A DNA stretch of 48,265 nucleotides from an uncultured Lachnospiraceae bacterium. Lineage in GTDB: Bacteria > Bacillota > Clostridia > Lachnospirales > Lachnospiraceae. Below the pieces are notes generated by a model that worked only from the letters and a program-made list of their open reading frames with translations, was not told the DNA's origin and ran no database searches. Where the stretch lies: contig CADCIK010000009.1 in NCBI GenBank assembly GCA_902801415.1, positions 1-48,265 of the forward strand. Reading direction: 5' to 3'. Below, piece by piece: positions 1 to 48,265 of the stretch (positions are counted from its first letter, which is position 1; each line of letters starts with the position of its first letter). Made by a program: the position numbers and the translations under genes.

Positions 1-1
1 A

Positions 2-1099
2 AAAGTGGAAGAGGGACAGAAAGTTTCATCGAAGAGATGGGTTGCAACGGGGCTGGCGGACACAGATAAAAACGTGGGAAAGGCTGTAGATATGCGTAAG
101 TCGCGAATGTCTTCAAAGAACAAAGGCCTTACCGATGATCCCAATGTTATGTTTGTGATGTATGTGGACCTCTACTTAGCAAGGAAAAAGAGAACGGTCG
201 TTGATACGACTTACGCAGGTTACTTATACCGGAGCGTCAAAATAAAAGAATTCTTTAGAAAGCTTAAGCTGAAGGATATAACACAAGCGGATGTAGAACA
301 GTTTCTGGATCATCTGTTTTCGGCGGACAAATGCCAGATGAGGACGGTGAAGGATATCAAAGTACTGTTCAACGGCATAATGGAGCAGGCTGTTAAAGAT
401 GGTCTGATCGCTGACAACCCGGTTAAAGATGCCATGATCAACAAATCATTGGCGCTGCGTAATGCAAAAGTAAAGGATGATGATGATTTCTTTAGTTACC
501 GGGAAGCACAGTTATTCTTAGAAAGAGTCGAATCACATAAGCTTTATGAACTGTTTTTCGTCACTCTATTTTTTGGCTTAAGGCGGGAGGAAGTGTTGGG
601 ACTTCGCTGGTCCAGCGTAGACTTTAAGGCGAAAACCTTGCGTGTAAATCATACGGTTACGGTAGGAACCAGGGTCAATCGCCTGAATTCCACTAAAACA
701 GATACCAGCAACAGGACGTACCCGCTTACAGACGATCAGGTCAAAATGTTTGAGCATCTCAAGACAGAGGAAATAAAGAACCGTGAACTGTTCGGGGAAG
801 CATATAAAGATAACGATTATATTTTTAAAAATGAGGACGGAAGCCTCTACTATCCGGACTATCCGTCCAAGCAGTTCAAAAAAGTGATCAAAGAAAATCC
901 GGATCTTCCGCAGCGCACTAAATTTCATGGACTGCGCACATCCTGTGTATCCATTCTTGTTCACGAGAACTTTGATGTAAAAGGGATCCAGAAATGGGTG
1001 GGGCACAAGGAGATCTACGCCAAAGTCAAAGAAAAGGAAGCGAAGGAGGAGATCCTGCATGGAATGACAAGTATTATCAGTCTAAAATCTTATGATTAA
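2..1099 (+). CDS. Tyrosine-type site-specific integrase, 5' truncated by window edge
   Basis: Catalyses DNA strand exchange for integration and excision of a mobile element. The frame is open to the left edge. The first visible residues (SSKRWVATGLAD) look like the end of the AP2-like arm-binding domain of Tn916-type integrases, so the true start is probably outside the window; the GTG at 5 is only the first possible start inside it. A core-binding SAM-like domain lies at about residues 45-140 (counted from that GTG) and the catalytic domain at about 165-364. The catalytic Arg is in GLRREE, a Lys in the TKTD hairpin, HGLR near residue 311 and GH near 335. Only four residues separate this last His from the Tyr of IYAKV, where about ten are usual, so the enzyme may be damaged. 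It reads more AT-rich than its neighbours, which fits acquired DNA, and its 3' end faces a tRNA-Pro gene. Confidence 0.85.
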   Translation, partial: KVEEGQKVSSKRWVATGLADTDKNVGKAVDMRKSRMSSKNKGLTDDPNVMFVMYVDLYLARKKRTVVDTTYAGYLYRSVKIKEFFRKLKLKDITQADVEQFLDHLFSADKCQMRTVKDIKVLFNGIMEQAVKDGLIADNPVKDAMINKSLALRNAKVKDDDDFFSYREAQLFLERVESHKLYELFFVTLFFGLRREEVLGLRWSSVDFKAKTLRVNHTVTVGTRVNRLNSTKTDTSNRTYPLTDDQVKMFEHLKTEEIKNRELFGEAYKDNDYIFKNEDGSLYYPDYPSKQFKKVIKENPDLPQRTKFHGLRTSCVSILVHENFDVKGIQKWVGHKEIYAKVKEKEAKEEILHGMTSIISLKSYD

Positions 1100-1159
1100 T
1101 TGTTTTGCAACTATAATAAATCACAGAGAGTCCGTCGTTTATTATGGGGGAAATGGGAA

Positions 1160-1181
1160 AAAGGTTGAACAAAGGTTGAAC
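1160..1181. repeat. Tandem 11-bp direct repeat between integrase and tRNA
   Basis: AAAGGTTGAAC occurs twice head to tail with no mismatch. Short direct repeats between an integrase gene and its attachment site often are arm-type integrase binding sites. That role is inferred from position only. Confidence 0.5.
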
Positions 1182-1233
1182 ACGGCACAAAAACAGAGGT
1201 AAAAGTAGCCTTCAGAACTGCCTTCGCCGGGAC

Positions 1234-1276
1234 AAAAAAAGAACCGGAAACGCCGATAAATACAGCATTTCCGGTT
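1234..1276 (-). terminator. Rho-independent terminator of tRNA-Pro
   Basis: Read on the minus strand, a 12-bp stem (AACCGGAAATGC with GCGTTTCCGGTT, one wobble) and an 11-base loop are followed by CT7. It lies 16 bases beyond the tRNA 3' end, so it should end that transcript. Confidence 0.8.
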
Positions 1277-1291
1277 GCCCCTGCCAAGTAG

Positions 1292-1365
1292 TCGAGGCGA
1301 CGGGATTCGAACCCACGACCTCTGCGTCCCGAACGCAGCGCTCTACCAAACTGAGCCACGCCTCA
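1292..1365 (-). tRNA. tRNA-Pro (anticodon CGG)
   Basis: The minus strand folds into a full cloverleaf of 74 nt. It has a 7-bp acceptor stem (UGAGGCG with CGCCUCG, U-G at the end), D arm GCTC/GAGC, and anticodon stem CTGCG/CGCAG around loop TTCGGGA, giving anticodon CGG. The T arm carries TTCGAAT, and the discriminator base is A. CCA is not encoded. Its 3' end points towards the integrase gene, the usual arrangement when a tRNA 3' end is the chromosomal attachment site. The exact crossover core cannot be set without the other end of the element. Confidence 0.95.
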
Positions 1366-1479
1366 AAACATGGGCCAAAGTCAAGCATTAATTTGCAGTT
1401 TCAGTGAACCGGCCATTGTCTGCCGCGTGCGCATATTTCACCGGGAAACGCGCATGTACTTCGATAACAAGGTGAAAAA

Positions 1480-1510
1480 TTGCCTGCCGCCCGGCGCAAT
1501 GTACTATAAT
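1480..1510 (+). promoter_or_regulatory. Possible sigma-A promoter for the histidine phosphatase gene
   Basis: A perfect TATAAT at 1505-1510 lies 75 bases before the start codon. The best -35 match is TTGCCT at 1480-1485, with a long 19-base spacer. The rest of 1366-1584 shows no convincing gene. Confidence 0.45.
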
Positions 1511-1584
1511 GGTGTAGTACCGATCAAACAGTCACTTGGGACCGGCAGACAAATGCCATTGCCGTCCCGGAAAGATAGGATTAC

Positions 1585-2169
1585 ATGAAAATCTGGATCG
1601 CCCGGCACGGGCAGACTGATCTCAATCACGCAAAGAGAATGCAGGGGAGGACTGACGCTCCGCTCAACAAGAAGGGAATCGAGCAGGCGAAGCAGTCGCG
1701 TCAGAATATCGGCGACGTCCACTTTGACGCTGTCTATGCCAGCCCTCTTCAGCGCGCGCAGCTGACGGGATCGATCATCGGCAATGTCGACATCAAGGAT
1801 ATCATTGTGGACGAGCGCCTGATCGAGACCAATTTCGGCAAGTATGAGAAGTGCAAATATTACCTCATGGGGCCTGCAATGACCGGCTATTGGATGTTCC
1901 CGAAGCTCTTTCCGGTTCCGGCCACCGTGGAGTCCATTGATTCCATGAAAAGGCGCGCCGCTTCGTTCCTGAGCGAACTGGAAACAAAGGATTATGAGAA
2001 TGTGCTCGTCGCCTGCCACGGCGGTATCATGCGCGCTCTGTGCGGTTATCTGGATGAAGCGCCTGACGGCCTCCACTGGGAGAGAGCCAAGAACTGCGAG
2101 ATCCGCGTTTACGAGTACAAGGACGGACATCACACGTTCCTGAAGTCCTATAGCCTCAGCAAGAAGTAG
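1585..2169 (+). CDS. Histidine phosphatase family protein (phosphoglycerate mutase-like)
   Basis: A 194-residue cytosolic phosphatase of the branch 1 histidine phosphatase superfamily. The phosphohistidine motif RHGQTDLN is at residues 7-14, the second conserved Arg in the SPLQRAQLT segment near residue 55, and the second catalytic His in ACHGGIMR near residue 153. The length fits GpmB/CobC-type enzymes that dephosphorylate small metabolites rather than glycolytic dPGM. The substrate cannot be read from the sequence. The gene stands alone, with its own candidate promoter and a DMT transporter gene convergent to it. Start: ATG after AGGA-type Shine-Dalgarno in GATAGGATTAC. Confidence 0.9.
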   Translation: MKIWIARHGQTDLNHAKRMQGRTDAPLNKKGIEQAKQSRQNIGDVHFDAVYASPLQRAQLTGSIIGNVDIKDIIVDERLIETNFGKYEKCKYYLMGPAMTGYWMFPKLFPVPATVESIDSMKRRAASFLSELETKDYENVLVACHGGIMRALCGYLDEAPDGLHWERAKNCEIRVYEYKDGHHTFLKSYSLSKK

Positions 2170-2245
2170 GATCTCGATTTAACGGCGCGTCTGGCCTTAA
2201 GCATCTTAAGCATCAGCCGCCGCAGACGCACGGCCCGCATTCCGA

Positions 2246-3136
2246 TCACGCAGTGCGTCTGGTCAAAAGATACCACTTCGCAAACGCGGTTCCGATTATG
2301 ATGACATATCCCACAATGCTCCACACATCCGGGATCTCTCCGAACAGAATGAGTCCGAAAATCGCCGCATATACGACCTGCGAGTAGTCGAACACAGAGA
2401 TATCACGCGCCGGCGCGTTCTGATAAGCGGTCGTGATCGACAGCTGTCCGCCGGCTGCAGACATACCGGCGAAGATCAGGAAGATCAGCTGTTTCATAGT
2501 CATAGGCTGGTAGTGAAGCAGCAGGTTGGGCAGCAGGACCAGAGTCGAGAACGCTGAGAAGAACATCACGACGACGGGGCCGCGTTCACCCTCAAGTCCC
2601 AGCTTGCGAACATAGGTGTAGGCTGTTCCTGCCGTGAATCCGCCCAGAATGGCAATGAGTGCGGGGAAAGAAGCGATCCCGGCGCTCGGCTTGGCGACAA
2701 AAGCGGCGCCTATGAAAGCCAGAAGCACGCTCAGCCATTCGATCCGGTTGGGCTTCTCCTTCAGGATGAATATGGACATCAGAATAGCAAAAAACGGAGA
2801 CAGCTTATTCAGGATATTGGCGTCTGCGATCCTGAGGTGATCCACTGCCCAGAAATTGCAGAGGATTCCGGCTGTACCGATGCTGCTGCGCAGAAGAAGA
2901 TCCGGCAGGTTTTTCTTCTGGAAGGAAAAGCCGCTCTTGGAGCGGGCAAGCAGGACCGCCGCCAGAATGGCTGCGACGATATTTCTGAAAAAGGCCTTCT
3001 GCATAGTCGGAACATCACCGGCCAGCCGCACGAATACGGACATCAGGCAGAAGAAAAAGGCAGATAGGAGAATGAACAGGATTCCTTTGCGCCGGCCTGC
3101 CAGACGGGCGGAATCTGAAAGATGATCTGTAGACAT
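2246..3136 (-). CDS. EamA/DMT-superfamily transporter (RhaT/YdcZ-like exporter)
   Basis: A 296-residue polytopic membrane protein with about ten hydrophobic segments arranged as two EamA repeats. The first repeat starts at residue 18 (GILFILLSAFFFCLMSVFVR), the second near residue 158. Conserved features are the FFR motif after TM2, the KLSPFFAILMSIFILKE segment that ends the first repeat, and the matching FDYSQVVYAAIFGLILFGE segment in the second. Family members export metabolites or amino acids, sometimes nucleotide sugars; the cargo is unknown here. It is divergent from nagA across about 185 bases containing an inverted repeat. Confidence 0.9.
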   Translation of the reverse strand: MSTDHLSDSARLAGRRKGILFILLSAFFFCLMSVFVRLAGDVPTMQKAFFRNIVAAILAAVLLARSKSGFSFQKKNLPDLLLRSSIGTAGILCNFWAVDHLRIADANILNKLSPFFAILMSIFILKEKPNRIEWLSVLLAFIGAAFVAKPSAGIASFPALIAILGGFTAGTAYTYVRKLGLEGERGPVVVMFFSAFSTLVLLPNLLLHYQPMTMKQLIFLIFAGMSAAGGQLSITTAYQNAPARDISVFDYSQVVYAAIFGLILFGEIPDVWSIVGYVIIIGTAFAKWYLLTRRTA

Positions 3137-3215
3137 ATATACCTCATACTACTCGTTAGCTTAGTCTTATTCAGTGTATTACAAATGAGCAGACCGGTCA
3201 AAGCTGTGCGCTGCA

Positions 3216-3234
3216 CTAAATACGATGCATTTAG
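3216..3234. promoter_or_regulatory. Inverted repeat in the nagA / DMT-transporter divergent region
   Basis: CTAAAT-7-ATTTAG is a perfect 6+6 palindrome (CTAAATACGATGCATTTAG) about 90 bases before the nagA start codon. It could bind a repressor of nagA, the other gene, or both. This is inferred from symmetry and position. Confidence 0.4.
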
Positions 3235-3321
3235 CGGGGCGTGCCCGAAAAGCGCCAAAAAAGCACATTAATGGAGGCGCCGCAAATCAAGTGCGCCAAT
3301 ACACGGAAAGGAGAATCCGCG

Positions 3322-4452
3322 ATGATACTGCAGAGCAGAAGAGTCTGGATCATAAACGACTGGCTCCGGGCGCAGGTTGAGATCTCCGCGTCGTCCGGCA
3401 GGATTGAAGGGATCTATCCGTATGGAGCGAAGAGGGCGGACCTGGATTGCGGCAATATGCGTATAGTGCCGGGATTCATAGACGTGCATACACACGGCGC
3501 ATATGGCTTTGACACCAATGACGGCGACGAGGAAGGGCTTCGCAGATGGCTGCTTAATGTTGTCGGAGAAGGAGTGACCGGAATACTGCCGACAACGGTC
3601 ACGCAATCGGAGGCAGTCCTGACAAAGGCTCTGCGAAACGCCGCAGGAGTGGCGCGCATGCAGCGGACGAATCCCGGGAGCGTTCCGGGCGCTGAGATAC
3701 TCGGCGTCCACTTTGAGGGGCCATATCTTGACAGCGCCCGCAAAGGCGCACAGGCGGGGGAATACTGTGCTGCTCCTGACCTTGAACAGTTCAGGCAGTA
3801 TTTTGACGCCTCTGACTGCCTGATCCGGATCGTGACACTTGCATGTGAACGGGATGAGGGATACCGGCTGACCCGATACCTGAATGAAAACGGCATCGTG
3901 CCTTCTCTGGGGCATTCCTCGGCCTCCTGTGAGCAGGCGGTGATGGCTTTTGCAAACGGCGCGCGAAGTGTGACCCATGTGTACAACGGCATGGCGCCGT
4001 TTCATCACAGAGATCCAGGTATTGTCGGTGCCTCGCTGCGTTTTCATGATGTTTACGGAGAGATCATCTGTGATGGCCTTCATTCCGACTGGACTGCGGT
4101 TCACGCGTTTTTTGCATGCAAAGGGGAGGACCACGGCGTCCAGGCGCAGTTCGGCGGAAACCGGATCGAACTTTGTGAAGACGGAAGCGCGCATATGGTG
4201 GATTCAGGGAAACTCGCGGGCTCCACGCTGAAGATCAACGAGGGACTGCGGAACCTGGTCGAAAAGGCCGGTGTGCCATGGCAGGCTGCCATCAATTCCT
4301 GTACGATCAATCCCGCCCGCCTCATCGGTATGGAAGAGAGGAAAGGCTCCATCCGGACCGGCAAGGACGCCGATCTGGTCGTCCTCAGGAATGACTATTC
4401 GGTCGCCGCTGCGTTTGTGCGCGGAAGGCAGTGTTGGGGCGAACAGGCGTAA
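3322..4452 (+). CDS. nagA: N-acetylglucosamine-6-phosphate deacetylase
   Basis: Hydrolyses GlcNAc-6-phosphate to glucosamine-6-phosphate and acetate in amino-sugar and cell-wall recycling. A 376-residue amidohydrolase (TIM barrel) of normal length. Visible family signatures are the metal-site strand DVHTHGAYGFDT near residue 53, the metal-binding Glu in HFEGPY near 130, GHSSAS near 196, THVYNGMAPFHHRDPG near 218, and DGLHSD near 251 with the catalytic-domain sequence LAGSTLKINEGL following. The ATG at 3322 is chosen over an in-frame upstream ATG at 3271 because GGAAAGGAG lies just upstream and the family begins here. No nagB or GlcNAc transporter is adjacent, so the partner genes must be elsewhere. 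Confidence 0.95.
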   Translation: MILQSRRVWIINDWLRAQVEISASSGRIEGIYPYGAKRADLDCGNMRIVPGFIDVHTHGAYGFDTNDGDEEGLRRWLLNVVGEGVTGILPTTVTQSEAVLTKALRNAAGVARMQRTNPGSVPGAEILGVHFEGPYLDSARKGAQAGEYCAAPDLEQFRQYFDASDCLIRIVTLACERDEGYRLTRYLNENGIVPSLGHSSASCEQAVMAFANGARSVTHVYNGMAPFHHRDPGIVGASLRFHDVYGEIICDGLHSDWTAVHAFFACKGEDHGVQAQFGGNRIELCEDGSAHMVDSGKLAGSTLKINEGLRNLVEKAGVPWQAAINSCTINPARLIGMEERKGSIRTGKDADLVVLRNDYSVAAAFVRGRQCWGEQA

Positions 4453-4519
4453 GTGTAAAAGCGCGGAGATTATCCGGCAGTTAATATTGCATTTTTTACC
4501 CCGGGCAGCCGGCATCACC

Positions 4520-4537
4520 TGTACAAACATATGTACA
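4520..4537. promoter_or_regulatory. Palindrome TGTACA-N6-TGTACA upstream of two small genes
   Basis: TGTACAAACATATGTACA is an inverted repeat with 6-bp arms, about 100 bases before the small gene at 4636 and 68 bases after the nagA stop. It may be an operator for the small-gene unit. No Rho-independent terminator of nagA is obvious between them. Confidence 0.35.
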
Positions 4538-4635
4538 CCCCCTTCGATAGAATTAGACCATACAAAGCAGAACATACGAATTGTTAAGCAATGATATTTG
4601 CGATGAATCGTATTGAGTCGGTAAGGAGGTCAGCT

Positions 4636-4743
4636 ATGAAGGGATATCTGAACGGAAACGGTTACATGGGACTTGTGAATGGCCGCTATATTTTGTTCAC
4701 GAGCGAGGCCGAGTACGAGGAATATATGGAAGAGGAGGATTGA
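4636..4743 (+). CDS. 35-residue small protein, unknown function
   Basis: Encodes MKGYLNGNGYMGLVNGRYIL followed by FTSEAEYEEYMEEED. It starts 9 bases after a consensus Shine-Dalgarno sequence (AAGGAGGT at 4623-4630), which makes a real gene likely although it is very short. The first half is rich in Gly, Asn and Tyr; the second half is acidic. I recall similar short proteins with an NGNGYMG-NGRY-LF-SE-EY pattern in gut Clostridia, but this is memory, not a search. No signal peptide or membrane segment is seen. The next small gene starts 4 bases after its stop, so the two are probably translated from one message. Confidence 0.7.
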   Translation: MKGYLNGNGYMGLVNGRYILFTSEAEYEEYMEEED

Positions 4744-4747
4744 GCAG

Positions 4748-4819
4748 ATGTTTAAAGTGGTAAGCTGGCTCATCGGCGCTGCGACGATCCTCGGCTGGGG
4801 GATGCAGGTAATCTCCTGA
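4748..4819 (+). CDS. 23-residue hydrophobic micropeptide
   Basis: Encodes MFKVVSWLIGAATILGWGMQ followed by VIS. GAGGAGG at 4731-4737, inside the end of the upstream 35-codon gene, is well placed as its ribosome binding site, and only four bases separate the two genes. The peptide is almost entirely one hydrophobic stretch with a single Lys near the N terminus, as in a membrane-inserted peptide. No function is known to me. The short length means that chance cannot be fully excluded; the coupled layout is the main support. Confidence 0.5.
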   Translation: MFKVVSWLIGAATILGWGMQVIS

Positions 4820-4840
4820 CAGCCTCGTGAGCATTTGTGC

Positions 4841-4905
4841 GAATAGTGAACCAAATCAGAATAGTGAGTTAAACTGGAATAGTGAATTAGATTGGAATAG
4901 TGAGC
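4841..4905. repeat. 18-bp degenerate tandem repeat, about 3.6 copies
   Basis: Units begin at 4841, 4859, 4877 and 4895, each with GAATAGTGA followed by a variable 9-base part (for example GAATAGTGAGTTAAACTG). The array sits after the small genes and just before a terminator. A related GATAGTGAATAG occurs once after the pfkB-family gene, near 5967. Confidence 0.75.
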
Positions 4906-4913
4906 TTTTGGAG

Positions 4914-4946
4914 GGCACCTGCCGCAGAAAACGGCGGGTGTCTTTT
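4914..4946 (+). terminator. Rho-independent terminator after the small genes
   Basis: An 11-bp stem (GGCACCTGCCG with CGGCGGGTGTC, two G-U pairs), a 7-base loop and a TTTT tract. It ends the small-gene transcript before the PfkB gene. Confidence 0.8.
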
Positions 4947-4967
4947 GTTATCTGACATGCCCGATAT

Positions 4968-4998
4968 TTGACCGAACGGAGCGCGAATCTGGTACAAT
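4968..4998 (+). promoter_or_regulatory. Possible promoter of the PfkB-family gene
   Basis: TTGACC (4968-4973) and TACAAT (4993-4998) resemble sigma-A elements, but the spacer is 19 bases, longer than optimal. It lies just after a terminator and 43 bases before the start codon. Confidence 0.45.
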
Positions 4999-5040
4999 AG
5001 AAGGAGCAGACAACAGCTTTTTAATGGAGACATAAGCAGT

Positions 5041-5970
5041 ATGGGAATCGTAGTGATCGGGGCATCCTTTGTAGATGTCAAGGGATATCCGCTGAGCCAA
5101 TATATCCCCGGAGGCCGCAATGTGGGGCGCGTCGTGCAGGTGCATGGCGGCGTCGCGCGCAATGTGGTGGAGGATATCGCGAACGTGGAGCTTCGCCCGA
5201 CTTTTGTGAGCGTAGTGGATGATACGGGACTCAGCGATGACGTCGTCAGAAATCTGATCCGTCACAAGGTGGATATCCGGTATGTCGCCCGCAGTTCCGA
5301 GGGACTCGGGACCTGGCTGGCCGTTTTTGACAACGATGGAGACGTGATCGCATCCATTTCGAGAAGACCGGATCTGTCCGCGATCGAAGAGGTCCTGGAG
5401 AAGGACGGGGATGAGATCTTCCGCGGAGCAGACAGCATTGTAGTTGAGTTCGACATTGAGGTGCCGATCCTCAAGAAGGTGCTGGAGCTTGCGGAAAAGC
5501 ACGGCAAGGAAGTGTACACCGTGATCTCCAATATGTCGATTGCCATGAAGCGCCGTGACCTTTTGCGGAAAACAGCTGCGCTTGTGTGCAATGTGCAGGA
5601 AGCAGGAATGCTGTTTACGGAAGATTACACAGACATGCTGCCGGAGGAAATGGAGCAAAGCCTGGCGGACAGGATCCGGACATCCGGCATACCCAGGATC
5701 ATTGTGACAATGGGGGCGCGGGGAGCTGTCTATGCGGACGCGTCGGGACAAACGGGAGTATGTCCTGCCATGAAAGTTGACGTAGTGGACACGACCGGTG
5801 CCGGAGACGCGTTTTTTGCCGGCGCTGCGATCGGCCTCACATACGGGAAGACGGTCGGAGAAGCCTGTGTGATCGGGACCAGGCTTGCGGCTTCCGTGAT
5901 CGCGTCCAGAGAGAATGTCTGTCCCAGGTTCCGGCCGGAGGAGTTCGGGATCATAATCGATCAAGGATAG
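5041..5970 (+). CDS. PfkB/ribokinase-family carbohydrate or nucleoside kinase
   Basis: A 309-residue ATP-dependent small-molecule kinase. The N-terminal strand GIVVIGASFVDVKGYP and the sugar-binding segment PGGRNVGRVVQVHGGVARNVVEDIA (residues 23-47) are typical, and the second PfkB signature DTTGAGDAFFAGAAIG (about 250-265) supplies the anion hole and catalytic Asp. The Gly/Asn-rich motif and length fit ribokinase, fructokinase or pseudouridine kinase; the HGGVARNVVEDIA pattern is common in PsuK-like members, so pseudouridine kinase is possible, but no pseudouridine glycosidase is adjacent. RBS GGAG lies 12 bases before ATG. It may be cotranscribed with the Fe-S oxidoreductase 66 bases downstream. 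Confidence 0.88.
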   Translation: MGIVVIGASFVDVKGYPLSQYIPGGRNVGRVVQVHGGVARNVVEDIANVELRPTFVSVVDDTGLSDDVVRNLIRHKVDIRYVARSSEGLGTWLAVFDNDGDVIASISRRPDLSAIEEVLEKDGDEIFRGADSIVVEFDIEVPILKKVLELAEKHGKEVYTVISNMSIAMKRRDLLRKTAALVCNVQEAGMLFTEDYTDMLPEEMEQSLADRIRTSGIPRIIVTMGARGAVYADASGQTGVCPAMKVDVVDTTGAGDAFFAGAAIGLTYGKTVGEACVIGTRLAASVIASRENVCPRFRPEEFGIIIDQG

Positions 5971-6036
5971 TGAATAGCAAAAGCGAATAAGTCAGCATGG
6001 CCGCAATAATGTTAATGGGTGGAGGTAACAACTGAA

Positions 6037-8838
6037 ATGAAAGACCAGAAAAACCGTATGGTCAACGAGCGGGACTTCAGACAGGACCCGAATTACGTTG
6101 CTCCGGATCCGGAGAAGAAGAAGCTGATCCTTAAGCTTGGAACGATGATCACAGACCGCTATCTGGTCAAGTATTCAAGGACCATGAATACGGATGATCC
6201 CGAGTACTGGGCGCTGGATGAGGTCCTGACCAAGGAGGAGGCGAAGTTCCTTCTGAGCTTCAAGAAGACACGCGTGCCCTACGACATCGAGGATCTGGCC
6301 AAGATCAATAAGATGTCCTATGAGGACACGAAGAAGATGGTGGACCACCTTGTCTGGGTGGGTCTGATCGAGATGACCCGTGAGAATCCGGATCATCACA
6401 AGCAGTACAATGTGCCGATCTTCGTGCCCGGCTCCGCGGAATTCATGATGATGAATGATGAGCTTACGAAGCAGCATCCCAAACTGGCGACCTTCTTCAA
6501 CCTGATGACGCAGATGCCGCTGGAGAATGTGACGCCTATGATCCCTCCGGGAGGCGCCGGCGTCGGCATGCATGTCATCCCCGTCGAGAAAGCCATCGAG
6601 AGCGAGAACCTGTCTGCCAGCGTGGAACACATTTCCCACTGGCTGAGCAAGTATGACAAATATTCTGTCGGCCAGTGTACCTGCCGCAAGCAGCAGACCA
6701 TGCGCGGAGAGGGATCCGGTGAGATCAACGGCGAATTCTGCATGGGCATGGGCGATATGGCGGAGTACTGCGTAGACAGAGGTATGGGCCGTTACATCTC
6801 TTATGAGGAGGCGCTGGAGATCCTGAACAGGGCTGAGCGCCATGGCTTTGTTCATCAGATCACGAACATTGACGGCAGCGAGAAGATCGTGGCGATCTGC
6901 AACTGCGCGCCCGGCGTCTGCAATGCGCTGCGCACAAGCCAGCTTTACAATACGCCGAACATGTCCAGAAGCGCCTATCGCGCGCATGTGGACAAGACCA
7001 AATGCGTCGCCTGCGGCAAGTGCGTGGAAGTATGTCCCGTCGGCGCTGCCAAGCTCGGCCAGAAGCTGTGCACCAAGCAGGGAGAAGTGAAATATCCTCT
7101 CACACTGCTGCCGGATGAGACTGCGTGGAGCGCGGATAAATGGAATATCCATTACCGCGAGGACGCCAAGATCAACTGCTATGATACCGGTACGGCGCCT
7201 TGCAAGACCGCATGTCCCGCGCACCTTGCTGTACAGGGATATGTGAAGATGGCCAGCGAAGGCCGCTTCATGGATGCCCTGAAGCTGATCAAGCAGGACA
7301 ATCCTTTCCCGGCAGTCTGCGGTGCGATCTGCAACAGACGTTGCGAGGACGCCTGCACAAGAGGCACAGTGGATGATCCGATCGCCATCGACGAGATCAA
7401 GAAGTTCATCGCCGATCAGGAACTCCATGCCGATAAGAGATTCATTCCGATCTGTGAGAAGGACGACGGCGGAATGTGGGGACCTGACTACAAGATGGCT
7501 GTCATCGGTGCAGGCCCGGCCGGCATGACTGCGGCTTATTATCTGCGCACACGCGGGTATGACGTCACCGTGTTTGAGAAAGAGAGCCGTCCCGGCGGTA
7601 TGCTGATGAACGGAATTCCGTCCTTCCGCCTTGAAAAGGACGTCATTGAGGCGGAGATCGATGCGCTGCGCGAGATGGGCGTCGAGTTCAAGTGCGGCGT
7701 GGAAGTCGGCAAGGATGTCACGATCAAGGATCTCAAGAGAGAAGGCTACAAGGCTTTCTATCTGGCTATCGGCCTGCAGGGCGGCCGCAAGACCGGCGTG
7801 CCCGGCGAGGACGCGGAAGGCGTTGAGTCCGGCGTCAGCTTCCTTTCCAGAGTTAATCAGGATCACACGATCAGGCTGAGCGGCGATGTCGTCGTCATCG
7901 GCGGCGGAAATGTGGCTGTCGACGTTGCCCGCTCTGCAGCCCGCGTCACGGACGGCAAAGTTACCATGCTCTGCCTGGAGAGCGAGAGCGAGATGCCTGC
8001 GGCCCGCGATGAAGTGGAGGAAGCGATCGCAGAGGGCGTTACAGTCATGCATGGCTGGGGACCCAAAGAGATCCTGACAGAAGACGGCAAAGTGAAAGGC
8101 ATCGTCTTCAGAAAGTGCATCTCTGTATTTGATAAGCTCCATGTATTCGCGCCTAAGTTCCTCGAGGACAGCACGATCACGATCGAGTGCTCGAACGTTC
8201 TTGAGGCGATCGGCCAGTCTGCGCAGTGGGGCGATCTGTTGGAAGGCACGAACGTGAAACGCCACCTGAACGGCACAGTCAAGCACGATCCGCTCACCTT
8301 CGAGACCGGAGAGCCCGGCATCTTTGTCGGCGGAGATATCGCCCACGGCGCGCGCTTTGCCATTGACGCGATCGCGGACGGCAAGAAGGCCTGCGAGAGC
8401 ATGCACCGCTACGTACACCCCGGCCAGTCACAGACGATCGCACGCGACAAGCGGGAGTTTATCGAGCTGGATAAGGACAATATCGTCCTTGAATCTTTTG
8501 ACAACGCGAAGAGACAGGTGCCCGGCAGAAAGCCCGGCAATCCGGTCGGAACCTTCGCAGACCTGCGTCTGCCCTTCACAGAGGAGCAGATCAGGACCGA
8601 GGCGGCGAGATGCCTGGGATGCGGCGCGACAGTTGTTGACCTCAACCGCTGTATCGGATGCGGCTTGTGCACGACGCGCTGCGAGTTTGACGCGATCCAT
8701 CTGAGCCGGGATATCCCTGAAGCCTCCAACATGGTGCGCTGCGAGGACAAGCTCCCTGTGGTGGCCAAGTACGCGGCAGCCAGAGAGATGAAGATCCTCA
8801 GGAAGAAAGTAAAGAACGCGAAACCGAAGAAGAAATAA
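6037..8838 (+). CDS. Fe-S/FAD NAD(P)-dependent oxidoreductase (GltD-like) with N-terminal helix-turn-helix-like region
   Basis: A 933-residue cytosolic redox protein. In order: a winged-helix-like region (about 63-112); a cysteine-rich domain with CTC (214-216), C235, C245 and CNC (288-290); a ferredoxin motif with Cys 323, 326, 329 and 333; a GltD/dihydropyrimidine-dehydrogenase-type Fe-S segment (C381 to C440); an FAD Rossmann motif GAGPAG (491-496); an NAD(P) motif GGGNVAVD (622-629); and a C-terminal cluster motif with Cys 859, 862, 872, 875, 878 and 882. Such proteins move electrons between NAD(P)H and ferredoxin-like clusters; the partner is unknown. The ATG at 6037 is preferred over the GTG at 6019 because GGAGG lies 11 bases upstream. 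A full-length paralogue is at 20838-23699. The HypA-like gene follows after 12 bases. Confidence 0.88.
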   Translation: MKDQKNRMVNERDFRQDPNYVAPDPEKKKLILKLGTMITDRYLVKYSRTMNTDDPEYWALDEVLTKEEAKFLLSFKKTRVPYDIEDLAKINKMSYEDTKKMVDHLVWVGLIEMTRENPDHHKQYNVPIFVPGSAEFMMMNDELTKQHPKLATFFNLMTQMPLENVTPMIPPGGAGVGMHVIPVEKAIESENLSASVEHISHWLSKYDKYSVGQCTCRKQQTMRGEGSGEINGEFCMGMGDMAEYCVDRGMGRYISYEEALEILNRAERHGFVHQITNIDGSEKIVAICNCAPGVCNALRTSQLYNTPNMSRSAYRAHVDKTKCVACGKCVEVCPVGAAKLGQKLCTKQGEVKYPLTLLPDETAWSADKWNIHYREDAKINCYDTGTAPCKTACPAHLAVQGYVKMASEGRFMDALKLIKQDNPFPAVCGAICNRRCEDACTRGTVDDPIAIDEIKKFIADQELHADKRFIPICEKDDGGMWGPDYKMAVIGAGPAGMTAAYYLRTRGYDVTVFEKESRPGGMLMNGIPSFRLEKDVIEAEIDALREMGVEFKCGVEVGKDVTIKDLKREGYKAFYLAIGLQGGRKTGVPGEDAEGVESGVSFLSRVNQDHTIRLSGDVVVIGGGNVAVDVARSAARVTDGKVTMLCLESESEMPAARDEVEEAIAEGVTVMHGWGPKEILTEDGKVKGIVFRKCISVFDKLHVFAPKFLEDSTITIECSNVLEAIGQSAQWGDLLEGTNVKRHLNGTVKHDPLTFETGEPGIFVGGDIAHGARFAIDAIADGKKACESMHRYVHPGQSQTIARDKREFIELDKDNIVLESFDNAKRQVPGRKPGNPVGTFADLRLPFTEEQIRTEAARCLGCGATVVDLNRCIGCGLCTTRCEFDAIHLSRDIPEASNMVRCEDKLPVVAKYAAAREMKILRKKVKNAKPKKK

Positions 8839-8850
8839 GAGATCACGATC

Positions 8851-9288
8851 ATGCATGAAATGGGAATCATACTCCACATAGCGAAGATGCTGGATGAGAC
8901 AGCGGAGGAACAGCACATCACGAAGATCGGCTCGGTGACACTGGAGGTCGGCGAGGTCTCCGGCATTATGACCGATCTGTTCGTGGACTGCTGGAACTAT
9001 TTCAAGGGGAAGCATCCGGTTCTGGCGGAGTCGGAACTGCGGCTTGTGACGATCCCTGCCGTGACCTTCTGCGGAAACTGCGGAAAGACCTACGAGACGG
9101 TCAGGTACGGGAAAGAGTGCCCCTACTGTCACAGCGAGGAGACGTGGCTTGTGGACGGCAATCAATGTGTGATCAAGGAGATCGAGGCGGAGTGCGAGGA
9201 GGACGATCTCGAGGAGGAAGGCTTCGAAGAGGATCCCGATGACGATGACCTGGACTATCGCGCGGGAGACTTTGCGGAGAACGAGTGA
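8851..9288 (+). CDS. hypA: HypA-like nickel/zinc metallochaperone with acidic C-terminal extension
   Basis: HypA delivers nickel to [NiFe]-hydrogenase (and urease) precursors. The N terminus MHEMGI keeps the nickel-binding His2-Glu3, and the zinc-ribbon cysteines are present as CGNC (about 73-76) and CPYC (about 90-93). The core of about 115 residues is normal, but about 30 further residues are almost all Asp and Glu, ending DLDYRAGDFAENE. The gene starts 12 bases after the Fe-S oxidoreductase stop with only a weak Shine-Dalgarno, suggesting translational coupling. No hydrogenase, urease or other hyp gene is in the window. It may serve a different metal enzyme. Confidence 0.85.
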   Translation: MHEMGIILHIAKMLDETAEEQHITKIGSVTLEVGEVSGIMTDLFVDCWNYFKGKHPVLAESELRLVTIPAVTFCGNCGKTYETVRYGKECPYCHSEETWLVDGNQCVIKEIEAECEEDDLEEEGFEEDPDDDDLDYRAGDFAENE

Positions 9289-9321
9289 TCCGCAGAGGAT
9301 AAAGATACATACGGATATGAG

Positions 9322-9356
9322 AAGAGCCTGGCGGAATCCGCCAGGCTCTTTATTAT
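9322..9356 (+). terminator. Rho-independent terminator, convergent genes
   Basis: A perfect 13-bp stem (AAGAGCCTGGCGG with CCGCCAGGCTCTT), a 3-base loop and TTTATT. It ends the oxidoreductase-hypA transcript and may also act on the lactate permease transcript coming the other way. Confidence 0.85.
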
Positions 9357-9396
9357 CAGGATATTCATCAGGATTTAAACGCAGGTTTTCAGAAGC

Positions 9397-10935
9397 TCAT
9401 GCAAATACGAAGCAGACAATGCCGCCGAGCACGGCATACAGGATACAGAATTTGAAGATGCCGCCCAGGATCTCATTTTCACGCCCGGGCAGTCCTGCGG
9501 CCGCTGTTGCGAGAGCTATGTTGGAAGGCGCGATCATCTTGCCGATACCTGCGCCCATCGCGTTGGCCGCACAGAGCCACTCGGCAGGGAGGCCCAGCTG
9601 CGCGGCAGAAGCGGCCTGCAGAGGTCCGAACAGGACGCCGGTACTCGTGCCGGAACCGGTGACAAATGCGCCTAGAACGCCGACAAGGGGGGAGAACAGG
9701 GGATAGAACCTGCCTGTCACAGCGACAAGGACGTCGGCTACATCCGTCGTCATTCCGCTGTGGACCATGATCTTAGCAGTCGAGAGAACAGCGCAGACGG
9801 TCAGGATTGTTTTGACATTTCTTCTGATAGTGGCTGTGAACACCCGGAAGATCTTTCCAATGGAAGCGCCTTGGATGAGACCGCCGATAATACCGGAAAG
9901 GATGATCCATATGCCGGGCGTGTTGATCCATGAGAAGCTGGTCGGAGTTGCGCCTTCACCAACATAGAGGTTGACCTTGGAAGAGAACGCGGAAAGCGGC
10001 GTGTTGATGAAAGGGAACAGCTTGGAAGTGACCAGGAGCAGCACAAAGATCAGGATGAACGGGCTCCAGGCGCGCAGCGCGCTGTTCAGGTCTAAGTTCA
10101 GCTTCTGGGGCTTGGCATCTTTGCCGCCGACCAGATATTCTTCCGGCACCTCCTTGTCCTTCATCCTGAGGGCAACGAGGATCATGATGATCATGGAGCA
10201 GATCGATCCGATGATATCGGGAAGCTCCGGGCCGATGAAAGCGCCGATGATGTAGTTGGGAATGACGAAGGAAGCCGACGCAATGAGCGTGAAGGGGATC
10301 ATTCCCTTGAGCGCCTTCAGGCCGCCGCCGAGTACGATGATGAAAAGGATCGGTGAGATCGACAGGAGAAGAAGCTGGATCTGAACGGTGCTGGCAGAGA
10401 GCGCATTGACGGACAGACCTGTTGTGGCGGCCACGGAAGTCGTCGGAACGCCTACACTGCCAAAAGCGGTGGGAGTTGTGTTTACGATCAGAAGTGCCAG
10501 GACCGTGGTGAGAGGGTCAAAATCCAGAGTGACCAGGATCGATGCGGGGATCGCGACAGCGGTTCCGAATCCGGCCATGCCTTCCATGAAGCAGCCGAAG
10601 CCCCAGCCGATGATAAGGCCGAGGATTCTCTTGTCTCGGGACACACTGCTGAGCATGGCTCTGATCTGATCCATAGCACCGGTCTCCAGAGTCAGCGCAT
10701 AGACGAACAGCGCGGCTATAATGACCAGGATGATCGGCCACAGCGCACTGCACACACCTTCCAGAATAGCGGTTGCCACAGAAATGGGCGGAAGATGCTT
10801 GTAGAACAGTGCTACGGCGGCTGCAAAGGCGATCGCGATGCCGCACGCTTTGTAACCGGGCATCTTCAAGCCGGTCAGGGCTATGATCAGCCAGATGATC
10901 GGAATCAAACCGAGAATGAATTTGACAATGAGCAT
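9397..10935 (-). CDS. lctP: L-lactate permease (LctP/LldP family)
   Basis: Proton-coupled uptake or release of lactate or glycolate across the cytoplasmic membrane. A 512-residue protein with about 12-14 hydrophobic segments and family-typical stretches: GWGFGCFMEGMAGFGTAVAIPASILV near residue 110 and TAFGSVGVPTTSVA near 155. The C-terminal part GAFVTGSGTSTGVLFGPLQ and GAGIGKMIAPSNIALA is also diagnostic. Start: ATG preceded by GAAGGAGGGACGA. It is a single-gene unit with its own promoter about 180 bases upstream. No lactate dehydrogenase or lactate utilisation gene is next to it. Confidence 0.93.
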   Translation of the reverse strand: MLIVKFILGLIPIIWLIIALTGLKMPGYKACGIAIAFAAAVALFYKHLPPISVATAILEGVCSALWPIILVIIAALFVYALTLETGAMDQIRAMLSSVSRDKRILGLIIGWGFGCFMEGMAGFGTAVAIPASILVTLDFDPLTTVLALLIVNTTPTAFGSVGVPTTSVAATTGLSVNALSASTVQIQLLLLSISPILFIIVLGGGLKALKGMIPFTLIASASFVIPNYIIGAFIGPELPDIIGSICSMIIMILVALRMKDKEVPEEYLVGGKDAKPQKLNLDLNSALRAWSPFILIFVLLLVTSKLFPFINTPLSAFSSKVNLYVGEGATPTSFSWINTPGIWIILSGIIGGLIQGASIGKIFRVFTATIRRNVKTILTVCAVLSTAKIMVHSGMTTDVADVLVAVTGRFYPLFSPLVGVLGAFVTGSGTSTGVLFGPLQAASAAQLGLPAEWLCAANAMGAGIGKMIAPSNIALATAAAGLPGRENEILGGIFKFCILYAVLGGIVCFVFA

Positions 10936-11113
10936 TTCGTCCCTCCTTCATAATTACAGACACATCCTGACCCTCGGAAGTACACTGCGGACGCAGCTTC
11001 CCGAACAGACAGCATCTGCTCAAAGATTGATCAAAGCAGGCCGCCTGCATACGACCCGGCTTTCAGGTTTCTGCGGCTGTAATGCATGTCGGAGCAAACT
11101 ATCGCATATTTAA

Positions 11114-11142
11114 ATTCTATTGCTTTTCATAAAGACACGCAA
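11114..11142 (-). promoter_or_regulatory. Sigma-A promoter of the lactate permease gene
   Basis: On the minus strand, TTGCGT (11142-11137), a 17-base spacer and TAGAAT (11119-11114). The leader to the start codon is about 180 bases and GC-richer. Together with a terminator and some AT-rich sequence this explains most of the 353-base gap 10936-11288; I see no gene in it. Confidence 0.6.
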
Positions 11143-11220
11143 CGATTATGTGTGAAAATGTTTAATAAAATGCACAAACGAGGATGTTATTACGTAAATA
11201 AAACTGTCGATATTTACTAT

Positions 11221-11263
11221 AATAAAAAGCAGACCCACCTGCGTGAACCGCAAATGGATCTGC
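11221..11263 (-). terminator. Rho-independent terminator of the ligase-ACP-thioesterase operon
   Basis: On the minus strand, a 15-bp stem (GCAGATCCATTTGCG with CGCAGGTGGGTCTGC, G-U pairs), a 5-base loop and TTTTTATT. It starts 26 bases after the thioesterase stop. Confidence 0.88.
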
Positions 11264-11288
11264 CTCCTCTCGGGGACAAGGCCCCATA

Positions 11289-11999
11289 TTATTCAAACTG
11301 AAACCGCATTCTGAACACGGGCTTATCTTTCTCGCCATAAATGGAAAAGGAATCCTCCGAAGACGAGCATCCGACAGTCAGAACATCGCCGAGCTGCGCT
11401 TCTCCGATATGTTCGGAGGTGAGCTCGCGCAGGCTGCGGACACGAAACGCCTCAGGCATCCGGTCCATGGCCAGCTCATAGTATCTCGCGTTGTTCATAT
11501 GCCCGTTGAGATCGACATAACTGTAGGGCACAGTGAAATCAGATACAGACGCAGCAGCTGTCTTGCGCAGCCTTCCGGGAAGAGGCAGCTCATTTCCGGT
11601 GACGACCTCTTTGATATAGATGTCGTGCATCTCCGGAAAGACGATCCCGCGGGTATTCGCGTCGACCAGGACCCAGAGAGAAGCCGCGTCCATGAGCACC
11701 TTGCCCCTGGTATCCACGAGGCGGAAATAGCGGGGGAAATACAGGTGCATTGTTTTTCCGGGCCAGGACAGGAGAGTGATCTTCTCGTCATACACAGGCA
11801 TGCGGTGAAATATCACCCGGTACTGCGTCACAGCCCACAGAAGACCCTGGTCCAGCGTCTTGTCTCTTGTGACGCCCAGTTCGATGGTGTGCGCGATCGC
11901 GGCTTCCTGCAGGCGCGTAAAAAGCGCGGACAGGCGCAGTCTCTGCGACATATCCACATCACTGGACAGGATCTGAAAGTCTTGTCTGTACATTCTCAT
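11289..11999 (-). CDS. Acyl-ACP thioesterase (FatA/FatB family)
   Basis: Hydrolyses acyl-ACP to a free fatty acid and holo-ACP. A 236-residue double hot-dog protein: the first hot dog includes AAIAHTIELG and TQYRVIFHRMPVYDE, the second the catalytic region YVDLNGHMNNARYYE with the Asn and His of the family active site. Bacterial Clostridia members have this length. The ATG at 11999 follows AAAGGAGCTGCC; the frame stays open 21 bases further up. It is the last gene of a three-gene minus-strand operon after an AMP ligase and an ACP. That context suggests it releases acyl groups from this dedicated ACP rather than from the housekeeping one. Confidence 0.9.
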   Translation of the reverse strand: MRMYRQDFQILSSDVDMSQRLRLSALFTRLQEAAIAHTIELGVTRDKTLDQGLLWAVTQYRVIFHRMPVYDEKITLLSWPGKTMHLYFPRYFRLVDTRGKVLMDAASLWVLVDANTRGIVFPEMHDIYIKEVVTGNELPLPGRLRKTAAASVSDFTVPYSYVDLNGHMNNARYYELAMDRMPEAFRVRSLRELTSEHIGEAQLGDVLTVGCSSSEDSFSIYGEKDKPVFRMRFQFE

Positions 12000-12114
12000 G
12001 GCAGCTCCTTTACAACACATGCCGGATCACCGCCGCCCAAACATCGGGCACAACCGCGCTGTTCACACGCCGTGCGCGATCGCACCGCTCATGCGGCAAC
12101 GCTATTCGCAGCGC

Positions 12115-12369
12115 TCAGAACCTGCGATTGATCCGTTTCTCGAAGGCGTTTACAACATCTCCGAAAGTGGACATTTTGGACCACTGCCTCTGCGGGATCT
12201 TGACGTCGAACTTCGCTTCAAGCCGGCAGATGATCAGCGTAAAGCCCATGGAATCGATCGCGGTGTCTGTATTAATGACGGTATCTTCATAAATCGGCGT
12301 CCCCTCCATATCAGGCACGCACTCATAAATCACTTCCTTGCAGATCTCTGCAATCTGATTTCTATCCAT
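12115..12369 (-). CDS. Acyl carrier protein
   Basis: An 84-residue carrier protein with the phosphopantetheine attachment motif DSMGFTLI (Ser 40) following TDTAI, and the usual helix pattern. It differs from housekeeping AcpP (DSL motif, strongly acidic) in having DSMG, a Cys-rich first helix (EICKEVIYECVPD) and a basic C terminus (KRINRRF). It therefore looks like a specialised carrier for the adjacent ligase and thioesterase. Start ATG after GAAAGGAATG. It lies about 100 bases from the ligase stop and about 115 bases from the thioesterase start, with no terminator in either gap. Confidence 0.9.
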   Translation of the reverse strand: MDRNQIAEICKEVIYECVPDMEGTPIYEDTVINTDTAIDSMGFTLIICRLEAKFDVKIPQRQWSKMSTFGDVVNAFEKRINRRF

Positions 12370-12469
12370 GCTGAAACATTCCTTTCAAAAAAGGCGGGTG
12401 TATTGTTACGTTCATTATATCTGCAATTTCAGATTCTGTCATCCGGACTCATTCCGGTTCGATCGTATG

Positions 12470-14086
12470 TCAGCCTGGAAGCTGCCTTGCAAGTTCCCAC
12501 CGCTTCACTTTACCGGTTGCCGTGCGCGGCAGCGGCTGGTCCGTGAACAGGACTGCGCTGACCTGCTGTCCGCGGGGAAGCTCTGCCATGACAGGACGGA
12601 TCGCGCCAAGAACAAAAGCGCGGGCCTTGTCCGCAGCAGCGCTGCTTTCACCGGCTGATCCGGCGTCCGGATCAACAAGCAGCAGGACCGGCCTTCCATT
12701 CTTTTCAAGGACCGCGAAGTCCCGTCCGGGAAGTACGGCGGCAATGCGTGACTCGTATTCGGGAAGAAAGAGCTTGGTGCCGTCATGGAGGACAAGGATC
12801 TCTTTCTTGCGCCCGATAATGTGGAGCTGCCCGTCCTCGTCCCATCGGCCCAGGTCGCCGGTATAGAGAACGCCGTCCTTTTTTAGAACCGCAGCTGTGT
12901 CTTCGGGCTGTTTGTAATAGCCCTTCATCATGCAGCTCGCCCCGGTGACCAGGATCTCACCGTCGTCGGCCAGGGTGACCGTGTTCTCGGGGCAGATCTC
13001 CAATGCATATGGGTCAAAAGACTGTGCGCCTTCTAAAGCCCTGCCGCAGGCATCAGGACCGGCGAAGGCAGGACCGCCGGGATCAGGTGCGCAGGCAGGA
13101 TCGCCGGGATCAGGTGTGCAGACAGGATTGACGCGGTATTCCGGCGGAACACTGATCGCGACGCCGGAACTGGTTTCCGTGAGACCGTAACCGAAGCTGA
13201 CTGAAACGCCCTTTGCCGCAGCTGCCGTAAGGAGCGCCGGAGGGCAGTCGCCGGCACCGATCAGGATCAGCCTGAGTTCTTCGTTCAGCAGGTTGTGCTG
13301 CAGAAGAAAACCCAGCAGCATGGGAACGGCTGAGAGAGCGGTCGGCCTGAAAAAGGACAGGTCCTGCGTATAGTAACGCGCGCCTCGTCCCAGAGCTACT
13401 GCCGCACCGCACTGCATTCCCCAGAGCATGCCGCAGACAAATCCGAATACGTGATTCAGCGGAAGCATACAGAGGAGCGTATCCTCGCAGGAGAGCGGCA
13501 GTTTACAGCTTCCGTTATAGGCTGCGGCCATAAGACTTGCATCCGTCAGGACGACAGCCTTGCTGCTGGAAGTCGTGCCGGAAGTGAAGAAAAGTATGGG
13601 ATGCTCATCCGGAGTCCTGATCTGCGCGGGATGCAGAGATCGCGCATCTGTCATGTCGCGCTGCGGCGAAAGTCCTTCAGTCAGACAGCCCTGCAGCTCC
13701 TCGATGAGGTCGTCGTCACTTCCCCAGAGACAGTCTATATCCGTCTGCCGGATCTGCGCGGCAAGGAGGTCTTCTGAGGCGTTCTCATCCAGAAGAACGA
13801 CCTGCAGGCTGGCCAGCACAGCGGCGAAGATGGTCAGGACGCAGGAGAGGGATCCGTCGCACAGAACGCCCAGGCAGGTGCCCGCTCCGAACTCTTCGGC
13901 GAGGTCGTCTTTTCGCTCCATCACTGCTTCGGCAAAGGCGCTGCGGCTCAGGGCGGCAGCAGCGCCGCTCTTTTCATACAGGACAGCCGTCCGGTCAGGA
14001 TCCTCATGGGAAAACGCGTTCAGAAGATCCATAAAACCGGTCCGCTTTGTCTGGACTATCAGCTTTTTTTCTCTCTCTGCATTCAT
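12470..14086 (-). CDS. AMP-dependent acyl-CoA/acyl-ACP synthetase (acyl-activating ligase)
   Basis: Activates a carboxylic acid as acyl-AMP and transfers it to a thiol, probably the phosphopantetheine of the adjacent ACP. A 538-residue ANL-superfamily protein: P-loop-like FFTSGTTSSSK near residue 165, MLPLNHVFGF near 208, YGLTETSSG near 300, TGDLGRWDEDGQLHIIGRKKE near 415, and the C-terminal Lys in RTATGKVKRWEL near 526. Between YGLTETSSG and the hinge is an unusual Pro/Gly/Asp/Ala-rich insert (about 315-345) coded by a 27-bp tandem repeat. It is the first gene of the operon ligase-ACP-thioesterase and divergent from the isomerase operon. RBS GGAGGCGG precedes ATG. Chain-length preference is not visible. 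Confidence 0.88.
   Translation of the reverse strand: MNAEREKKLIVQTKRTGFMDLLNAFSHEDPDRTAVLYEKSGAAAALSRSAFAEAVMERKDDLAEEFGAGTCLGVLCDGSLSCVLTIFAAVLASLQVVLLDENASEDLLAAQIRQTDIDCLWGSDDDLIEELQGCLTEGLSPQRDMTDARSLHPAQIRTPDEHPILFFTSGTTSSSKAVVLTDASLMAAAYNGSCKLPLSCEDTLLCMLPLNHVFGFVCGMLWGMQCGAAVALGRGARYYTQDLSFFRPTALSAVPMLLGFLLQHNLLNEELRLILIGAGDCPPALLTAAAAKGVSVSFGYGLTETSSGVAISVPPEYRVNPVCTPDPGDPACAPDPGGPAFAGPDACGRALEGAQSFDPYALEICPENTVTLADDGEILVTGASCMMKGYYKQPEDTAAVLKKDGVLYTGDLGRWDEDGQLHIIGRKKEILVLHDGTKLFLPEYESRIAAVLPGRDFAVLEKNGRPVLLLVDPDAGSAGESSAAADKARAFVLGAIRPVMAELPRGQQVSAVLFTDQPLPRTATGKVKRWELARQLPG
13064..13133. repeat. 27-bp tandem repeat inside the ligase gene
   Basis: Units at 13064-13090 and 13091-13117 differ at only a few positions (core CGCCGGGATCAGGTG), with a third partial unit after. 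Each encodes nine residues of PDPGxPAxA type, so the coding frame is kept. Confidence 0.8.
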
Positions 14087-14135
14087 AACACACCGCCTCC
14101 AAAGATTAGTTTGCGGGTCTGTGATCCATCTGTTT

Positions 14136-14144
14136 TCAGTATAT
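14136..14144 (-). promoter_or_regulatory. Possible -10 element for the ligase operon
   Basis: On the minus strand TATACT occurs about 50 bases before the ligase start, within GATATACTG. No good -35 is seen at the right distance, so the call is weak. Confidence 0.25.
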
Positions 14145-14230
14145 CATTTACGCGCAGGCGGGGCATGAAAAGATGTGGAAAAGAGCGCTGTTTTGGCCCC
14201 TTTTAGGGACGGTGCGGAGCGACTTCTTTA

Positions 14231-14258
14231 TTCATTTTCGGGGTAGATAGTGTATACT
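14231..14258 (+). promoter_or_regulatory. Possible promoter of the fatty-acid isomerase operon
   Basis: TATACT at 14253-14258, 16 bases after TTCATT (14231-14236), about 60 bases before the isomerase start codon. The -10 lies inside the small palindrome GTATAC. The 232-base divergent region 14087-14318 is relatively AT-rich near both starts and could hold a shared operator. Confidence 0.4.
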
Positions 14259-14318
14259 GGATACAGAGGATTTTTCTTTAAATTTACAGATAAAACGTAA
14301 AATATACGGGAGGGTATC

Positions 14319-15713
14319 ATGGACAAAAACATCAGAATCTGCATCATCGGAGGAGGCCCCGCAGGCCTTTCCGCAGGTATGTATCTGGAGCAGAAAGGAT
14401 ACGAGAATTATACGATCCTTGAGAAGAACGACCGCGTCGGCGGAAAGTGCTGGTCTCCGTATTACAACGGCCGCCGCTATGAGATGGGAGCCATCATGGG
14501 CGTTCCGTCTTATTACGCAGTACACGACGTAGAGGAATTCTGCGGCATCACGCACGACGGCCCGCAGCTGAACCGCAACTACAAGAACAGGCTCGGCCAG
14601 GTCATCGAGCCCTTTGAGCCCAAGAAGAACATCCGCAAGATCCCCCGTCTCCTCAAGATGAAGAGACAGCTCAAGAAGTTCGGCGAGCTCCTGGAGACCA
14701 AGTACAAAGGATACGATATCAACGGTCACCGCGGCGTTGCGGAAGGACGTTACGAGGGATTTTCCGCTGCAAGTGCCAAAAGAGAGCCGGTCAGCGGCGT
14801 CAATCCCAACCTCAAGGACCTGGCGCTTCCTTTCAAGAAATTCTGTGAGATCAACGGCGTTGAGCTGATCCAGGACATCTGGATCGGACCCTTCACTTCC
14901 TTCGGCTATGGATATTTTGACGAGATCCCTGCAGCATACGTTCTCAAGTACCTTGACTTCCAGACCTGCATGAACTTCGTCAAGATCAATCTCTGGACCT
15001 GGAAGGAAGGCACCCAGTTCATCTGGGAGTCCCTGAACGAGCACCTGAAGAATCCGGCCCGCCTGAACAGTAAGATCGACAAGGTCGAGAGAAAAGACGG
15101 AAAAGTCTATGTGACCGTAAACGGCGAAGTGGAAGAGTATGACAAAGTCATCGTCACTTCTCCTCTGTACGTGCCGCAGAAAGAGAACCGCGACGACGGA
15201 CTGGTCGGCATGGTGGACTACTTTGACGCGCGCGAAGACGAGAAGAAGCTCTTCTGCCAGATCGAGTATGAGCGCTATGACGTACTGGCTGTCGAGACCA
15301 AGCCGGAAGATCATCCCGAGATTTCCTACTATGTATTCGACAATATGATCCCCAAGAGACTGGGACATCTGATGGTCTACTATCGCCGCTGGAGAGACAC
15401 GGTCGATCAGGTCATCACGACCTATGCGCTGCGCAAGCATAAGAGATCCGAGGAAGTCCCTTACGACAAGTGCCGCAAGATGGTCCTCAAGGATCTGGAG
15501 ACCATGGGCAACCCCGCTTCCAACGTGGTCAACGAGTGGAGCGTCTACTACTTCCCGCACGTATTCACAAACGCCTACAAGAACGGCTGGTATGACAAGG
15601 TCGAGGCTATGCAGGGCAAGTATGACACCTACTATGCGGGCGAGATCATGAGCTTCGGCGACATGGACGAGACCTGCGAGTACTCCCGCGAACTGGTCGA
15701 GAGATTCTTCTGA
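14319..15713 (+). CDS. Polyenoic fatty acid (linoleate) isomerase-like FAD enzyme
   Basis: A 464-residue flavoprotein of the amine-oxidase fold. From memory, it resembles the Cutibacterium acnes polyenoic fatty acid isomerase (PAI), which converts linoleate to trans-10,cis-12 conjugated linoleate, along nearly its whole length. Shared-looking stretches are GGKCWSPYYNGRRYEMGAIM with GVPSY, PFTSFGYGYFDEIPAAYVLK, LWTWKEGTQ, RLGHLMVYYRRW, YYFPHV and GWYDKVEAMQGKYDTYYAGE with IMSFG. The FAD site GGGPAG is at residues 11-16. Relative to PAI there appears to be an extra segment near residues 137-160. It is first in an operon with two further redox genes. RBS GGGAGGG lies 7 bases before ATG. Amine oxidase or protoporphyrinogen oxidase are less likely given the C-terminal match. 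Confidence 0.85.
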   Translation: MDKNIRICIIGGGPAGLSAGMYLEQKGYENYTILEKNDRVGGKCWSPYYNGRRYEMGAIMGVPSYYAVHDVEEFCGITHDGPQLNRNYKNRLGQVIEPFEPKKNIRKIPRLLKMKRQLKKFGELLETKYKGYDINGHRGVAEGRYEGFSAASAKREPVSGVNPNLKDLALPFKKFCEINGVELIQDIWIGPFTSFGYGYFDEIPAAYVLKYLDFQTCMNFVKINLWTWKEGTQFIWESLNEHLKNPARLNSKIDKVERKDGKVYVTVNGEVEEYDKVIVTSPLYVPQKENRDDGLVGMVDYFDAREDEKKLFCQIEYERYDVLAVETKPEDHPEISYYVFDNMIPKRLGHLMVYYRRWRDTVDQVITTYALRKHKRSEEVPYDKCRKMVLKDLETMGNPASNVVNEWSVYYFPHVFTNAYKNGWYDKVEAMQGKYDTYYAGEIMSFGDMDETCEYSRELVERFF

Positions 15714-15762
15714 CCGGCTTTCTGAAGACGCAGACCGGCCATGAGCACCATAGGAGAAGACT

Positions 15763-17298
15763 ATGAAATTTTACAAAGATCATTATGATGTGATCGTGAT
15801 CGGAGGGGCCCTGGCGGGCCTCTCCTCAGCGCTTATGCTGGCGGACAAGGGACTGGATGTGCTGGTCCTGGAGCGCCACAACCTGCCCGGCGGCATTGCG
15901 ACGAGCTTTGTTCGCGGCGGCATTGAGATCGAAGCGGCGCTGCACGAGATGATGTCTATAGGACCCGGCGACAACCGCCTCAAAGTGGGTAAGTTCTTCG
16001 ATGACATGGGTCTGGATATTGAGTGGCTGCAGGTCCCGGAGTGCTACCACGCAAGCCTTCCGGGCCTGGAAGTGACCCTGCATCCCGGACTTGAGACGTT
16101 CTCCCGCGAGATCGACGAGCAGGTGCCGGGCACCTACGACAAAGTATTGAAGCTCCTTAAGCTCTGCGACACGGTCTTCAACAGTGTCAATGAGCTCTCC
16201 ATTCACCCCATGAGCAAACCGCAAATGCTCATGAAGCACGAGGCCTTCGTCAAGACGGCGGGATACTCCACGAAGGAGGTCCTTGACACCTTCGACCTGC
16301 CTCAGAAGGCACTGGATCTGCTGGCTCCTTATTGGATCTATGTCGGCAGCGGCTTCTCAGACCTGCCCTTCACGATCTATTCCGTGCTGATGGCGGACTA
16401 TGTGGGCTACGGCTCCATGATCCCCAGAAAACTCAGCCACGAGATGAGCCTGAAGATGGCGGAGCGCGCCGAAGAGCTGGGCGTACAGATCGAGTACCGC
16501 CAGCACGTGGACAAGATCCTGGTGAAGAACGGCAGAGCATACGGCGTGCGCACCGCGCGCGGCGACGAGATCTACTCGGACTATGTCATCTCCGCCGCAT
16601 ACCCGAACAAGGTCTACACCAGCATGATCGAGCCCCTCAGCGAGGTGCCTGAAGAAGCCACCAAGATGGTCAACGGGCGGCGCCTGTCGCTGACCGCGTT
16701 CTCGGTCATCCTGATCCTGGACAAGCCGGCGGAAGAGCTGAACATCAAGGATTACAGCATTTTCCGCGGAGACACCATGGACACGGATGCGCTCTATGAG
16801 AACCTGGCGGGCCTTGGCCCTTACAGATACCTGACCTGCATCTGCCACAATTACGGAAATCCCGGCGTGACGCCGGAGGGCACCTGCTCCTTCAGCGTGA
16901 CGGTCCTGCCCCGCGTGGACGGCTGGAAGACCGTGAAGGCGGAGGACTATGACCGGGTCAAACACGAAGTGGCGAAGCAGCTGATCGACGACATGTCGGA
17001 ATACTTCGGCGTGAACCTTCTCGACCACGTGCTGGAGTGTGTCATCGAGACTCCTATGACCATCGCGCACTACACAGGCGCCTGGAACGGATGCATATAC
17101 GGCTATGCGCACACCATGGAGGATCACATCGTGGCGAGACTGCAGACAGCTGAAGAAGAGAAGTTTATCGACCGGCTGGAGTTTGCAGGCGCCCACGCGA
17201 TCTCCGGAGACGGCATGGGACCGGCCGTGACCAACGGACGAAAAGCTGCCAAAAACGTGCTGGATGATATAGCAGCGAGAAAGGAGGCAGATCGATGA
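15763..17298 (+). CDS. CrtI/retinol-saturase-like FAD-dependent oxidoreductase
   Basis: A 511-residue flavoprotein of the phytoene-desaturase family, which also holds retinol saturases and carotenoid isomerases. These enzymes desaturate, saturate or isomerise carbon-carbon double bonds of lipids. The N-terminal dinucleotide motif is GGALAGLSSALMLADKG (about 14-30), followed by LPGGIATSF; the C-terminal FAD segment is SGDGMGPAVTNGRKAA near residue 490. No signal peptide or carotenoid genes are present, so a carotenoid role is unlikely. It lies between the isomerase-like gene (49 bases) and the 2Fe-2S reductase (4-base overlap). Context suggests it acts on the isomerised fatty acid, perhaps reducing one double bond; this is inference. 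Confidence 0.82.
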   Translation: MKFYKDHYDVIVIGGALAGLSSALMLADKGLDVLVLERHNLPGGIATSFVRGGIEIEAALHEMMSIGPGDNRLKVGKFFDDMGLDIEWLQVPECYHASLPGLEVTLHPGLETFSREIDEQVPGTYDKVLKLLKLCDTVFNSVNELSIHPMSKPQMLMKHEAFVKTAGYSTKEVLDTFDLPQKALDLLAPYWIYVGSGFSDLPFTIYSVLMADYVGYGSMIPRKLSHEMSLKMAERAEELGVQIEYRQHVDKILVKNGRAYGVRTARGDEIYSDYVISAAYPNKVYTSMIEPLSEVPEEATKMVNGRRLSLTAFSVILILDKPAEELNIKDYSIFRGDTMDTDALYENLAGLGPYRYLTCICHNYGNPGVTPEGTCSFSVTVLPRVDGWKTVKAEDYDRVKHEVAKQLIDDMSEYFGVNLLDHVLECVIETPMTIAHYTGAWNGCIYGYAHTMEDHIVARLQTAEEEKFIDRLEFAGAHAISGDGMGPAVTNGRKAAKNVLDDIAARKEADR

Positions 17299-18485
17299 AA
17301 GTTAAGAATTTCCTTACCGATGTCGGCGGCGCCTCCCGCGTGACTAAAGCGCGCCTGAAAGCCTTCCATTCAGCGTCTCCCGCGCTCACGGATGTGGACC
17401 CCATCGGGAACGTCTCCCGCGAGTGGCATCCCGGCCCGATCGAGCTGGTGGTCACGAAGATCACACCTGCCTGCAAGACGGCCAAGACCATCCGCTTCGA
17501 GCGCACCGACGGCAAAAAACTGCCCTTCTTCTATGCGGGGCAGTACATTGTGCTTGATTTCAGGATCGGGAAGAGCCTGATCTCCAGGCCTTACTCCATT
17601 TCTTCCGCGCCTTATCAGGCGAGAGCGGAGAAACCTTTTGTGGAGATCACGGTCAGAAAATCCAAGGGCGACGGCTTCATCTGCGACTATGTCAATGACG
17701 AGCTGAAGGTCGGCGATATTTTGACAGGAACCATGGGACTTGGACAGTTCTACTATGAGCCGCTTCGCGATGCGAAGCACGTAGTGGCACTGGCGGGCGG
17801 CGTCGGCATTACGCCTTTCGCATCCATGGCCAAGGAAGTGGTCAACGGAACTCTCGACATCGATCTGACCATCCTCTACGGATCGGCTTCTTCGGACGAC
17901 ATTGTCATGAAGGAGGAGCTGGATGCGCTGGAAGGAGCCTGCGACAAGCTGCATATCGTGCATGTGCTCAGCGGCGACGAGCCCGGCTGGACCGGCGAAA
18001 AGGGATTCCTCACAGCGGAGCTGATCAGGAAATACTCTGCGGAAGATACCACGTACTTTATCTGCGGACCGCAGGTCATGTACACGTTCCTGCGCAAAGA
18101 GGTGGCCAAACTGGACGTTCCCGCAAGGCGCGTGCGCTTTGAGGTCTTCGGCCAGGCCAAAGATATCGCTATGTATGAGGGATTCCCGACGGAACTGCGT
18201 CATGAGAGTTTCACCATTACAGTGGTAAGAGGCATCAGTGAAGTGGAGATCCCCGCGAAGGCGACAGAAAGCATTGTGGTTGCGCTCGAGCGCGCCGGGA
18301 TCCGGATCGAGACCGGCTGCCGCAGCGGCGAATGCGGATTCTGCAGGACCAAGGTCATTTCCGGCGATTACTTCGTCTGCCCTGAAGGCGACGGAAGAAG
18401 GGCGGCGGACAAGGAATTCAATTACGTGCATGCATGTGCAGCGTATCCGCTGTCGGATATGAAGATCAAGATCCCGATCATGTGA
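17295..18485 (+). CDS. FAD/NAD(P) reductase with C-terminal 2Fe-2S ferredoxin domain
   Basis: A 396-residue single-chain electron-transfer protein. After about 45 unassigned residues comes a ferredoxin-reductase-type FAD domain (RPYSISSAP near 97), an NAD(P) domain (AGGVGITPF near 170, YFICGP near 254), and a plant-type 2Fe-2S domain with CRSGECGFC (Cys 341, 346, 349) and a fourth Cys near 380 (HACAAYP). The architecture matches reductases of oxygenases and the Hcp reductase. Its ATG overlaps the stop of the preceding gene (ATGA), so the two are translationally coupled and it is probably the electron donor of that flavoprotein. No oxygenase or hcp gene is nearby. Confidence 0.88.
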   Translation: MKVKNFLTDVGGASRVTKARLKAFHSASPALTDVDPIGNVSREWHPGPIELVVTKITPACKTAKTIRFERTDGKKLPFFYAGQYIVLDFRIGKSLISRPYSISSAPYQARAEKPFVEITVRKSKGDGFICDYVNDELKVGDILTGTMGLGQFYYEPLRDAKHVVALAGGVGITPFASMAKEVVNGTLDIDLTILYGSASSDDIVMKEELDALEGACDKLHIVHVLSGDEPGWTGEKGFLTAELIRKYSAEDTTYFICGPQVMYTFLRKEVAKLDVPARRVRFEVFGQAKDIAMYEGFPTELRHESFTITVVRGISEVEIPAKATESIVVALERAGIRIETGCRSGECGFCRTKVISGDYFVCPEGDGRRAADKEFNYVHACAAYPLSDMKIKIPIM

Positions 18486-18512
18486 TCACATTCAGGGAAT
18501 CGTGAATCACAG

Positions 18513-18546
18513 AGGGCATGCCCCTTCCTCAGGGGCGTGCCCTTTT
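18513..18546 (+). terminator. Rho-independent terminator of the isomerase operon
   Basis: A 13-bp stem (AGGGCATGCCCCT with AGGGGCGTGCCCT, one G-U), a 5-base loop and TTT. It lies 28 bases after the reductase stop. Confidence 0.85.
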
Positions 18547-18573
18547 GCGTTAATCACTTCCAGCAGATATAAT
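18545..18573 (+). promoter_or_regulatory. Sigma-A promoter of the SNF2 helicase gene
   Basis: TTGCGT (18545-18550), exactly 17 bases, then TATAAT (18568-18573). It directly follows, and touches, the preceding terminator tail. The start codon is 55 bases downstream. Confidence 0.65.
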
Positions 18574-18627
18574 CGGAGATAGGACCACGAGCATACGGGA
18601 ACCGGATTGTTACAGAGGAGATGTTGA

Positions 18628-20787
18628 ATGGCAGCAGAACGAATGCCTGATTTTAATGAGATTGACAGCCTGATCGGGAACCTCGGGAAACTGGAGAAAA
18701 GCTTCAGTAAGATCACTTCGGAATACGATCTTCACGAGAAGGAATTGAGAGAGGAATGCGCGGAGGCACTGAAGAGACAGTCCGCGCATTTCCTGGATGA
18801 GATCCCTGTGGAGGAACTCAAGAACTCCAAGGCCGGGATCAGAACCGGCCTCCTGGAAGACGCAGGCTATCACACGCTCTATGATCTCTATAAAGCATCG
18901 GACTGGAAGCTGCAGAATATTGAGGGGATCGGAGAAAAGCAGGTCGCGTCGATCCGGGGCATTCTGACAGAGTTTCTGGTGCGCCTAAGCGCGCGTGCCA
19001 GGATCCGGCTGACGATGGATCAGGACGACGTGCAGAGCAGAAAGCTGATCCACCGGATCTGCAAATTCAGAAAGATCGAGCAGATCCGGCGAGAAGCGGA
19101 GCCGATCACAGATGAGGTGACGGTGAACATCCGGGCGCTGACGGAATCAGTGCCGATCCGGAGCCGGCTCCATTGGATCTTTTCATTTGGCAATACCAAG
19201 AAAGAGACGCTTCGTGCGGTCAGCGAAATTCTGACCTACTGCAGAAGCGCGCAGTACAACCTGGTAAGAAACCTGGTCTCCCGGTACGGTGAGGCCCTGC
19301 AGATGAATGCGGATGAAGCGCTGGAGGACTTTAAGAAGAACAGCGCTTCGTACTATGCCATCATCGAACGCATTACGGGCACCGGCGCGCAGCCGGAGCT
19401 CCTCTACAGCAGCATTTCCTCGGAACTGGCCGGGCAGATCAACGCGTTTCCTCTGAATCTGCGCGGATTCAAGGGAGACCTTCGCGCCTATCAGGAGTTC
19501 GGGGCCAAGTATATTTTGACCATGAAGCGCGTGTTGCTGGGAGACGAGATGGGGCTTGGCAAGACGATTCAGGCCATCGCCGCGATGGCTCACCTTTACA
19601 GAGAGCAGGCAGGGGGCTGGTTCCTGGTGGTGTGCCCGGCCTCGGTCATGATCAACTGGTGCCGCGAGATCCAGAAATTCAGTGACATTCCGGTCAATCT
19701 TCTGCATGGCCCGCTTCACACGGATGCGTTTGTGTGCTGGCGGGAGCTTGGCGGAGTTGCCGTCACCAATTACGAGAGCATGGGCAAAATAGTGGACGAC
19801 ATCAACGGGCAAATGTCCCTTTCCATGCTGGTCATCGACGAGGCGCATTATATTAAAAATCCAGAGGCGAAGAGAACACAGTACATCCATATGCTGGAGG
19901 ACGAGTCGGAGCGGATCCTCTTAATGACGGGCACGCCCCTTGAGAACAGGGTCGGCGAGATGTGCGAGCTGATCGGATTTGTGAGGCCGGATCTGGCAGA
20001 AACTGTGAGGGCCAACGCAGGCATGCGCCACGTGCCGCAGTTCAAGGAGATGCTTGCGCCGGTCTATCTGCGCCGGCAGCGGGATATGGTCCTTGAGGAA
20101 TTGCCTCCGATCACTGAGCAGGAGGAGTGGTGCGAGATGACGGCAGAGGACCGCGTGGAGTACGGCGCGCAGGTCCTGGCAGGCAGTTTTCCGGGTATGC
20201 GCCGCGTATCGTTTCTGCAAAAAGACATGGGCACGTCGTCCAAGGCTGCCCGGCTTGCGGAACTGTGCGAGCAGGCAGAAGATGAAGGCAGAAAAGTCAT
20301 CGTCTACTCATTTTTCCGGGATACGATCAGAAAGGTATGCGATCATCTCGGTGACAGGGTAGTCGGATCGATCACCGGCAGCACGCCGGCCATAGAGAGA
20401 CAGGACCTGGTCGACAGGTTCTCAGACGGCCCTGACGGAAGCGTCCTGGTATGCCAGGTCCAGTCGGGCGGAACAGGCCTCAATATTCAGGCAGCAGCCG
20501 TCGTGATCTTCTGCGAGCCGCAGATCAAACCGTCACTCACCTGGCAGGCAATATCCAGGGCCTACAGGATGGGACAGGTGCAGAACGTCCTCGTCTGCCA
20601 CCTGCTGTGCCAGGATACAGCGGACGAAGCAGTGCGCGGGATCCTTTCCGCCAAGGAGGCCGAATTCGACCTCTTCGCGCAGGATTCGGCGATGGCGGAG
20701 GCGGCGGACGGCCTCGCGGACCAGGAGTGGATCAGACAGGTCGTAGAGCGGGAGCGCAAGAAGTACCTGCCGGCTGTAGTTACATAA
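18628..20787 (+). CDS. SNF2-family DNA helicase/translocase with helix-hairpin-helix segment
   Basis: A 719-residue superfamily 2 ATPase. The N-terminal 270 residues are family-specific: a charged helical segment and a helix-hairpin-helix-like motif (IEGIGEKQVASIRG, about 98-111), probably DNA binding. The ATPase core has GDEMGLGKTIQ near residue 305 (Walker A), VIDEAHYIKNP near 403, and LMTGTPLENR near 432. The C-terminal lobe has QSGGTGLNIQ and motif VI QAISRAYRMGQ near 645. It probably remodels protein-DNA complexes or moves along DNA. It is a single gene with its own promoter. RBS GAGGAG precedes ATG. No methylase, nuclease or other defence gene adjoins it, so membership of a restriction or defence system is not supported. 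Confidence 0.88.
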   Translation: MAAERMPDFNEIDSLIGNLGKLEKSFSKITSEYDLHEKELREECAEALKRQSAHFLDEIPVEELKNSKAGIRTGLLEDAGYHTLYDLYKASDWKLQNIEGIGEKQVASIRGILTEFLVRLSARARIRLTMDQDDVQSRKLIHRICKFRKIEQIRREAEPITDEVTVNIRALTESVPIRSRLHWIFSFGNTKKETLRAVSEILTYCRSAQYNLVRNLVSRYGEALQMNADEALEDFKKNSASYYAIIERITGTGAQPELLYSSISSELAGQINAFPLNLRGFKGDLRAYQEFGAKYILTMKRVLLGDEMGLGKTIQAIAAMAHLYREQAGGWFLVVCPASVMINWCREIQKFSDIPVNLLHGPLHTDAFVCWRELGGVAVTNYESMGKIVDDINGQMSLSMLVIDEAHYIKNPEAKRTQYIHMLEDESERILLMTGTPLENRVGEMCELIGFVRPDLAETVRANAGMRHVPQFKEMLAPVYLRRQRDMVLEELPPITEQEEWCEMTAEDRVEYGAQVLAGSFPGMRRVSFLQKDMGTSSKAARLAELCEQAEDEGRKVIVYSFFRDTIRKVCDHLGDRVVGSITGSTPAIERQDLVDRFSDGPDGSVLVCQVQSGGTGLNIQAAAVVIFCEPQIKPSLTWQAISRAYRMGQVQNVLVCHLLCQDTADEAVRGILSAKEAEFDLFAQDSAMAEAADGLADQEWIRQVVERERKKYLPAVVT

Positions 20788-20820
20788 AAAACGCAGGAGG
20801 GTATGCCCTCCTGCGTTTTA
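20787..20820. terminator. Bidirectional terminator between convergent genes
   Basis: A stem of ACGCAGGAGGG with CCCTCCTGCGT, extended by A-T pairs, with a 4-base loop, AAAA on the left and TTTT on the right. It can serve both the helicase gene and the minus-strand oxidoreductase gene. Confidence 0.88.
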
Positions 20821-20837
20821 ATTATAATCCGGGAGTA

Positions 20838-23699
20838 TTACTGCTCCGTCGGATAATCCGACTTTCCGGTAACTTTTCTCTTCAGTATCTTGAAGCCTCT
20901 CTTGAGCGCATACGGTCCGACGCACTTCATCATCTCCTCCGCTGTGTGCATATCCGCCGCGTGCGGAATGTCGCGGGAGAGGTGGATGGCGTCGAATTCG
21001 CAGCGTGTGGTGCACAGGCCGCAGCCGATGCACTGGTTGAGGTCGACGACGGTCGCGCCGCACTTGAGACAGCGGTTGGCCTCTGCTTTGACCTGCTCCT
21101 CGGTGAGGGGCATGCGGAGATCGCGGAAGGTCTCAGATGCCTTGCCGGGCTTGAAGCCGGGGGTCTGCCTGCCCGCGTTGTCATAGGACTCGATCAGGAT
21201 GTCGTCGCGGTCGAGCTCGATGAATTCGCGTCTGTCGCGACCGATGGTGAGAGACTGACCGGGATGGACGAAGCGGTTGATGGAGACCATGCCCTGCTTG
21301 CCGTCCGCGATCGCGTCGATGGCAAAGCGCGCGCCATGGAAAATGTCGCCGCCAACGAAGATGTCGGGCTCATCAGTCTGGAATGTGACGGGATCTGCAA
21401 TGGCTGTGCCGCCTCTGCGCAGGTGCACTTTGGAACCCTTAAGCAGGTCGCCCCACTGCGCGGACTGCCCGATGGCCATCAAAACATTGCTGCAGGGAAT
21501 GGTGATCGTCTCTTCCTCGTCATAGACAGGGGCAAAGCGATGTTCCTTGTCGTAGACCGATACGCACTTCTTAAATACGATCGCGGTGACTTTGCCGTCT
21601 TCAGAGAGCACTTCCTTAGGGCCCCATCCGTTCATGATGGTAATGCCTTCTTCTTCCACCTCTGCGATCTCGTCCTTGGCCGCGGGCATTTCGCCGCGGG
21701 ACTCCAGGCAGAGCATTGTGACTTTGCCGTCTGCCACACGAAGCGCTGTGCGGGCTACGTCCGCCGCGACATTGCCGCCGCCAACTACGACGACGTCGCC
21801 GCTAAGCTTCACGGAAGGATCCTGGTTCACCTTGCGCAGGAAATCGACGCCTGTGACGACGCCTTCCGCATCCTCGCCGGGGACACCTGCAAGTCTGCCG
21901 CCCTGCAGGCCGATCGCGATATAGAAGGCCTTGAAGCCGCGGGCGCGGAGATCGTCGAGCGTGACGTCTTTGCCGACGTCGACGCCGCATTCTATCCTGG
22001 CGCCCATCTTCTCAATGATCTCTATTTCGGCTTCCACAATATCCTTCTCCAGGCGGAAGGACGGGATTCCGTTCATGAGCATGCCGCCGGGGCGCTTCTC
22101 GCGCTCGAAGACAGTTACGGGATAGCCCTCTGTGCGCAGGTAATAAGCCGCGGAAAGACCTGCGGGACCTGCACCGATGACAGCGATGGGATAGTTGTCC
22201 CACTGGTTGCCTTCGCCGTTCTCACAGACAGGCAGATACTGTGCAAGCGCTTCAGAGAGGCCTTCACTGCCGCCTTTTTCGGCAGCCTCCTTTACCAGTT
22301 CCAACTCACGGAAGGCGAGGAACTTCTTGATCTCGTCGATCGCGACAGGCGCGTCGACAAGGCCGCGCGTGCAGCGGTCCTCGCAGCGGCGGTTGCAGAT
22401 GGCGCCGCAGACAGCCGGGAAAGGATTATCCTGGCGGATCAGCTTCAGTGCTTCCTGATAGCGGCCCTCTGCCGCCATCCTGATATAGCCCTGAACAGCC
22501 AGGTGCGCGGGACATGCCGTCTTACAGGGCGACGTGCCTGTGTCGTAGCAGTTGATCTTGTTGTGGTCGCGGTAATCGGGATCCCACTTGTCCTCGCCCC
22601 AGATATGGTCGTCGGGCAGTTCATGCATGGGATATTTCACCTTGCTGCCGTCTGCTCTGCACAGTTTCTGGCCGAGCTTCGCCGCGCCGGCGGGACATAC
22701 TTCCACGCACTTGCCGCAGGCGACGCATTTGGCGGGATCAACATGCGCGCGGTACGCGCTGCGGGACATGTTGGGCGTGTTAAAGAGCTGGGACGTGCGC
22801 AGACCGTAGCAGCTGCCGGGAGAGCAGTTGCAGATGCCGACTATGCGGTTGGGACCGTCCAGGTTGGTGATCTGGTGTACATAGCCCTTTCTCTCGGCGC
22901 GCTCCAGGATCTCTTTCACTTCGTCTCTGGAGACATATTTGGCGTCCTTGCCGGAGGTCACAAGGAACTCCGCGATATCGCCTACGCCGATGCACATATG
23001 TCCCTCGATATCGCCGACGCCCTCTCCGCGGATGCGCTGCGCTTTGCGGCACGCGCATACCATGGTGCAGAAAGTGTCATACTTGTCGAGCCAGTGGGAG
23101 AGGTGCTCCACGCTGACGGAAGTGGAGGCGGTGTCGATGGCTTTCTCAACCGGGATGACGTGCATACCGATGCCGGCGCCGCCGGGCGGCACGAGTTTGG
23201 CGGCCAGTTCCAGCGGCTCCTGAGGCGCAAGATTGAACATGGTGGCAACTTCCGGATACTTGTCGGGCAGCGTCTTGTGCTCGACCATGTACTCGCCGGA
23301 GCCCACGACCCACTTGGGCACCAGGTACTGGATGTGGTGGTCCTCGTTATCTCTGTTCTGTTCCAAAATACCGATCCACAGCAAATGATCGATGATCTTC
23401 TGCGCCTTCTTCTCGCTGATGTTATTGCGGGCCGCCAGCTCGGCGGTGGTAAGCCCCACGCGGCGCTTTTTAAAACTGAGCAGGAAAGCGATCTCGCGCT
23501 TGGTCAGAAGGCGGTCCAGGATCCAGAAATCCATATGGTTCTCATGCATTCCGCCGGGAAGTTTTCTGGGGATGTTGTCCGTGATCATGCGGGCCAGTTT
23601 CATCACCATCTTCTTCTTGACGGGATCATCACAGCGGTGGTCCTGTATGGGATAGTCCTTTTCATTGACATGAATTCGCGGGTTTACTTCTTTGGGCAT
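20838..23699 (-). CDS. Second Fe-S/FAD NAD(P)-dependent oxidoreductase (GltD-like), paralogue of the 6037 gene
   Basis: A 953-residue protein with the same architecture as the gene at 6037-8838. It has a winged-helix-like N-terminal part (LTKREIAFLLSFKKRRV then TTAELAARNNISEKKAQKII), the CACRK...CIGVGD...CNCSPGSC cysteine domain, ferredoxin motif KCVACGKCVEVCP, Fer4_20-type segment, FAD motif GAGPAGLSAA, NAD(P) motif GGGNVAADVA, and C-terminal CLKCGA...CIGCGLCTTRC. Some blocks are near identical (NTPNMSRSAYRAHVD). It carries an extra 17 or so residues before the FAD domain and has no hypA neighbour. The ATG at 23699 is chosen because GAGGAG lies 8 bases upstream; the frame extends to a GTG at 23708. 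Physiological partners are unknown. Confidence 0.88.
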   Translation of the reverse strand: MPKEVNPRIHVNEKDYPIQDHRCDDPVKKKMVMKLARMITDNIPRKLPGGMHENHMDFWILDRLLTKREIAFLLSFKKRRVGLTTAELAARNNISEKKAQKIIDHLLWIGILEQNRDNEDHHIQYLVPKWVVGSGEYMVEHKTLPDKYPEVATMFNLAPQEPLELAAKLVPPGGAGIGMHVIPVEKAIDTASTSVSVEHLSHWLDKYDTFCTMVCACRKAQRIRGEGVGDIEGHMCIGVGDIAEFLVTSGKDAKYVSRDEVKEILERAERKGYVHQITNLDGPNRIVGICNCSPGSCYGLRTSQLFNTPNMSRSAYRAHVDPAKCVACGKCVEVCPAGAAKLGQKLCRADGSKVKYPMHELPDDHIWGEDKWDPDYRDHNKINCYDTGTSPCKTACPAHLAVQGYIRMAAEGRYQEALKLIRQDNPFPAVCGAICNRRCEDRCTRGLVDAPVAIDEIKKFLAFRELELVKEAAEKGGSEGLSEALAQYLPVCENGEGNQWDNYPIAVIGAGPAGLSAAYYLRTEGYPVTVFEREKRPGGMLMNGIPSFRLEKDIVEAEIEIIEKMGARIECGVDVGKDVTLDDLRARGFKAFYIAIGLQGGRLAGVPGEDAEGVVTGVDFLRKVNQDPSVKLSGDVVVVGGGNVAADVARTALRVADGKVTMLCLESRGEMPAAKDEIAEVEEEGITIMNGWGPKEVLSEDGKVTAIVFKKCVSVYDKEHRFAPVYDEEETITIPCSNVLMAIGQSAQWGDLLKGSKVHLRRGGTAIADPVTFQTDEPDIFVGGDIFHGARFAIDAIADGKQGMVSINRFVHPGQSLTIGRDRREFIELDRDDILIESYDNAGRQTPGFKPGKASETFRDLRMPLTEEQVKAEANRCLKCGATVVDLNQCIGCGLCTTRCEFDAIHLSRDIPHAADMHTAEEMMKCVGPYALKRGFKILKRKVTGKSDYPTEQ

Positions 23700-23721
23700 T
23701 GCGGTCACTCCTCATTTTTGT

Positions 23722-23747
23722 GTAAAATGTACCATACATTATTTTAC
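23722..23747. promoter_or_regulatory. Inverted repeat in a tight divergent promoter region
   Basis: GTAAAAT and ATTTTAC form a perfect 7+7 inverted repeat with a 12-base centre. It lies in the 74-base gap between the oxidoreductase start (minus) and the secreted MBL protein start (plus). A shared operator is plausible from symmetry and position. Confidence 0.45.
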
Positions 23748-23773
23748 CATAGCTGCAGTGCGGGAGGAGAAAC

Positions 23774-24874
23774 ATGAGAGCCTTTCGAAAGGGAATTTTT
23801 TGCATAATGGCGGTACTTTTGGCGATGGGAGCGCAGCTTCGCACATATGCCGCGCAGACCCGGGAACCGGATCCGTCTGTTCCGCTGAAGATCACGGCGA
23901 TCGACTTCGGAGAAGAGGGATGGGGAGACGGCACGATGATCGAGAGCAATGGGGAATGCATGCTCATGGACACTTTTATGCCGGACTGCGAAGATGCGCT
24001 CAAGGAGTTCCTTCTGGACAATGGCTACACGGAATTCTCGCTCTACCTGTCCCACTATCATGCGGACCATTTCGGCAACATGCGTCATCTGATGCGGGAC
24101 GACCGCTTTAAGATCAAAGCCGTGTATTTGTGCGACATAGAGCATGTGACGCCGACGGACAATGATTATGCGTCGCTTCTTGGCTGGTTCAGGGATATGG
24201 GATACGCGATCAGGGATCTGGCGAAGGAGAAGAATATTCCGGTGATCAACCTCGATACCGGCGACGTATTCTATATCGGAGATGCGAAGGTGGAGATCCT
24301 GCTGGGACCTTGTTTCGAGAGTGATGACCACAACCGCTCCTATCTCAACAACAACTCCCTCATGGCGCGGGTAACCGGGGGAGGGATCCGTTATCTGACA
24401 TGCGGAGACATTGAGAAGCCCTGGGAGAGAGAGATCCTCAAGATGGACCTGGACCTGTCCGCGGATATCTTCAAGATGAGCCACCACGGCGGCGAGACGA
24501 GCAGCAGCCCGGAATTTCTCCAGGCGATCAATCCGTCTTTTGCCTTCTTCAACAGTACCGATGATTCTCCGAACAGATTCGCTTCGGGCTGGGCTGCGGA
24601 GCCGGCTTCGGACATGATGGAGATCGCCAATGTGCACAGCACAAGATACAACGGAACGATCCGCTATACCTGCCGGGACGGCGTGATCACTGTGAAAGCT
24701 GAGAGAAATGTGGACCCTCAGATCCTGACCTATCAGGCGGATGGAGAGATCGGGATCTGCATGGAATTCCAACAGTTCAATGATCAGCAGGAGCCCGTTA
24801 AGACAGTAAAAATGCAGAAAGCAGCGGAACAGGCGATCCGCCTGCACGGAATGCTTCCTGCGGTATACAGATAA
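23774..24874 (+). CDS. Secreted metallo-beta-lactamase-fold hydrolase (ComEC C-terminal-like)
   Basis: A 366-residue protein with a signal peptide (basic MRAFRKG, hydrophobic core, AYAA-type cleavage region near residue 26: RTYAAQ), so it acts outside the membrane. The MBL metal motif HYHADHFGN is at 94-102, further ligands are likely in TCGDIE near 215 and MSHHGGE near 238. The single-domain layout resembles the soluble hydrolase domain of ComEC/Rec2 and related proteins, but there is no competence membrane domain. The substrate is unknown; phosphodiester or nucleotide hydrolysis is only a family guess. RBS GGAGGAG precedes ATG. Divergent from the oxidoreductase gene. Confidence 0.85.
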   Translation: MRAFRKGIFCIMAVLLAMGAQLRTYAAQTREPDPSVPLKITAIDFGEEGWGDGTMIESNGECMLMDTFMPDCEDALKEFLLDNGYTEFSLYLSHYHADHFGNMRHLMRDDRFKIKAVYLCDIEHVTPTDNDYASLLGWFRDMGYAIRDLAKEKNIPVINLDTGDVFYIGDAKVEILLGPCFESDDHNRSYLNNNSLMARVTGGGIRYLTCGDIEKPWEREILKMDLDLSADIFKMSHHGGETSSSPEFLQAINPSFAFFNSTDDSPNRFASGWAAEPASDMMEIANVHSTRYNGTIRYTCRDGVITVKAERNVDPQILTYQADGEIGICMEFQQFNDQQEPVKTVKMQKAAEQAIRLHGMLPAVYR

Positions 24875-24880
24875 TAGAAA

Positions 24881-24930
24881 ACACCCGGAGTGCAGACCGC
24901 TTTCGCGATCCTGCACCCGGGTGTATTTGT
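24881..24930. terminator. Rho-independent terminator between convergent genes
   Basis: ACACCCGG-A-GTGCAG pairs with CTGCAC-CCGGGTGT (one bulged A) around a 15-base loop. ATTTGTG follows on the plus strand and a TTTTCTATTA tract on the minus strand, so it may work both ways. Confidence 0.75.
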
Positions 24931-24990
24931 GTACTGGTCCTGTGTACATGCAATAGATCATGCACTGTACCGGCCGGGGACGGCTCCCGT

Positions 24991-26241
24991 TCACTCCTCC
25001 ACAACCTGGAAGATATAGAATTTGAGATAGTAGGATTCATCCGACGACCACAGGATCGGGTGATCCGGCGCCTGGGTGCGGAACTCCACCTGACGGAGTC
25101 TTCTGTGTGCGTCCCTGGCTGCCTCGCCGATCGTCTTTCTGAACAGCTCCGGATCCATGAAGTGAGAGCAGGAGCAGGTGACCAGGTAACCTCCGTTTTT
25201 AACAAGCTTCATACCGCGCAGGTTGATCTCCCTGTAACCTCTCGCAGCGGCCTTGATGGAATTGCGTGACTTGGTGAAAGCGGGCGGATCAAGAACAACG
25301 ACGTCATATTGCTCGCCCTTTTCAATGAGTTCGGGCAGAAGCGCGAAGACATCGCGGCAGAGGAACTGCACTCTGTCCTCCACACCGTTCAACCGTGCGT
25401 TTTCCTCGGCCTGGGCGACAGCCAGGTCCGACGCGTCTACAGCAGTGACGGAAGAAGCGCCTGCGATCGCCGCGTTGAGGGCAAAGGATCCCGTGTGGGT
25501 AAAGCAGTCTAATACCTTGGCACCGCCGCAGAGACGATGGATCGCCCGCCGGTTGTCCTTCTGATCCAGGAAGAAGCCGGTCTTCTGGCCGTTTTCCACA
25601 TCTACAATATAGCGGACGCCGTTCTCGGTGATCAGTATTTTGGTATCGAAGGTTTCTGTGAGGAAGCCTTTTTCACGCGCCATGCCTTCCAGCTCACGGA
25701 CCTTGGCGTCGCTGCGCTCATAGATGCCGCGCACTTTGATCCCGTCCTCAGCGAGCGCCTGCACCAGAGCTGCCAGAATGTATCCCTTGAGGCGGTCGAT
25801 GCCGAGCGCCAGGGATTCCACGACCAGCACGTCTTCATATTTATCGACGGTCAGACCGGGCAGGAAATCCGCTTCGCCAAACAGAAGGCGGCAGCTGGAC
25901 GTGTCGATCACTTTCTTTCTGTACTCCCACGCGCTCTTCACTCGCTGTGTCAGAAACGCGGGCGTTACGGGCTTGTCTTTGCGGCGGGACAGGAGGCGGA
26001 CAGTGATCTTGGATTTCCGGTTGACGAACCCGTATCCCATGAAGTATCCGTCGAAGTCCTCGACAGAGATGATATCGCCGTCCTCAAAGTCCCCGCGGAA
26101 CTGCGCGATCTCGTTGTCATAGACCCACAGGCCGCCGGCTTTGATCGTGCGCCCTTCTCTCTTCTTCAGGACAGCTGCCGCGCTTACGGACAGGTCCTGC
26201 TCGCTGCATATATCATAGTTATGAATGTCAAAAGATAGCAT
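24991..26241 (-). CDS. Class I SAM-dependent rRNA (cytosine-C5) methyltransferase, RlmI-like
   Basis: Probably methylates cytosine C5 in 23S rRNA. A 416-residue protein with an N-terminal PUA-like RNA-binding domain (KKREGRTIKAGGLWVYDNEI to about residue 95), a linker domain (SRRKDKPVTPAFLTQRV), and a Rossmann methyltransferase domain with SAM motif VLDCFTHTGSFALNAA near 240, DQKDNR before it, and catalytic-region VLDPPAFTKSR near 315. A later CSCSH motif holds a Cys expected for C5 methylation. The ATG at 26241 (MLSFDIHNYD) is preferred because AAGGAAGGAA lies just upstream; the frame continues 33 codons further up without a supporting RBS. Substrate position 1962 is a family inference. Confidence 0.88.
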   Translation of the reverse strand: MLSFDIHNYDICSEQDLSVSAAAVLKKREGRTIKAGGLWVYDNEIAQFRGDFEDGDIISVEDFDGYFMGYGFVNRKSKITVRLLSRRKDKPVTPAFLTQRVKSAWEYRKKVIDTSSCRLLFGEADFLPGLTVDKYEDVLVVESLALGIDRLKGYILAALVQALAEDGIKVRGIYERSDAKVRELEGMAREKGFLTETFDTKILITENGVRYIVDVENGQKTGFFLDQKDNRRAIHRLCGGAKVLDCFTHTGSFALNAAIAGASSVTAVDASDLAVAQAEENARLNGVEDRVQFLCRDVFALLPELIEKGEQYDVVVLDPPAFTKSRNSIKAAARGYREINLRGMKLVKNGGYLVTCSCSHFMDPELFRKTIGEAARDAHRRLRQVEFRTQAPDHPILWSSDESYYLKFYIFQVVEE

Positions 26242-26394
26242 GATGGTAGTTCCTTCCTTGGATGAAATAGCCGGTCTCTTCTGCCTGAAGTATAGGATCC
26301 GGGTCCCTGCCGCCGGGAGAATGAGATCCGTCCATGTCATTATAAAGCATATCGGGAGACAAGGGCAAATATACAGCCGGACCGAACCGGAACA

Positions 26395-26454
26395 GATCTT
26401 TTAGAAACGGATCTCTTAGAAACGGGTCTCTTCGGAACAGCGCTCTTCAGATGC
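26395..26454. repeat. 15-bp degenerate tandem repeat, four copies
   Basis: Units start at 26395, 26410, 26425 and 26440. The first two are GATCTTTTAGAAACG and GATCTCTTAGAAACG; the third and fourth diverge. They lie in the 322-base gap 26242-26563, which otherwise holds only the divergent promoters. Confidence 0.7.
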
Positions 26455-26473
26455 GCGCTAAAAGGCAGAATTC

Positions 26474-26502
26474 TTGACTGTATTTAATAAAAAGCTTATT
26501 CT
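26474..26502 (+). promoter_or_regulatory. Sigma-A promoter of the degV-family gene
   Basis: TTGACT (26474-26479), a 17-base AT-rich spacer and TATTCT (26497-26502), 62 bases before the start codon. Confidence 0.65.
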
Positions 26503-26563
26503 AAATAGGCAGACTGAAACAGCATTATGAATTCAGATGGCAAGTATACCGGTGGGAGGGGCT

Positions 26564-27418
26564 ATGAACAAGGAAAAAGTTGCGGTACTTACGGATTCCG
26601 GGTGTGATGTCCCGCAGAATTTCAGAGAGAAATACAATATTTGGATGCTGCCGCTCCGCGTCATGTATCCGGAGAAAGACTATGACGACGGCGTGAACAT
26701 CGATCCCATGATGGTGTACCGCCGTTTTCCCGATGAGTATCCCAGCACGTCCACGCCTTCTCTGGCGGAGGTGCAGGATATCTTCGACGAGATTCAGGAA
26801 GCCGGTTATGAGAAGATCATCGCGGTGACGATCTCCAGCGGACTGAGCGGAACCTTCAATACGATCCGCCTTGCGGCAGAGCAGCAGGACGAGCTGGACG
26901 TTTTCGTTTTTGACACCAAGAATATTTCCGTGGCGTCGGGAATCTGGGCGATCTGGGCTGCCACCAAGCTGGAGAACGGCTGGAGCTTTGAGGAAGTAAA
27001 GACCGGCCTGATCAACAAGATCTACGATTCCAAGGTCATGTTCTACATGGACACGCTCAAATACCTCAAAAAGGGCGGCCGGATCGGCAAGGTCACGTCG
27101 GTCGTCGGTGAAGTGCTGAACCTCAAACCGATCATTTCCTGCAATGAGGAAGGGATCTATTATACCGTAGGTCTGATCAGGGGCGCCAAGCAGGGCAAGA
27201 AGAAGCTCCTGAATGAGATGATGCAGTTCTGCAAGGGGCATCACTGCTGGATCATTATCGGACACGGCGCCGCCAACGAGGAGGCAGGAAAGATGCTGGA
27301 GATGGTAGAGACACAGCTTACCAGCAAGGAGATCCTCTTTGTCAAGCAGATCAACGCGACTCTCGCGATCAATACCGGACCCGGTCTGGTTGGAATCTGT
27401 GCACTGCTTGACCCGTAA
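26564..27418 (+). CDS. DegV family fatty-acid-binding protein
   Basis: A 284-residue cytosolic DegV protein. These bind fatty acids and in some Firmicutes present them to the fatty acid kinase FakA, making them FakB-type subunits. Conserved features are VAVLTDSGCDVP at the N terminus, the STSTPSL-type motif (YPSTSTPSLAEV near 63) and ISSGLSGTFNTIRLA near 90; KKGGRIGKVTSVVGEVLNLKPI (about 168-189) and a late GPGLVG complete the ligand pocket. The ATG at 26564 is chosen because GGGAGGGG precedes it. No fakA is adjacent. A fatty-acid role is family knowledge, but it is notable in a window with a fatty-acid isomerase cluster. Confidence 0.9.
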   Translation: MNKEKVAVLTDSGCDVPQNFREKYNIWMLPLRVMYPEKDYDDGVNIDPMMVYRRFPDEYPSTSTPSLAEVQDIFDEIQEAGYEKIIAVTISSGLSGTFNTIRLAAEQQDELDVFVFDTKNISVASGIWAIWAATKLENGWSFEEVKTGLINKIYDSKVMFYMDTLKYLKKGGRIGKVTSVVGEVLNLKPIISCNEEGIYYTVGLIRGAKQGKKKLLNEMMQFCKGHHCWIIIGHGAANEEAGKMLEMVETQLTSKEILFVKQINATLAINTGPGLVGICALLDP

Positions 27419-27487
27419 TGTGAAAAAAATTCAACATCTATATTCGGAAATTTCACAATAGCACTGGAAAAATCAAAAACAGAGTAA

Positions 27488-27493
27488 TATAAT
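27488..27493 (+). promoter_or_regulatory. -10 element upstream of ilvE
   Basis: A perfect TATAAT 70 bases before the ilvE start, in an AT-rich region. The hexamer 17 bases upstream (TGGAAA) is a weak -35. Confidence 0.45.
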
Positions 27494-27562
27494 TGTTCGG
27501 GAATGCACCACACTAAAGTGATGAATTATAAAATATAAGATCAGAAGCAGGAGGAGACAGGA

Positions 27563-28597
27563 ATGACTGCAAAGAAAGACATTGATTGGGGCAATCTGGG
27601 ATTCGCTTATCATGTGACTGATAAGAGATATGTGTCCATGTACCAGGACGGCAAGTGGGATGACGGCGCGCTCATTTCCGACGACAAGATCGTCATGAGT
27701 GAGGACGCAGGCGTACTGCAGTATTCTCAGTCAGTCTTTGAGGGCCTGAAGGCTTATGAGACAGAAGACGGACATATCGTATGTTTCCGTCCCGATCTCA
27801 ACGCGCAGAGAATGTATGATTCTGCGCTCCGTCTTGAGATGCCTCCTTTCCCCGTAGACAGATTTATTGAGGCAGTCAAGGCAACCGTTAAGGCTAATGA
27901 AGCGTGGGTACCTCCGTACGGCACAGGCGCAACACTTTATATCAGGCCTTTTATGTTCGGAATCAGCCCCGTGATCGGCGTTAAGCCTGCCGATGATTAT
28001 ATGTTCCGTATTTTCACAACGCCTGTAGGCCCTTATTTCAAGGGCGGCGCAAAGCCGATCGTTGTCCGTGTCAGTGACTATGACCGCGCTGCACCGAGAG
28101 GAACAGGCCACATTAAAGCCGGACTTAACTACGCGATGAGCCTGCATGCGATCGTAGACGCGCACAAGGAAGGTTTTGCAGAGAATATTTATCTGGATCC
28201 CGCAACAAGGACCAAACTTGAGGAGACAGGCGGCGCCAACATTCTTCTGGTCGATCAGGATAATACTCTGGTCATCCCCGCTTCCGACAGTATCCTTCCT
28301 TCCATCACACGCCGTTCCATCCACTACGTGGCTGAGAACTATCTCGGAATGAAGGTCGTGGAGAGAGAAGTTCTTCTTTCTGAGGTCGAGAACGGTGATT
28401 TCAAGGAGTGCGGACTCTGCGGTACGGCAGCCGTTATCTCCCCGATCGGCAAGATCAACGATCACGGCAAGGAGATCGAGTTCTCCAACGGTATGGAGAA
28501 GATGGGCCCTGTTATGCAGAAGCTGTATGACACACTGACAGGTATCCAGATGGGCAGGATCGAAGCGCCCGAGGGATGGATCGTCAGGATCGACTGA
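27563..28597 (+). CDS. ilvE: Branched-chain amino acid aminotransferase (class IV, type II)
   Basis: PLP enzyme interconverting Leu, Ile and Val with their 2-oxo acids using 2-oxoglutarate/glutamate; type II members can also take aromatic substrates. A 344-residue protein of normal length. Diagnostic parts: QYSQSVFEGLKAYE near 53, RPDLNAQRMYDSALRLEMP near 76, YIRPFMFG near 126, the Schiff-base Lys in GTGHIKAGLNYA near 191, ETGGANILLV near 222 and the GLCGTAAVISPIG loop near 294. RBS AGGAGGAG lies 6 bases before ATG. Downstream iorAB use 2-oxo acids, so it may feed them. It has its own terminator. Confidence 0.95.
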   Translation: MTAKKDIDWGNLGFAYHVTDKRYVSMYQDGKWDDGALISDDKIVMSEDAGVLQYSQSVFEGLKAYETEDGHIVCFRPDLNAQRMYDSALRLEMPPFPVDRFIEAVKATVKANEAWVPPYGTGATLYIRPFMFGISPVIGVKPADDYMFRIFTTPVGPYFKGGAKPIVVRVSDYDRAAPRGTGHIKAGLNYAMSLHAIVDAHKEGFAENIYLDPATRTKLEETGGANILLVDQDNTLVIPASDSILPSITRRSIHYVAENYLGMKVVEREVLLSEVENGDFKECGLCGTAAVISPIGKINDHGKEIEFSNGMEKMGPVMQKLYDTLTGIQMGRIEAPEGWIVRID

Positions 28598-28673
28598 TGA
28601 TCGGTTTGATCAATGATCTTACAGCTGCCTTGCTTTAAGACCAGGCAGACAGGATATTGAATGCGTTTGAGAC

Positions 28674-28710
28674 GCCTCCCCGGCCTGATCTGGGCCGGGG
28701 AGGCATTTAT
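28674..28710 (+). terminator. Rho-independent terminator after ilvE
   Basis: A perfect 12-bp stem (GCCTCCCCGGCC with GGCCGGGGAGGC), a 7-base loop and ATTTAT. The U tract is weak but the stem is very stable. Confidence 0.75.
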
Positions 28711-28830
28711 GCACAAGGCGTCCGGCCGGCCGCGGCGGATGCCGCGCATGAGTGGTGATAAGCCTGTAAATATGTTAAAATAGATCGAATCTATTGATAT
28801 CTGTTCATGAACACGGAGGATACATATACA

Positions 28831-29568
28831 ATGAAGGCTTTAATTCTTGCGGCAGGTTTTGGAAAGAGGCTTCAGCCCATCACAAATAAGATCCCGAAAT
28901 CCATGGTTGAGGTCAACGGCACACCTCTTCTGTGCAACGCGCTCAACAACGTGACGGCACTTGGCGTCTCAGAGGTGGGAATCGTTGTAGGCCATATGGC
29001 CGACTACATTAAAGAGCATATCGGCAGCGAGTGGAACGGCGTGCCGGTTCGATATTTTGAAAACAAGAGATATCTGGAGACCAACAATGTGGTTTCCCTG
29101 TATATGGCAGCGGACTTCTGCGACGATGATATGCTGATGCTTGAGTGCGACATCTACTACCACAAAGAGATGCTTGAGGCACTCCTCGCGGGAGAGGGTG
29201 AATGCTCTATTCTGGTGAGCCCCTTCAATCCGCTGACTATGGACGGCACCGTGATCCGCGTCGACGGAGACAAGGCTCTGGAGCTGATCCTGGGCAAATG
29301 GCAGTATGACGGGTTTGATTACAGCAAGACCCGCAAGACGGTCAACATGTACAAGTTCAAGAAGGACTTTGTGAAGGACAAGTACATGCCGCTGGTGCGC
29401 TGGTATGTGGAGCACATGGGCAAGAACAGCTATTACGAGAAGGTTCTCGGCAGCCTTATGTATTACCGCGAGTGCGATTTCAGGATCGTCGAAGTTCCGG
29501 AAGATATGTGGTGTGAGATCGATGACGCATATGACCTGAAGAGGGCAAGAGCCCGCTTCGGCAAATAA
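28831..29568 (+). CDS. Nucleotidyltransferase, LicC/phosphocholine cytidylyltransferase-like
   Basis: Makes an NDP-activated small molecule from NTP and a phosphorylated substrate. A 245-residue protein with MKALILAAGFGKRLQPITNKI then PKSMVEVNGTPLL, the nucleotide-binding signature of NTP transferases; an LECDIYYHKEM segment near 108 gives the metal-binding Asp, and the C-terminal end has WCEIDDAYDLKRA as in LicC-type and related enzymes. The ETNNVVSLYMA segment is typical of phosphocholine or 2-aminoethylphosphonate cytidylyltransferases. The ATG at 28831 follows GGAGG; an in-frame ATG at 28807 has none. A LicD-like transferase is 4 kb downstream, so both may decorate a surface glycan. Adjacent iorA starts 61 bases later. 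Confidence 0.82.
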   Translation: MKALILAAGFGKRLQPITNKIPKSMVEVNGTPLLCNALNNVTALGVSEVGIVVGHMADYIKEHIGSEWNGVPVRYFENKRYLETNNVVSLYMAADFCDDDMLMLECDIYYHKEMLEALLAGEGECSILVSPFNPLTMDGTVIRVDGDKALELILGKWQYDGFDYSKTRKTVNMYKFKKDFVKDKYMPLVRWYVEHMGKNSYYEKVLGSLMYYRECDFRIVEVPEDMWCEIDDAYDLKRARARFGK

Positions 29569-29629
29569 TATGGAGTGTTGCGGGGAATACCCGAAACTCG
29601 CCAAATACAATACAGACGAGGAGATTATT

Positions 29630-31384
29630 ATGAGCGAGAAGAAAATGATGCTCGGCAATGCGGCGATTGCCAGAGGCGTGTGGGAGGCCGGCTGCAAGGT
29701 CTCATCCGCCTACCCCGGCACGCCCAGTACGGAGATCAGTGAAGAACTGGTCAAATATCCCGGTGTCTATGCGGAATGGGCGCCCAATGAGAAGGTGGCC
29801 GCGGAAGTCGCGATCGGCGCTTCCATCAGCGGAGTCAGATCCTTCTGCACCATGAAGATGGTAGGTCTGAATGTGGCGGCGGATCCTCTGTATTCTTTCT
29901 CTTATATCGGATGCAACGGCGGTCTGGTCGCGGTAGTGGCTGACGACCCCGGTCTGTACAGCTCCCAGAATGAGCAGGATACCAGAATGGTGTGCCGCGC
30001 AGCAGCGATCCCCTGCATGGAGCCTGCGGATTCCCAGGAAGCCAAGGACTATATCAAATACGCTTATGAGATCAGCGAAAAGTTTGATACGCCTGTCATC
30101 GTAAGGACAACGACCCGTCTCGCTCACTCCCAGTGTGAAGTGGAACTGTGCGATCGCGAGGAGATCGCGGACAAGCCCTATGAGCGCAACATCCAGAAGA
30201 ACGTCATGATGCCCGGCATGGCCAAGAAGCGCCATGTGGTCGTCGAGCAGAGGATGAAAGATCTGGCGGAGTACGCCAATACAGCGCCTTTCAATAAGGT
30301 AGAGATGGGCGATATGACGCTGAACGGCAAGAAGATCGGCTTCATCACCGAAGGCATTGCATATCAGTATGTCAAGGAAGTTTGCCCCAATGCTTCGATC
30401 CTGAAGCTGGGCATGTGCCACCCGCTTCCCAGAAAGCTCATCGAGGACTTCGCGTCCAAGGTGGATGAGATCTACATCTTCGAAGAGCTGGAACCTGTCG
30501 TGGAAGAGCAGGTCAGATCCTGGGGCATCTCCTGCATCGGCAAGGAGAGATTCACGATCCAGGGCGAGTACAGCGCCAACATGATCAGAGAAAAGGTGCT
30601 TGGCCAGGATCTCGGCATCAAAGCTGAGCCGCAGATCCCGCCCAGACCTCCGATCCTCTGTCCCGGATGCCCGCACCGCGCTACGTTCTCTGTGCTTAAC
30701 AAGCTCAAGATCCACGCGGCAGGAGATATCGGCTGCTATACACTCGGCGCTCTGGCACCGCTGTCAGTTGTTGATACAACGGTCTGCATGGGATCGAGTA
30801 TTTCCTCCCTGCATGGCATGGAGAAAGCCAAGGGTCACGACTACATCAAGAACTGGGTGGCAGTGATCGGCGACTCCACATTCATGCACACGGGTATCAA
30901 CTCCCTGATCAATATGTTCTACAACCAGTCCCATGGCACGGTCATCATCCTCGATAACCGCACGACCGGCATGACCGGCCACCAGGATCATCCCGCGACA
31001 GGAAAGACTCTTTCCGGCGAGATCGTCCCCGCTGTGGACTTTAAGAATCTTTGCAACGGAATCGGTATTACCAATGTTCACGTAGTCAATCCCTTTGATC
31101 TCGACGAGCTGACTAAGGTCATCAAGGAAGAGGTCAAGAAGGACGAGCTCTCTGTAATTGTTGCCAAGGCTCCCTGCGCTCTGCTCAAGGACCAGAAGCA
31201 TCCCTACAAGGTAGAGCCCCTTCCGGAGAAGTGCGTACACTGCGGCGCCTGCCTGCGTCCCGGCTGCCCTGCTCTCACAAGGAAAGAGGACGGCTCGATC
31301 GCGATCGACAAGACCATGTGCAACGGATGCGGTCTGTGCATGAGCCTTTGCAAATTCGGCGCTCTGCAGCAGGTCAAGGCCTGA
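29630..31384 (+). CDS. iorA: Indolepyruvate:ferredoxin oxidoreductase, alpha subunit
   Basis: TPP enzyme that oxidatively decarboxylates aryl pyruvates (from Trp, Phe, Tyr) to aryl-acetyl-CoA and reduces ferredoxin. A 584-residue protein. The N-terminal pyrimidine domain has YPGTPSTEISEEL and EKVAAEVAIGASISG; the TPP-binding region around residues 345-460 has CPGCPHR, GDIGCYTLG, and VIGDSTFMHTG. The C terminus has two 4Fe-4S motifs (CVHCGACLRPGCP and CNGCGLCMSLCKFG). The ATG at 29630 follows GACGAGGAG and matches the family length; the upstream ATG at 29570 is unsupported. It forms an operon with iorB 21 bases downstream. Confidence 0.95.
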   Translation: MSEKKMMLGNAAIARGVWEAGCKVSSAYPGTPSTEISEELVKYPGVYAEWAPNEKVAAEVAIGASISGVRSFCTMKMVGLNVAADPLYSFSYIGCNGGLVAVVADDPGLYSSQNEQDTRMVCRAAAIPCMEPADSQEAKDYIKYAYEISEKFDTPVIVRTTTRLAHSQCEVELCDREEIADKPYERNIQKNVMMPGMAKKRHVVVEQRMKDLAEYANTAPFNKVEMGDMTLNGKKIGFITEGIAYQYVKEVCPNASILKLGMCHPLPRKLIEDFASKVDEIYIFEELEPVVEEQVRSWGISCIGKERFTIQGEYSANMIREKVLGQDLGIKAEPQIPPRPPILCPGCPHRATFSVLNKLKIHAAGDIGCYTLGALAPLSVVDTTVCMGSSISSLHGMEKAKGHDYIKNWVAVIGDSTFMHTGINSLINMFYNQSHGTVIILDNRTTGMTGHQDHPATGKTLSGEIVPAVDFKNLCNGIGITNVHVVNPFDLDELTKVIKEEVKKDELSVIVAKAPCALLKDQKHPYKVEPLPEKCVHCGACLRPGCPALTRKEDGSIAIDKTMCNGCGLCMSLCKFGALQQVKA

Positions 31385-31405
31385 GACGGCGTAGGAGGTA
31401 ATGCG

Positions 31406-31975
31406 ATGGAAACAAAGAATATTATGATCGTAGGTGTCGGCGGACAGGGAACCCTGCTCACAAGCCGTATTCTCGGCGGCGTTATGGGAAACGCCGGCTA
31501 TCAGGTTAAGGTCTCTGAAGTTCACGGAATGGCACAGCGCGGAGGCAGCGTTGTCACATTCGTCCGTTACGGCGACAGCGTCGCGGAGCCCATTGTTGAA
31601 GAGGGACAGGCAGACGTGCTGATCGCATTCGAGAGACTCGAAGCACTGCGCTACGCACACTTCCTCAAAGAGGACGGCGTTCTGATCGTCAATGACTGGC
31701 GGATCGACCCGATCAGCGTAGTCATGGGCGCGGCTAAGTATCCCGACAATATCATTGAGAATCTGGAGAAGGAATATAAGGTCTATAAGATCAATGCGAT
31801 GGACGAAGCGCTTCGTCTGGGCAATTCCAGAGTCTTCAACAACATTGTTCTGGGACTTGCAGCAAAGCATATGGACTTCACCAGAGAGGAATGGCTGAAG
31901 GTCATTGAGGAGAAGGTTCCCCCCAAGACTGTGGAGATCAATACCAAAGCCTTCCTTGTCGGATATGAGAAGTAA
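31406..31975 (+). CDS. iorB: Indolepyruvate:ferredoxin oxidoreductase, beta subunit
   Basis: A 189-residue gamma-type 2-oxoacid:acceptor oxidoreductase domain protein that pairs with IorA. Typical features are MIVGVGGQGTLLTSRILGG at the N terminus and EVHGMAQRGGSVVTFVRYG near 38, both conserved for CoA and partner contacts. The length fits IorB. RBS TAGGAGG lies 7 bases before ATG, and the operon ends in a strong terminator. Aromatic or branched 2-oxo acids from IlvE-type transamination would be its substrates. Confidence 0.95.
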   Translation: METKNIMIVGVGGQGTLLTSRILGGVMGNAGYQVKVSEVHGMAQRGGSVVTFVRYGDSVAEPIVEEGQADVLIAFERLEALRYAHFLKEDGVLIVNDWRIDPISVVMGAAKYPDNIIENLEKEYKVYKINAMDEALRLGNSRVFNNIVLGLAAKHMDFTREEWLKVIEEKVPPKTVEINTKAFLVGYEK

Positions 31976-32002
31976 GACGCAATAGAGATTACCGGAGATA
32001 AA

Positions 32003-32046
32003 CCCGCAGAATATTACAAAAAATGTAATATTCTGCGGGATTATTG
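32003..32046 (+). terminator. Rho-independent terminator of iorAB
   Basis: A perfect 15-bp stem (CCCGCAGAATATTAC with GTAATATTCTGCGGG), a 7-base A-rich loop and ATTATT. Confidence 0.85.
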
Positions 32047-32047
32047 C

Positions 32048-32076
32048 TTGCATCGGTAAAAAAGCTATGTTAGAAT
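32048..32076 (+). promoter_or_regulatory. Sigma-A promoter of the rpsF operon
   Basis: TTGCAT (32048-32053), a 17-base spacer and TAGAAT (32071-32076), 85 bases before the rpsF start codon. Confidence 0.65.
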
Positions 32077-32084
32077 GAACTTCC

Positions 32085-32150
32085 GTGGGATTTGTCCCGC
32101 TATATTTTCCTTGCTCTCACCTCGAGTGAGGGCCAGAGACCAGAAGGAGG
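32085..32150 (+). promoter_or_regulatory. Possible S6:S18 leader RNA of the rpsF operon
   Basis: The leader holds two short hairpins: GGGATTTGTCCC near 32088 and CTCACCTCGAGTGAG near 32117, before the RBS AAGGAGGT. Many bacteria regulate rpsF operons by an S6:S18-binding leader. I can see hairpins but cannot confirm the consensus bulge. Confidence 0.3.
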
Positions 32151-32160
32151 TAAAGAACAC

Positions 32161-32451
32161 ATGAGCAAATACGAGTTAGCCATTGTTGTCAATGCGCAGA
32201 TTGACGATGAAGCAAGAACAGCCGTAGTTGACAGATGCAAGGCCCTGATCGCCCGTTTTGGCGGTGAGGTCGGCGAAGTCGAAGACTGGGGAAAGAAGAA
32301 GCTCGCTTATGAAATTCAGAAGATGAACGAAGCGTACTACTACTTCATTCCTTTCGAGGCTGAAGGCTCCTCTATCCATGAGATCGAGAGCCGTATGCGC
32401 ATTATGGACAATGTCATCAGATATCTGTGTGTTAAGAAAGACGAGGCTTAA
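32161..32451 (+). CDS. rpsF: 30S ribosomal protein S6
   Basis: A 96-residue S6 protein: MSKYELAIVVNAQIDDEART, then VEDWGKKKLAYEIQKMNEAYYYFIPFEA and RIMDNVIRYLCVKKDE are typical. It binds S18 on the small-subunit platform. The ATG at 32161 is preceded by AGAAGGAGGT; a frame extends upstream to 32092 but without family similarity. First gene of the rpsF-ssb-rpsR operon. Confidence 0.97.
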   Translation: MSKYELAIVVNAQIDDEARTAVVDRCKALIARFGGEVGEVEDWGKKKLAYEIQKMNEAYYYFIPFEAEGSSIHEIESRMRIMDNVIRYLCVKKDEA

Positions 32452-32469
32452 CAGAAAGCAGAGGTCAGA

Positions 32470-33027
32470 ATGAACAAAGTAATCTTAATGGGGCGACTGA
32501 CAAGAGACCCCGATATCAGATACACACAGGGCGATAATTCCATGTGCATCGCCAGATATACACTGGCAGTCGACAGAAGATTCAACCGTAACAATAACGA
32601 CGGCAACAGTGCGGATTTCATTCCCTGCGTCGTTTTCGGCAGATCGGCCGAGTTCACGGAGAAGTACCTTAAAAAGGGAACGAAGATGGCGATCGTCGGC
32701 CGCATTCAGACCGGCAGTTACACCAACAAGGACGGCGTCAAGGTCTACACGACCGAGGTAGTCGTAGAAGAGCAGGAGTTCGCGGAGAGCAGAAATGCAG
32801 CTTCCGGCAACGGTTTTGGTGGTAACGGCGGTAACTACGGCGGTAACGGCGGCAGCTACAATGGCGGAAACAACTACAATAATAACGGCGGCAATTACGG
32901 CGGCGGTTATAATACAGGAGCTAATCAGGCTCCCCAGAACAGCGGTTCCGCAGCATCTTCAGCTGACAGCCTTGACGGTTTTATGAACATTCCGGATGGA
33001 ATTGACGAGGAACTTCCTTTCGCATGA
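32470..33027 (+). CDS. ssb: Single-stranded DNA-binding protein
   Basis: A 185-residue SSB. The OB-fold occupies about residues 1-108 (MNKVILMGRLTRDPDIRYTQ, then FIPCVVFGRSAEFTEKYLKKG and MAIVGRIQTGSYTNKDG). A Gly/Asn-rich disordered linker follows (about 115-150, repeats of GGNGGNYGG type), then an acidic tip ending DEELPFA, the docking peptide for DNA replication and repair partners. Its place between rpsF and rpsR is the classical arrangement. Confidence 0.97.
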   Translation: MNKVILMGRLTRDPDIRYTQGDNSMCIARYTLAVDRRFNRNNNDGNSADFIPCVVFGRSAEFTEKYLKKGTKMAIVGRIQTGSYTNKDGVKVYTTEVVVEEQEFAESRNAASGNGFGGNGGNYGGNGGSYNGGNNYNNNGGNYGGGYNTGANQAPQNSGSAASSADSLDGFMNIPDGIDEELPFA

Positions 33028-33079
33028 TCGTCCTCTCGCCAGACCAGCTGTGTAATCTGAAATAATACAGGAGGTTAAT

Positions 33080-33337
33080 ATGGCTTATACCGAAAGAAAA
33101 GACGCGCCTTTCAGAAGAAGAGGCGGCTTCCATAGAAAAAAGAAAGTCTGCGTATTTTGCGGCAAAGATAATGCTATCGATTATAAGGATGTTGCAAAGC
33201 TTCGCAAGTATGTGTCTGAGAGCGGAAAGATCCTTCCCAGACGGATCACCGGCACATGCGCAACTCACCAGAGAGCGCTGACCGTTACGATCAAGAGAGC
33301 CCGTCATCTGGCTCTTATGCCCTACACAGAGCGCTGA
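33080..33337 (+). CDS. rpsR: 30S ribosomal protein S18
   Basis: An 85-residue S18 with [41 protein letters not shown] and [20 protein letters not shown]. It keeps Cys residues (CVFC, TCATH) so it is the zinc-binding C+ form. RBS AGGAGG precedes ATG. Last gene before a terminator. Confidence 0.97.
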
Positions 33338-33363
33338 GCGCCGGGGCAGTACAGGTAAACAAG

Positions 33364-33404
33364 AAAGCCTTCTTCCCGGAGAATCGGGTAAGAAGGCTTT
33401 TTGC
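33364..33404 (+). terminator. Rho-independent terminator of the rpsF operon
   Basis: AAAGCCTTCTT-CCCG pairs with CGGG-TA-AGAAGGCTTT, with a 6-base loop and TTT tail. Confidence 0.85.
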
Positions 33405-33492
33405 TATCATGATTTAGTGGTATACTTTACTGAAATGACGCGGCAATTCCGCAGCCGTCGCTGCGGCAGATGTATTTGTCGAGAGGTGAATT

Positions 33493-34443
33493 ATGAAACT
33501 TGAAATAGCTGATTCTTTTTATCAGGAAGAGGAGCGCTGCGGATATGTAGTCTCCGAGCATATGAAGAAAGTCTGGGCTGTGGAACTGGATCTTCTCTAT
33601 CAGCTGCAGCAGGTCTGTGAGAAATACGGAATTCAGTATTACGCGTCCGGCGGAACGATCCTCGGCGCCGAGAGGCACAAGGGCTTCATCCCCTGGGACG
33701 ACGATATTGATATCATGATGCTCAGAGACCAGTACGATCTGCTCTGCACCCACGCGGATGAATTCGAAGATCCCTATTTCTTCCAGATCTGCGAGACCGA
33801 CGATGGCTATTTCAGAGGCCACGCACAGATCCGCAACTCCAATACGACAGGTGTGCTGGTCGACGAAGTAAAGAAGGACGTGCCCTTTAATCAGGGCATC
33901 TTCATTGACATCTTCCCGCTGGACAACGTGGTCCGCAACAGGAAGCTCTGGAATAAGCAGATGCAGCGGATCGACCGCTACAGAGAGCAGGCCAAGAAAC
34001 TCTATCGCACGACGGAGGGTTTTGACCCGGAGAACGCTTCCAGCCTCCGCAAGGCCGCCCATCTGGTCGCGCCGCTTGTGAGCAAAGTCTATAGCTGGAG
34101 AGACGCATACAGGAAATTTGATGAGGAGTGCAGAAGGTACAATGACCTTCCGACCAAATATGTCGGCAAGATCAGCTTCCAGCCTTACGGGATCAAGATG
34201 TATGATCTCCGCTCCGAATTTGAAGGTACCGAGTACCTCGACTTCGAGATGCTCAAGGTGCCGGTGCCCTCGGGCTACAAGGTGCATCTGCGCCGCCAGT
34301 ATGGTGACTATAATAAGTTCGTGATCGGCACAGCTGATCACGGAAAGCTGATCCTGGATCCGGACATTCCTTACAAGGAATGGATCCGCAGATACCGGGA
34401 AAACCCGGAGGAACTGATTCATGAGCCGTCAAGAGAGACGTAA
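33493..34443 (+). CDS. LicD family phosphotransferase
   Basis: LicD proteins transfer phosphocholine or other phosphodiester-linked groups from CDP-activated donors to surface glycans. A 316-residue protein with the family motif YYASGGTILGAERHKGFIPW then DDDIDIMM (residues about 53-80), where the DDDID acidic cluster binds metal, plus NQGIFIDIFPLDNV near 136 and a C-terminal VPVPSGYKVHLRRQYGDY. No membrane segment is evident. RBS GAGAGGTGA precedes ATG. It overlaps the gdpP start by 23 bases, so translation is probably coupled, and it sits within the housekeeping order rpsR-gdpP-rplI-dnaB. The LicC-like gene at 28831 may supply its CDP-linked donor; LicA/B are not here. Confidence 0.9.
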   Translation: MKLEIADSFYQEEERCGYVVSEHMKKVWAVELDLLYQLQQVCEKYGIQYYASGGTILGAERHKGFIPWDDDIDIMMLRDQYDLLCTHADEFEDPYFFQICETDDGYFRGHAQIRNSNTTGVLVDEVKKDVPFNQGIFIDIFPLDNVVRNRKLWNKQMQRIDRYREQAKKLYRTTEGFDPENASSLRKAAHLVAPLVSKVYSWRDAYRKFDEECRRYNDLPTKYVGKISFQPYGIKMYDLRSEFEGTEYLDFEMLKVPVPSGYKVHLRRQYGDYNKFVIGTADHGKLILDPDIPYKEWIRRYRENPEELIHEPSRET

Positions 34444-36466
34444 GAAGAAACTCAGCGCCTTTTTCAAAATACCGATCCTTCTGGGGCTGTTCCTGGCAGG
34501 GATCACAGTGCTGGTCTACTTCATTGACTGGCCGATCGGCATTATTTTGACCATTTTCCTTGTGATCTATTTCGTCTTTACGCTGTATATGTATTTCAAC
34601 AACAGCGAGATCCTGCGCAAGGAGATGGTGGAATTCGCCACCTCATACGGAGAACTGCAGGGTGAACTCCTCAAGAGCTTTGACATTCCCTACGCGCTCC
34701 TCGATGAGACCGGCAAGATCATGTGGTTCAATGACGCCTTTGGCACAGCGGTCCACAAGGATTCGGACTACCGACGCTCGATCACGACGATCTTCCCGGC
34801 GATCCGCAGGGAGGGACTGCCCAAGGATGAGAAGGAGATCCGTGTCCAGGTCGAGATGGAGGGAACAACCTTCATGGCGCAGATCAAAAAGCTGAATATG
34901 GCTGATCTTCTGCCCTCCAATACGATGCTGGATGACAAGGCCAGAAAGGGCGAGCTGTACTCTCTGTTTCTGATCGATGACACCGCGGCCCGTATCGCCA
35001 TCCAGGAAGTGGATGACCAGAGCATGGTGGTCGGATTTGTCTATATCGATAACTATGAGGAAGCCGTCGACACGCTTGAGGACGTCAGAAAGTCCCTTCT
35101 GGTCGCTCTGATCGACCGTAAAGTGACCAAGTACTTTTCTTCCATCGACGGTATCTGCAGCAAGATGGAGAAGGACAAGTACCTGATCGTCATGCGCAAA
35201 AAAGCCCTTCACCAGCTGGAAGAGGATCACTTCGACCTGCTTGAAGATGCCAAGACCGTCAAGATCGGCAATGAAATGGCGATCACATTGAGTATAGGAA
35301 TCGGTCTGGACGGCCTTTCCTATGCGCAGAACTATGAATTCGCGAGGAACGCCATTGATCTGGCGCTTGGCCGCGGCGGTGATCAGGCCGTAGTCAAGAA
35401 CTTCGAGAACGTCACCTACTACGGCGGAAAGAGCCGCCAGGTGGAGAAGAGCACGCGCGTCAAGGCGAGAGTCAAGGCACAGGCGCTTAAGGAGATCCTC
35501 AATGTCAGGGATACCGTCTTTATCATGGGTCACCGCCTGGGAGACCCTGACAGCTTTGGCGCTGCGCTGGGTATTTACCGGATCGCGCAGACGCTGAACA
35601 GAAAGGCGTATATCGTTCTCAACGACAGGACCGTGTCGCTGCGGCAGGTTCTGACGCTGTTTGATAAAAATGAAAATTACAGCAAAGATATGATCATCGA
35701 CAGTGTGACAGCCATCGAGTCTGTCACGGACAATTCGGCCTTGGTCGTCGTTGACGTCAACACGCCCAGCCGCACCGAGTGCCCGGAGCTGCTCAAGCTG
35801 TGCAAATCGATCGTTGTCCTGGACCACCACAGGCAGGGCAAGGAAGTGATCGAGAACGCGACGCTGTCCTATGTAGAGCCGTACGCGTCTTCCGCGTGCG
35901 AGATGGTATCGGAGATCCTGCAGTACACCGGCGAGAACATCAAGGTAAGGCCGGAGGAAGCCGACGCGATCTACGGCGGTATTGTAGTCGATACCAACAA
36001 CTTTACCAACCGAAGCGGTGTCCGTACCTTTGAAGCGGCTGCATTCCTTCGCCGCTGCGGAGCGGATGTCACGAGAGTCCGCAAACTCTTCCGCGAGGAC
36101 GTGGTGTCCTACAGGGCCAAGGCGGATGCGGTGTCACACGCGCAGATCTTCCGGGATGCCTTCGCGATCTCTGTCTGCAACGCGGAGAATGTGCAGAGTC
36201 CGACTGTCGTCGGCGCGCAGGCAGCCAATGACCTTCTGGATATTAAGGGCGTGAAGGCAAGTTTTGTGTTCACCAGGTATCAGGGCAAGGTCTTTGTCAG
36301 CGCCCGTTCCATCGATGAAGTGAACGTGCAGCTGATCATGGAGAAAATGGGCGGCGGCGGCCATCTGAATATAGCGGGCTGCCAGCTTGACAATGTCACG
36401 ATCGACGAAGCAATAGCAACTCTCAAGAAGACTATCAGTGACATGATAGAAGCAGGAGATTTGTGA
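34421..36466 (+). CDS. gdpP: c-di-AMP phosphodiesterase, GdpP/YybT type
   Basis: Hydrolyses cyclic di-AMP and so sets potassium and osmotic balance. A 681-residue membrane protein: two N-terminal transmembrane helices (about 17-60), a PAS-like domain (about 75-165), a degenerate GGDEF domain (LGRGGDQAVVKN near 315 instead of GGDEF), and a DHH-DHHA1 catalytic half from about 360. Catalytic motifs are MGHRLGDPDSFGAALG near 368, VVLDHHRQGKE near 465, VVDTNNFTNRSG near 524 and GGGGHLNIAGCQ near 643. GdpP-rplI-dnaB order is typical of Firmicutes. The start overlaps the licD-like gene. Confidence 0.95.
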   Translation: MSRQERRKKKLSAFFKIPILLGLFLAGITVLVYFIDWPIGIILTIFLVIYFVFTLYMYFNNSEILRKEMVEFATSYGELQGELLKSFDIPYALLDETGKIMWFNDAFGTAVHKDSDYRRSITTIFPAIRREGLPKDEKEIRVQVEMEGTTFMAQIKKLNMADLLPSNTMLDDKARKGELYSLFLIDDTAARIAIQEVDDQSMVVGFVYIDNYEEAVDTLEDVRKSLLVALIDRKVTKYFSSIDGICSKMEKDKYLIVMRKKALHQLEEDHFDLLEDAKTVKIGNEMAITLSIGIGLDGLSYAQNYEFARNAIDLALGRGGDQAVVKNFENVTYYGGKSRQVEKSTRVKARVKAQALKEILNVRDTVFIMGHRLGDPDSFGAALGIYRIAQTLNRKAYIVLNDRTVSLRQVLTLFDKNENYSKDMIIDSVTAIESVTDNSALVVVDVNTPSRTECPELLKLCKSIVVLDHHRQGKEVIENATLSYVEPYASSACEMVSEILQYTGENIKVRPEEADAIYGGIVVDTNNFTNRSGVRTFEAAAFLRRCGADVTRVRKLFREDVVSYRAKADAVSHAQIFRDAFAISVCNAENVQSPTVVGAQAANDLLDIKGVKASFVFTRYQGKVFVSARSIDEVNVQLIMEKMGGGGHLNIAGCQLDNVTIDEAIATLKKTISDMIEAGDL

Positions 36467-36505
36467 TAAAGGAGTGCGCAGGCACTCCGGAAATGGAGGA
36501 AACCT

Positions 36506-36952
36506 ATGCAGGTCATTTTATTACAGGATGTCAAATCACTCGGCAAAAAGGGCGACATCGTCAAGGTGAGCGACGGCTATGCCCGCAACTTTGTGCTGCC
36601 CAAGAAGCTCGGCGTAGAGGCGACCGAGAAAAATAAGAACGAGCTCAGACTGCAGAAGGCACATGAGGATAAAGTCGCGGCTAAGAAGCTTGCAGACGCG
36701 CAGGCTATGGCAGAGGATCTTGCGGGACGCACGATCGTCGTCAGCATCAGAGCCGGCGAGAACGGCAAGGTATTCGGCTCCATCTCCGCCAAGGAGATCG
36801 CGGCGGCGGCCAAGGATCAGCATGGACTGGATCTGGACAAGAAAAAGATCCAGGTTGCAGAGCCCATTAAGTCTTTCGGAACATTCGAGGTTCCGATCAA
36901 GCTGCACCCGCAGGTGACAGGAACACTTAACGTGGTAGTAAAACAGGCCTGA
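36506..36952 (+). CDS. rplI: 50S ribosomal protein L9
   Basis: A 148-residue two-domain L9. N-terminal MQVILLQDVKSLGKKGDIVKVSDGYARNFVLPKKL is diagnostic, followed by the long connecting helix (about 41-75) and a C-terminal domain with GENGKVFGSISAKEIAAA. RBS GGAGG lies 6 bases before ATG. Located 39 bases after gdpP. Confidence 0.97.
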   Translation: MQVILLQDVKSLGKKGDIVKVSDGYARNFVLPKKLGVEATEKNKNELRLQKAHEDKVAAKKLADAQAMAEDLAGRTIVVSIRAGENGKVFGSISAKEIAAAAKDQHGLDLDKKKIQVAEPIKSFGTFEVPIKLHPQVTGTLNVVVKQA

Positions 36953-37010
36953 CCGGCAGCGGAACAGGCAGGCGGCGCATGAGACACAGGCAGGAGGAGC
37001 AGAGCTTTAC

Positions 37011-38345
37011 ATGGCAGAAGAAAATGCAATCAAAAGAGTAATGCCCCATAGTATAGAAGCGGAACAGTCCGTGATCGGCGCAATGCTGATGGACGCAGAG
37101 GCGATCGAGATCGCTTCGGAGACGCTGAAGGAAGAGGACTTTTATGCCCGTCAGTACGGAGTCCTCTTTTCCGCGATCCTGCAGATGCATCAGAAGGGCG
37201 AAGCCGTTGATCCCGTGACACTGCAGACAAGACTTCGCGAGAAGAATCTTCCGCCGGAGATCTACAGCGGCACGATGATCCTGGACCTGATCGACCAGGT
37301 GCCCACATCCGCCAATATCAAGTCCTATGCGGGAATTGTCGCGGAGAAATCTCTGCTGCGGAAAATGATCCGCGCCAACGAAGAGATCGCCGGCGCCTGC
37401 TATAACCAGAAGGACGAGCTGGAAGAGATCATGAACCAGGCGGAGAAGAAGATCTTTGAGATCTCCCAGAGGAGAGATTCTTCCGGCTTTGTGCCGATCC
37501 GCCAGATCGTTCTCAACGCGATCGAGAAGATCGAATATGCCAGCCATATCAAAGGCAACGTCACAGGACTGTCCACCGGATTTACGGATCTGGACAACCG
37601 GACCGCAGGATTCCAGAATTCGGATCTGATCCTGATCGCGGCGAGGCCTTCTATGGGCAAAACCGCGCTGGTCCTGAATATCGCACAGCACGTAGTCCTC
37701 AAGGAGAATCGATGCGCGGCGATCTTCTCACTGGAAATGTCCAAGGAGCAGCTGACAAACCGTCTCTTCTCCATGGAATCCCATGTCGACGCGCAGAAGA
37801 TCCGTACCGGAGACCTGACGGAAGCGGAGTGGGCGGATCTGATCGAGAGCGCCGGCAACATCGGCGAAAGTAAGCTGATCATTGATGATACGCCCGCGAT
37901 CTCGGTGCAGGAAATGCGGTCCAAATGCCGCAAGTATAAGCTGGAGTTCGGTCTTGAGATGATCATTATCGACTACCTGCAGCTGATGAGCGGAAGCGGC
38001 AAATCCGGTGAATCCAGGCAGCAGGAGATCTCAGATATTTCCCGTTCCCTGAAAGCGCTCGCGAGGGAGCTGAACGTACCTGTTGTGGCGCTGTCCCAGC
38101 TCTCCAGAGCGGTGGAATCCCGTCCCAACCACAGGCCCATGCTGTCGGACCTTCGAGAATCCGGCGCCATCGAGCAGGACGCGGACGTGGTCATGTTCAT
38201 TTACAGGGACGATTACTATAACCCGGATTCGGAAAAGAAGGGCGTCGCGGAGATCATCATTGCCAAGCAGAGAAACGGCCCGATCGGCACGGTGGAACTG
38301 AGCTGGCAGCCCGCCCTCACCAAATTCGCAAATCTTGCGCGCTGA
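37011..38345 (+). CDS. dnaB: Replicative DNA helicase
   Basis: A 444-residue hexameric helicase at the replication fork. The N-terminal domain (PHSIEAEQSVIGAMLMD to about 110) and linker precede a RecA-like core with Walker A ARPSMGKTALVLNIA (about 216), FSLEMSKEQL, Walker B LEMIIIDYLQLMSG (about 318) and the arginine-finger region DLRESGAIEQDADVVMFIYRD (about 379-400). Downstream of rplI by 58 bases, RBS AGGAGGAG. Confidence 0.97.
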   Translation: MAEENAIKRVMPHSIEAEQSVIGAMLMDAEAIEIASETLKEEDFYARQYGVLFSAILQMHQKGEAVDPVTLQTRLREKNLPPEIYSGTMILDLIDQVPTSANIKSYAGIVAEKSLLRKMIRANEEIAGACYNQKDELEEIMNQAEKKIFEISQRRDSSGFVPIRQIVLNAIEKIEYASHIKGNVTGLSTGFTDLDNRTAGFQNSDLILIAARPSMGKTALVLNIAQHVVLKENRCAAIFSLEMSKEQLTNRLFSMESHVDAQKIRTGDLTEAEWADLIESAGNIGESKLIIDDTPAISVQEMRSKCRKYKLEFGLEMIIIDYLQLMSGSGKSGESRQQEISDISRSLKALARELNVPVVALSQLSRAVESRPNHRPMLSDLRESGAIEQDADVVMFIYRDDYYNPDSEKKGVAEIIIAKQRNGPIGTVELSWQPALTKFANLAR

Positions 38346-38384
38346 TCCTCACAGATACAACAGGTTACAGGCATGGAGGAATAT

Positions 38385-39692
38385 ATGGAACACTATTTTA
38401 ACCCCGAGGTGGAATGCGCCTCACGGGAACAGATCACGGCCTGGCAGAACGAGAGACTGGTCAAGCAGGTCGAGAGAGTTTACAATACAGTCCCCTATTA
38501 CAGAAAGAAGATGGATGATCTCGGCGTAAAGCCTTCGGATATTCATGGAATCCAGGATCTGCATCTTCTGCCCACTATGACCAAGGACGACCTTCGGGAT
38601 CAGTATCCCAGCGGACTTCTCGCGGTACCGATGTCGGAATGTGTCAGGATCCATTCCACGAGCGGTACGACCGGACGAAGAGTTGTCGCGTACTATACAC
38701 AGAACGATATCGACCTCTGGGAAGAGTGCTGCGCGAGAGCCCTTGCCGCAGCGGGTGCGACCAAGGATGATGTCGTACAGGTATGCTACGGATACGGCCT
38801 CTTCACCGGCGGAGCAGGACTCCACGGCGGCTCCCACAAACTGGGAAGCCTGACACTCCCCATGTCCTCCGGCAATACAGACCGTCAGCTCCAGTTCATG
38901 ACAGACCTCGGTACTACCGTTTTGTGCTGCACACCTTCTTATGCGGCTTATCTGACAGAGTCGATCAATGAGCGCGGACTGCGCGACCAGATCAAACTTA
39001 AAGCCGGCATTTTCGGCGCGGAAGCGTGGACCGAGGAGATGCGCCGCGACATTGAGAACGGCCTCGGGATCAAGGCGTATGATATCTACGGTCTTACAGA
39101 GATCTCAGGACCCGGCGTCGCATTTGAGTGCAGCGAACAGCACGGCATGCACGTCAACGAGGACCATTTCATCGTGGAGACCATCAATCCCAAGACCGGA
39201 GAGCCGGTTCCGCACGGCGAGAAGGGTGAGATCGTATTCACCAGCATTACCAAGGAAGCATTTCCGCTGATCCGCTACAGGACCAAGGACATCGGTGTTT
39301 TGAACGATGAGCCGTGCTCCTGCGGCAGGACTCATGTGAGAATGTCCAAGCCCATGGGACGAAGCGACGACATGCTGATCGTAAAGGGCGTCAACGTATT
39401 CCCGTCCCAGATCGAGACCGTACTGCTCAACTGCGGCTATCCGGCCAACTACCAGATCGTCGTCACAAGGGCCAACAACAGCGACCGCATCGAGGTGCAG
39501 GTCGAGATGACGCCGGAGATGTTCTCCGACTCCCTCAAGGAGATCTCCGCAAGAGAGAAGCAGCTCGTCACCGCACTCAAAGCCATGCTCGGCATTTACT
39601 GTGTGGTTAAGCTCGTGGCGCCCAAGACGATCGCGAGAAGCGAAGGCAAAGCGAAGCGTGTCATCGACAAGAGAGACTTATATAAAGGCTGA
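38385..39692 (+). CDS. paaK: Phenylacetate-CoA ligase family protein
   Basis: Interconverts aryl acids and aryl-acetyl-CoA with ATP/AMP. A 435-residue ANL enzyme of PaaK length. Motifs are HSTSGTTGRRVVAYYT near 88 (phosphate loop), YDIYGLTEISGPGVAFEC near 233, RYRTKDIGVL near 302 and a C-terminal ARSEGKAKRVIDKR near 418 with the catalytic Lys. The ATG at 38385 (MEHYFNPEVE) is preferred because GGAGG lies 5 bases upstream; an in-frame ATG at 38373 overlaps that RBS. With the downstream ACT protein and the distant iorAB it forms the pathway set often seen for aryl-acetate production in anaerobes. Confidence 0.93.
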   Translation: MEHYFNPEVECASREQITAWQNERLVKQVERVYNTVPYYRKKMDDLGVKPSDIHGIQDLHLLPTMTKDDLRDQYPSGLLAVPMSECVRIHSTSGTTGRRVVAYYTQNDIDLWEECCARALAAAGATKDDVVQVCYGYGLFTGGAGLHGGSHKLGSLTLPMSSGNTDRQLQFMTDLGTTVLCCTPSYAAYLTESINERGLRDQIKLKAGIFGAEAWTEEMRRDIENGLGIKAYDIYGLTEISGPGVAFECSEQHGMHVNEDHFIVETINPKTGEPVPHGEKGEIVFTSITKEAFPLIRYRTKDIGVLNDEPCSCGRTHVRMSKPMGRSDDMLIVKGVNVFPSQIETVLLNCGYPANYQIVVTRANNSDRIEVQVEMTPEMFSDSLKEISAREKQLVTALKAMLGIYCVVKLVAPKTIARSEGKAKRVIDKRDLYKG

Positions 39693-39747
39693 GGCGTTTT
39701 AACAAATGGATAGACCACCTCTTTGAGAGAGGAGAAAGGAAGGGAAC

Positions 39748-40185
39748 ATGACAGTCAAACAGATTTCCGTGTTTTTGGAGAACCGGCCCGGCGCACTGGC
39801 GGAATTTACCAGGATCCTGGAAAAGAGCAACATGAACCTGCGTGCGCTCTCCCTGGCAGAGAGTGAGGACTTCGGAATTGTCCGTGTCATCGTGGACGAT
39901 CCGTTTGAGACGATCCGGATCCTCAAGGATGAGGGTTACGTCTGCTCCATCACCAAGGTCATCGCAGTGGAGATCCAGGACAAACCCGGCGCACTGGTCA
40001 GGATGCTCAACATCCTGGGCGACAACCAGGTCAACCTGGAATATTCCTACGCGTTCCTTGCCAAAAAAGCGAACAGCGCGTTCATGATCCTGCGCGTCGA
40101 GGACAATGATAAAGCGATCAAAGTCCTCACCCAGAACGGGATCAGACCCATCTGCCATGATGATATGGAGAAAATGTTTAAGTAA
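39748..40185 (+). CDS. Double ACT-domain protein
   Basis: A 145-residue protein with two ACT domains. The first starts KQISVFLENRPGALAEFTRI and runs to about 68; the second starts VIAVEIQDKPGALVRMLNIL and runs to the end. ACT domains bind amino acids. Such proteins commonly follow paaK and are thought to sense aromatic or branched amino acids and adjust the pathway. RBS AAAGGAAGG precedes ATG; gap of 55 bases to paaK. Not fused to any enzyme. Confidence 0.92.
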   Translation: MTVKQISVFLENRPGALAEFTRILEKSNMNLRALSLAESEDFGIVRVIVDDPFETIRILKDEGYVCSITKVIAVEIQDKPGALVRMLNILGDNQVNLEYSYAFLAKKANSAFMILRVEDNDKAIKVLTQNGIRPICHDDMEKMFK

Positions 40186-40199
40186 AATACCGGCTTTAT

Positions 40200-40232
40200 A
40201 CGCATCGGACGAAGTTGTCCGATGCGTTTTTT
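40200..40232 (+). terminator. Rho-independent terminator of paaK-ACT
   Basis: A perfect 11-bp stem (ACGCATCGGAC with GTCCGATGCGT), a 6-base loop and TTTTTT. Confidence 0.9.
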
Positions 40233-40438
40233 ATTATACGGATTTCTGAACAAAACAGTGTCAAAATAGTATGAAAACGAGTTGAAATCATACAATATAT
40301 TGTGCAAAATATTGAGTATACACATATAAATAATTACTTTTTGTAGCATTTCAGACGGTAAATCAAATGGGAATCAGCAGTGAAACGAGACGGTCTCCTG
40401 CGAGGTCAGACTGTATGCGTTTCGGATTGGAGGGAGCA

Positions 40439-43400
40439 GTGAGAAGGAGAATACTGGCAGCATTGTTGGCAGGCATCATGGTCTTTTCACAGACTGGAAC
40501 AGCGTTCGCGGCAGAGAATGCTGCGGCCGCGGATACAGCTGTGGAAGCAGCTGCGGAGGAAGAGCCGGAGGCAGAAGCTGCGGCTGTAGAGGAACCGGAG
40601 GAGCCGGAAGGAGAGAAAGAGCCGGAAGTCGCGCCGGAAGAAGGCGCAGAGAACGAAGACACTTCGGCAGATGAAATTCAGGACGAAGTGACCACGGATG
40701 ATGAAGAACCCGGGGACACTGTAGTGGATGAGTCTGAGGAGACTGCCGCAGAGGAAGAGTCTGTGGAAGAGGCGGACGAGGGCATCACTGAGGAAGCAGC
40801 GGCCGAGACGGATGAAACCGTCGAAGAGCCGGAAGAGGAAGTGGCGGCCAAAGAGTCTAAGAAGGAAGAGGACTATTCTATTGAGATCTGTGAGTGGGAG
40901 AGCGCAGGTCTCCTGTTTGAAGACGGGGAGTGGTCCTGTCCTATAGCATTGGACGGCTTTGACGGTGTGCAGTACGACCTGCAGCCTTCAGTGTCCGACC
41001 ACAACGGCCCGGAAAACGCGGACACGGAGGACGCGTGCCGGATCGAGGGCGAGCCCGGCAGTGAGCAGCTGATCATCGATGGACGACGCCTTAAGGATAC
41101 AGGCATCGACTGGGTGCGAGTCCGCGTGGAAGGCTTTGTGGAGGGCGAGTCAGTCGCACAGTGCGAGAGGGATTTTGAAGTCCGCAAGGTCAGAGAAGAC
41201 TATGATCGGGAGTGGGACCGCACTATGATCCCCGGCTGGGAAGGAGTCATCAGCGGATCCTATGGCGTGCATGTTGAGAACAGTGAACATCCGGACGGCT
41301 ATGACACGGGATACAGTGTTATCGACGTCAGCATCGTGAGCGACGAAGCCTGGGGAGATGGAGACGAAGAAGTCATTGTGGACTTTCACCGTGATCAAAA
41401 GAACGATGACGACTATTGGTGGTATTACCGTGTCGGTCATCCCGGCGAAGCGACGCTGAAAGTCACCTATGAGGATATCCATGGGGAGATGCAGAGCTAC
41501 GAGTTTACGCTCCATGTCAAAGGGGATGTATACACGGTATCTCTGTCCAGCGACGGAAGGATGAGCGCCTTCCCGGGAGGCGAGATCGAACTCAAAGCCA
41601 CCGGCAGCCACGAGTATCTGGATGAAAACGGTGACTACCACCGGACTTCGGACGGCGTGGATTATCAATGGTTCATCGAGGAAGGGGAAGAGATCGCACA
41701 GATCGATGTCGACCAGAATGACCATTCGAGAGCGACCCTCCGCTTTAATACAAGCGGGGACAACAGTCAGGACCAGCTGATCTGGCTTGGCCTGCGTGTA
41801 CTCGATGAAGACGGAAATGAAACGGAGGGCTATTGCCGGACCGGCTTCTGGAGGAGCAGCGATTACATTGATGTATATCCCATGGAGCTTCCCAGAGACC
41901 TGGAAGTGGGCGAGAGCCTGGAGAATATAGAGTATGAAGTGCGCCACTATGTATACGGTGTGGATGGCTATGACGTGATCAATGATCCGGATCTGGAGTT
42001 CAGCTGGAACTATGACGAGAATGCGATCAGCATCACAGAGAACAGGAACGGGCAAGCTGTAGAGATCGGAAACGGACAGACCGGCACCGGCAATACTTTT
42101 ACGGTTACCAGAAAGAGAGAGTGGGGCACACATTACGAGGTACACGTAAGCATTGACGGAGAGGACCATTGGAACAACTACCTGCTTGAAAATCTGGATT
42201 ACAATATCTGGTTTGAACAGCACGACCTGAATCTGTATAACGATGATCCGGAGATTCCTGCGCTTGAACTGCACACGGATAATCTCGGCGATAACTGGCA
42301 GGACAGAATGGATCTGAAGATCCAGGCGGGTCACTGGGATCGTGATCATTGGGGAGAAATGCTCGAAGAGGGGGACTACACGGTAGATATCGAAGGCGAT
42401 ACAGTGTGGGTGGCGCTCTCCGATGCGTATCTGCAATCACTGGATGATTACGAGGATATCCGCGTCGTTGCGGAGCTCTATGCCAAGGATGCGGAACAGA
42501 TCGATGACAACCGGATCCGCGAGACAGATGCCTGGTTCCATATCCGGCAGGCGAAAGAAGAGTATGATCGTGAATGGGATCGCACCATGCTGCCCGGCTG
42601 GGACGGCCGAGTCGATGGATTCTACAGAGTGCATATTGAGAACAGCGAAAATCCGGACGGACGCGATGAGGATTATTCCGTCACCAATGTTGAAGTGATC
42701 AGCGATGATCCCGCGCCCGGTGAAAAAGGAGACGTTGTTGTCGAATTCCGCCATGAGCAAAACGATGACGATCATTGGTGGTACTACCGTGTCGGTCATC
42801 GCGGTGAGGCGACACTGAGAGTCACCTATGAGGACATTCACGGCCAGACACAGAGCTATGAATTCAAGCTGTATGTCGGAGATGACGTATACAACGTCTG
42901 GATCGAAAGCGAAGGCAACAAGGGAAATGCCCTTCCCGGAGATGAGATCCGGCTCTTCGCCAGAGGAAATCATGAATACAGGGATGAAAACGGAGATCAG
43001 CACGGTGATGATGAAGGTCTCGGCTATGTCTGGGATTTTGAATACGGGAATGAATACGCGGATCTCGAAGTCAGCGCTGATCCTTCAGTTGCAGTTTTGC
43101 GATTCAAGGATCTCCCTGATGGATGGGACGACATAAACGAAAACGTAAGAGTTTGTGTCCGCGTCCTCGACGAAGAAGGCCATGAGACGGAAGGTTATGA
43201 TTCCAGAGAATTCTGGGTCCGCACAGACTATACAGAAATGTGGCCGCTGGAAATTGACAAGGGTCTGGATGTCGGCGCAAGCATTGAGAACATTCCGTTT
43301 GAAGTTCGCCGGTATACGTTTGGTGACGATGAGTATGAGGTGATCGATGATCTCTACGACGTCACTTATGAGTGGCACTTTGACCAGAATGCGCTCAGCA

Positions 43401-46400
43401 TTACGGAAATGAGAGACGGAAACCCGGTCGAGATCGGAGACGGCGATACTTCGGGCAGCCCCGTCACCATTACCCGGAAGGGAAATTGGCATACGGATTT
43501 CAACGTTTGTGCTAAATGGCATGAAAACGGTGAATACAGAGACACTTGGGGAAACTACTACTTCGATGATAAGAATTATGATTTCTGGTACGAGATCGAC
43601 GGCAATGACACGATCTACTCGGATGGTCTCAGGGAATTCGGCTTCAACCTGGACAACCTGGAAGGCGTGGACTTTGAACTAGTACCGGAGGTCGGTACCG
43701 GACGTTGGAATGAGGAGAGCGGATTTGAGCATCCTATCACACAGGATCAGGGATGGAGTTATGACGCTGACAAACATACCATCACATTCTCCGGCGAGAC
43801 GTTGTATGAACAGGGAATCGACCGCCTTGAAACCCGAATCTCTCTCAGAATCGGCGGCGTCGAGGTGGCTGATGAGTGGCGCGGTTTCGACGTGCGGGAG
43901 GCCCGGTTTGATTTCCATGGGGAATTTGATGATGCAGTCCTTTTCGTCGATGACGAGTGGTATGTGAGCAAGAATGGAAATGTATATCTGGAGACAACAT
44001 TGCTTCCGGATGGGGCAGAAGGGGAATATACAATCCGTGAGATTCAGTATGAATCAGGGCAGGATGAGTTTGATACCCGTGACGCAGTCGATGTGATCGA
44101 AGAAGAGAACGGCTGGCTGTTCAAGGCGGTGCGCGGCGGCGAGCTTAACGTGCACATAATAGCGAATGTAAATGGAGGCGAGAGTGGTCCTGGAATAAAC
44201 TATTACTATGAAGATGATTTCCGTATCATCGTAGGCGGCAGAAGGATCAACATGGGCCTGGAAACCGAAACGGGCAGTGACAGGCTTCAGCCCGGCGGTT
44301 CGATCCGTGTATTCCCGCAGATCTATGCGGAAGAATACGACTGGAATACCGGAGATCGCTACGGTATAGATACTTCGGATTACCAAGTGCGCTATGAAGT
44401 GCGCTGCAACCGCATCGATCAGAGGATCATCGATGAGCAGTTTGACGGGGACTTCGATCGGGCGACGGAGCGCGGCGTATTCTGGGACTATGCAGAGGAT
44501 CCTGAGAGCCGTTCGATCATCCTGTTTACCGAAGAAAACGCCGACAATATGGAACTGGAGATCGAGGCATATCTGATCGATCCCGACAGCGGTGAGGAAT
44601 GCGCGAGAGCATATAGAAGAGTCTTTGTGAACAGTCTCATTTATGCAGTCGAGTTCTATGAGGAAGGCGGCGCAGAGCCGTATACATGGGACAAAGAGCT
44701 TCCGCCCGGTGCAGAAGTGACGCTGGTCCCCAGACTCATGAAGAAGGAGGGCGACGGAGCGTTTGAACCCGTTGAGGGAACAGATGTGACCTATCGAATG
44801 GGCTGGTATACCGGAGGCGATCCGGAACATGATCCCGCCCACATCATTGTCAGCGATGGAGGCAGAGAGCTGCGTCCGAATGATGAGATTTCCGGACCGG
44901 TCACGATCAAGAGAAACGTAGAATGGAGCTTTAACTTTAGCGTTGAAGCAGAGTGGGAAGCAGAAGACGGCTGGAGGCAGAATGTCAGCAAAAACCTGAT
45001 CTGTGACGATGTTAATTATAGTGATGGATTTATCTTCGACAGTGATCGCGGTGATAGCCATTACACCTGGTATTACACAAATGAAGCGATTGACGTAGTT
45101 CCCGACAGGGCGAGACTGGACGCTTTGGAAGCCCAGGGATATCCTGTTGAGACAACTGTAGAAGCAGGTTTCCTTGAAAACGGCGAGATCCGGCCGATCA
45201 CCGGATATGATATCAGCAGCGTTTTCAATCCGCAGACAGGACTCCACGTGGACGAAGCGCAAATGCAGGATCTTTTTGAGGCGCTACGCTACCAGGCAAA
45301 TGAAGATGGCGATACCTGGGGCAGAATCTCACTGCGGATTCATTCTGAACTGAACGGTGTAGTTCTTGTCGATGAACTGCTGCGGATCACGATCACTAAG
45401 CCTTACCTGGAGATCACCGGACTGAGGATGGATATGGGCGTCGGACAGACCCAGACCTTTGCGGGAGGCAATGCCGAGCTCTATCTGGAAGACTCCGCAC
45501 ATGATACCGGCGACTACTATGAAGGCGGCTCGTATTTTGACATCAATATCACCAATATCGCGCTCAAGAACGCAGGTGATGAGGAGTTCCTGGAAATTAA
45601 ACAGAACGGTGCTGATTGGAGTCTGAAAGCGCTGAAAAAGACAGAGAACAGAGTTCCGGTCATCTTCACGTTTACCGGAGGCCCGGAGGGATATGATACA
45701 TTCGAAGCCTATATTGCGATCGCGGACGGCGTATTTGACCTTGAGCTTCGCAACAGCAAAGGTGAGAGAGTAGAAAATCTGGATGTCTTGCTCGGCGGCA
45801 CGGAAAAACTGGTTCCGTATGTGACGTATACAGAGTTCGATGAAAACGGCCCCACCGTTATTGAACTCCCTGAGCTTGCCACAGAAGGAATTCCATATTG
45901 CTATGCGACTGATGAATATTACGATGACAACGTGATCGATATGAGTGGAGATCTGGACATCACCGGTCTCCGCAGAGGAAATACGGATCTGGAAATCGTG
46001 GTTACGATCTATGATGGAAGCGATCCCGAGATGGACGTCTATGAATTATGGTCGCATGTGAATGTCAATGTCTATGTCAGCATGGCCGTTCTGAATCTGC
46101 CTGAAAACACGACAGTATATGCGATTCCCGGACTTACGTACACAGCTGATGAGATCGGCCAGAAGGTCGGCGGAACGCTCACTGTCTACTCCATGAAGCA
46201 GCCCGACGGCGCTGAATATCCGATCACAGACTACAGGCTTGAGGAAGTGATCGGAGGAGATGGAAAGCTGACGCTCACAGACGGTGACGAAAGGGCTTAC
46301 ACGACTCTCAATGTAGCCTCTGACGCCCCGCTGACAGAGTCAACGCTAATCCTTGGAGCGCGCGAGTCCTTCGGAAACAGAGCAAGCGCCGGATTGAAAG

Positions 46401-47419
46401 TGAAAGTGCAGGATGCTACGATCGCTTCCAACTGGGCAGGCAGCAAGGCAACGATCACCAAGACCAAGTACAAAGACACTAAGATCACCTTCTCGGATGG
46501 AGACGCGATCGCTTCGATCACGACTTCGAACAAGGACATCGTGACGGCGAAGAAACAGGGCACGCTGACTGCGGGCGCCGCAGGAAAACTGGTCCAGAAC
46601 ATCCGCGTGACGGCCGGAACCAAGGCAGGCACTGGGAAGATCACGGTGAAGCTTAAGAGCGGCAAGTCCATCGTGCTTACGGTCACCGTTCCTAAGGTCA
46701 ATTGCACGAGTATTGTTGCAAAGTCTTCGTATACAGTGACCACACTGAGCACCATCAACATGGGCGTCAAGCTCAATCCTGTGTACAGTGACAATACGAT
46801 CACCTATAAGAGCGCCAACACCAAGATTGCGACAGTCACTTCCAAGGGCGTCGTAAAGGGCGTCAAGGTCGGCAAGACCACGATCACCATCACGACCAGC
46901 AACAAGAAGACCAAGAAGGTCACGATCAACGTCAAGCAGGGCACGACCGGTCTTACAACCGCCAAGACGGCTTATACCGTTGTAGTGGGCAAGACAGTCA
47001 GTATCGGCGCCAAGAAGAAACCGACGAACAGTGCGGATCCGATCAAGTACACAAGTGCCAACAAGGCTATTGCGACGGTATCTTCCACGGGTGCCATCAA
47101 GGGCGTCAAGGCCGGCAAGACCACGATCACCGTGAAATCCGGAACCAAGATCAGGAAGGTTACTGTGACGGTCAAACCCAAGACGACCGGCATCACAACG
47201 CTGAAGACGGCCTACACCGTCAAGGTCAAGAAGACAGTCAGTCTGGGTGCCAAAACAGTGCCCGCCACAAGCGGAGAGCCGCTCACCTACACAAGCTCCA
47301 ACGCCAAGATCGCGACTGTCAGTAAGGCCGGCGTAGTCACAGGCGTCAAGAAGGGCAAGGTGACGATCACGATCAAATCAGGCGCTGTCACCAAGAAGGT
47401 GACTGTAACTGTTAATTAA
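40439..47419 (+). CDS. Very large secreted protein with duplicated acidic modules and C-terminal Ig-like (Big_2-type) repeats
   Basis: A 2,326-residue exported protein. The signal peptide RRRILAALLAGIMVFSQTGT ends near AFA-AEN (about residue 27). Next is an extreme Glu/Ala-rich acidic stretch (to about 140). Two long homologous modules start near residues 255 and 709 (shared EYDREWDRTM, WWYYRVGH, TYEDIHG). Further beta-rich, Asp/Glu/Trp/Tyr-rich modules run to about 1990. The last 330 residues are Lys/Thr-rich with three tandem Ig-like repeats of about 81 residues (YTSxNxKIATVSxxGxxxGVKxGKxTITI). No LPXTG, SLH or choline-binding anchor is visible. GTG at 40439 with GGAGG 5 bases upstream is my choice; ATG at 40415 also has a GAGG and is possible. 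Function unknown: adhesin, S-layer-like or envelope protein are candidates. Confidence 0.88.
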   Translation: MRRRILAALLAGIMVFSQTGTAFAAENAAAADTAVEAAAEEEPEAEAAAVEEPEEPEGEKEPEVAPEEGAENEDTSADEIQDEVTTDDEEPGDTVVDESEETAAEEESVEEADEGITEEAAAETDETVEEPEEEVAAKESKKEEDYSIEICEWESAGLLFEDGEWSCPIALDGFDGVQYDLQPSVSDHNGPENADTEDACRIEGEPGSEQLIIDGRRLKDTGIDWVRVRVEGFVEGESVAQCERDFEVRKVREDYDREWDRTMIPGWEGVISGSYGVHVENSEHPDGYDTGYSVIDVSIVSDEAWGDGDEEVIVDFHRDQKNDDDYWWYYRVGHPGEATLKVTYEDIHGEMQSYEFTLHVKGDVYTVSLSSDGRMSAFPGGEIELKATGSHEYLDENGDYHRTSDGVDYQWFIEEGEEIAQIDVDQNDHSRATLRFNTSGDNSQDQLIWLGLRVLDEDGNETEGYCRTGFWRSSDYIDVYPMELPRDLEVGESLENIEYEVRHYVYGVDGYDVINDPDLEFSWNYDENAISITENRNGQAVEIGNGQTGTGNTFTVTRKREWGTHYEVHVSIDGEDHWNNYLLENLDYNIWFEQHDLNLYNDDPEIPALELHTDNLGDNWQDRMDLKIQAGHWDRDHWGEMLEEGDYTVDIEGDTVWVALSDAYLQSLDDYEDIRVVAELYAKDAEQIDDNRIRETDAWFHIRQAKEEYDREWDRTMLPGWDGRVDGFYRVHIENSENPDGRDEDYSVTNVEVISDDPAPGEKGDVVVEFRHEQNDDDHWWYYRVGHRGEATLRVTYEDIHGQTQSYEFKLYVGDDVYNVWIESEGNKGNALPGDEIRLFARGNHEYRDENGDQHGDDEGLGYVWDFEYGNEYADLEVSADPSVAVLRFKDLPDGWDDINENVRVCVRVLDEEGHETEGYDSREFWVRTDYTEMWPLEIDKGLDVGASIENIPFEVRRYTFGDDEYEVIDDLYDVTYEWHFDQNALSITEMRDGNPVEIGDGDTSGSPVTITRKGNWHTDFNVCAKWHENGEYRDTWGNYYFDDKNYDFWYEIDGNDTIYSDGLREFGFNLDNLEGVDFELVPEVGTGRWNEESGFEHPITQDQGWSYDADKHTITFSGETLYEQGIDRLETRISLRIGGVEVADEWRGFDVREARFDFHGEFDDAVLFVDDEWYVSKNGNVYLETTLLPDGAEGEYTIREIQYESGQDEFDTRDAVDVIEEENGWLFKAVRGGELNVHIIANVNGGESGPGINYYYEDDFRIIVGGRRINMGLETETGSDRLQPGGSIRVFPQIYAEEYDWNTGDRYGIDTSDYQVRYEVRCNRIDQRIIDEQFDGDFDRATERGVFWDYAEDPESRSIILFTEENADNMELEIEAYLIDPDSGEECARAYRRVFVNSLIYAVEFYEEGGAEPYTWDKELPPGAEVTLVPRLMKKEGDGAFEPVEGTDVTYRMGWYTGGDPEHDPAHIIVSDGGRELRPNDEISGPVTIKRNVEWSFNFSVEAEWEAEDGWRQNVSKNLICDDVNYSDGFIFDSDRGDSHYTWYYTNEAIDVVPDRARLDALEAQGYPVETTVEAGFLENGEIRPITGYDISSVFNPQTGLHVDEAQMQDLFEALRYQANEDGDTWGRISLRIHSELNGVVLVDELLRITITKPYLEITGLRMDMGVGQTQTFAGGNAELYLEDSAHDTGDYYEGGSYFDINITNIALKNAGDEEFLEIKQNGADWSLKALKKTENRVPVIFTFTGGPEGYDTFEAYIAIADGVFDLELRNSKGERVENLDVLLGGTEKLVPYVTYTEFDENGPTVIELPELATEGIPYCYATDEYYDDNVIDMSGDLDITGLRRGNTDLEIVVTIYDGSDPEMDVYELWSHVNVNVYVSMAVLNLPENTTVYAIPGLTYTADEIGQKVGGTLTVYSMKQPDGAEYPITDYRLEEVIGGDGKLTLTDGDERAYTTLNVASDAPLTESTLILGARESFGNRASAGLKVKVQDATIASNWAGSKATITKTKYKDTKITFSDGDAIASITTSNKDIVTAKKQGTLTAGAAGKLVQNIRVTAGTKAGTGKITVKLKSGKSIVLTVTVPKVNCTSIVAKSSYTVTTLSTINMGVKLNPVYSDNTITYKSANTKIATVTSKGVVKGVKVGKTTITITTSNKKTKKVTINVKQGTTGLTTAKTAYTVVVGKTVSIGAKKKPTNSADPIKYTSANKAIATVSSTGAIKGVKAGKTTITVKSGTKIRKVTVTVKPKTTGITTLKTAYTVKVKKTVSLGAKTVPATSGEPLTYTSSNAKIATVSKAGVVTGVKKGKVTITIKSGAVTKKVTVTVN
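41195..43590 (+). repeat. Internal duplication of about 345 codons within the giant gene
   Basis: Segments 41195-42220 and 42557-43590 encode homologous sequence at a 454-codon offset (41201 to 42563 is exactly 1,362 bases). Shared blocks include EYDREWDRTM, DVYxVxxxSxG, RVLDExGxETEGY and ITRKxxWxTxxxVxxxxxGE. The copies are clearly diverged. Confidence 0.85.
46699..47419 (+). repeat. Three tandem Ig-like repeats (about 81 codons each)
   Basis: Repeats begin near 46699, 46940 and 47184. Each has a TAYTV-type first strand, a central YTSxNxKIATV, and a GVKxGKxTITI closing strand, as in bacterial Ig-like group 2 domains. DNA is also partly repeated (GGCGTCAAG, AAGACCACGATCACC). Confidence 0.85.
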
Positions 47420-47477
47420 TGAAATGCGCAGATGGATGCTTAATAAAGCATGATCAATAATGCGTAATCTGAAACAC

Positions 47478-47512
47478 AAAGAATGGGCTGCTTCCGGCAG
47501 CCCATTCTTTCA
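47478..47512 (+). terminator. Rho-independent terminator of the giant gene
   Basis: A perfect 14-bp stem (AAAGAATGGGCTGC with GCAGCCCATTCTTT), a 5-base loop. It lies 58 bases after the stop codon. Confidence 0.8.
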
Positions 47513-47540
47513 TTCCTGATCCATTCCTGAATAATCCAAT

Positions 47541-47576
47541 ATAAACAAAGAAGGCTGTCATTAAATGACAGCCTTC
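47541..47576 (-). terminator. Rho-independent terminator of the ferredoxin gene
   Basis: On the minus strand, a stem of AGAAGGCTGTCA with TGACAGCCTTCT (further extended by AT pairs), then TTTGTTTAT. It lies about 40 bases after the ferredoxin stop. Confidence 0.8.
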
Positions 47577-47614
47577 TATTGCTTTTCATGTAAGTTTGGT
47601 CATTGACCTGAAAC

Positions 47615-47785
47615 TCAACCCTCGGAGATAGCTCCAACAGGGCACTGAGCCTCGCAAGCGCCGCAATCGATGCAAGCGTCTGCGTCGATCTCATACTGTG
47701 TATCGCCCTGAGCGATAGCCTCTACGGGACACTGAGCAGCGCAGGAACCGCAGCTAATGCAAGCATCACTAATAACACGTGCCAT
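47615..47785 (-). CDS. Clostridial-type 2[4Fe-4S] ferredoxin
   Basis: A 56-residue electron carrier. Two cluster motifs are complete: CISCGSCAAQCP near residue 9 and CIDCGACEAQCP near residue 38, in a pseudo-twofold repeat. The start MARVISDAC follows an AAAGGAG Shine-Dalgarno. The short length makes it easy to miss. It lies about 210 bases downstream of the nifJ end on the same strand and is likely the electron acceptor for pyruvate oxidation and for the Ior and other oxidoreductases. A separate terminator closes it. Confidence 0.97.
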   Translation of the reverse strand: MARVISDACISCGSCAAQCPVEAIAQGDTQYEIDADACIDCGACEAQCPVGAISEG

Positions 47786-47843
47786 GATAATGGTCTCCTT
47801 TCTTGTTGGAAGTTAGCTTAGCCTAAATGGCCTATTTTGCACT

Positions 47844-47875
47844 CAAGGCACAGGTACGTCCGTACCTGTGCCTTG
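47844..47875. other. 32-bp near-perfect palindrome between nifJ and ferredoxin gene
   Basis: CAAGGCACAGGTACG and CGTACCTGTGCCTTG are separated by two bases. As RNA it forms a 14-bp stem with a GTCC loop. There is no U tract on either strand, so it is a poor intrinsic terminator; it may be a processing or protection hairpin after nifJ, or a protein site. It lies in the 213-base gap 47786-47998, where I see no gene. Confidence 0.7.
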
Positions 47876-47998
47876 AAACAATCATATCTTATCCTTTTTC
47901 AGTGATGCCGTCAAGAGATTCATTTCATGTAGGTCTCTTTGGAACACACTTTTTCGGATGGCGATTAACCGTTTACCGATTATCGTCGTATTCCTGAA

Positions 47999-48265
47999 TT
48001 ACTCGTTGTACAGAGCACCCAGTTTCTCGAGGTATGCATATTTAGCCTTTGCATTCGCCTCGTTCTCTGCATACATAGCGTCTGCCTTTGCAGGGTTGGA
48101 GCGCTTCAGGGATGTATAACGAACCTCGCCGCCCAGGAAGTCCATATAAGGATCAGTAGCGGGCTTGGAATCCAGGAAGAACTTCTTAGCGCCGCCGGCA
48201 GGATTGAATCTGAACAGATTCCAGTAGCCGGTTGTCACTGCGAGTTTCTCTTCATCCTGAACCTT
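47999..48265 (-). CDS. nifJ: Pyruvate:ferredoxin (flavodoxin) oxidoreductase, C-terminal fragment
   Basis: The C-terminal 88 residues of PFOR, which converts pyruvate and CoA to acetyl-CoA, CO2 and reduced ferredoxin. The frame is open to the right edge, so the gene starts outside. TTGYWNLFRFNPAGGAKKFF, FLGGEVRYTSLKRSNPAKAD and NEANAKAKYAYLEKL are the typical C-terminal end of the single-chain enzyme. The stop TAA is at 48001-47999. The small ferredoxin downstream is its probable partner. Confidence 0.95.
   Translation of the reverse strand, partial: KVQDEEKLAVTTGYWNLFRFNPAGGAKKFFLDSKPATDPYMDFLGGEVRYTSLKRSNPAKADAMYAENEANAKAKYAYLEKLGALYNE

Follow-up and report, generated by a model that had tools for sequence, protein, structure and literature searches.

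Does a divergent six-gene locus in an uncultured Lachnospiraceae bacterium encode a dedicated route for isomerising and saturating polyunsaturated fatty acids? A first-pass annotation of the window, the whole 48,265-nucleotide stretch of DNA analysed here, had described six genes in two divergent operons; all six open reading frames are present at the positions that it gave, and profile and PDB matches uphold the gene families that it named (Table 1). The end of RETSAT and the start of FNR overlap by 4 bp. Between the operons, inspection by eye of 9 of 69 sequences extracted from the loci showed no operator in common, and a consensus scan of the divergent regions recognised none, returning 6 promoter-like sites (4.0 in shuffles) and 10 terminator-like sites (6.3 in shuffles).

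Table 1. Genes and intervening features of the locus and its neighbourhood, numbered from the first nucleotide of the window
Feature	Position	Strand	Assignment
GltD1	6019..8838	+	GltD2 paralogue, 64% over residues 13-948
HypA-like metallochaperone	8851..9288	+	PF01155, 97.3 bits; adjoins GltD1
TE	11289..12020	-	Predicted acyl-ACP thioesterase, hot-dog fold
ACP	12115..12369	-	Divergent acyl carrier protein
LIG	12470..14086	-	Predicted AMP-binding acyl ligase, MenE/FadD-like
Intergenic divergent region, 232 bp	14087..14318		Separates LIG-ACP-TE operon from PAI operon
PAI	14319..15713	+	Polyunsaturated fatty acid double-bond isomerase, FAD (by homology)
RETSAT	15763..17298	+	CrtI/CrtISO/RetSat-superfamily flavoprotein, putative conjugated-diene saturase
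FNR	17295..18485	+	FAD/NAD(P)/2Fe-2S reductase, putative electron donor of RETSAT
GltD2	20838..23708	-	GltD-like FeS flavoprotein

PAI matches PDB 2b9w at E 3e-133, against 4e-10 for the next distinct PDB sequence, and the two proteins are homologous over their whole length, with 220 of 416 aligned residues identical (53%). We take 2b9w, whose molecule name in the PDB file is "putative aminooxidase," to be the Cutibacterium (Propionibacterium) acnes PAI, a trans-10,cis-12 linoleate isomerase. Its R88, F168, and F193, presumably substrate-site or active-site residues of that enzyme, are kept in the alignment as R86, F195, and F220, and the window protein has its FAD dinucleotide motif (GGGPAG) at residue 11. 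Both PAI and RETSAT match PF01593 (Amino_oxidase), and the first-pass annotation had allowed that the isomerase-like protein might group with amine oxidases; the gulf between the 2b9w match and the next PDB sequence rules out a flavin amine oxidase. We conclude that PAI is, by homology, a relative of the C. acnes fatty-acid isomerase. The C. acnes enzyme was compared by protein alone; here PAI is clustered with genes for a saturase-like protein, a reductase, a ligase, an ACP, and a thioesterase.

By predicted fold and full-length profile match, RETSAT belongs to the CrtI/CrtISO/RetSat superfamily, from whose described members it differs by travelling with FNR. The best PDB fold match of its predicted structure (pLDDT 90, pTM 0.88) is 4rep, a carotene desaturase (TM 0.81/0.84), and the sequence matches TIGR02730 (carotenoid isomerase, the best NCBIfam model listed) over residues 8-499 and TIGR02734 over residues 10-508; it lies under the cut-off for all 25 listed NCBIfam models, of 75 matched. 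The earlier description of this protein as "retinol saturase-like" holds at the level of the superfamily and is otherwise more specific than the evidence; the NCBIfam and PDB matches listed contain neither a model nor a structure of RetSat. FNR, with domains PF00970 (FAD_binding_6), PF00175 (NAD_binding_1), and PF00111 (Fer2), is predicted to be an FNR-type oxidoreductase with a plant-type 2Fe-2S domain: Cys 342, 347, 350, and 381 are invariant in 9 sequences and form the plant-type pattern C-x4-C-x2-C-xn-C. It is not the PaaE equivalog TIGR02160, scoring 127.9 bits against a curated cut-off of 420.8.

RETSAT could instead be a redox-neutral, CrtISO-like cis/trans isomerase whose FAD is kept reduced by FNR, in which case the products of the cluster would be conjugated acids of trans or trans,trans geometry, without saturation. 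CrtISO requires reduced flavin, and the carotenoid isomerase model is the best listed for RETSAT, but its score of 103.8 bits against a curated cut-off of 586.9 rejects RETSAT as a CrtISO equivalog, and the closest solved fold is a desaturase. Furthermore, the RETSAT and FNR distance matrices are correlated at r = 0.93 across 77 loci, and a reductase that co-evolves in this way suits stoichiometric electron supply. We consider a redox-neutral RETSAT quite unlikely, and regard it as a putative saturase.

On the opposite strand, LIG matches PF00501 (127.5 bits) and carries the motifs TSGTT and PRTATGK. The cluster ACP has its carrier serine in a DSM motif at residue 39 but no Pfam match; 11 NCBIfam ACP models are among the matches listed, all under cut-off, with TIGR00517 at 28.9-29.7 bits against 70.45. 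A canonical ACP is encoded at another site of the same genome (76.8 bits versus 28.9 for the cluster copy), and with these scores we reject a housekeeping role; the cluster ACP is, as judged from profile scores, a specialised extra copy. TE matches PF01643 (80 bits, cut-off 23.7), PF20791 (39.6 bits), and PDB 2ess (E 2.7e-22), and has the hot-dog motif DxNxHxNN (DLNGHMNN) at residue 170. At least two such thioesterases occur in all five other genomes with a close PAI in a 250-genus sample of the family (2-3 copies each, tallied by hand) versus 35 of 244 family genomes, favouring the view that the cluster TE is probably a specialised extra paralogue. A housekeeping role for TE was also considered, since it is the only PF01643 match in its own genome, which is 86% complete, and the family occurs in 229 of the 250 family genomes.

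The link between the operons had been drawn from position, and it is upheld by co-occurrence in relatives and in the 250-genus sample. A search with patterns taken from the PAI of the window gave 233 relatives, of which we examined the 80 closest PAI loci, a sample weighted towards close relatives because all were drawn via one query. All six genes keep the canonical divergent order and strands at 50 of the 54 loci that extend 3.5 kb to either side of PAI, the other 26 of the 80 having flanks too short to count. The set also survives rearrangement, with two loci having the trio LIG-ACP-TE first on one strand and a third having PAI first, and a genome from another family, whose PAI reaches no more than 52-60%, carries the six genes in the same order as the window. 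Departures are few: the trio is absent from its canonical place in L056, L066, and one further locus; L075 has no RETSAT or FNR within 10 kb on either side; and genome G130 has both operons, on different contigs.

The association extends to whole genomes. All five other close-PAI genomes of the family sample carry RETSAT and LIG, one of them unlinked; across the 249 genomes other than the window's own, close PAI occurs in 5, RETSAT in 6, and LIG in 6, and the overlap with PAI is 5 for each (Fisher 8e-10, a value that excludes the window's own genome and counts genera as independent). LIG was found, counted anywhere in the genome, in 48 of 50 PAI genomes hand-picked from the 80 to include loci without a nearby LIG match (all seven with none in the fetched stretch, L056 and L066 among them), and at E 1e-30 in 1 of 239 PAI-less family genomes (33% identity). 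That two unrelated operons are neighbours by chance is hardly credible: they are separate in L056, L066, and G130, but conserved order and genome-wide co-occurrence, maintained despite changed order and unlinked copies, rule this out. In five family genomes with a distant PAI (53-59%), LIG is absent at E 1e-30 and a single weak RETSAT (34%) occurs, in one of the five; PAI can therefore exist without the other genes. One genome has two RETSAT genes and no PAI.

PAI is present in 3 of 291 genomes sampled from the class and in 6 of 299 sampled from the phylum, where both counts include the window's genome and the other five from the phylum are 30-34% relatives; a plasmid search gave two matches at 25-28% identity. 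Record titles name a ruminant host for 26 of the 80 loci, and 36 more carry RUG labels, presumably for "rumen uncultured genome." We conclude that the cluster, recognised by homology, is conserved in uncultured gut Clostridia, mostly from ruminants. This patchy spread and ruminant bias, albeit among one query's closest relatives, argue against a biosynthetic role, in which the bacterium would make an unusual lipid or polyene of its own and dietary polyunsaturated fatty acids would play no part. Biosynthetic clusters of that kind do contain a ligase, ACP, thioesterase, and desaturase-like enzymes, but no ketosynthase, ketoreductase, or dehydratase is among the 12 classified window proteins, and known PAI requires a methylene-interrupted diene; we hold such a role to be very improbable.

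The genes evolve as three modules, PAI, RETSAT-FNR, and LIG-ACP-TE, told apart only by the size of r. Distance matrices (incomplete and short proteins excluded; n = 35-78 per gene pair) are correlated at r = 0.73-0.82 within LIG-ACP-TE; for each of the 21 gene pairs the correlation exceeds those of 999 permutations, an outcome that common ancestry by itself would produce. On quick trees of 76 loci, RETSAT type changes at least 9 times on the PAI tree (15-27 in shuffles) and 2 times on the FNR tree; the RETSAT-FNR pair was therefore exchanged together, yet stayed beside PAI. The independence of the trio, its ability to sit elsewhere as in G130, and the lack of LIG in the five distant-PAI genomes are consistent with isomerisation and reduction of free acids, with LIG-ACP-TE forming a module of its own, for salvage or membrane lipids, that processes the product or protects the membrane. 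C. acnes PAI itself acts on free fatty acids. The near absence of LIG from PAI-less family genomes speaks against this division of labour, which we regard as unlikely.

We suggest that the best explanation, and a probable one, is a biohydrogenation pathway dedicated to detoxifying polyunsaturated fatty acids from the diet, its chemistry inferred from protein families and gene linkage. PAI would shift a double bond of free linoleic or linolenic acid by FAD hydride transfer, giving a conjugated diene whose configuration is most likely the trans-10,cis-12 of the C. acnes product; LIG would then presumably load the fatty acid onto the cluster's own ACP, using ATP. Electrons would pass from NAD(P)H through the FNR 2Fe-2S centre to the RETSAT FAD, where the conjugated diene would be reduced to a monoene (trans-10-18:1 if the first step is trans-10), and TE would free the product from ACP for export. 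Against this scheme, a ligase and thioesterase pair forms a futile cycle unless a step intervenes, and the need for ACP is unproven because the C. acnes enzyme acts on free acids. The distant-PAI genomes, the loci that lack RETSAT and FNR or the trio, and the genome with RETSAT but no PAI also count against it. A bolder version, in which polyunsaturated fatty acids are loaded on the dedicated ACP, isomerised and saturated there by NAD(P)H-driven flavoproteins, and released, so that many uncultured Clostridia lineages would supply most of the trans-10 fatty acids in the rumen and thereby chiefly account for diet-induced milk-fat depression, we put forward tentatively, as rather doubtful.

Cultured rumen hydrogenators do not explain trans-10 fatty acids, and the cluster could identify the microbes behind rumen fats that lower milk fat. 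According to the accessible text of one study, C. acnes alone among 28 rumen species tested made trans-10 fatty acids, its cultures halted at the conjugated acid, and its authors thought it unlikely to be the sole or predominant trans-10 producer in vivo (PMC7339423). Rumen MAGs were shown earlier to carry PAI: homologues of at least 40% identity were reported for 7 of 228, comprising two MAGs from Lachnospiraceae, one from Oscillospiraceae, and four unclassified (PMC10019597, 2023); the accessible text of that paper concerns the isomerase alone, and the word "reductase" is absent from its main text. Trans-10,cis-12 CLA is linked there to low milk fat, and cluster genes could therefore be tracked in herds.

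The same paper assigns LAI-type genes to Butyrivibrio (PMC10019597), and a 2018 genome paper, in its accessible text, reports finding no linoleate isomerase gene in that genus (PMC6249431). Butyrivibrio biohydrogenation is reported as a detoxification that isomerises and then reduces (PMC2836310); the pathway proposed here would share that logic but differ from its trans-11 route, the reductases being compared by description only. Lactiplantibacillus plantarum likewise saturates linoleate with several enzymes, CLA-HY/DH/DC/ER (PMC13365329), but by hydration, oxidation, and an enone reductase, and no MCRA hydratase, SDR, decarboxylase, or enone reductase is among the Pfam matches of the six cluster genes. 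We found no description of the six-gene cluster in the literature searched, which leaves out most subscription papers. In uncultured Clostridia the cluster provides a set of markers, with enzymes that can be tested, for both the isomerising and the saturating step, and these enzymes could serve to make defined conjugated fatty acids.

The first-pass annotation left out the modular evolution and the published rumen PAI, and also two neighbours, a GltD-like FeS flavoprotein and HypA. In relatives, the large GltD-like iron-sulfur flavoprotein is frequently encoded near the cluster, often with HypA: it directly follows FNR in the same orientation at 25 of 54 loci with FNR and 6 kb downstream (26 of the 80 excluded), and any GltD occurs at 28 of the 37 loci whose flanks reach 7 kb each way (43 excluded), where chance would give about 2%. 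It may supply or balance electrons; GltD and HypA are not accounted for by the four-step scheme, and count against it. The N-terminal domain of GltD2 (model pLDDT 69) had no PDB match at E ≤0.001, the best being a MarR-type regulator at 0.022. HypA and HypB-like GTPases also lie near PAI or RETSAT at four loci, L075 among them, the GTPases being assigned by Pfam at one (L136) and by eye at the other three.

The first gene of the plus operon encodes what is, by sequence, a homologue of the Cutibacterium acnes polyunsaturated fatty acid (PUFA) isomerase, PAI. A phmmer search matched it to the C. acnes structure (PDB 2b9w) with an E-value of 3e-133, against 4e-10 for the next sequence, and 220 of 416 aligned residues are identical. 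Grouping with amine oxidases, which the first-pass annotation had named as a way in which its reading could fail, is ruled out by this gap, the protein clustering instead with 2b9w. Of 150 columns invariant in the window's protein and its relatives (23-row alignment; 140 alignable to 2b9w), 117 are identical in 2b9w. R88, F168 and F193 of 2b9w, which we take to be substrate-site residues, are all conserved. This conservation does not in itself specify the product, for which trans-10,cis-12 is the natural prediction.

ORF positions, domain searches and motif checks bear out all six genes of the proposed divergent cluster, with 232 bp between the start sites of a minus operon (LIG, ACP, TE; hereafter the trio) and a plus operon (PAI, RETSAT, FNR). 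The four 2Fe-2S cluster cysteines of FNR are invariant among nine aligned sequences. LIG is 538 aa long in the window against a median of 455, and matches to relatives break at about residues 313 and 357; a proline-rich insert at about 314-357 is seemingly missing from most relatives.

The six genes of the divergent cluster in the window
Gene	Position	Strand	Product (basis)
TE	11289-12020	-	acyl-ACP thioesterase, hot-dog motif present (domain search, motif check)
ACP	12115-12369	-	divergent acyl carrier protein, carrier serine present (domain search, motif check)
LIG	12470-14086	-	AMP-forming acyl ligase (domain search, motif check)
PAI	14319-15713	+	FAD protein (domain search, motif check)
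RETSAT	15763-17298	+	FAD protein (domain search, motif check)
FNR	17295-18485	+	FAD/NAD/2Fe-2S reductase; start overlaps RETSAT end by 4 bp

The two operons occur together in other genomes, as the first-pass annotation had proposed to check. Genes for PAI relatives turned up in 233 stretches when 84,980 species genomes were scanned, and the 80 best went into the analysis: by record name 17 Lachnospiraceae, 15 Oscillospiraceae, 5 from other families and 43 Bacillota without family. Titles name a ruminant host in 26 of these 80, and 36 more carry RUG labels. Of the loci with 3.5 kb on both sides, 50 of 54 carry the complete set of six and match the window in gene order and strand. The four exceptions differ as follows: in L008 the trio lies upstream, at about 5-8 kb, and on the opposite strand; in L056 and L066 PAI has no trio beside it and LIG is elsewhere in the genome; and in L075 LIG and ACP adjoin PAI, TE lies on PAI's other side, and RETSAT and FNR are missing. 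Alternative orders with all six genes occur in the window's family: in L097 and L099 the trio leads, on one strand, and in L101 PAI does. In one genome (G130) the two triplets, PAI-RETSAT-FNR and LIG-ACP-TE, lie on separate contigs. The window's order is kept in a locus from another family of the class (L107, genome G497; PAI 52-60%). The cluster is also present in two MAGs labelled Sphaerochaetaceae (Spirochaetota; L044, L054), through either transfer or wrong binning.

In a family sample of 250 genera, close PAI (at least 65%) occurs in 6, RETSAT (at least 50%) in 7 and LIG in 7, and all 6 close-PAI genomes have both partners. Leaving out the window's genome, 5 of 5 close-PAI genomes overlap with the 6 RETSAT and the 6 LIG genomes (n=249; Fisher 8e-10 each); the two odd genomes are G075 (RETSAT, no PAI) and G094 (a 33% LIG). 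LIG is found in 48 of 50 PAI genomes examined, and in the other two (L026, L034) contigs stop just before PAI. Five further family genomes weigh against a strict requirement for the other genes: their PAI is more distant (53-59%), LIG is absent from all five at E 1e-30, and just one of them has a RETSAT, a weak match. Outside the family PAI is scarce (3 of 291 genomes in a class sample, 6 of 299 in a phylum sample, the window's genome counted in each).

For all 21 gene pairs the distance matrices are more strongly correlated than in 999 permutations, a result to be expected from shared ancestry, and the size of r varies. It is highest for RETSAT-FNR (0.93; 77 loci), reaches 0.73, 0.78 and 0.82 within the trio, and for PAI is 0.36 with RETSAT, 0.43 with LIG, 0.55 with TE and 0.60 with ACP. 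RETSAT comes in two types, one at 71-96% and the other at 50-62% relative to the window's. The type changes at least 9 times on the PAI tree (15-27 in 200 shuffles) and 2 times on the FNR tree; the RETSAT-FNR pair was therefore swapped as a unit without leaving its place next to PAI. Such behaviour would be expected of an enzyme that brings its own electron donor and is committed to a single pathway. The trio shows signs of specialisation: besides the cluster's ACP (28.9 bits), the window's genome encodes a canonical one at another site (76.8 bits), and each of the five other close-PAI genomes has 2-3 TE copies (two or more in 35 of 244 others); in the window's genome a single thioesterase was found.

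Sequence models place RETSAT in the CrtI/CrtISO superfamily, but its score falls short of the cut-off for all 25 NCBIfam models among the matches listed. Its AlphaFold model is good (pLDDT 90, pTM 0.88); among the structures listed as matches, gamma-carotene desaturase 4rep is nearest (TM 0.81/0.84), the remaining 49, mostly amine and nicotine oxidases, reaching 0.56-0.65 by query length.

The first-pass annotation had the six genes right and missed two frequent neighbours, GltD2, a 956-residue FeS flavoprotein, and a HypA-like metallochaperone. Of the 54 loci that extend 6 kb downstream, 25 have a GltD2 homologue as the next gene after FNR, in the same orientation. Of the 37 loci with 7 kb on both sides, 28 contain some GltD, against about 2% expected from copy number, and 21 contain HypA; HypB-like GTPases often accompany GltD too. 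The GltD2 N-terminal domain, in which six invariant cysteines precede the ferredoxin motif, is present in 51 of the 250 family genomes: all 11 that have a PAI of any kind, and 40 of the 239 others. In the window, the paralogue GltD1 and HypA (6019-9288) lie left of the cluster, and GltD2 (20838-23708) right of it, past an SNF2-like gene and on the opposite strand. A putative role for GltD is to supply electrons. HypA and HypB-like GTPases are also near PAI or RETSAT in L136, L102, L108 and L075, in the first three with GltD. Distant PAI (about 50-59%; 31% in L108) adjoins GltD1 in L102, L104, L106 and L108, stretches from which LIG, ACP, TE, RETSAT and FNR are all absent; this is perhaps an older partnership. 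G075 lacks a PAI match and carries RETSAT twice, once with HypB-GltD-HypA and once with FNR (L136, L137); its RETSAT may reduce another substrate.

In the simplest pathway, PAI would isomerise free PUFA, LIG would load the acyl chain on ACP, RETSAT would reduce the conjugated diene with electrons from FNR, and TE would release the product; that ACP is needed, that the steps come in this order and that RETSAT works in the reducing direction are all inferred. Gene families and operon linkage support the isomerising and saturating interpretation in part, the reaction itself being a prediction. Detoxification is the likely benefit, by analogy with B. fibrisolvens, whose biohydrogenation is reported to help the cells survive in the presence of PUFA (PMC2836310). 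When 28 rumen species were tested in culture, C. acnes was the sole trans-10 maker and halted at the conjugated acid (PMC7339423), and a 2018 genome paper reports that a linoleate isomerase gene was not found in Butyrivibrio (PMC6249431). The open-access literature searched yielded no description of the cluster, of the partner that would saturate the product, or of the trio; the enzyme families are known, and the novelty seems to be their union in one conserved pathway. The cluster deserves bench work because its six genes allow a long-standing question to be tested directly: which bacteria of the rumen produce trans-10 fatty acids and which reduce them. Elsewhere, the window carries a 2350-aa ORF at 40367-47419.
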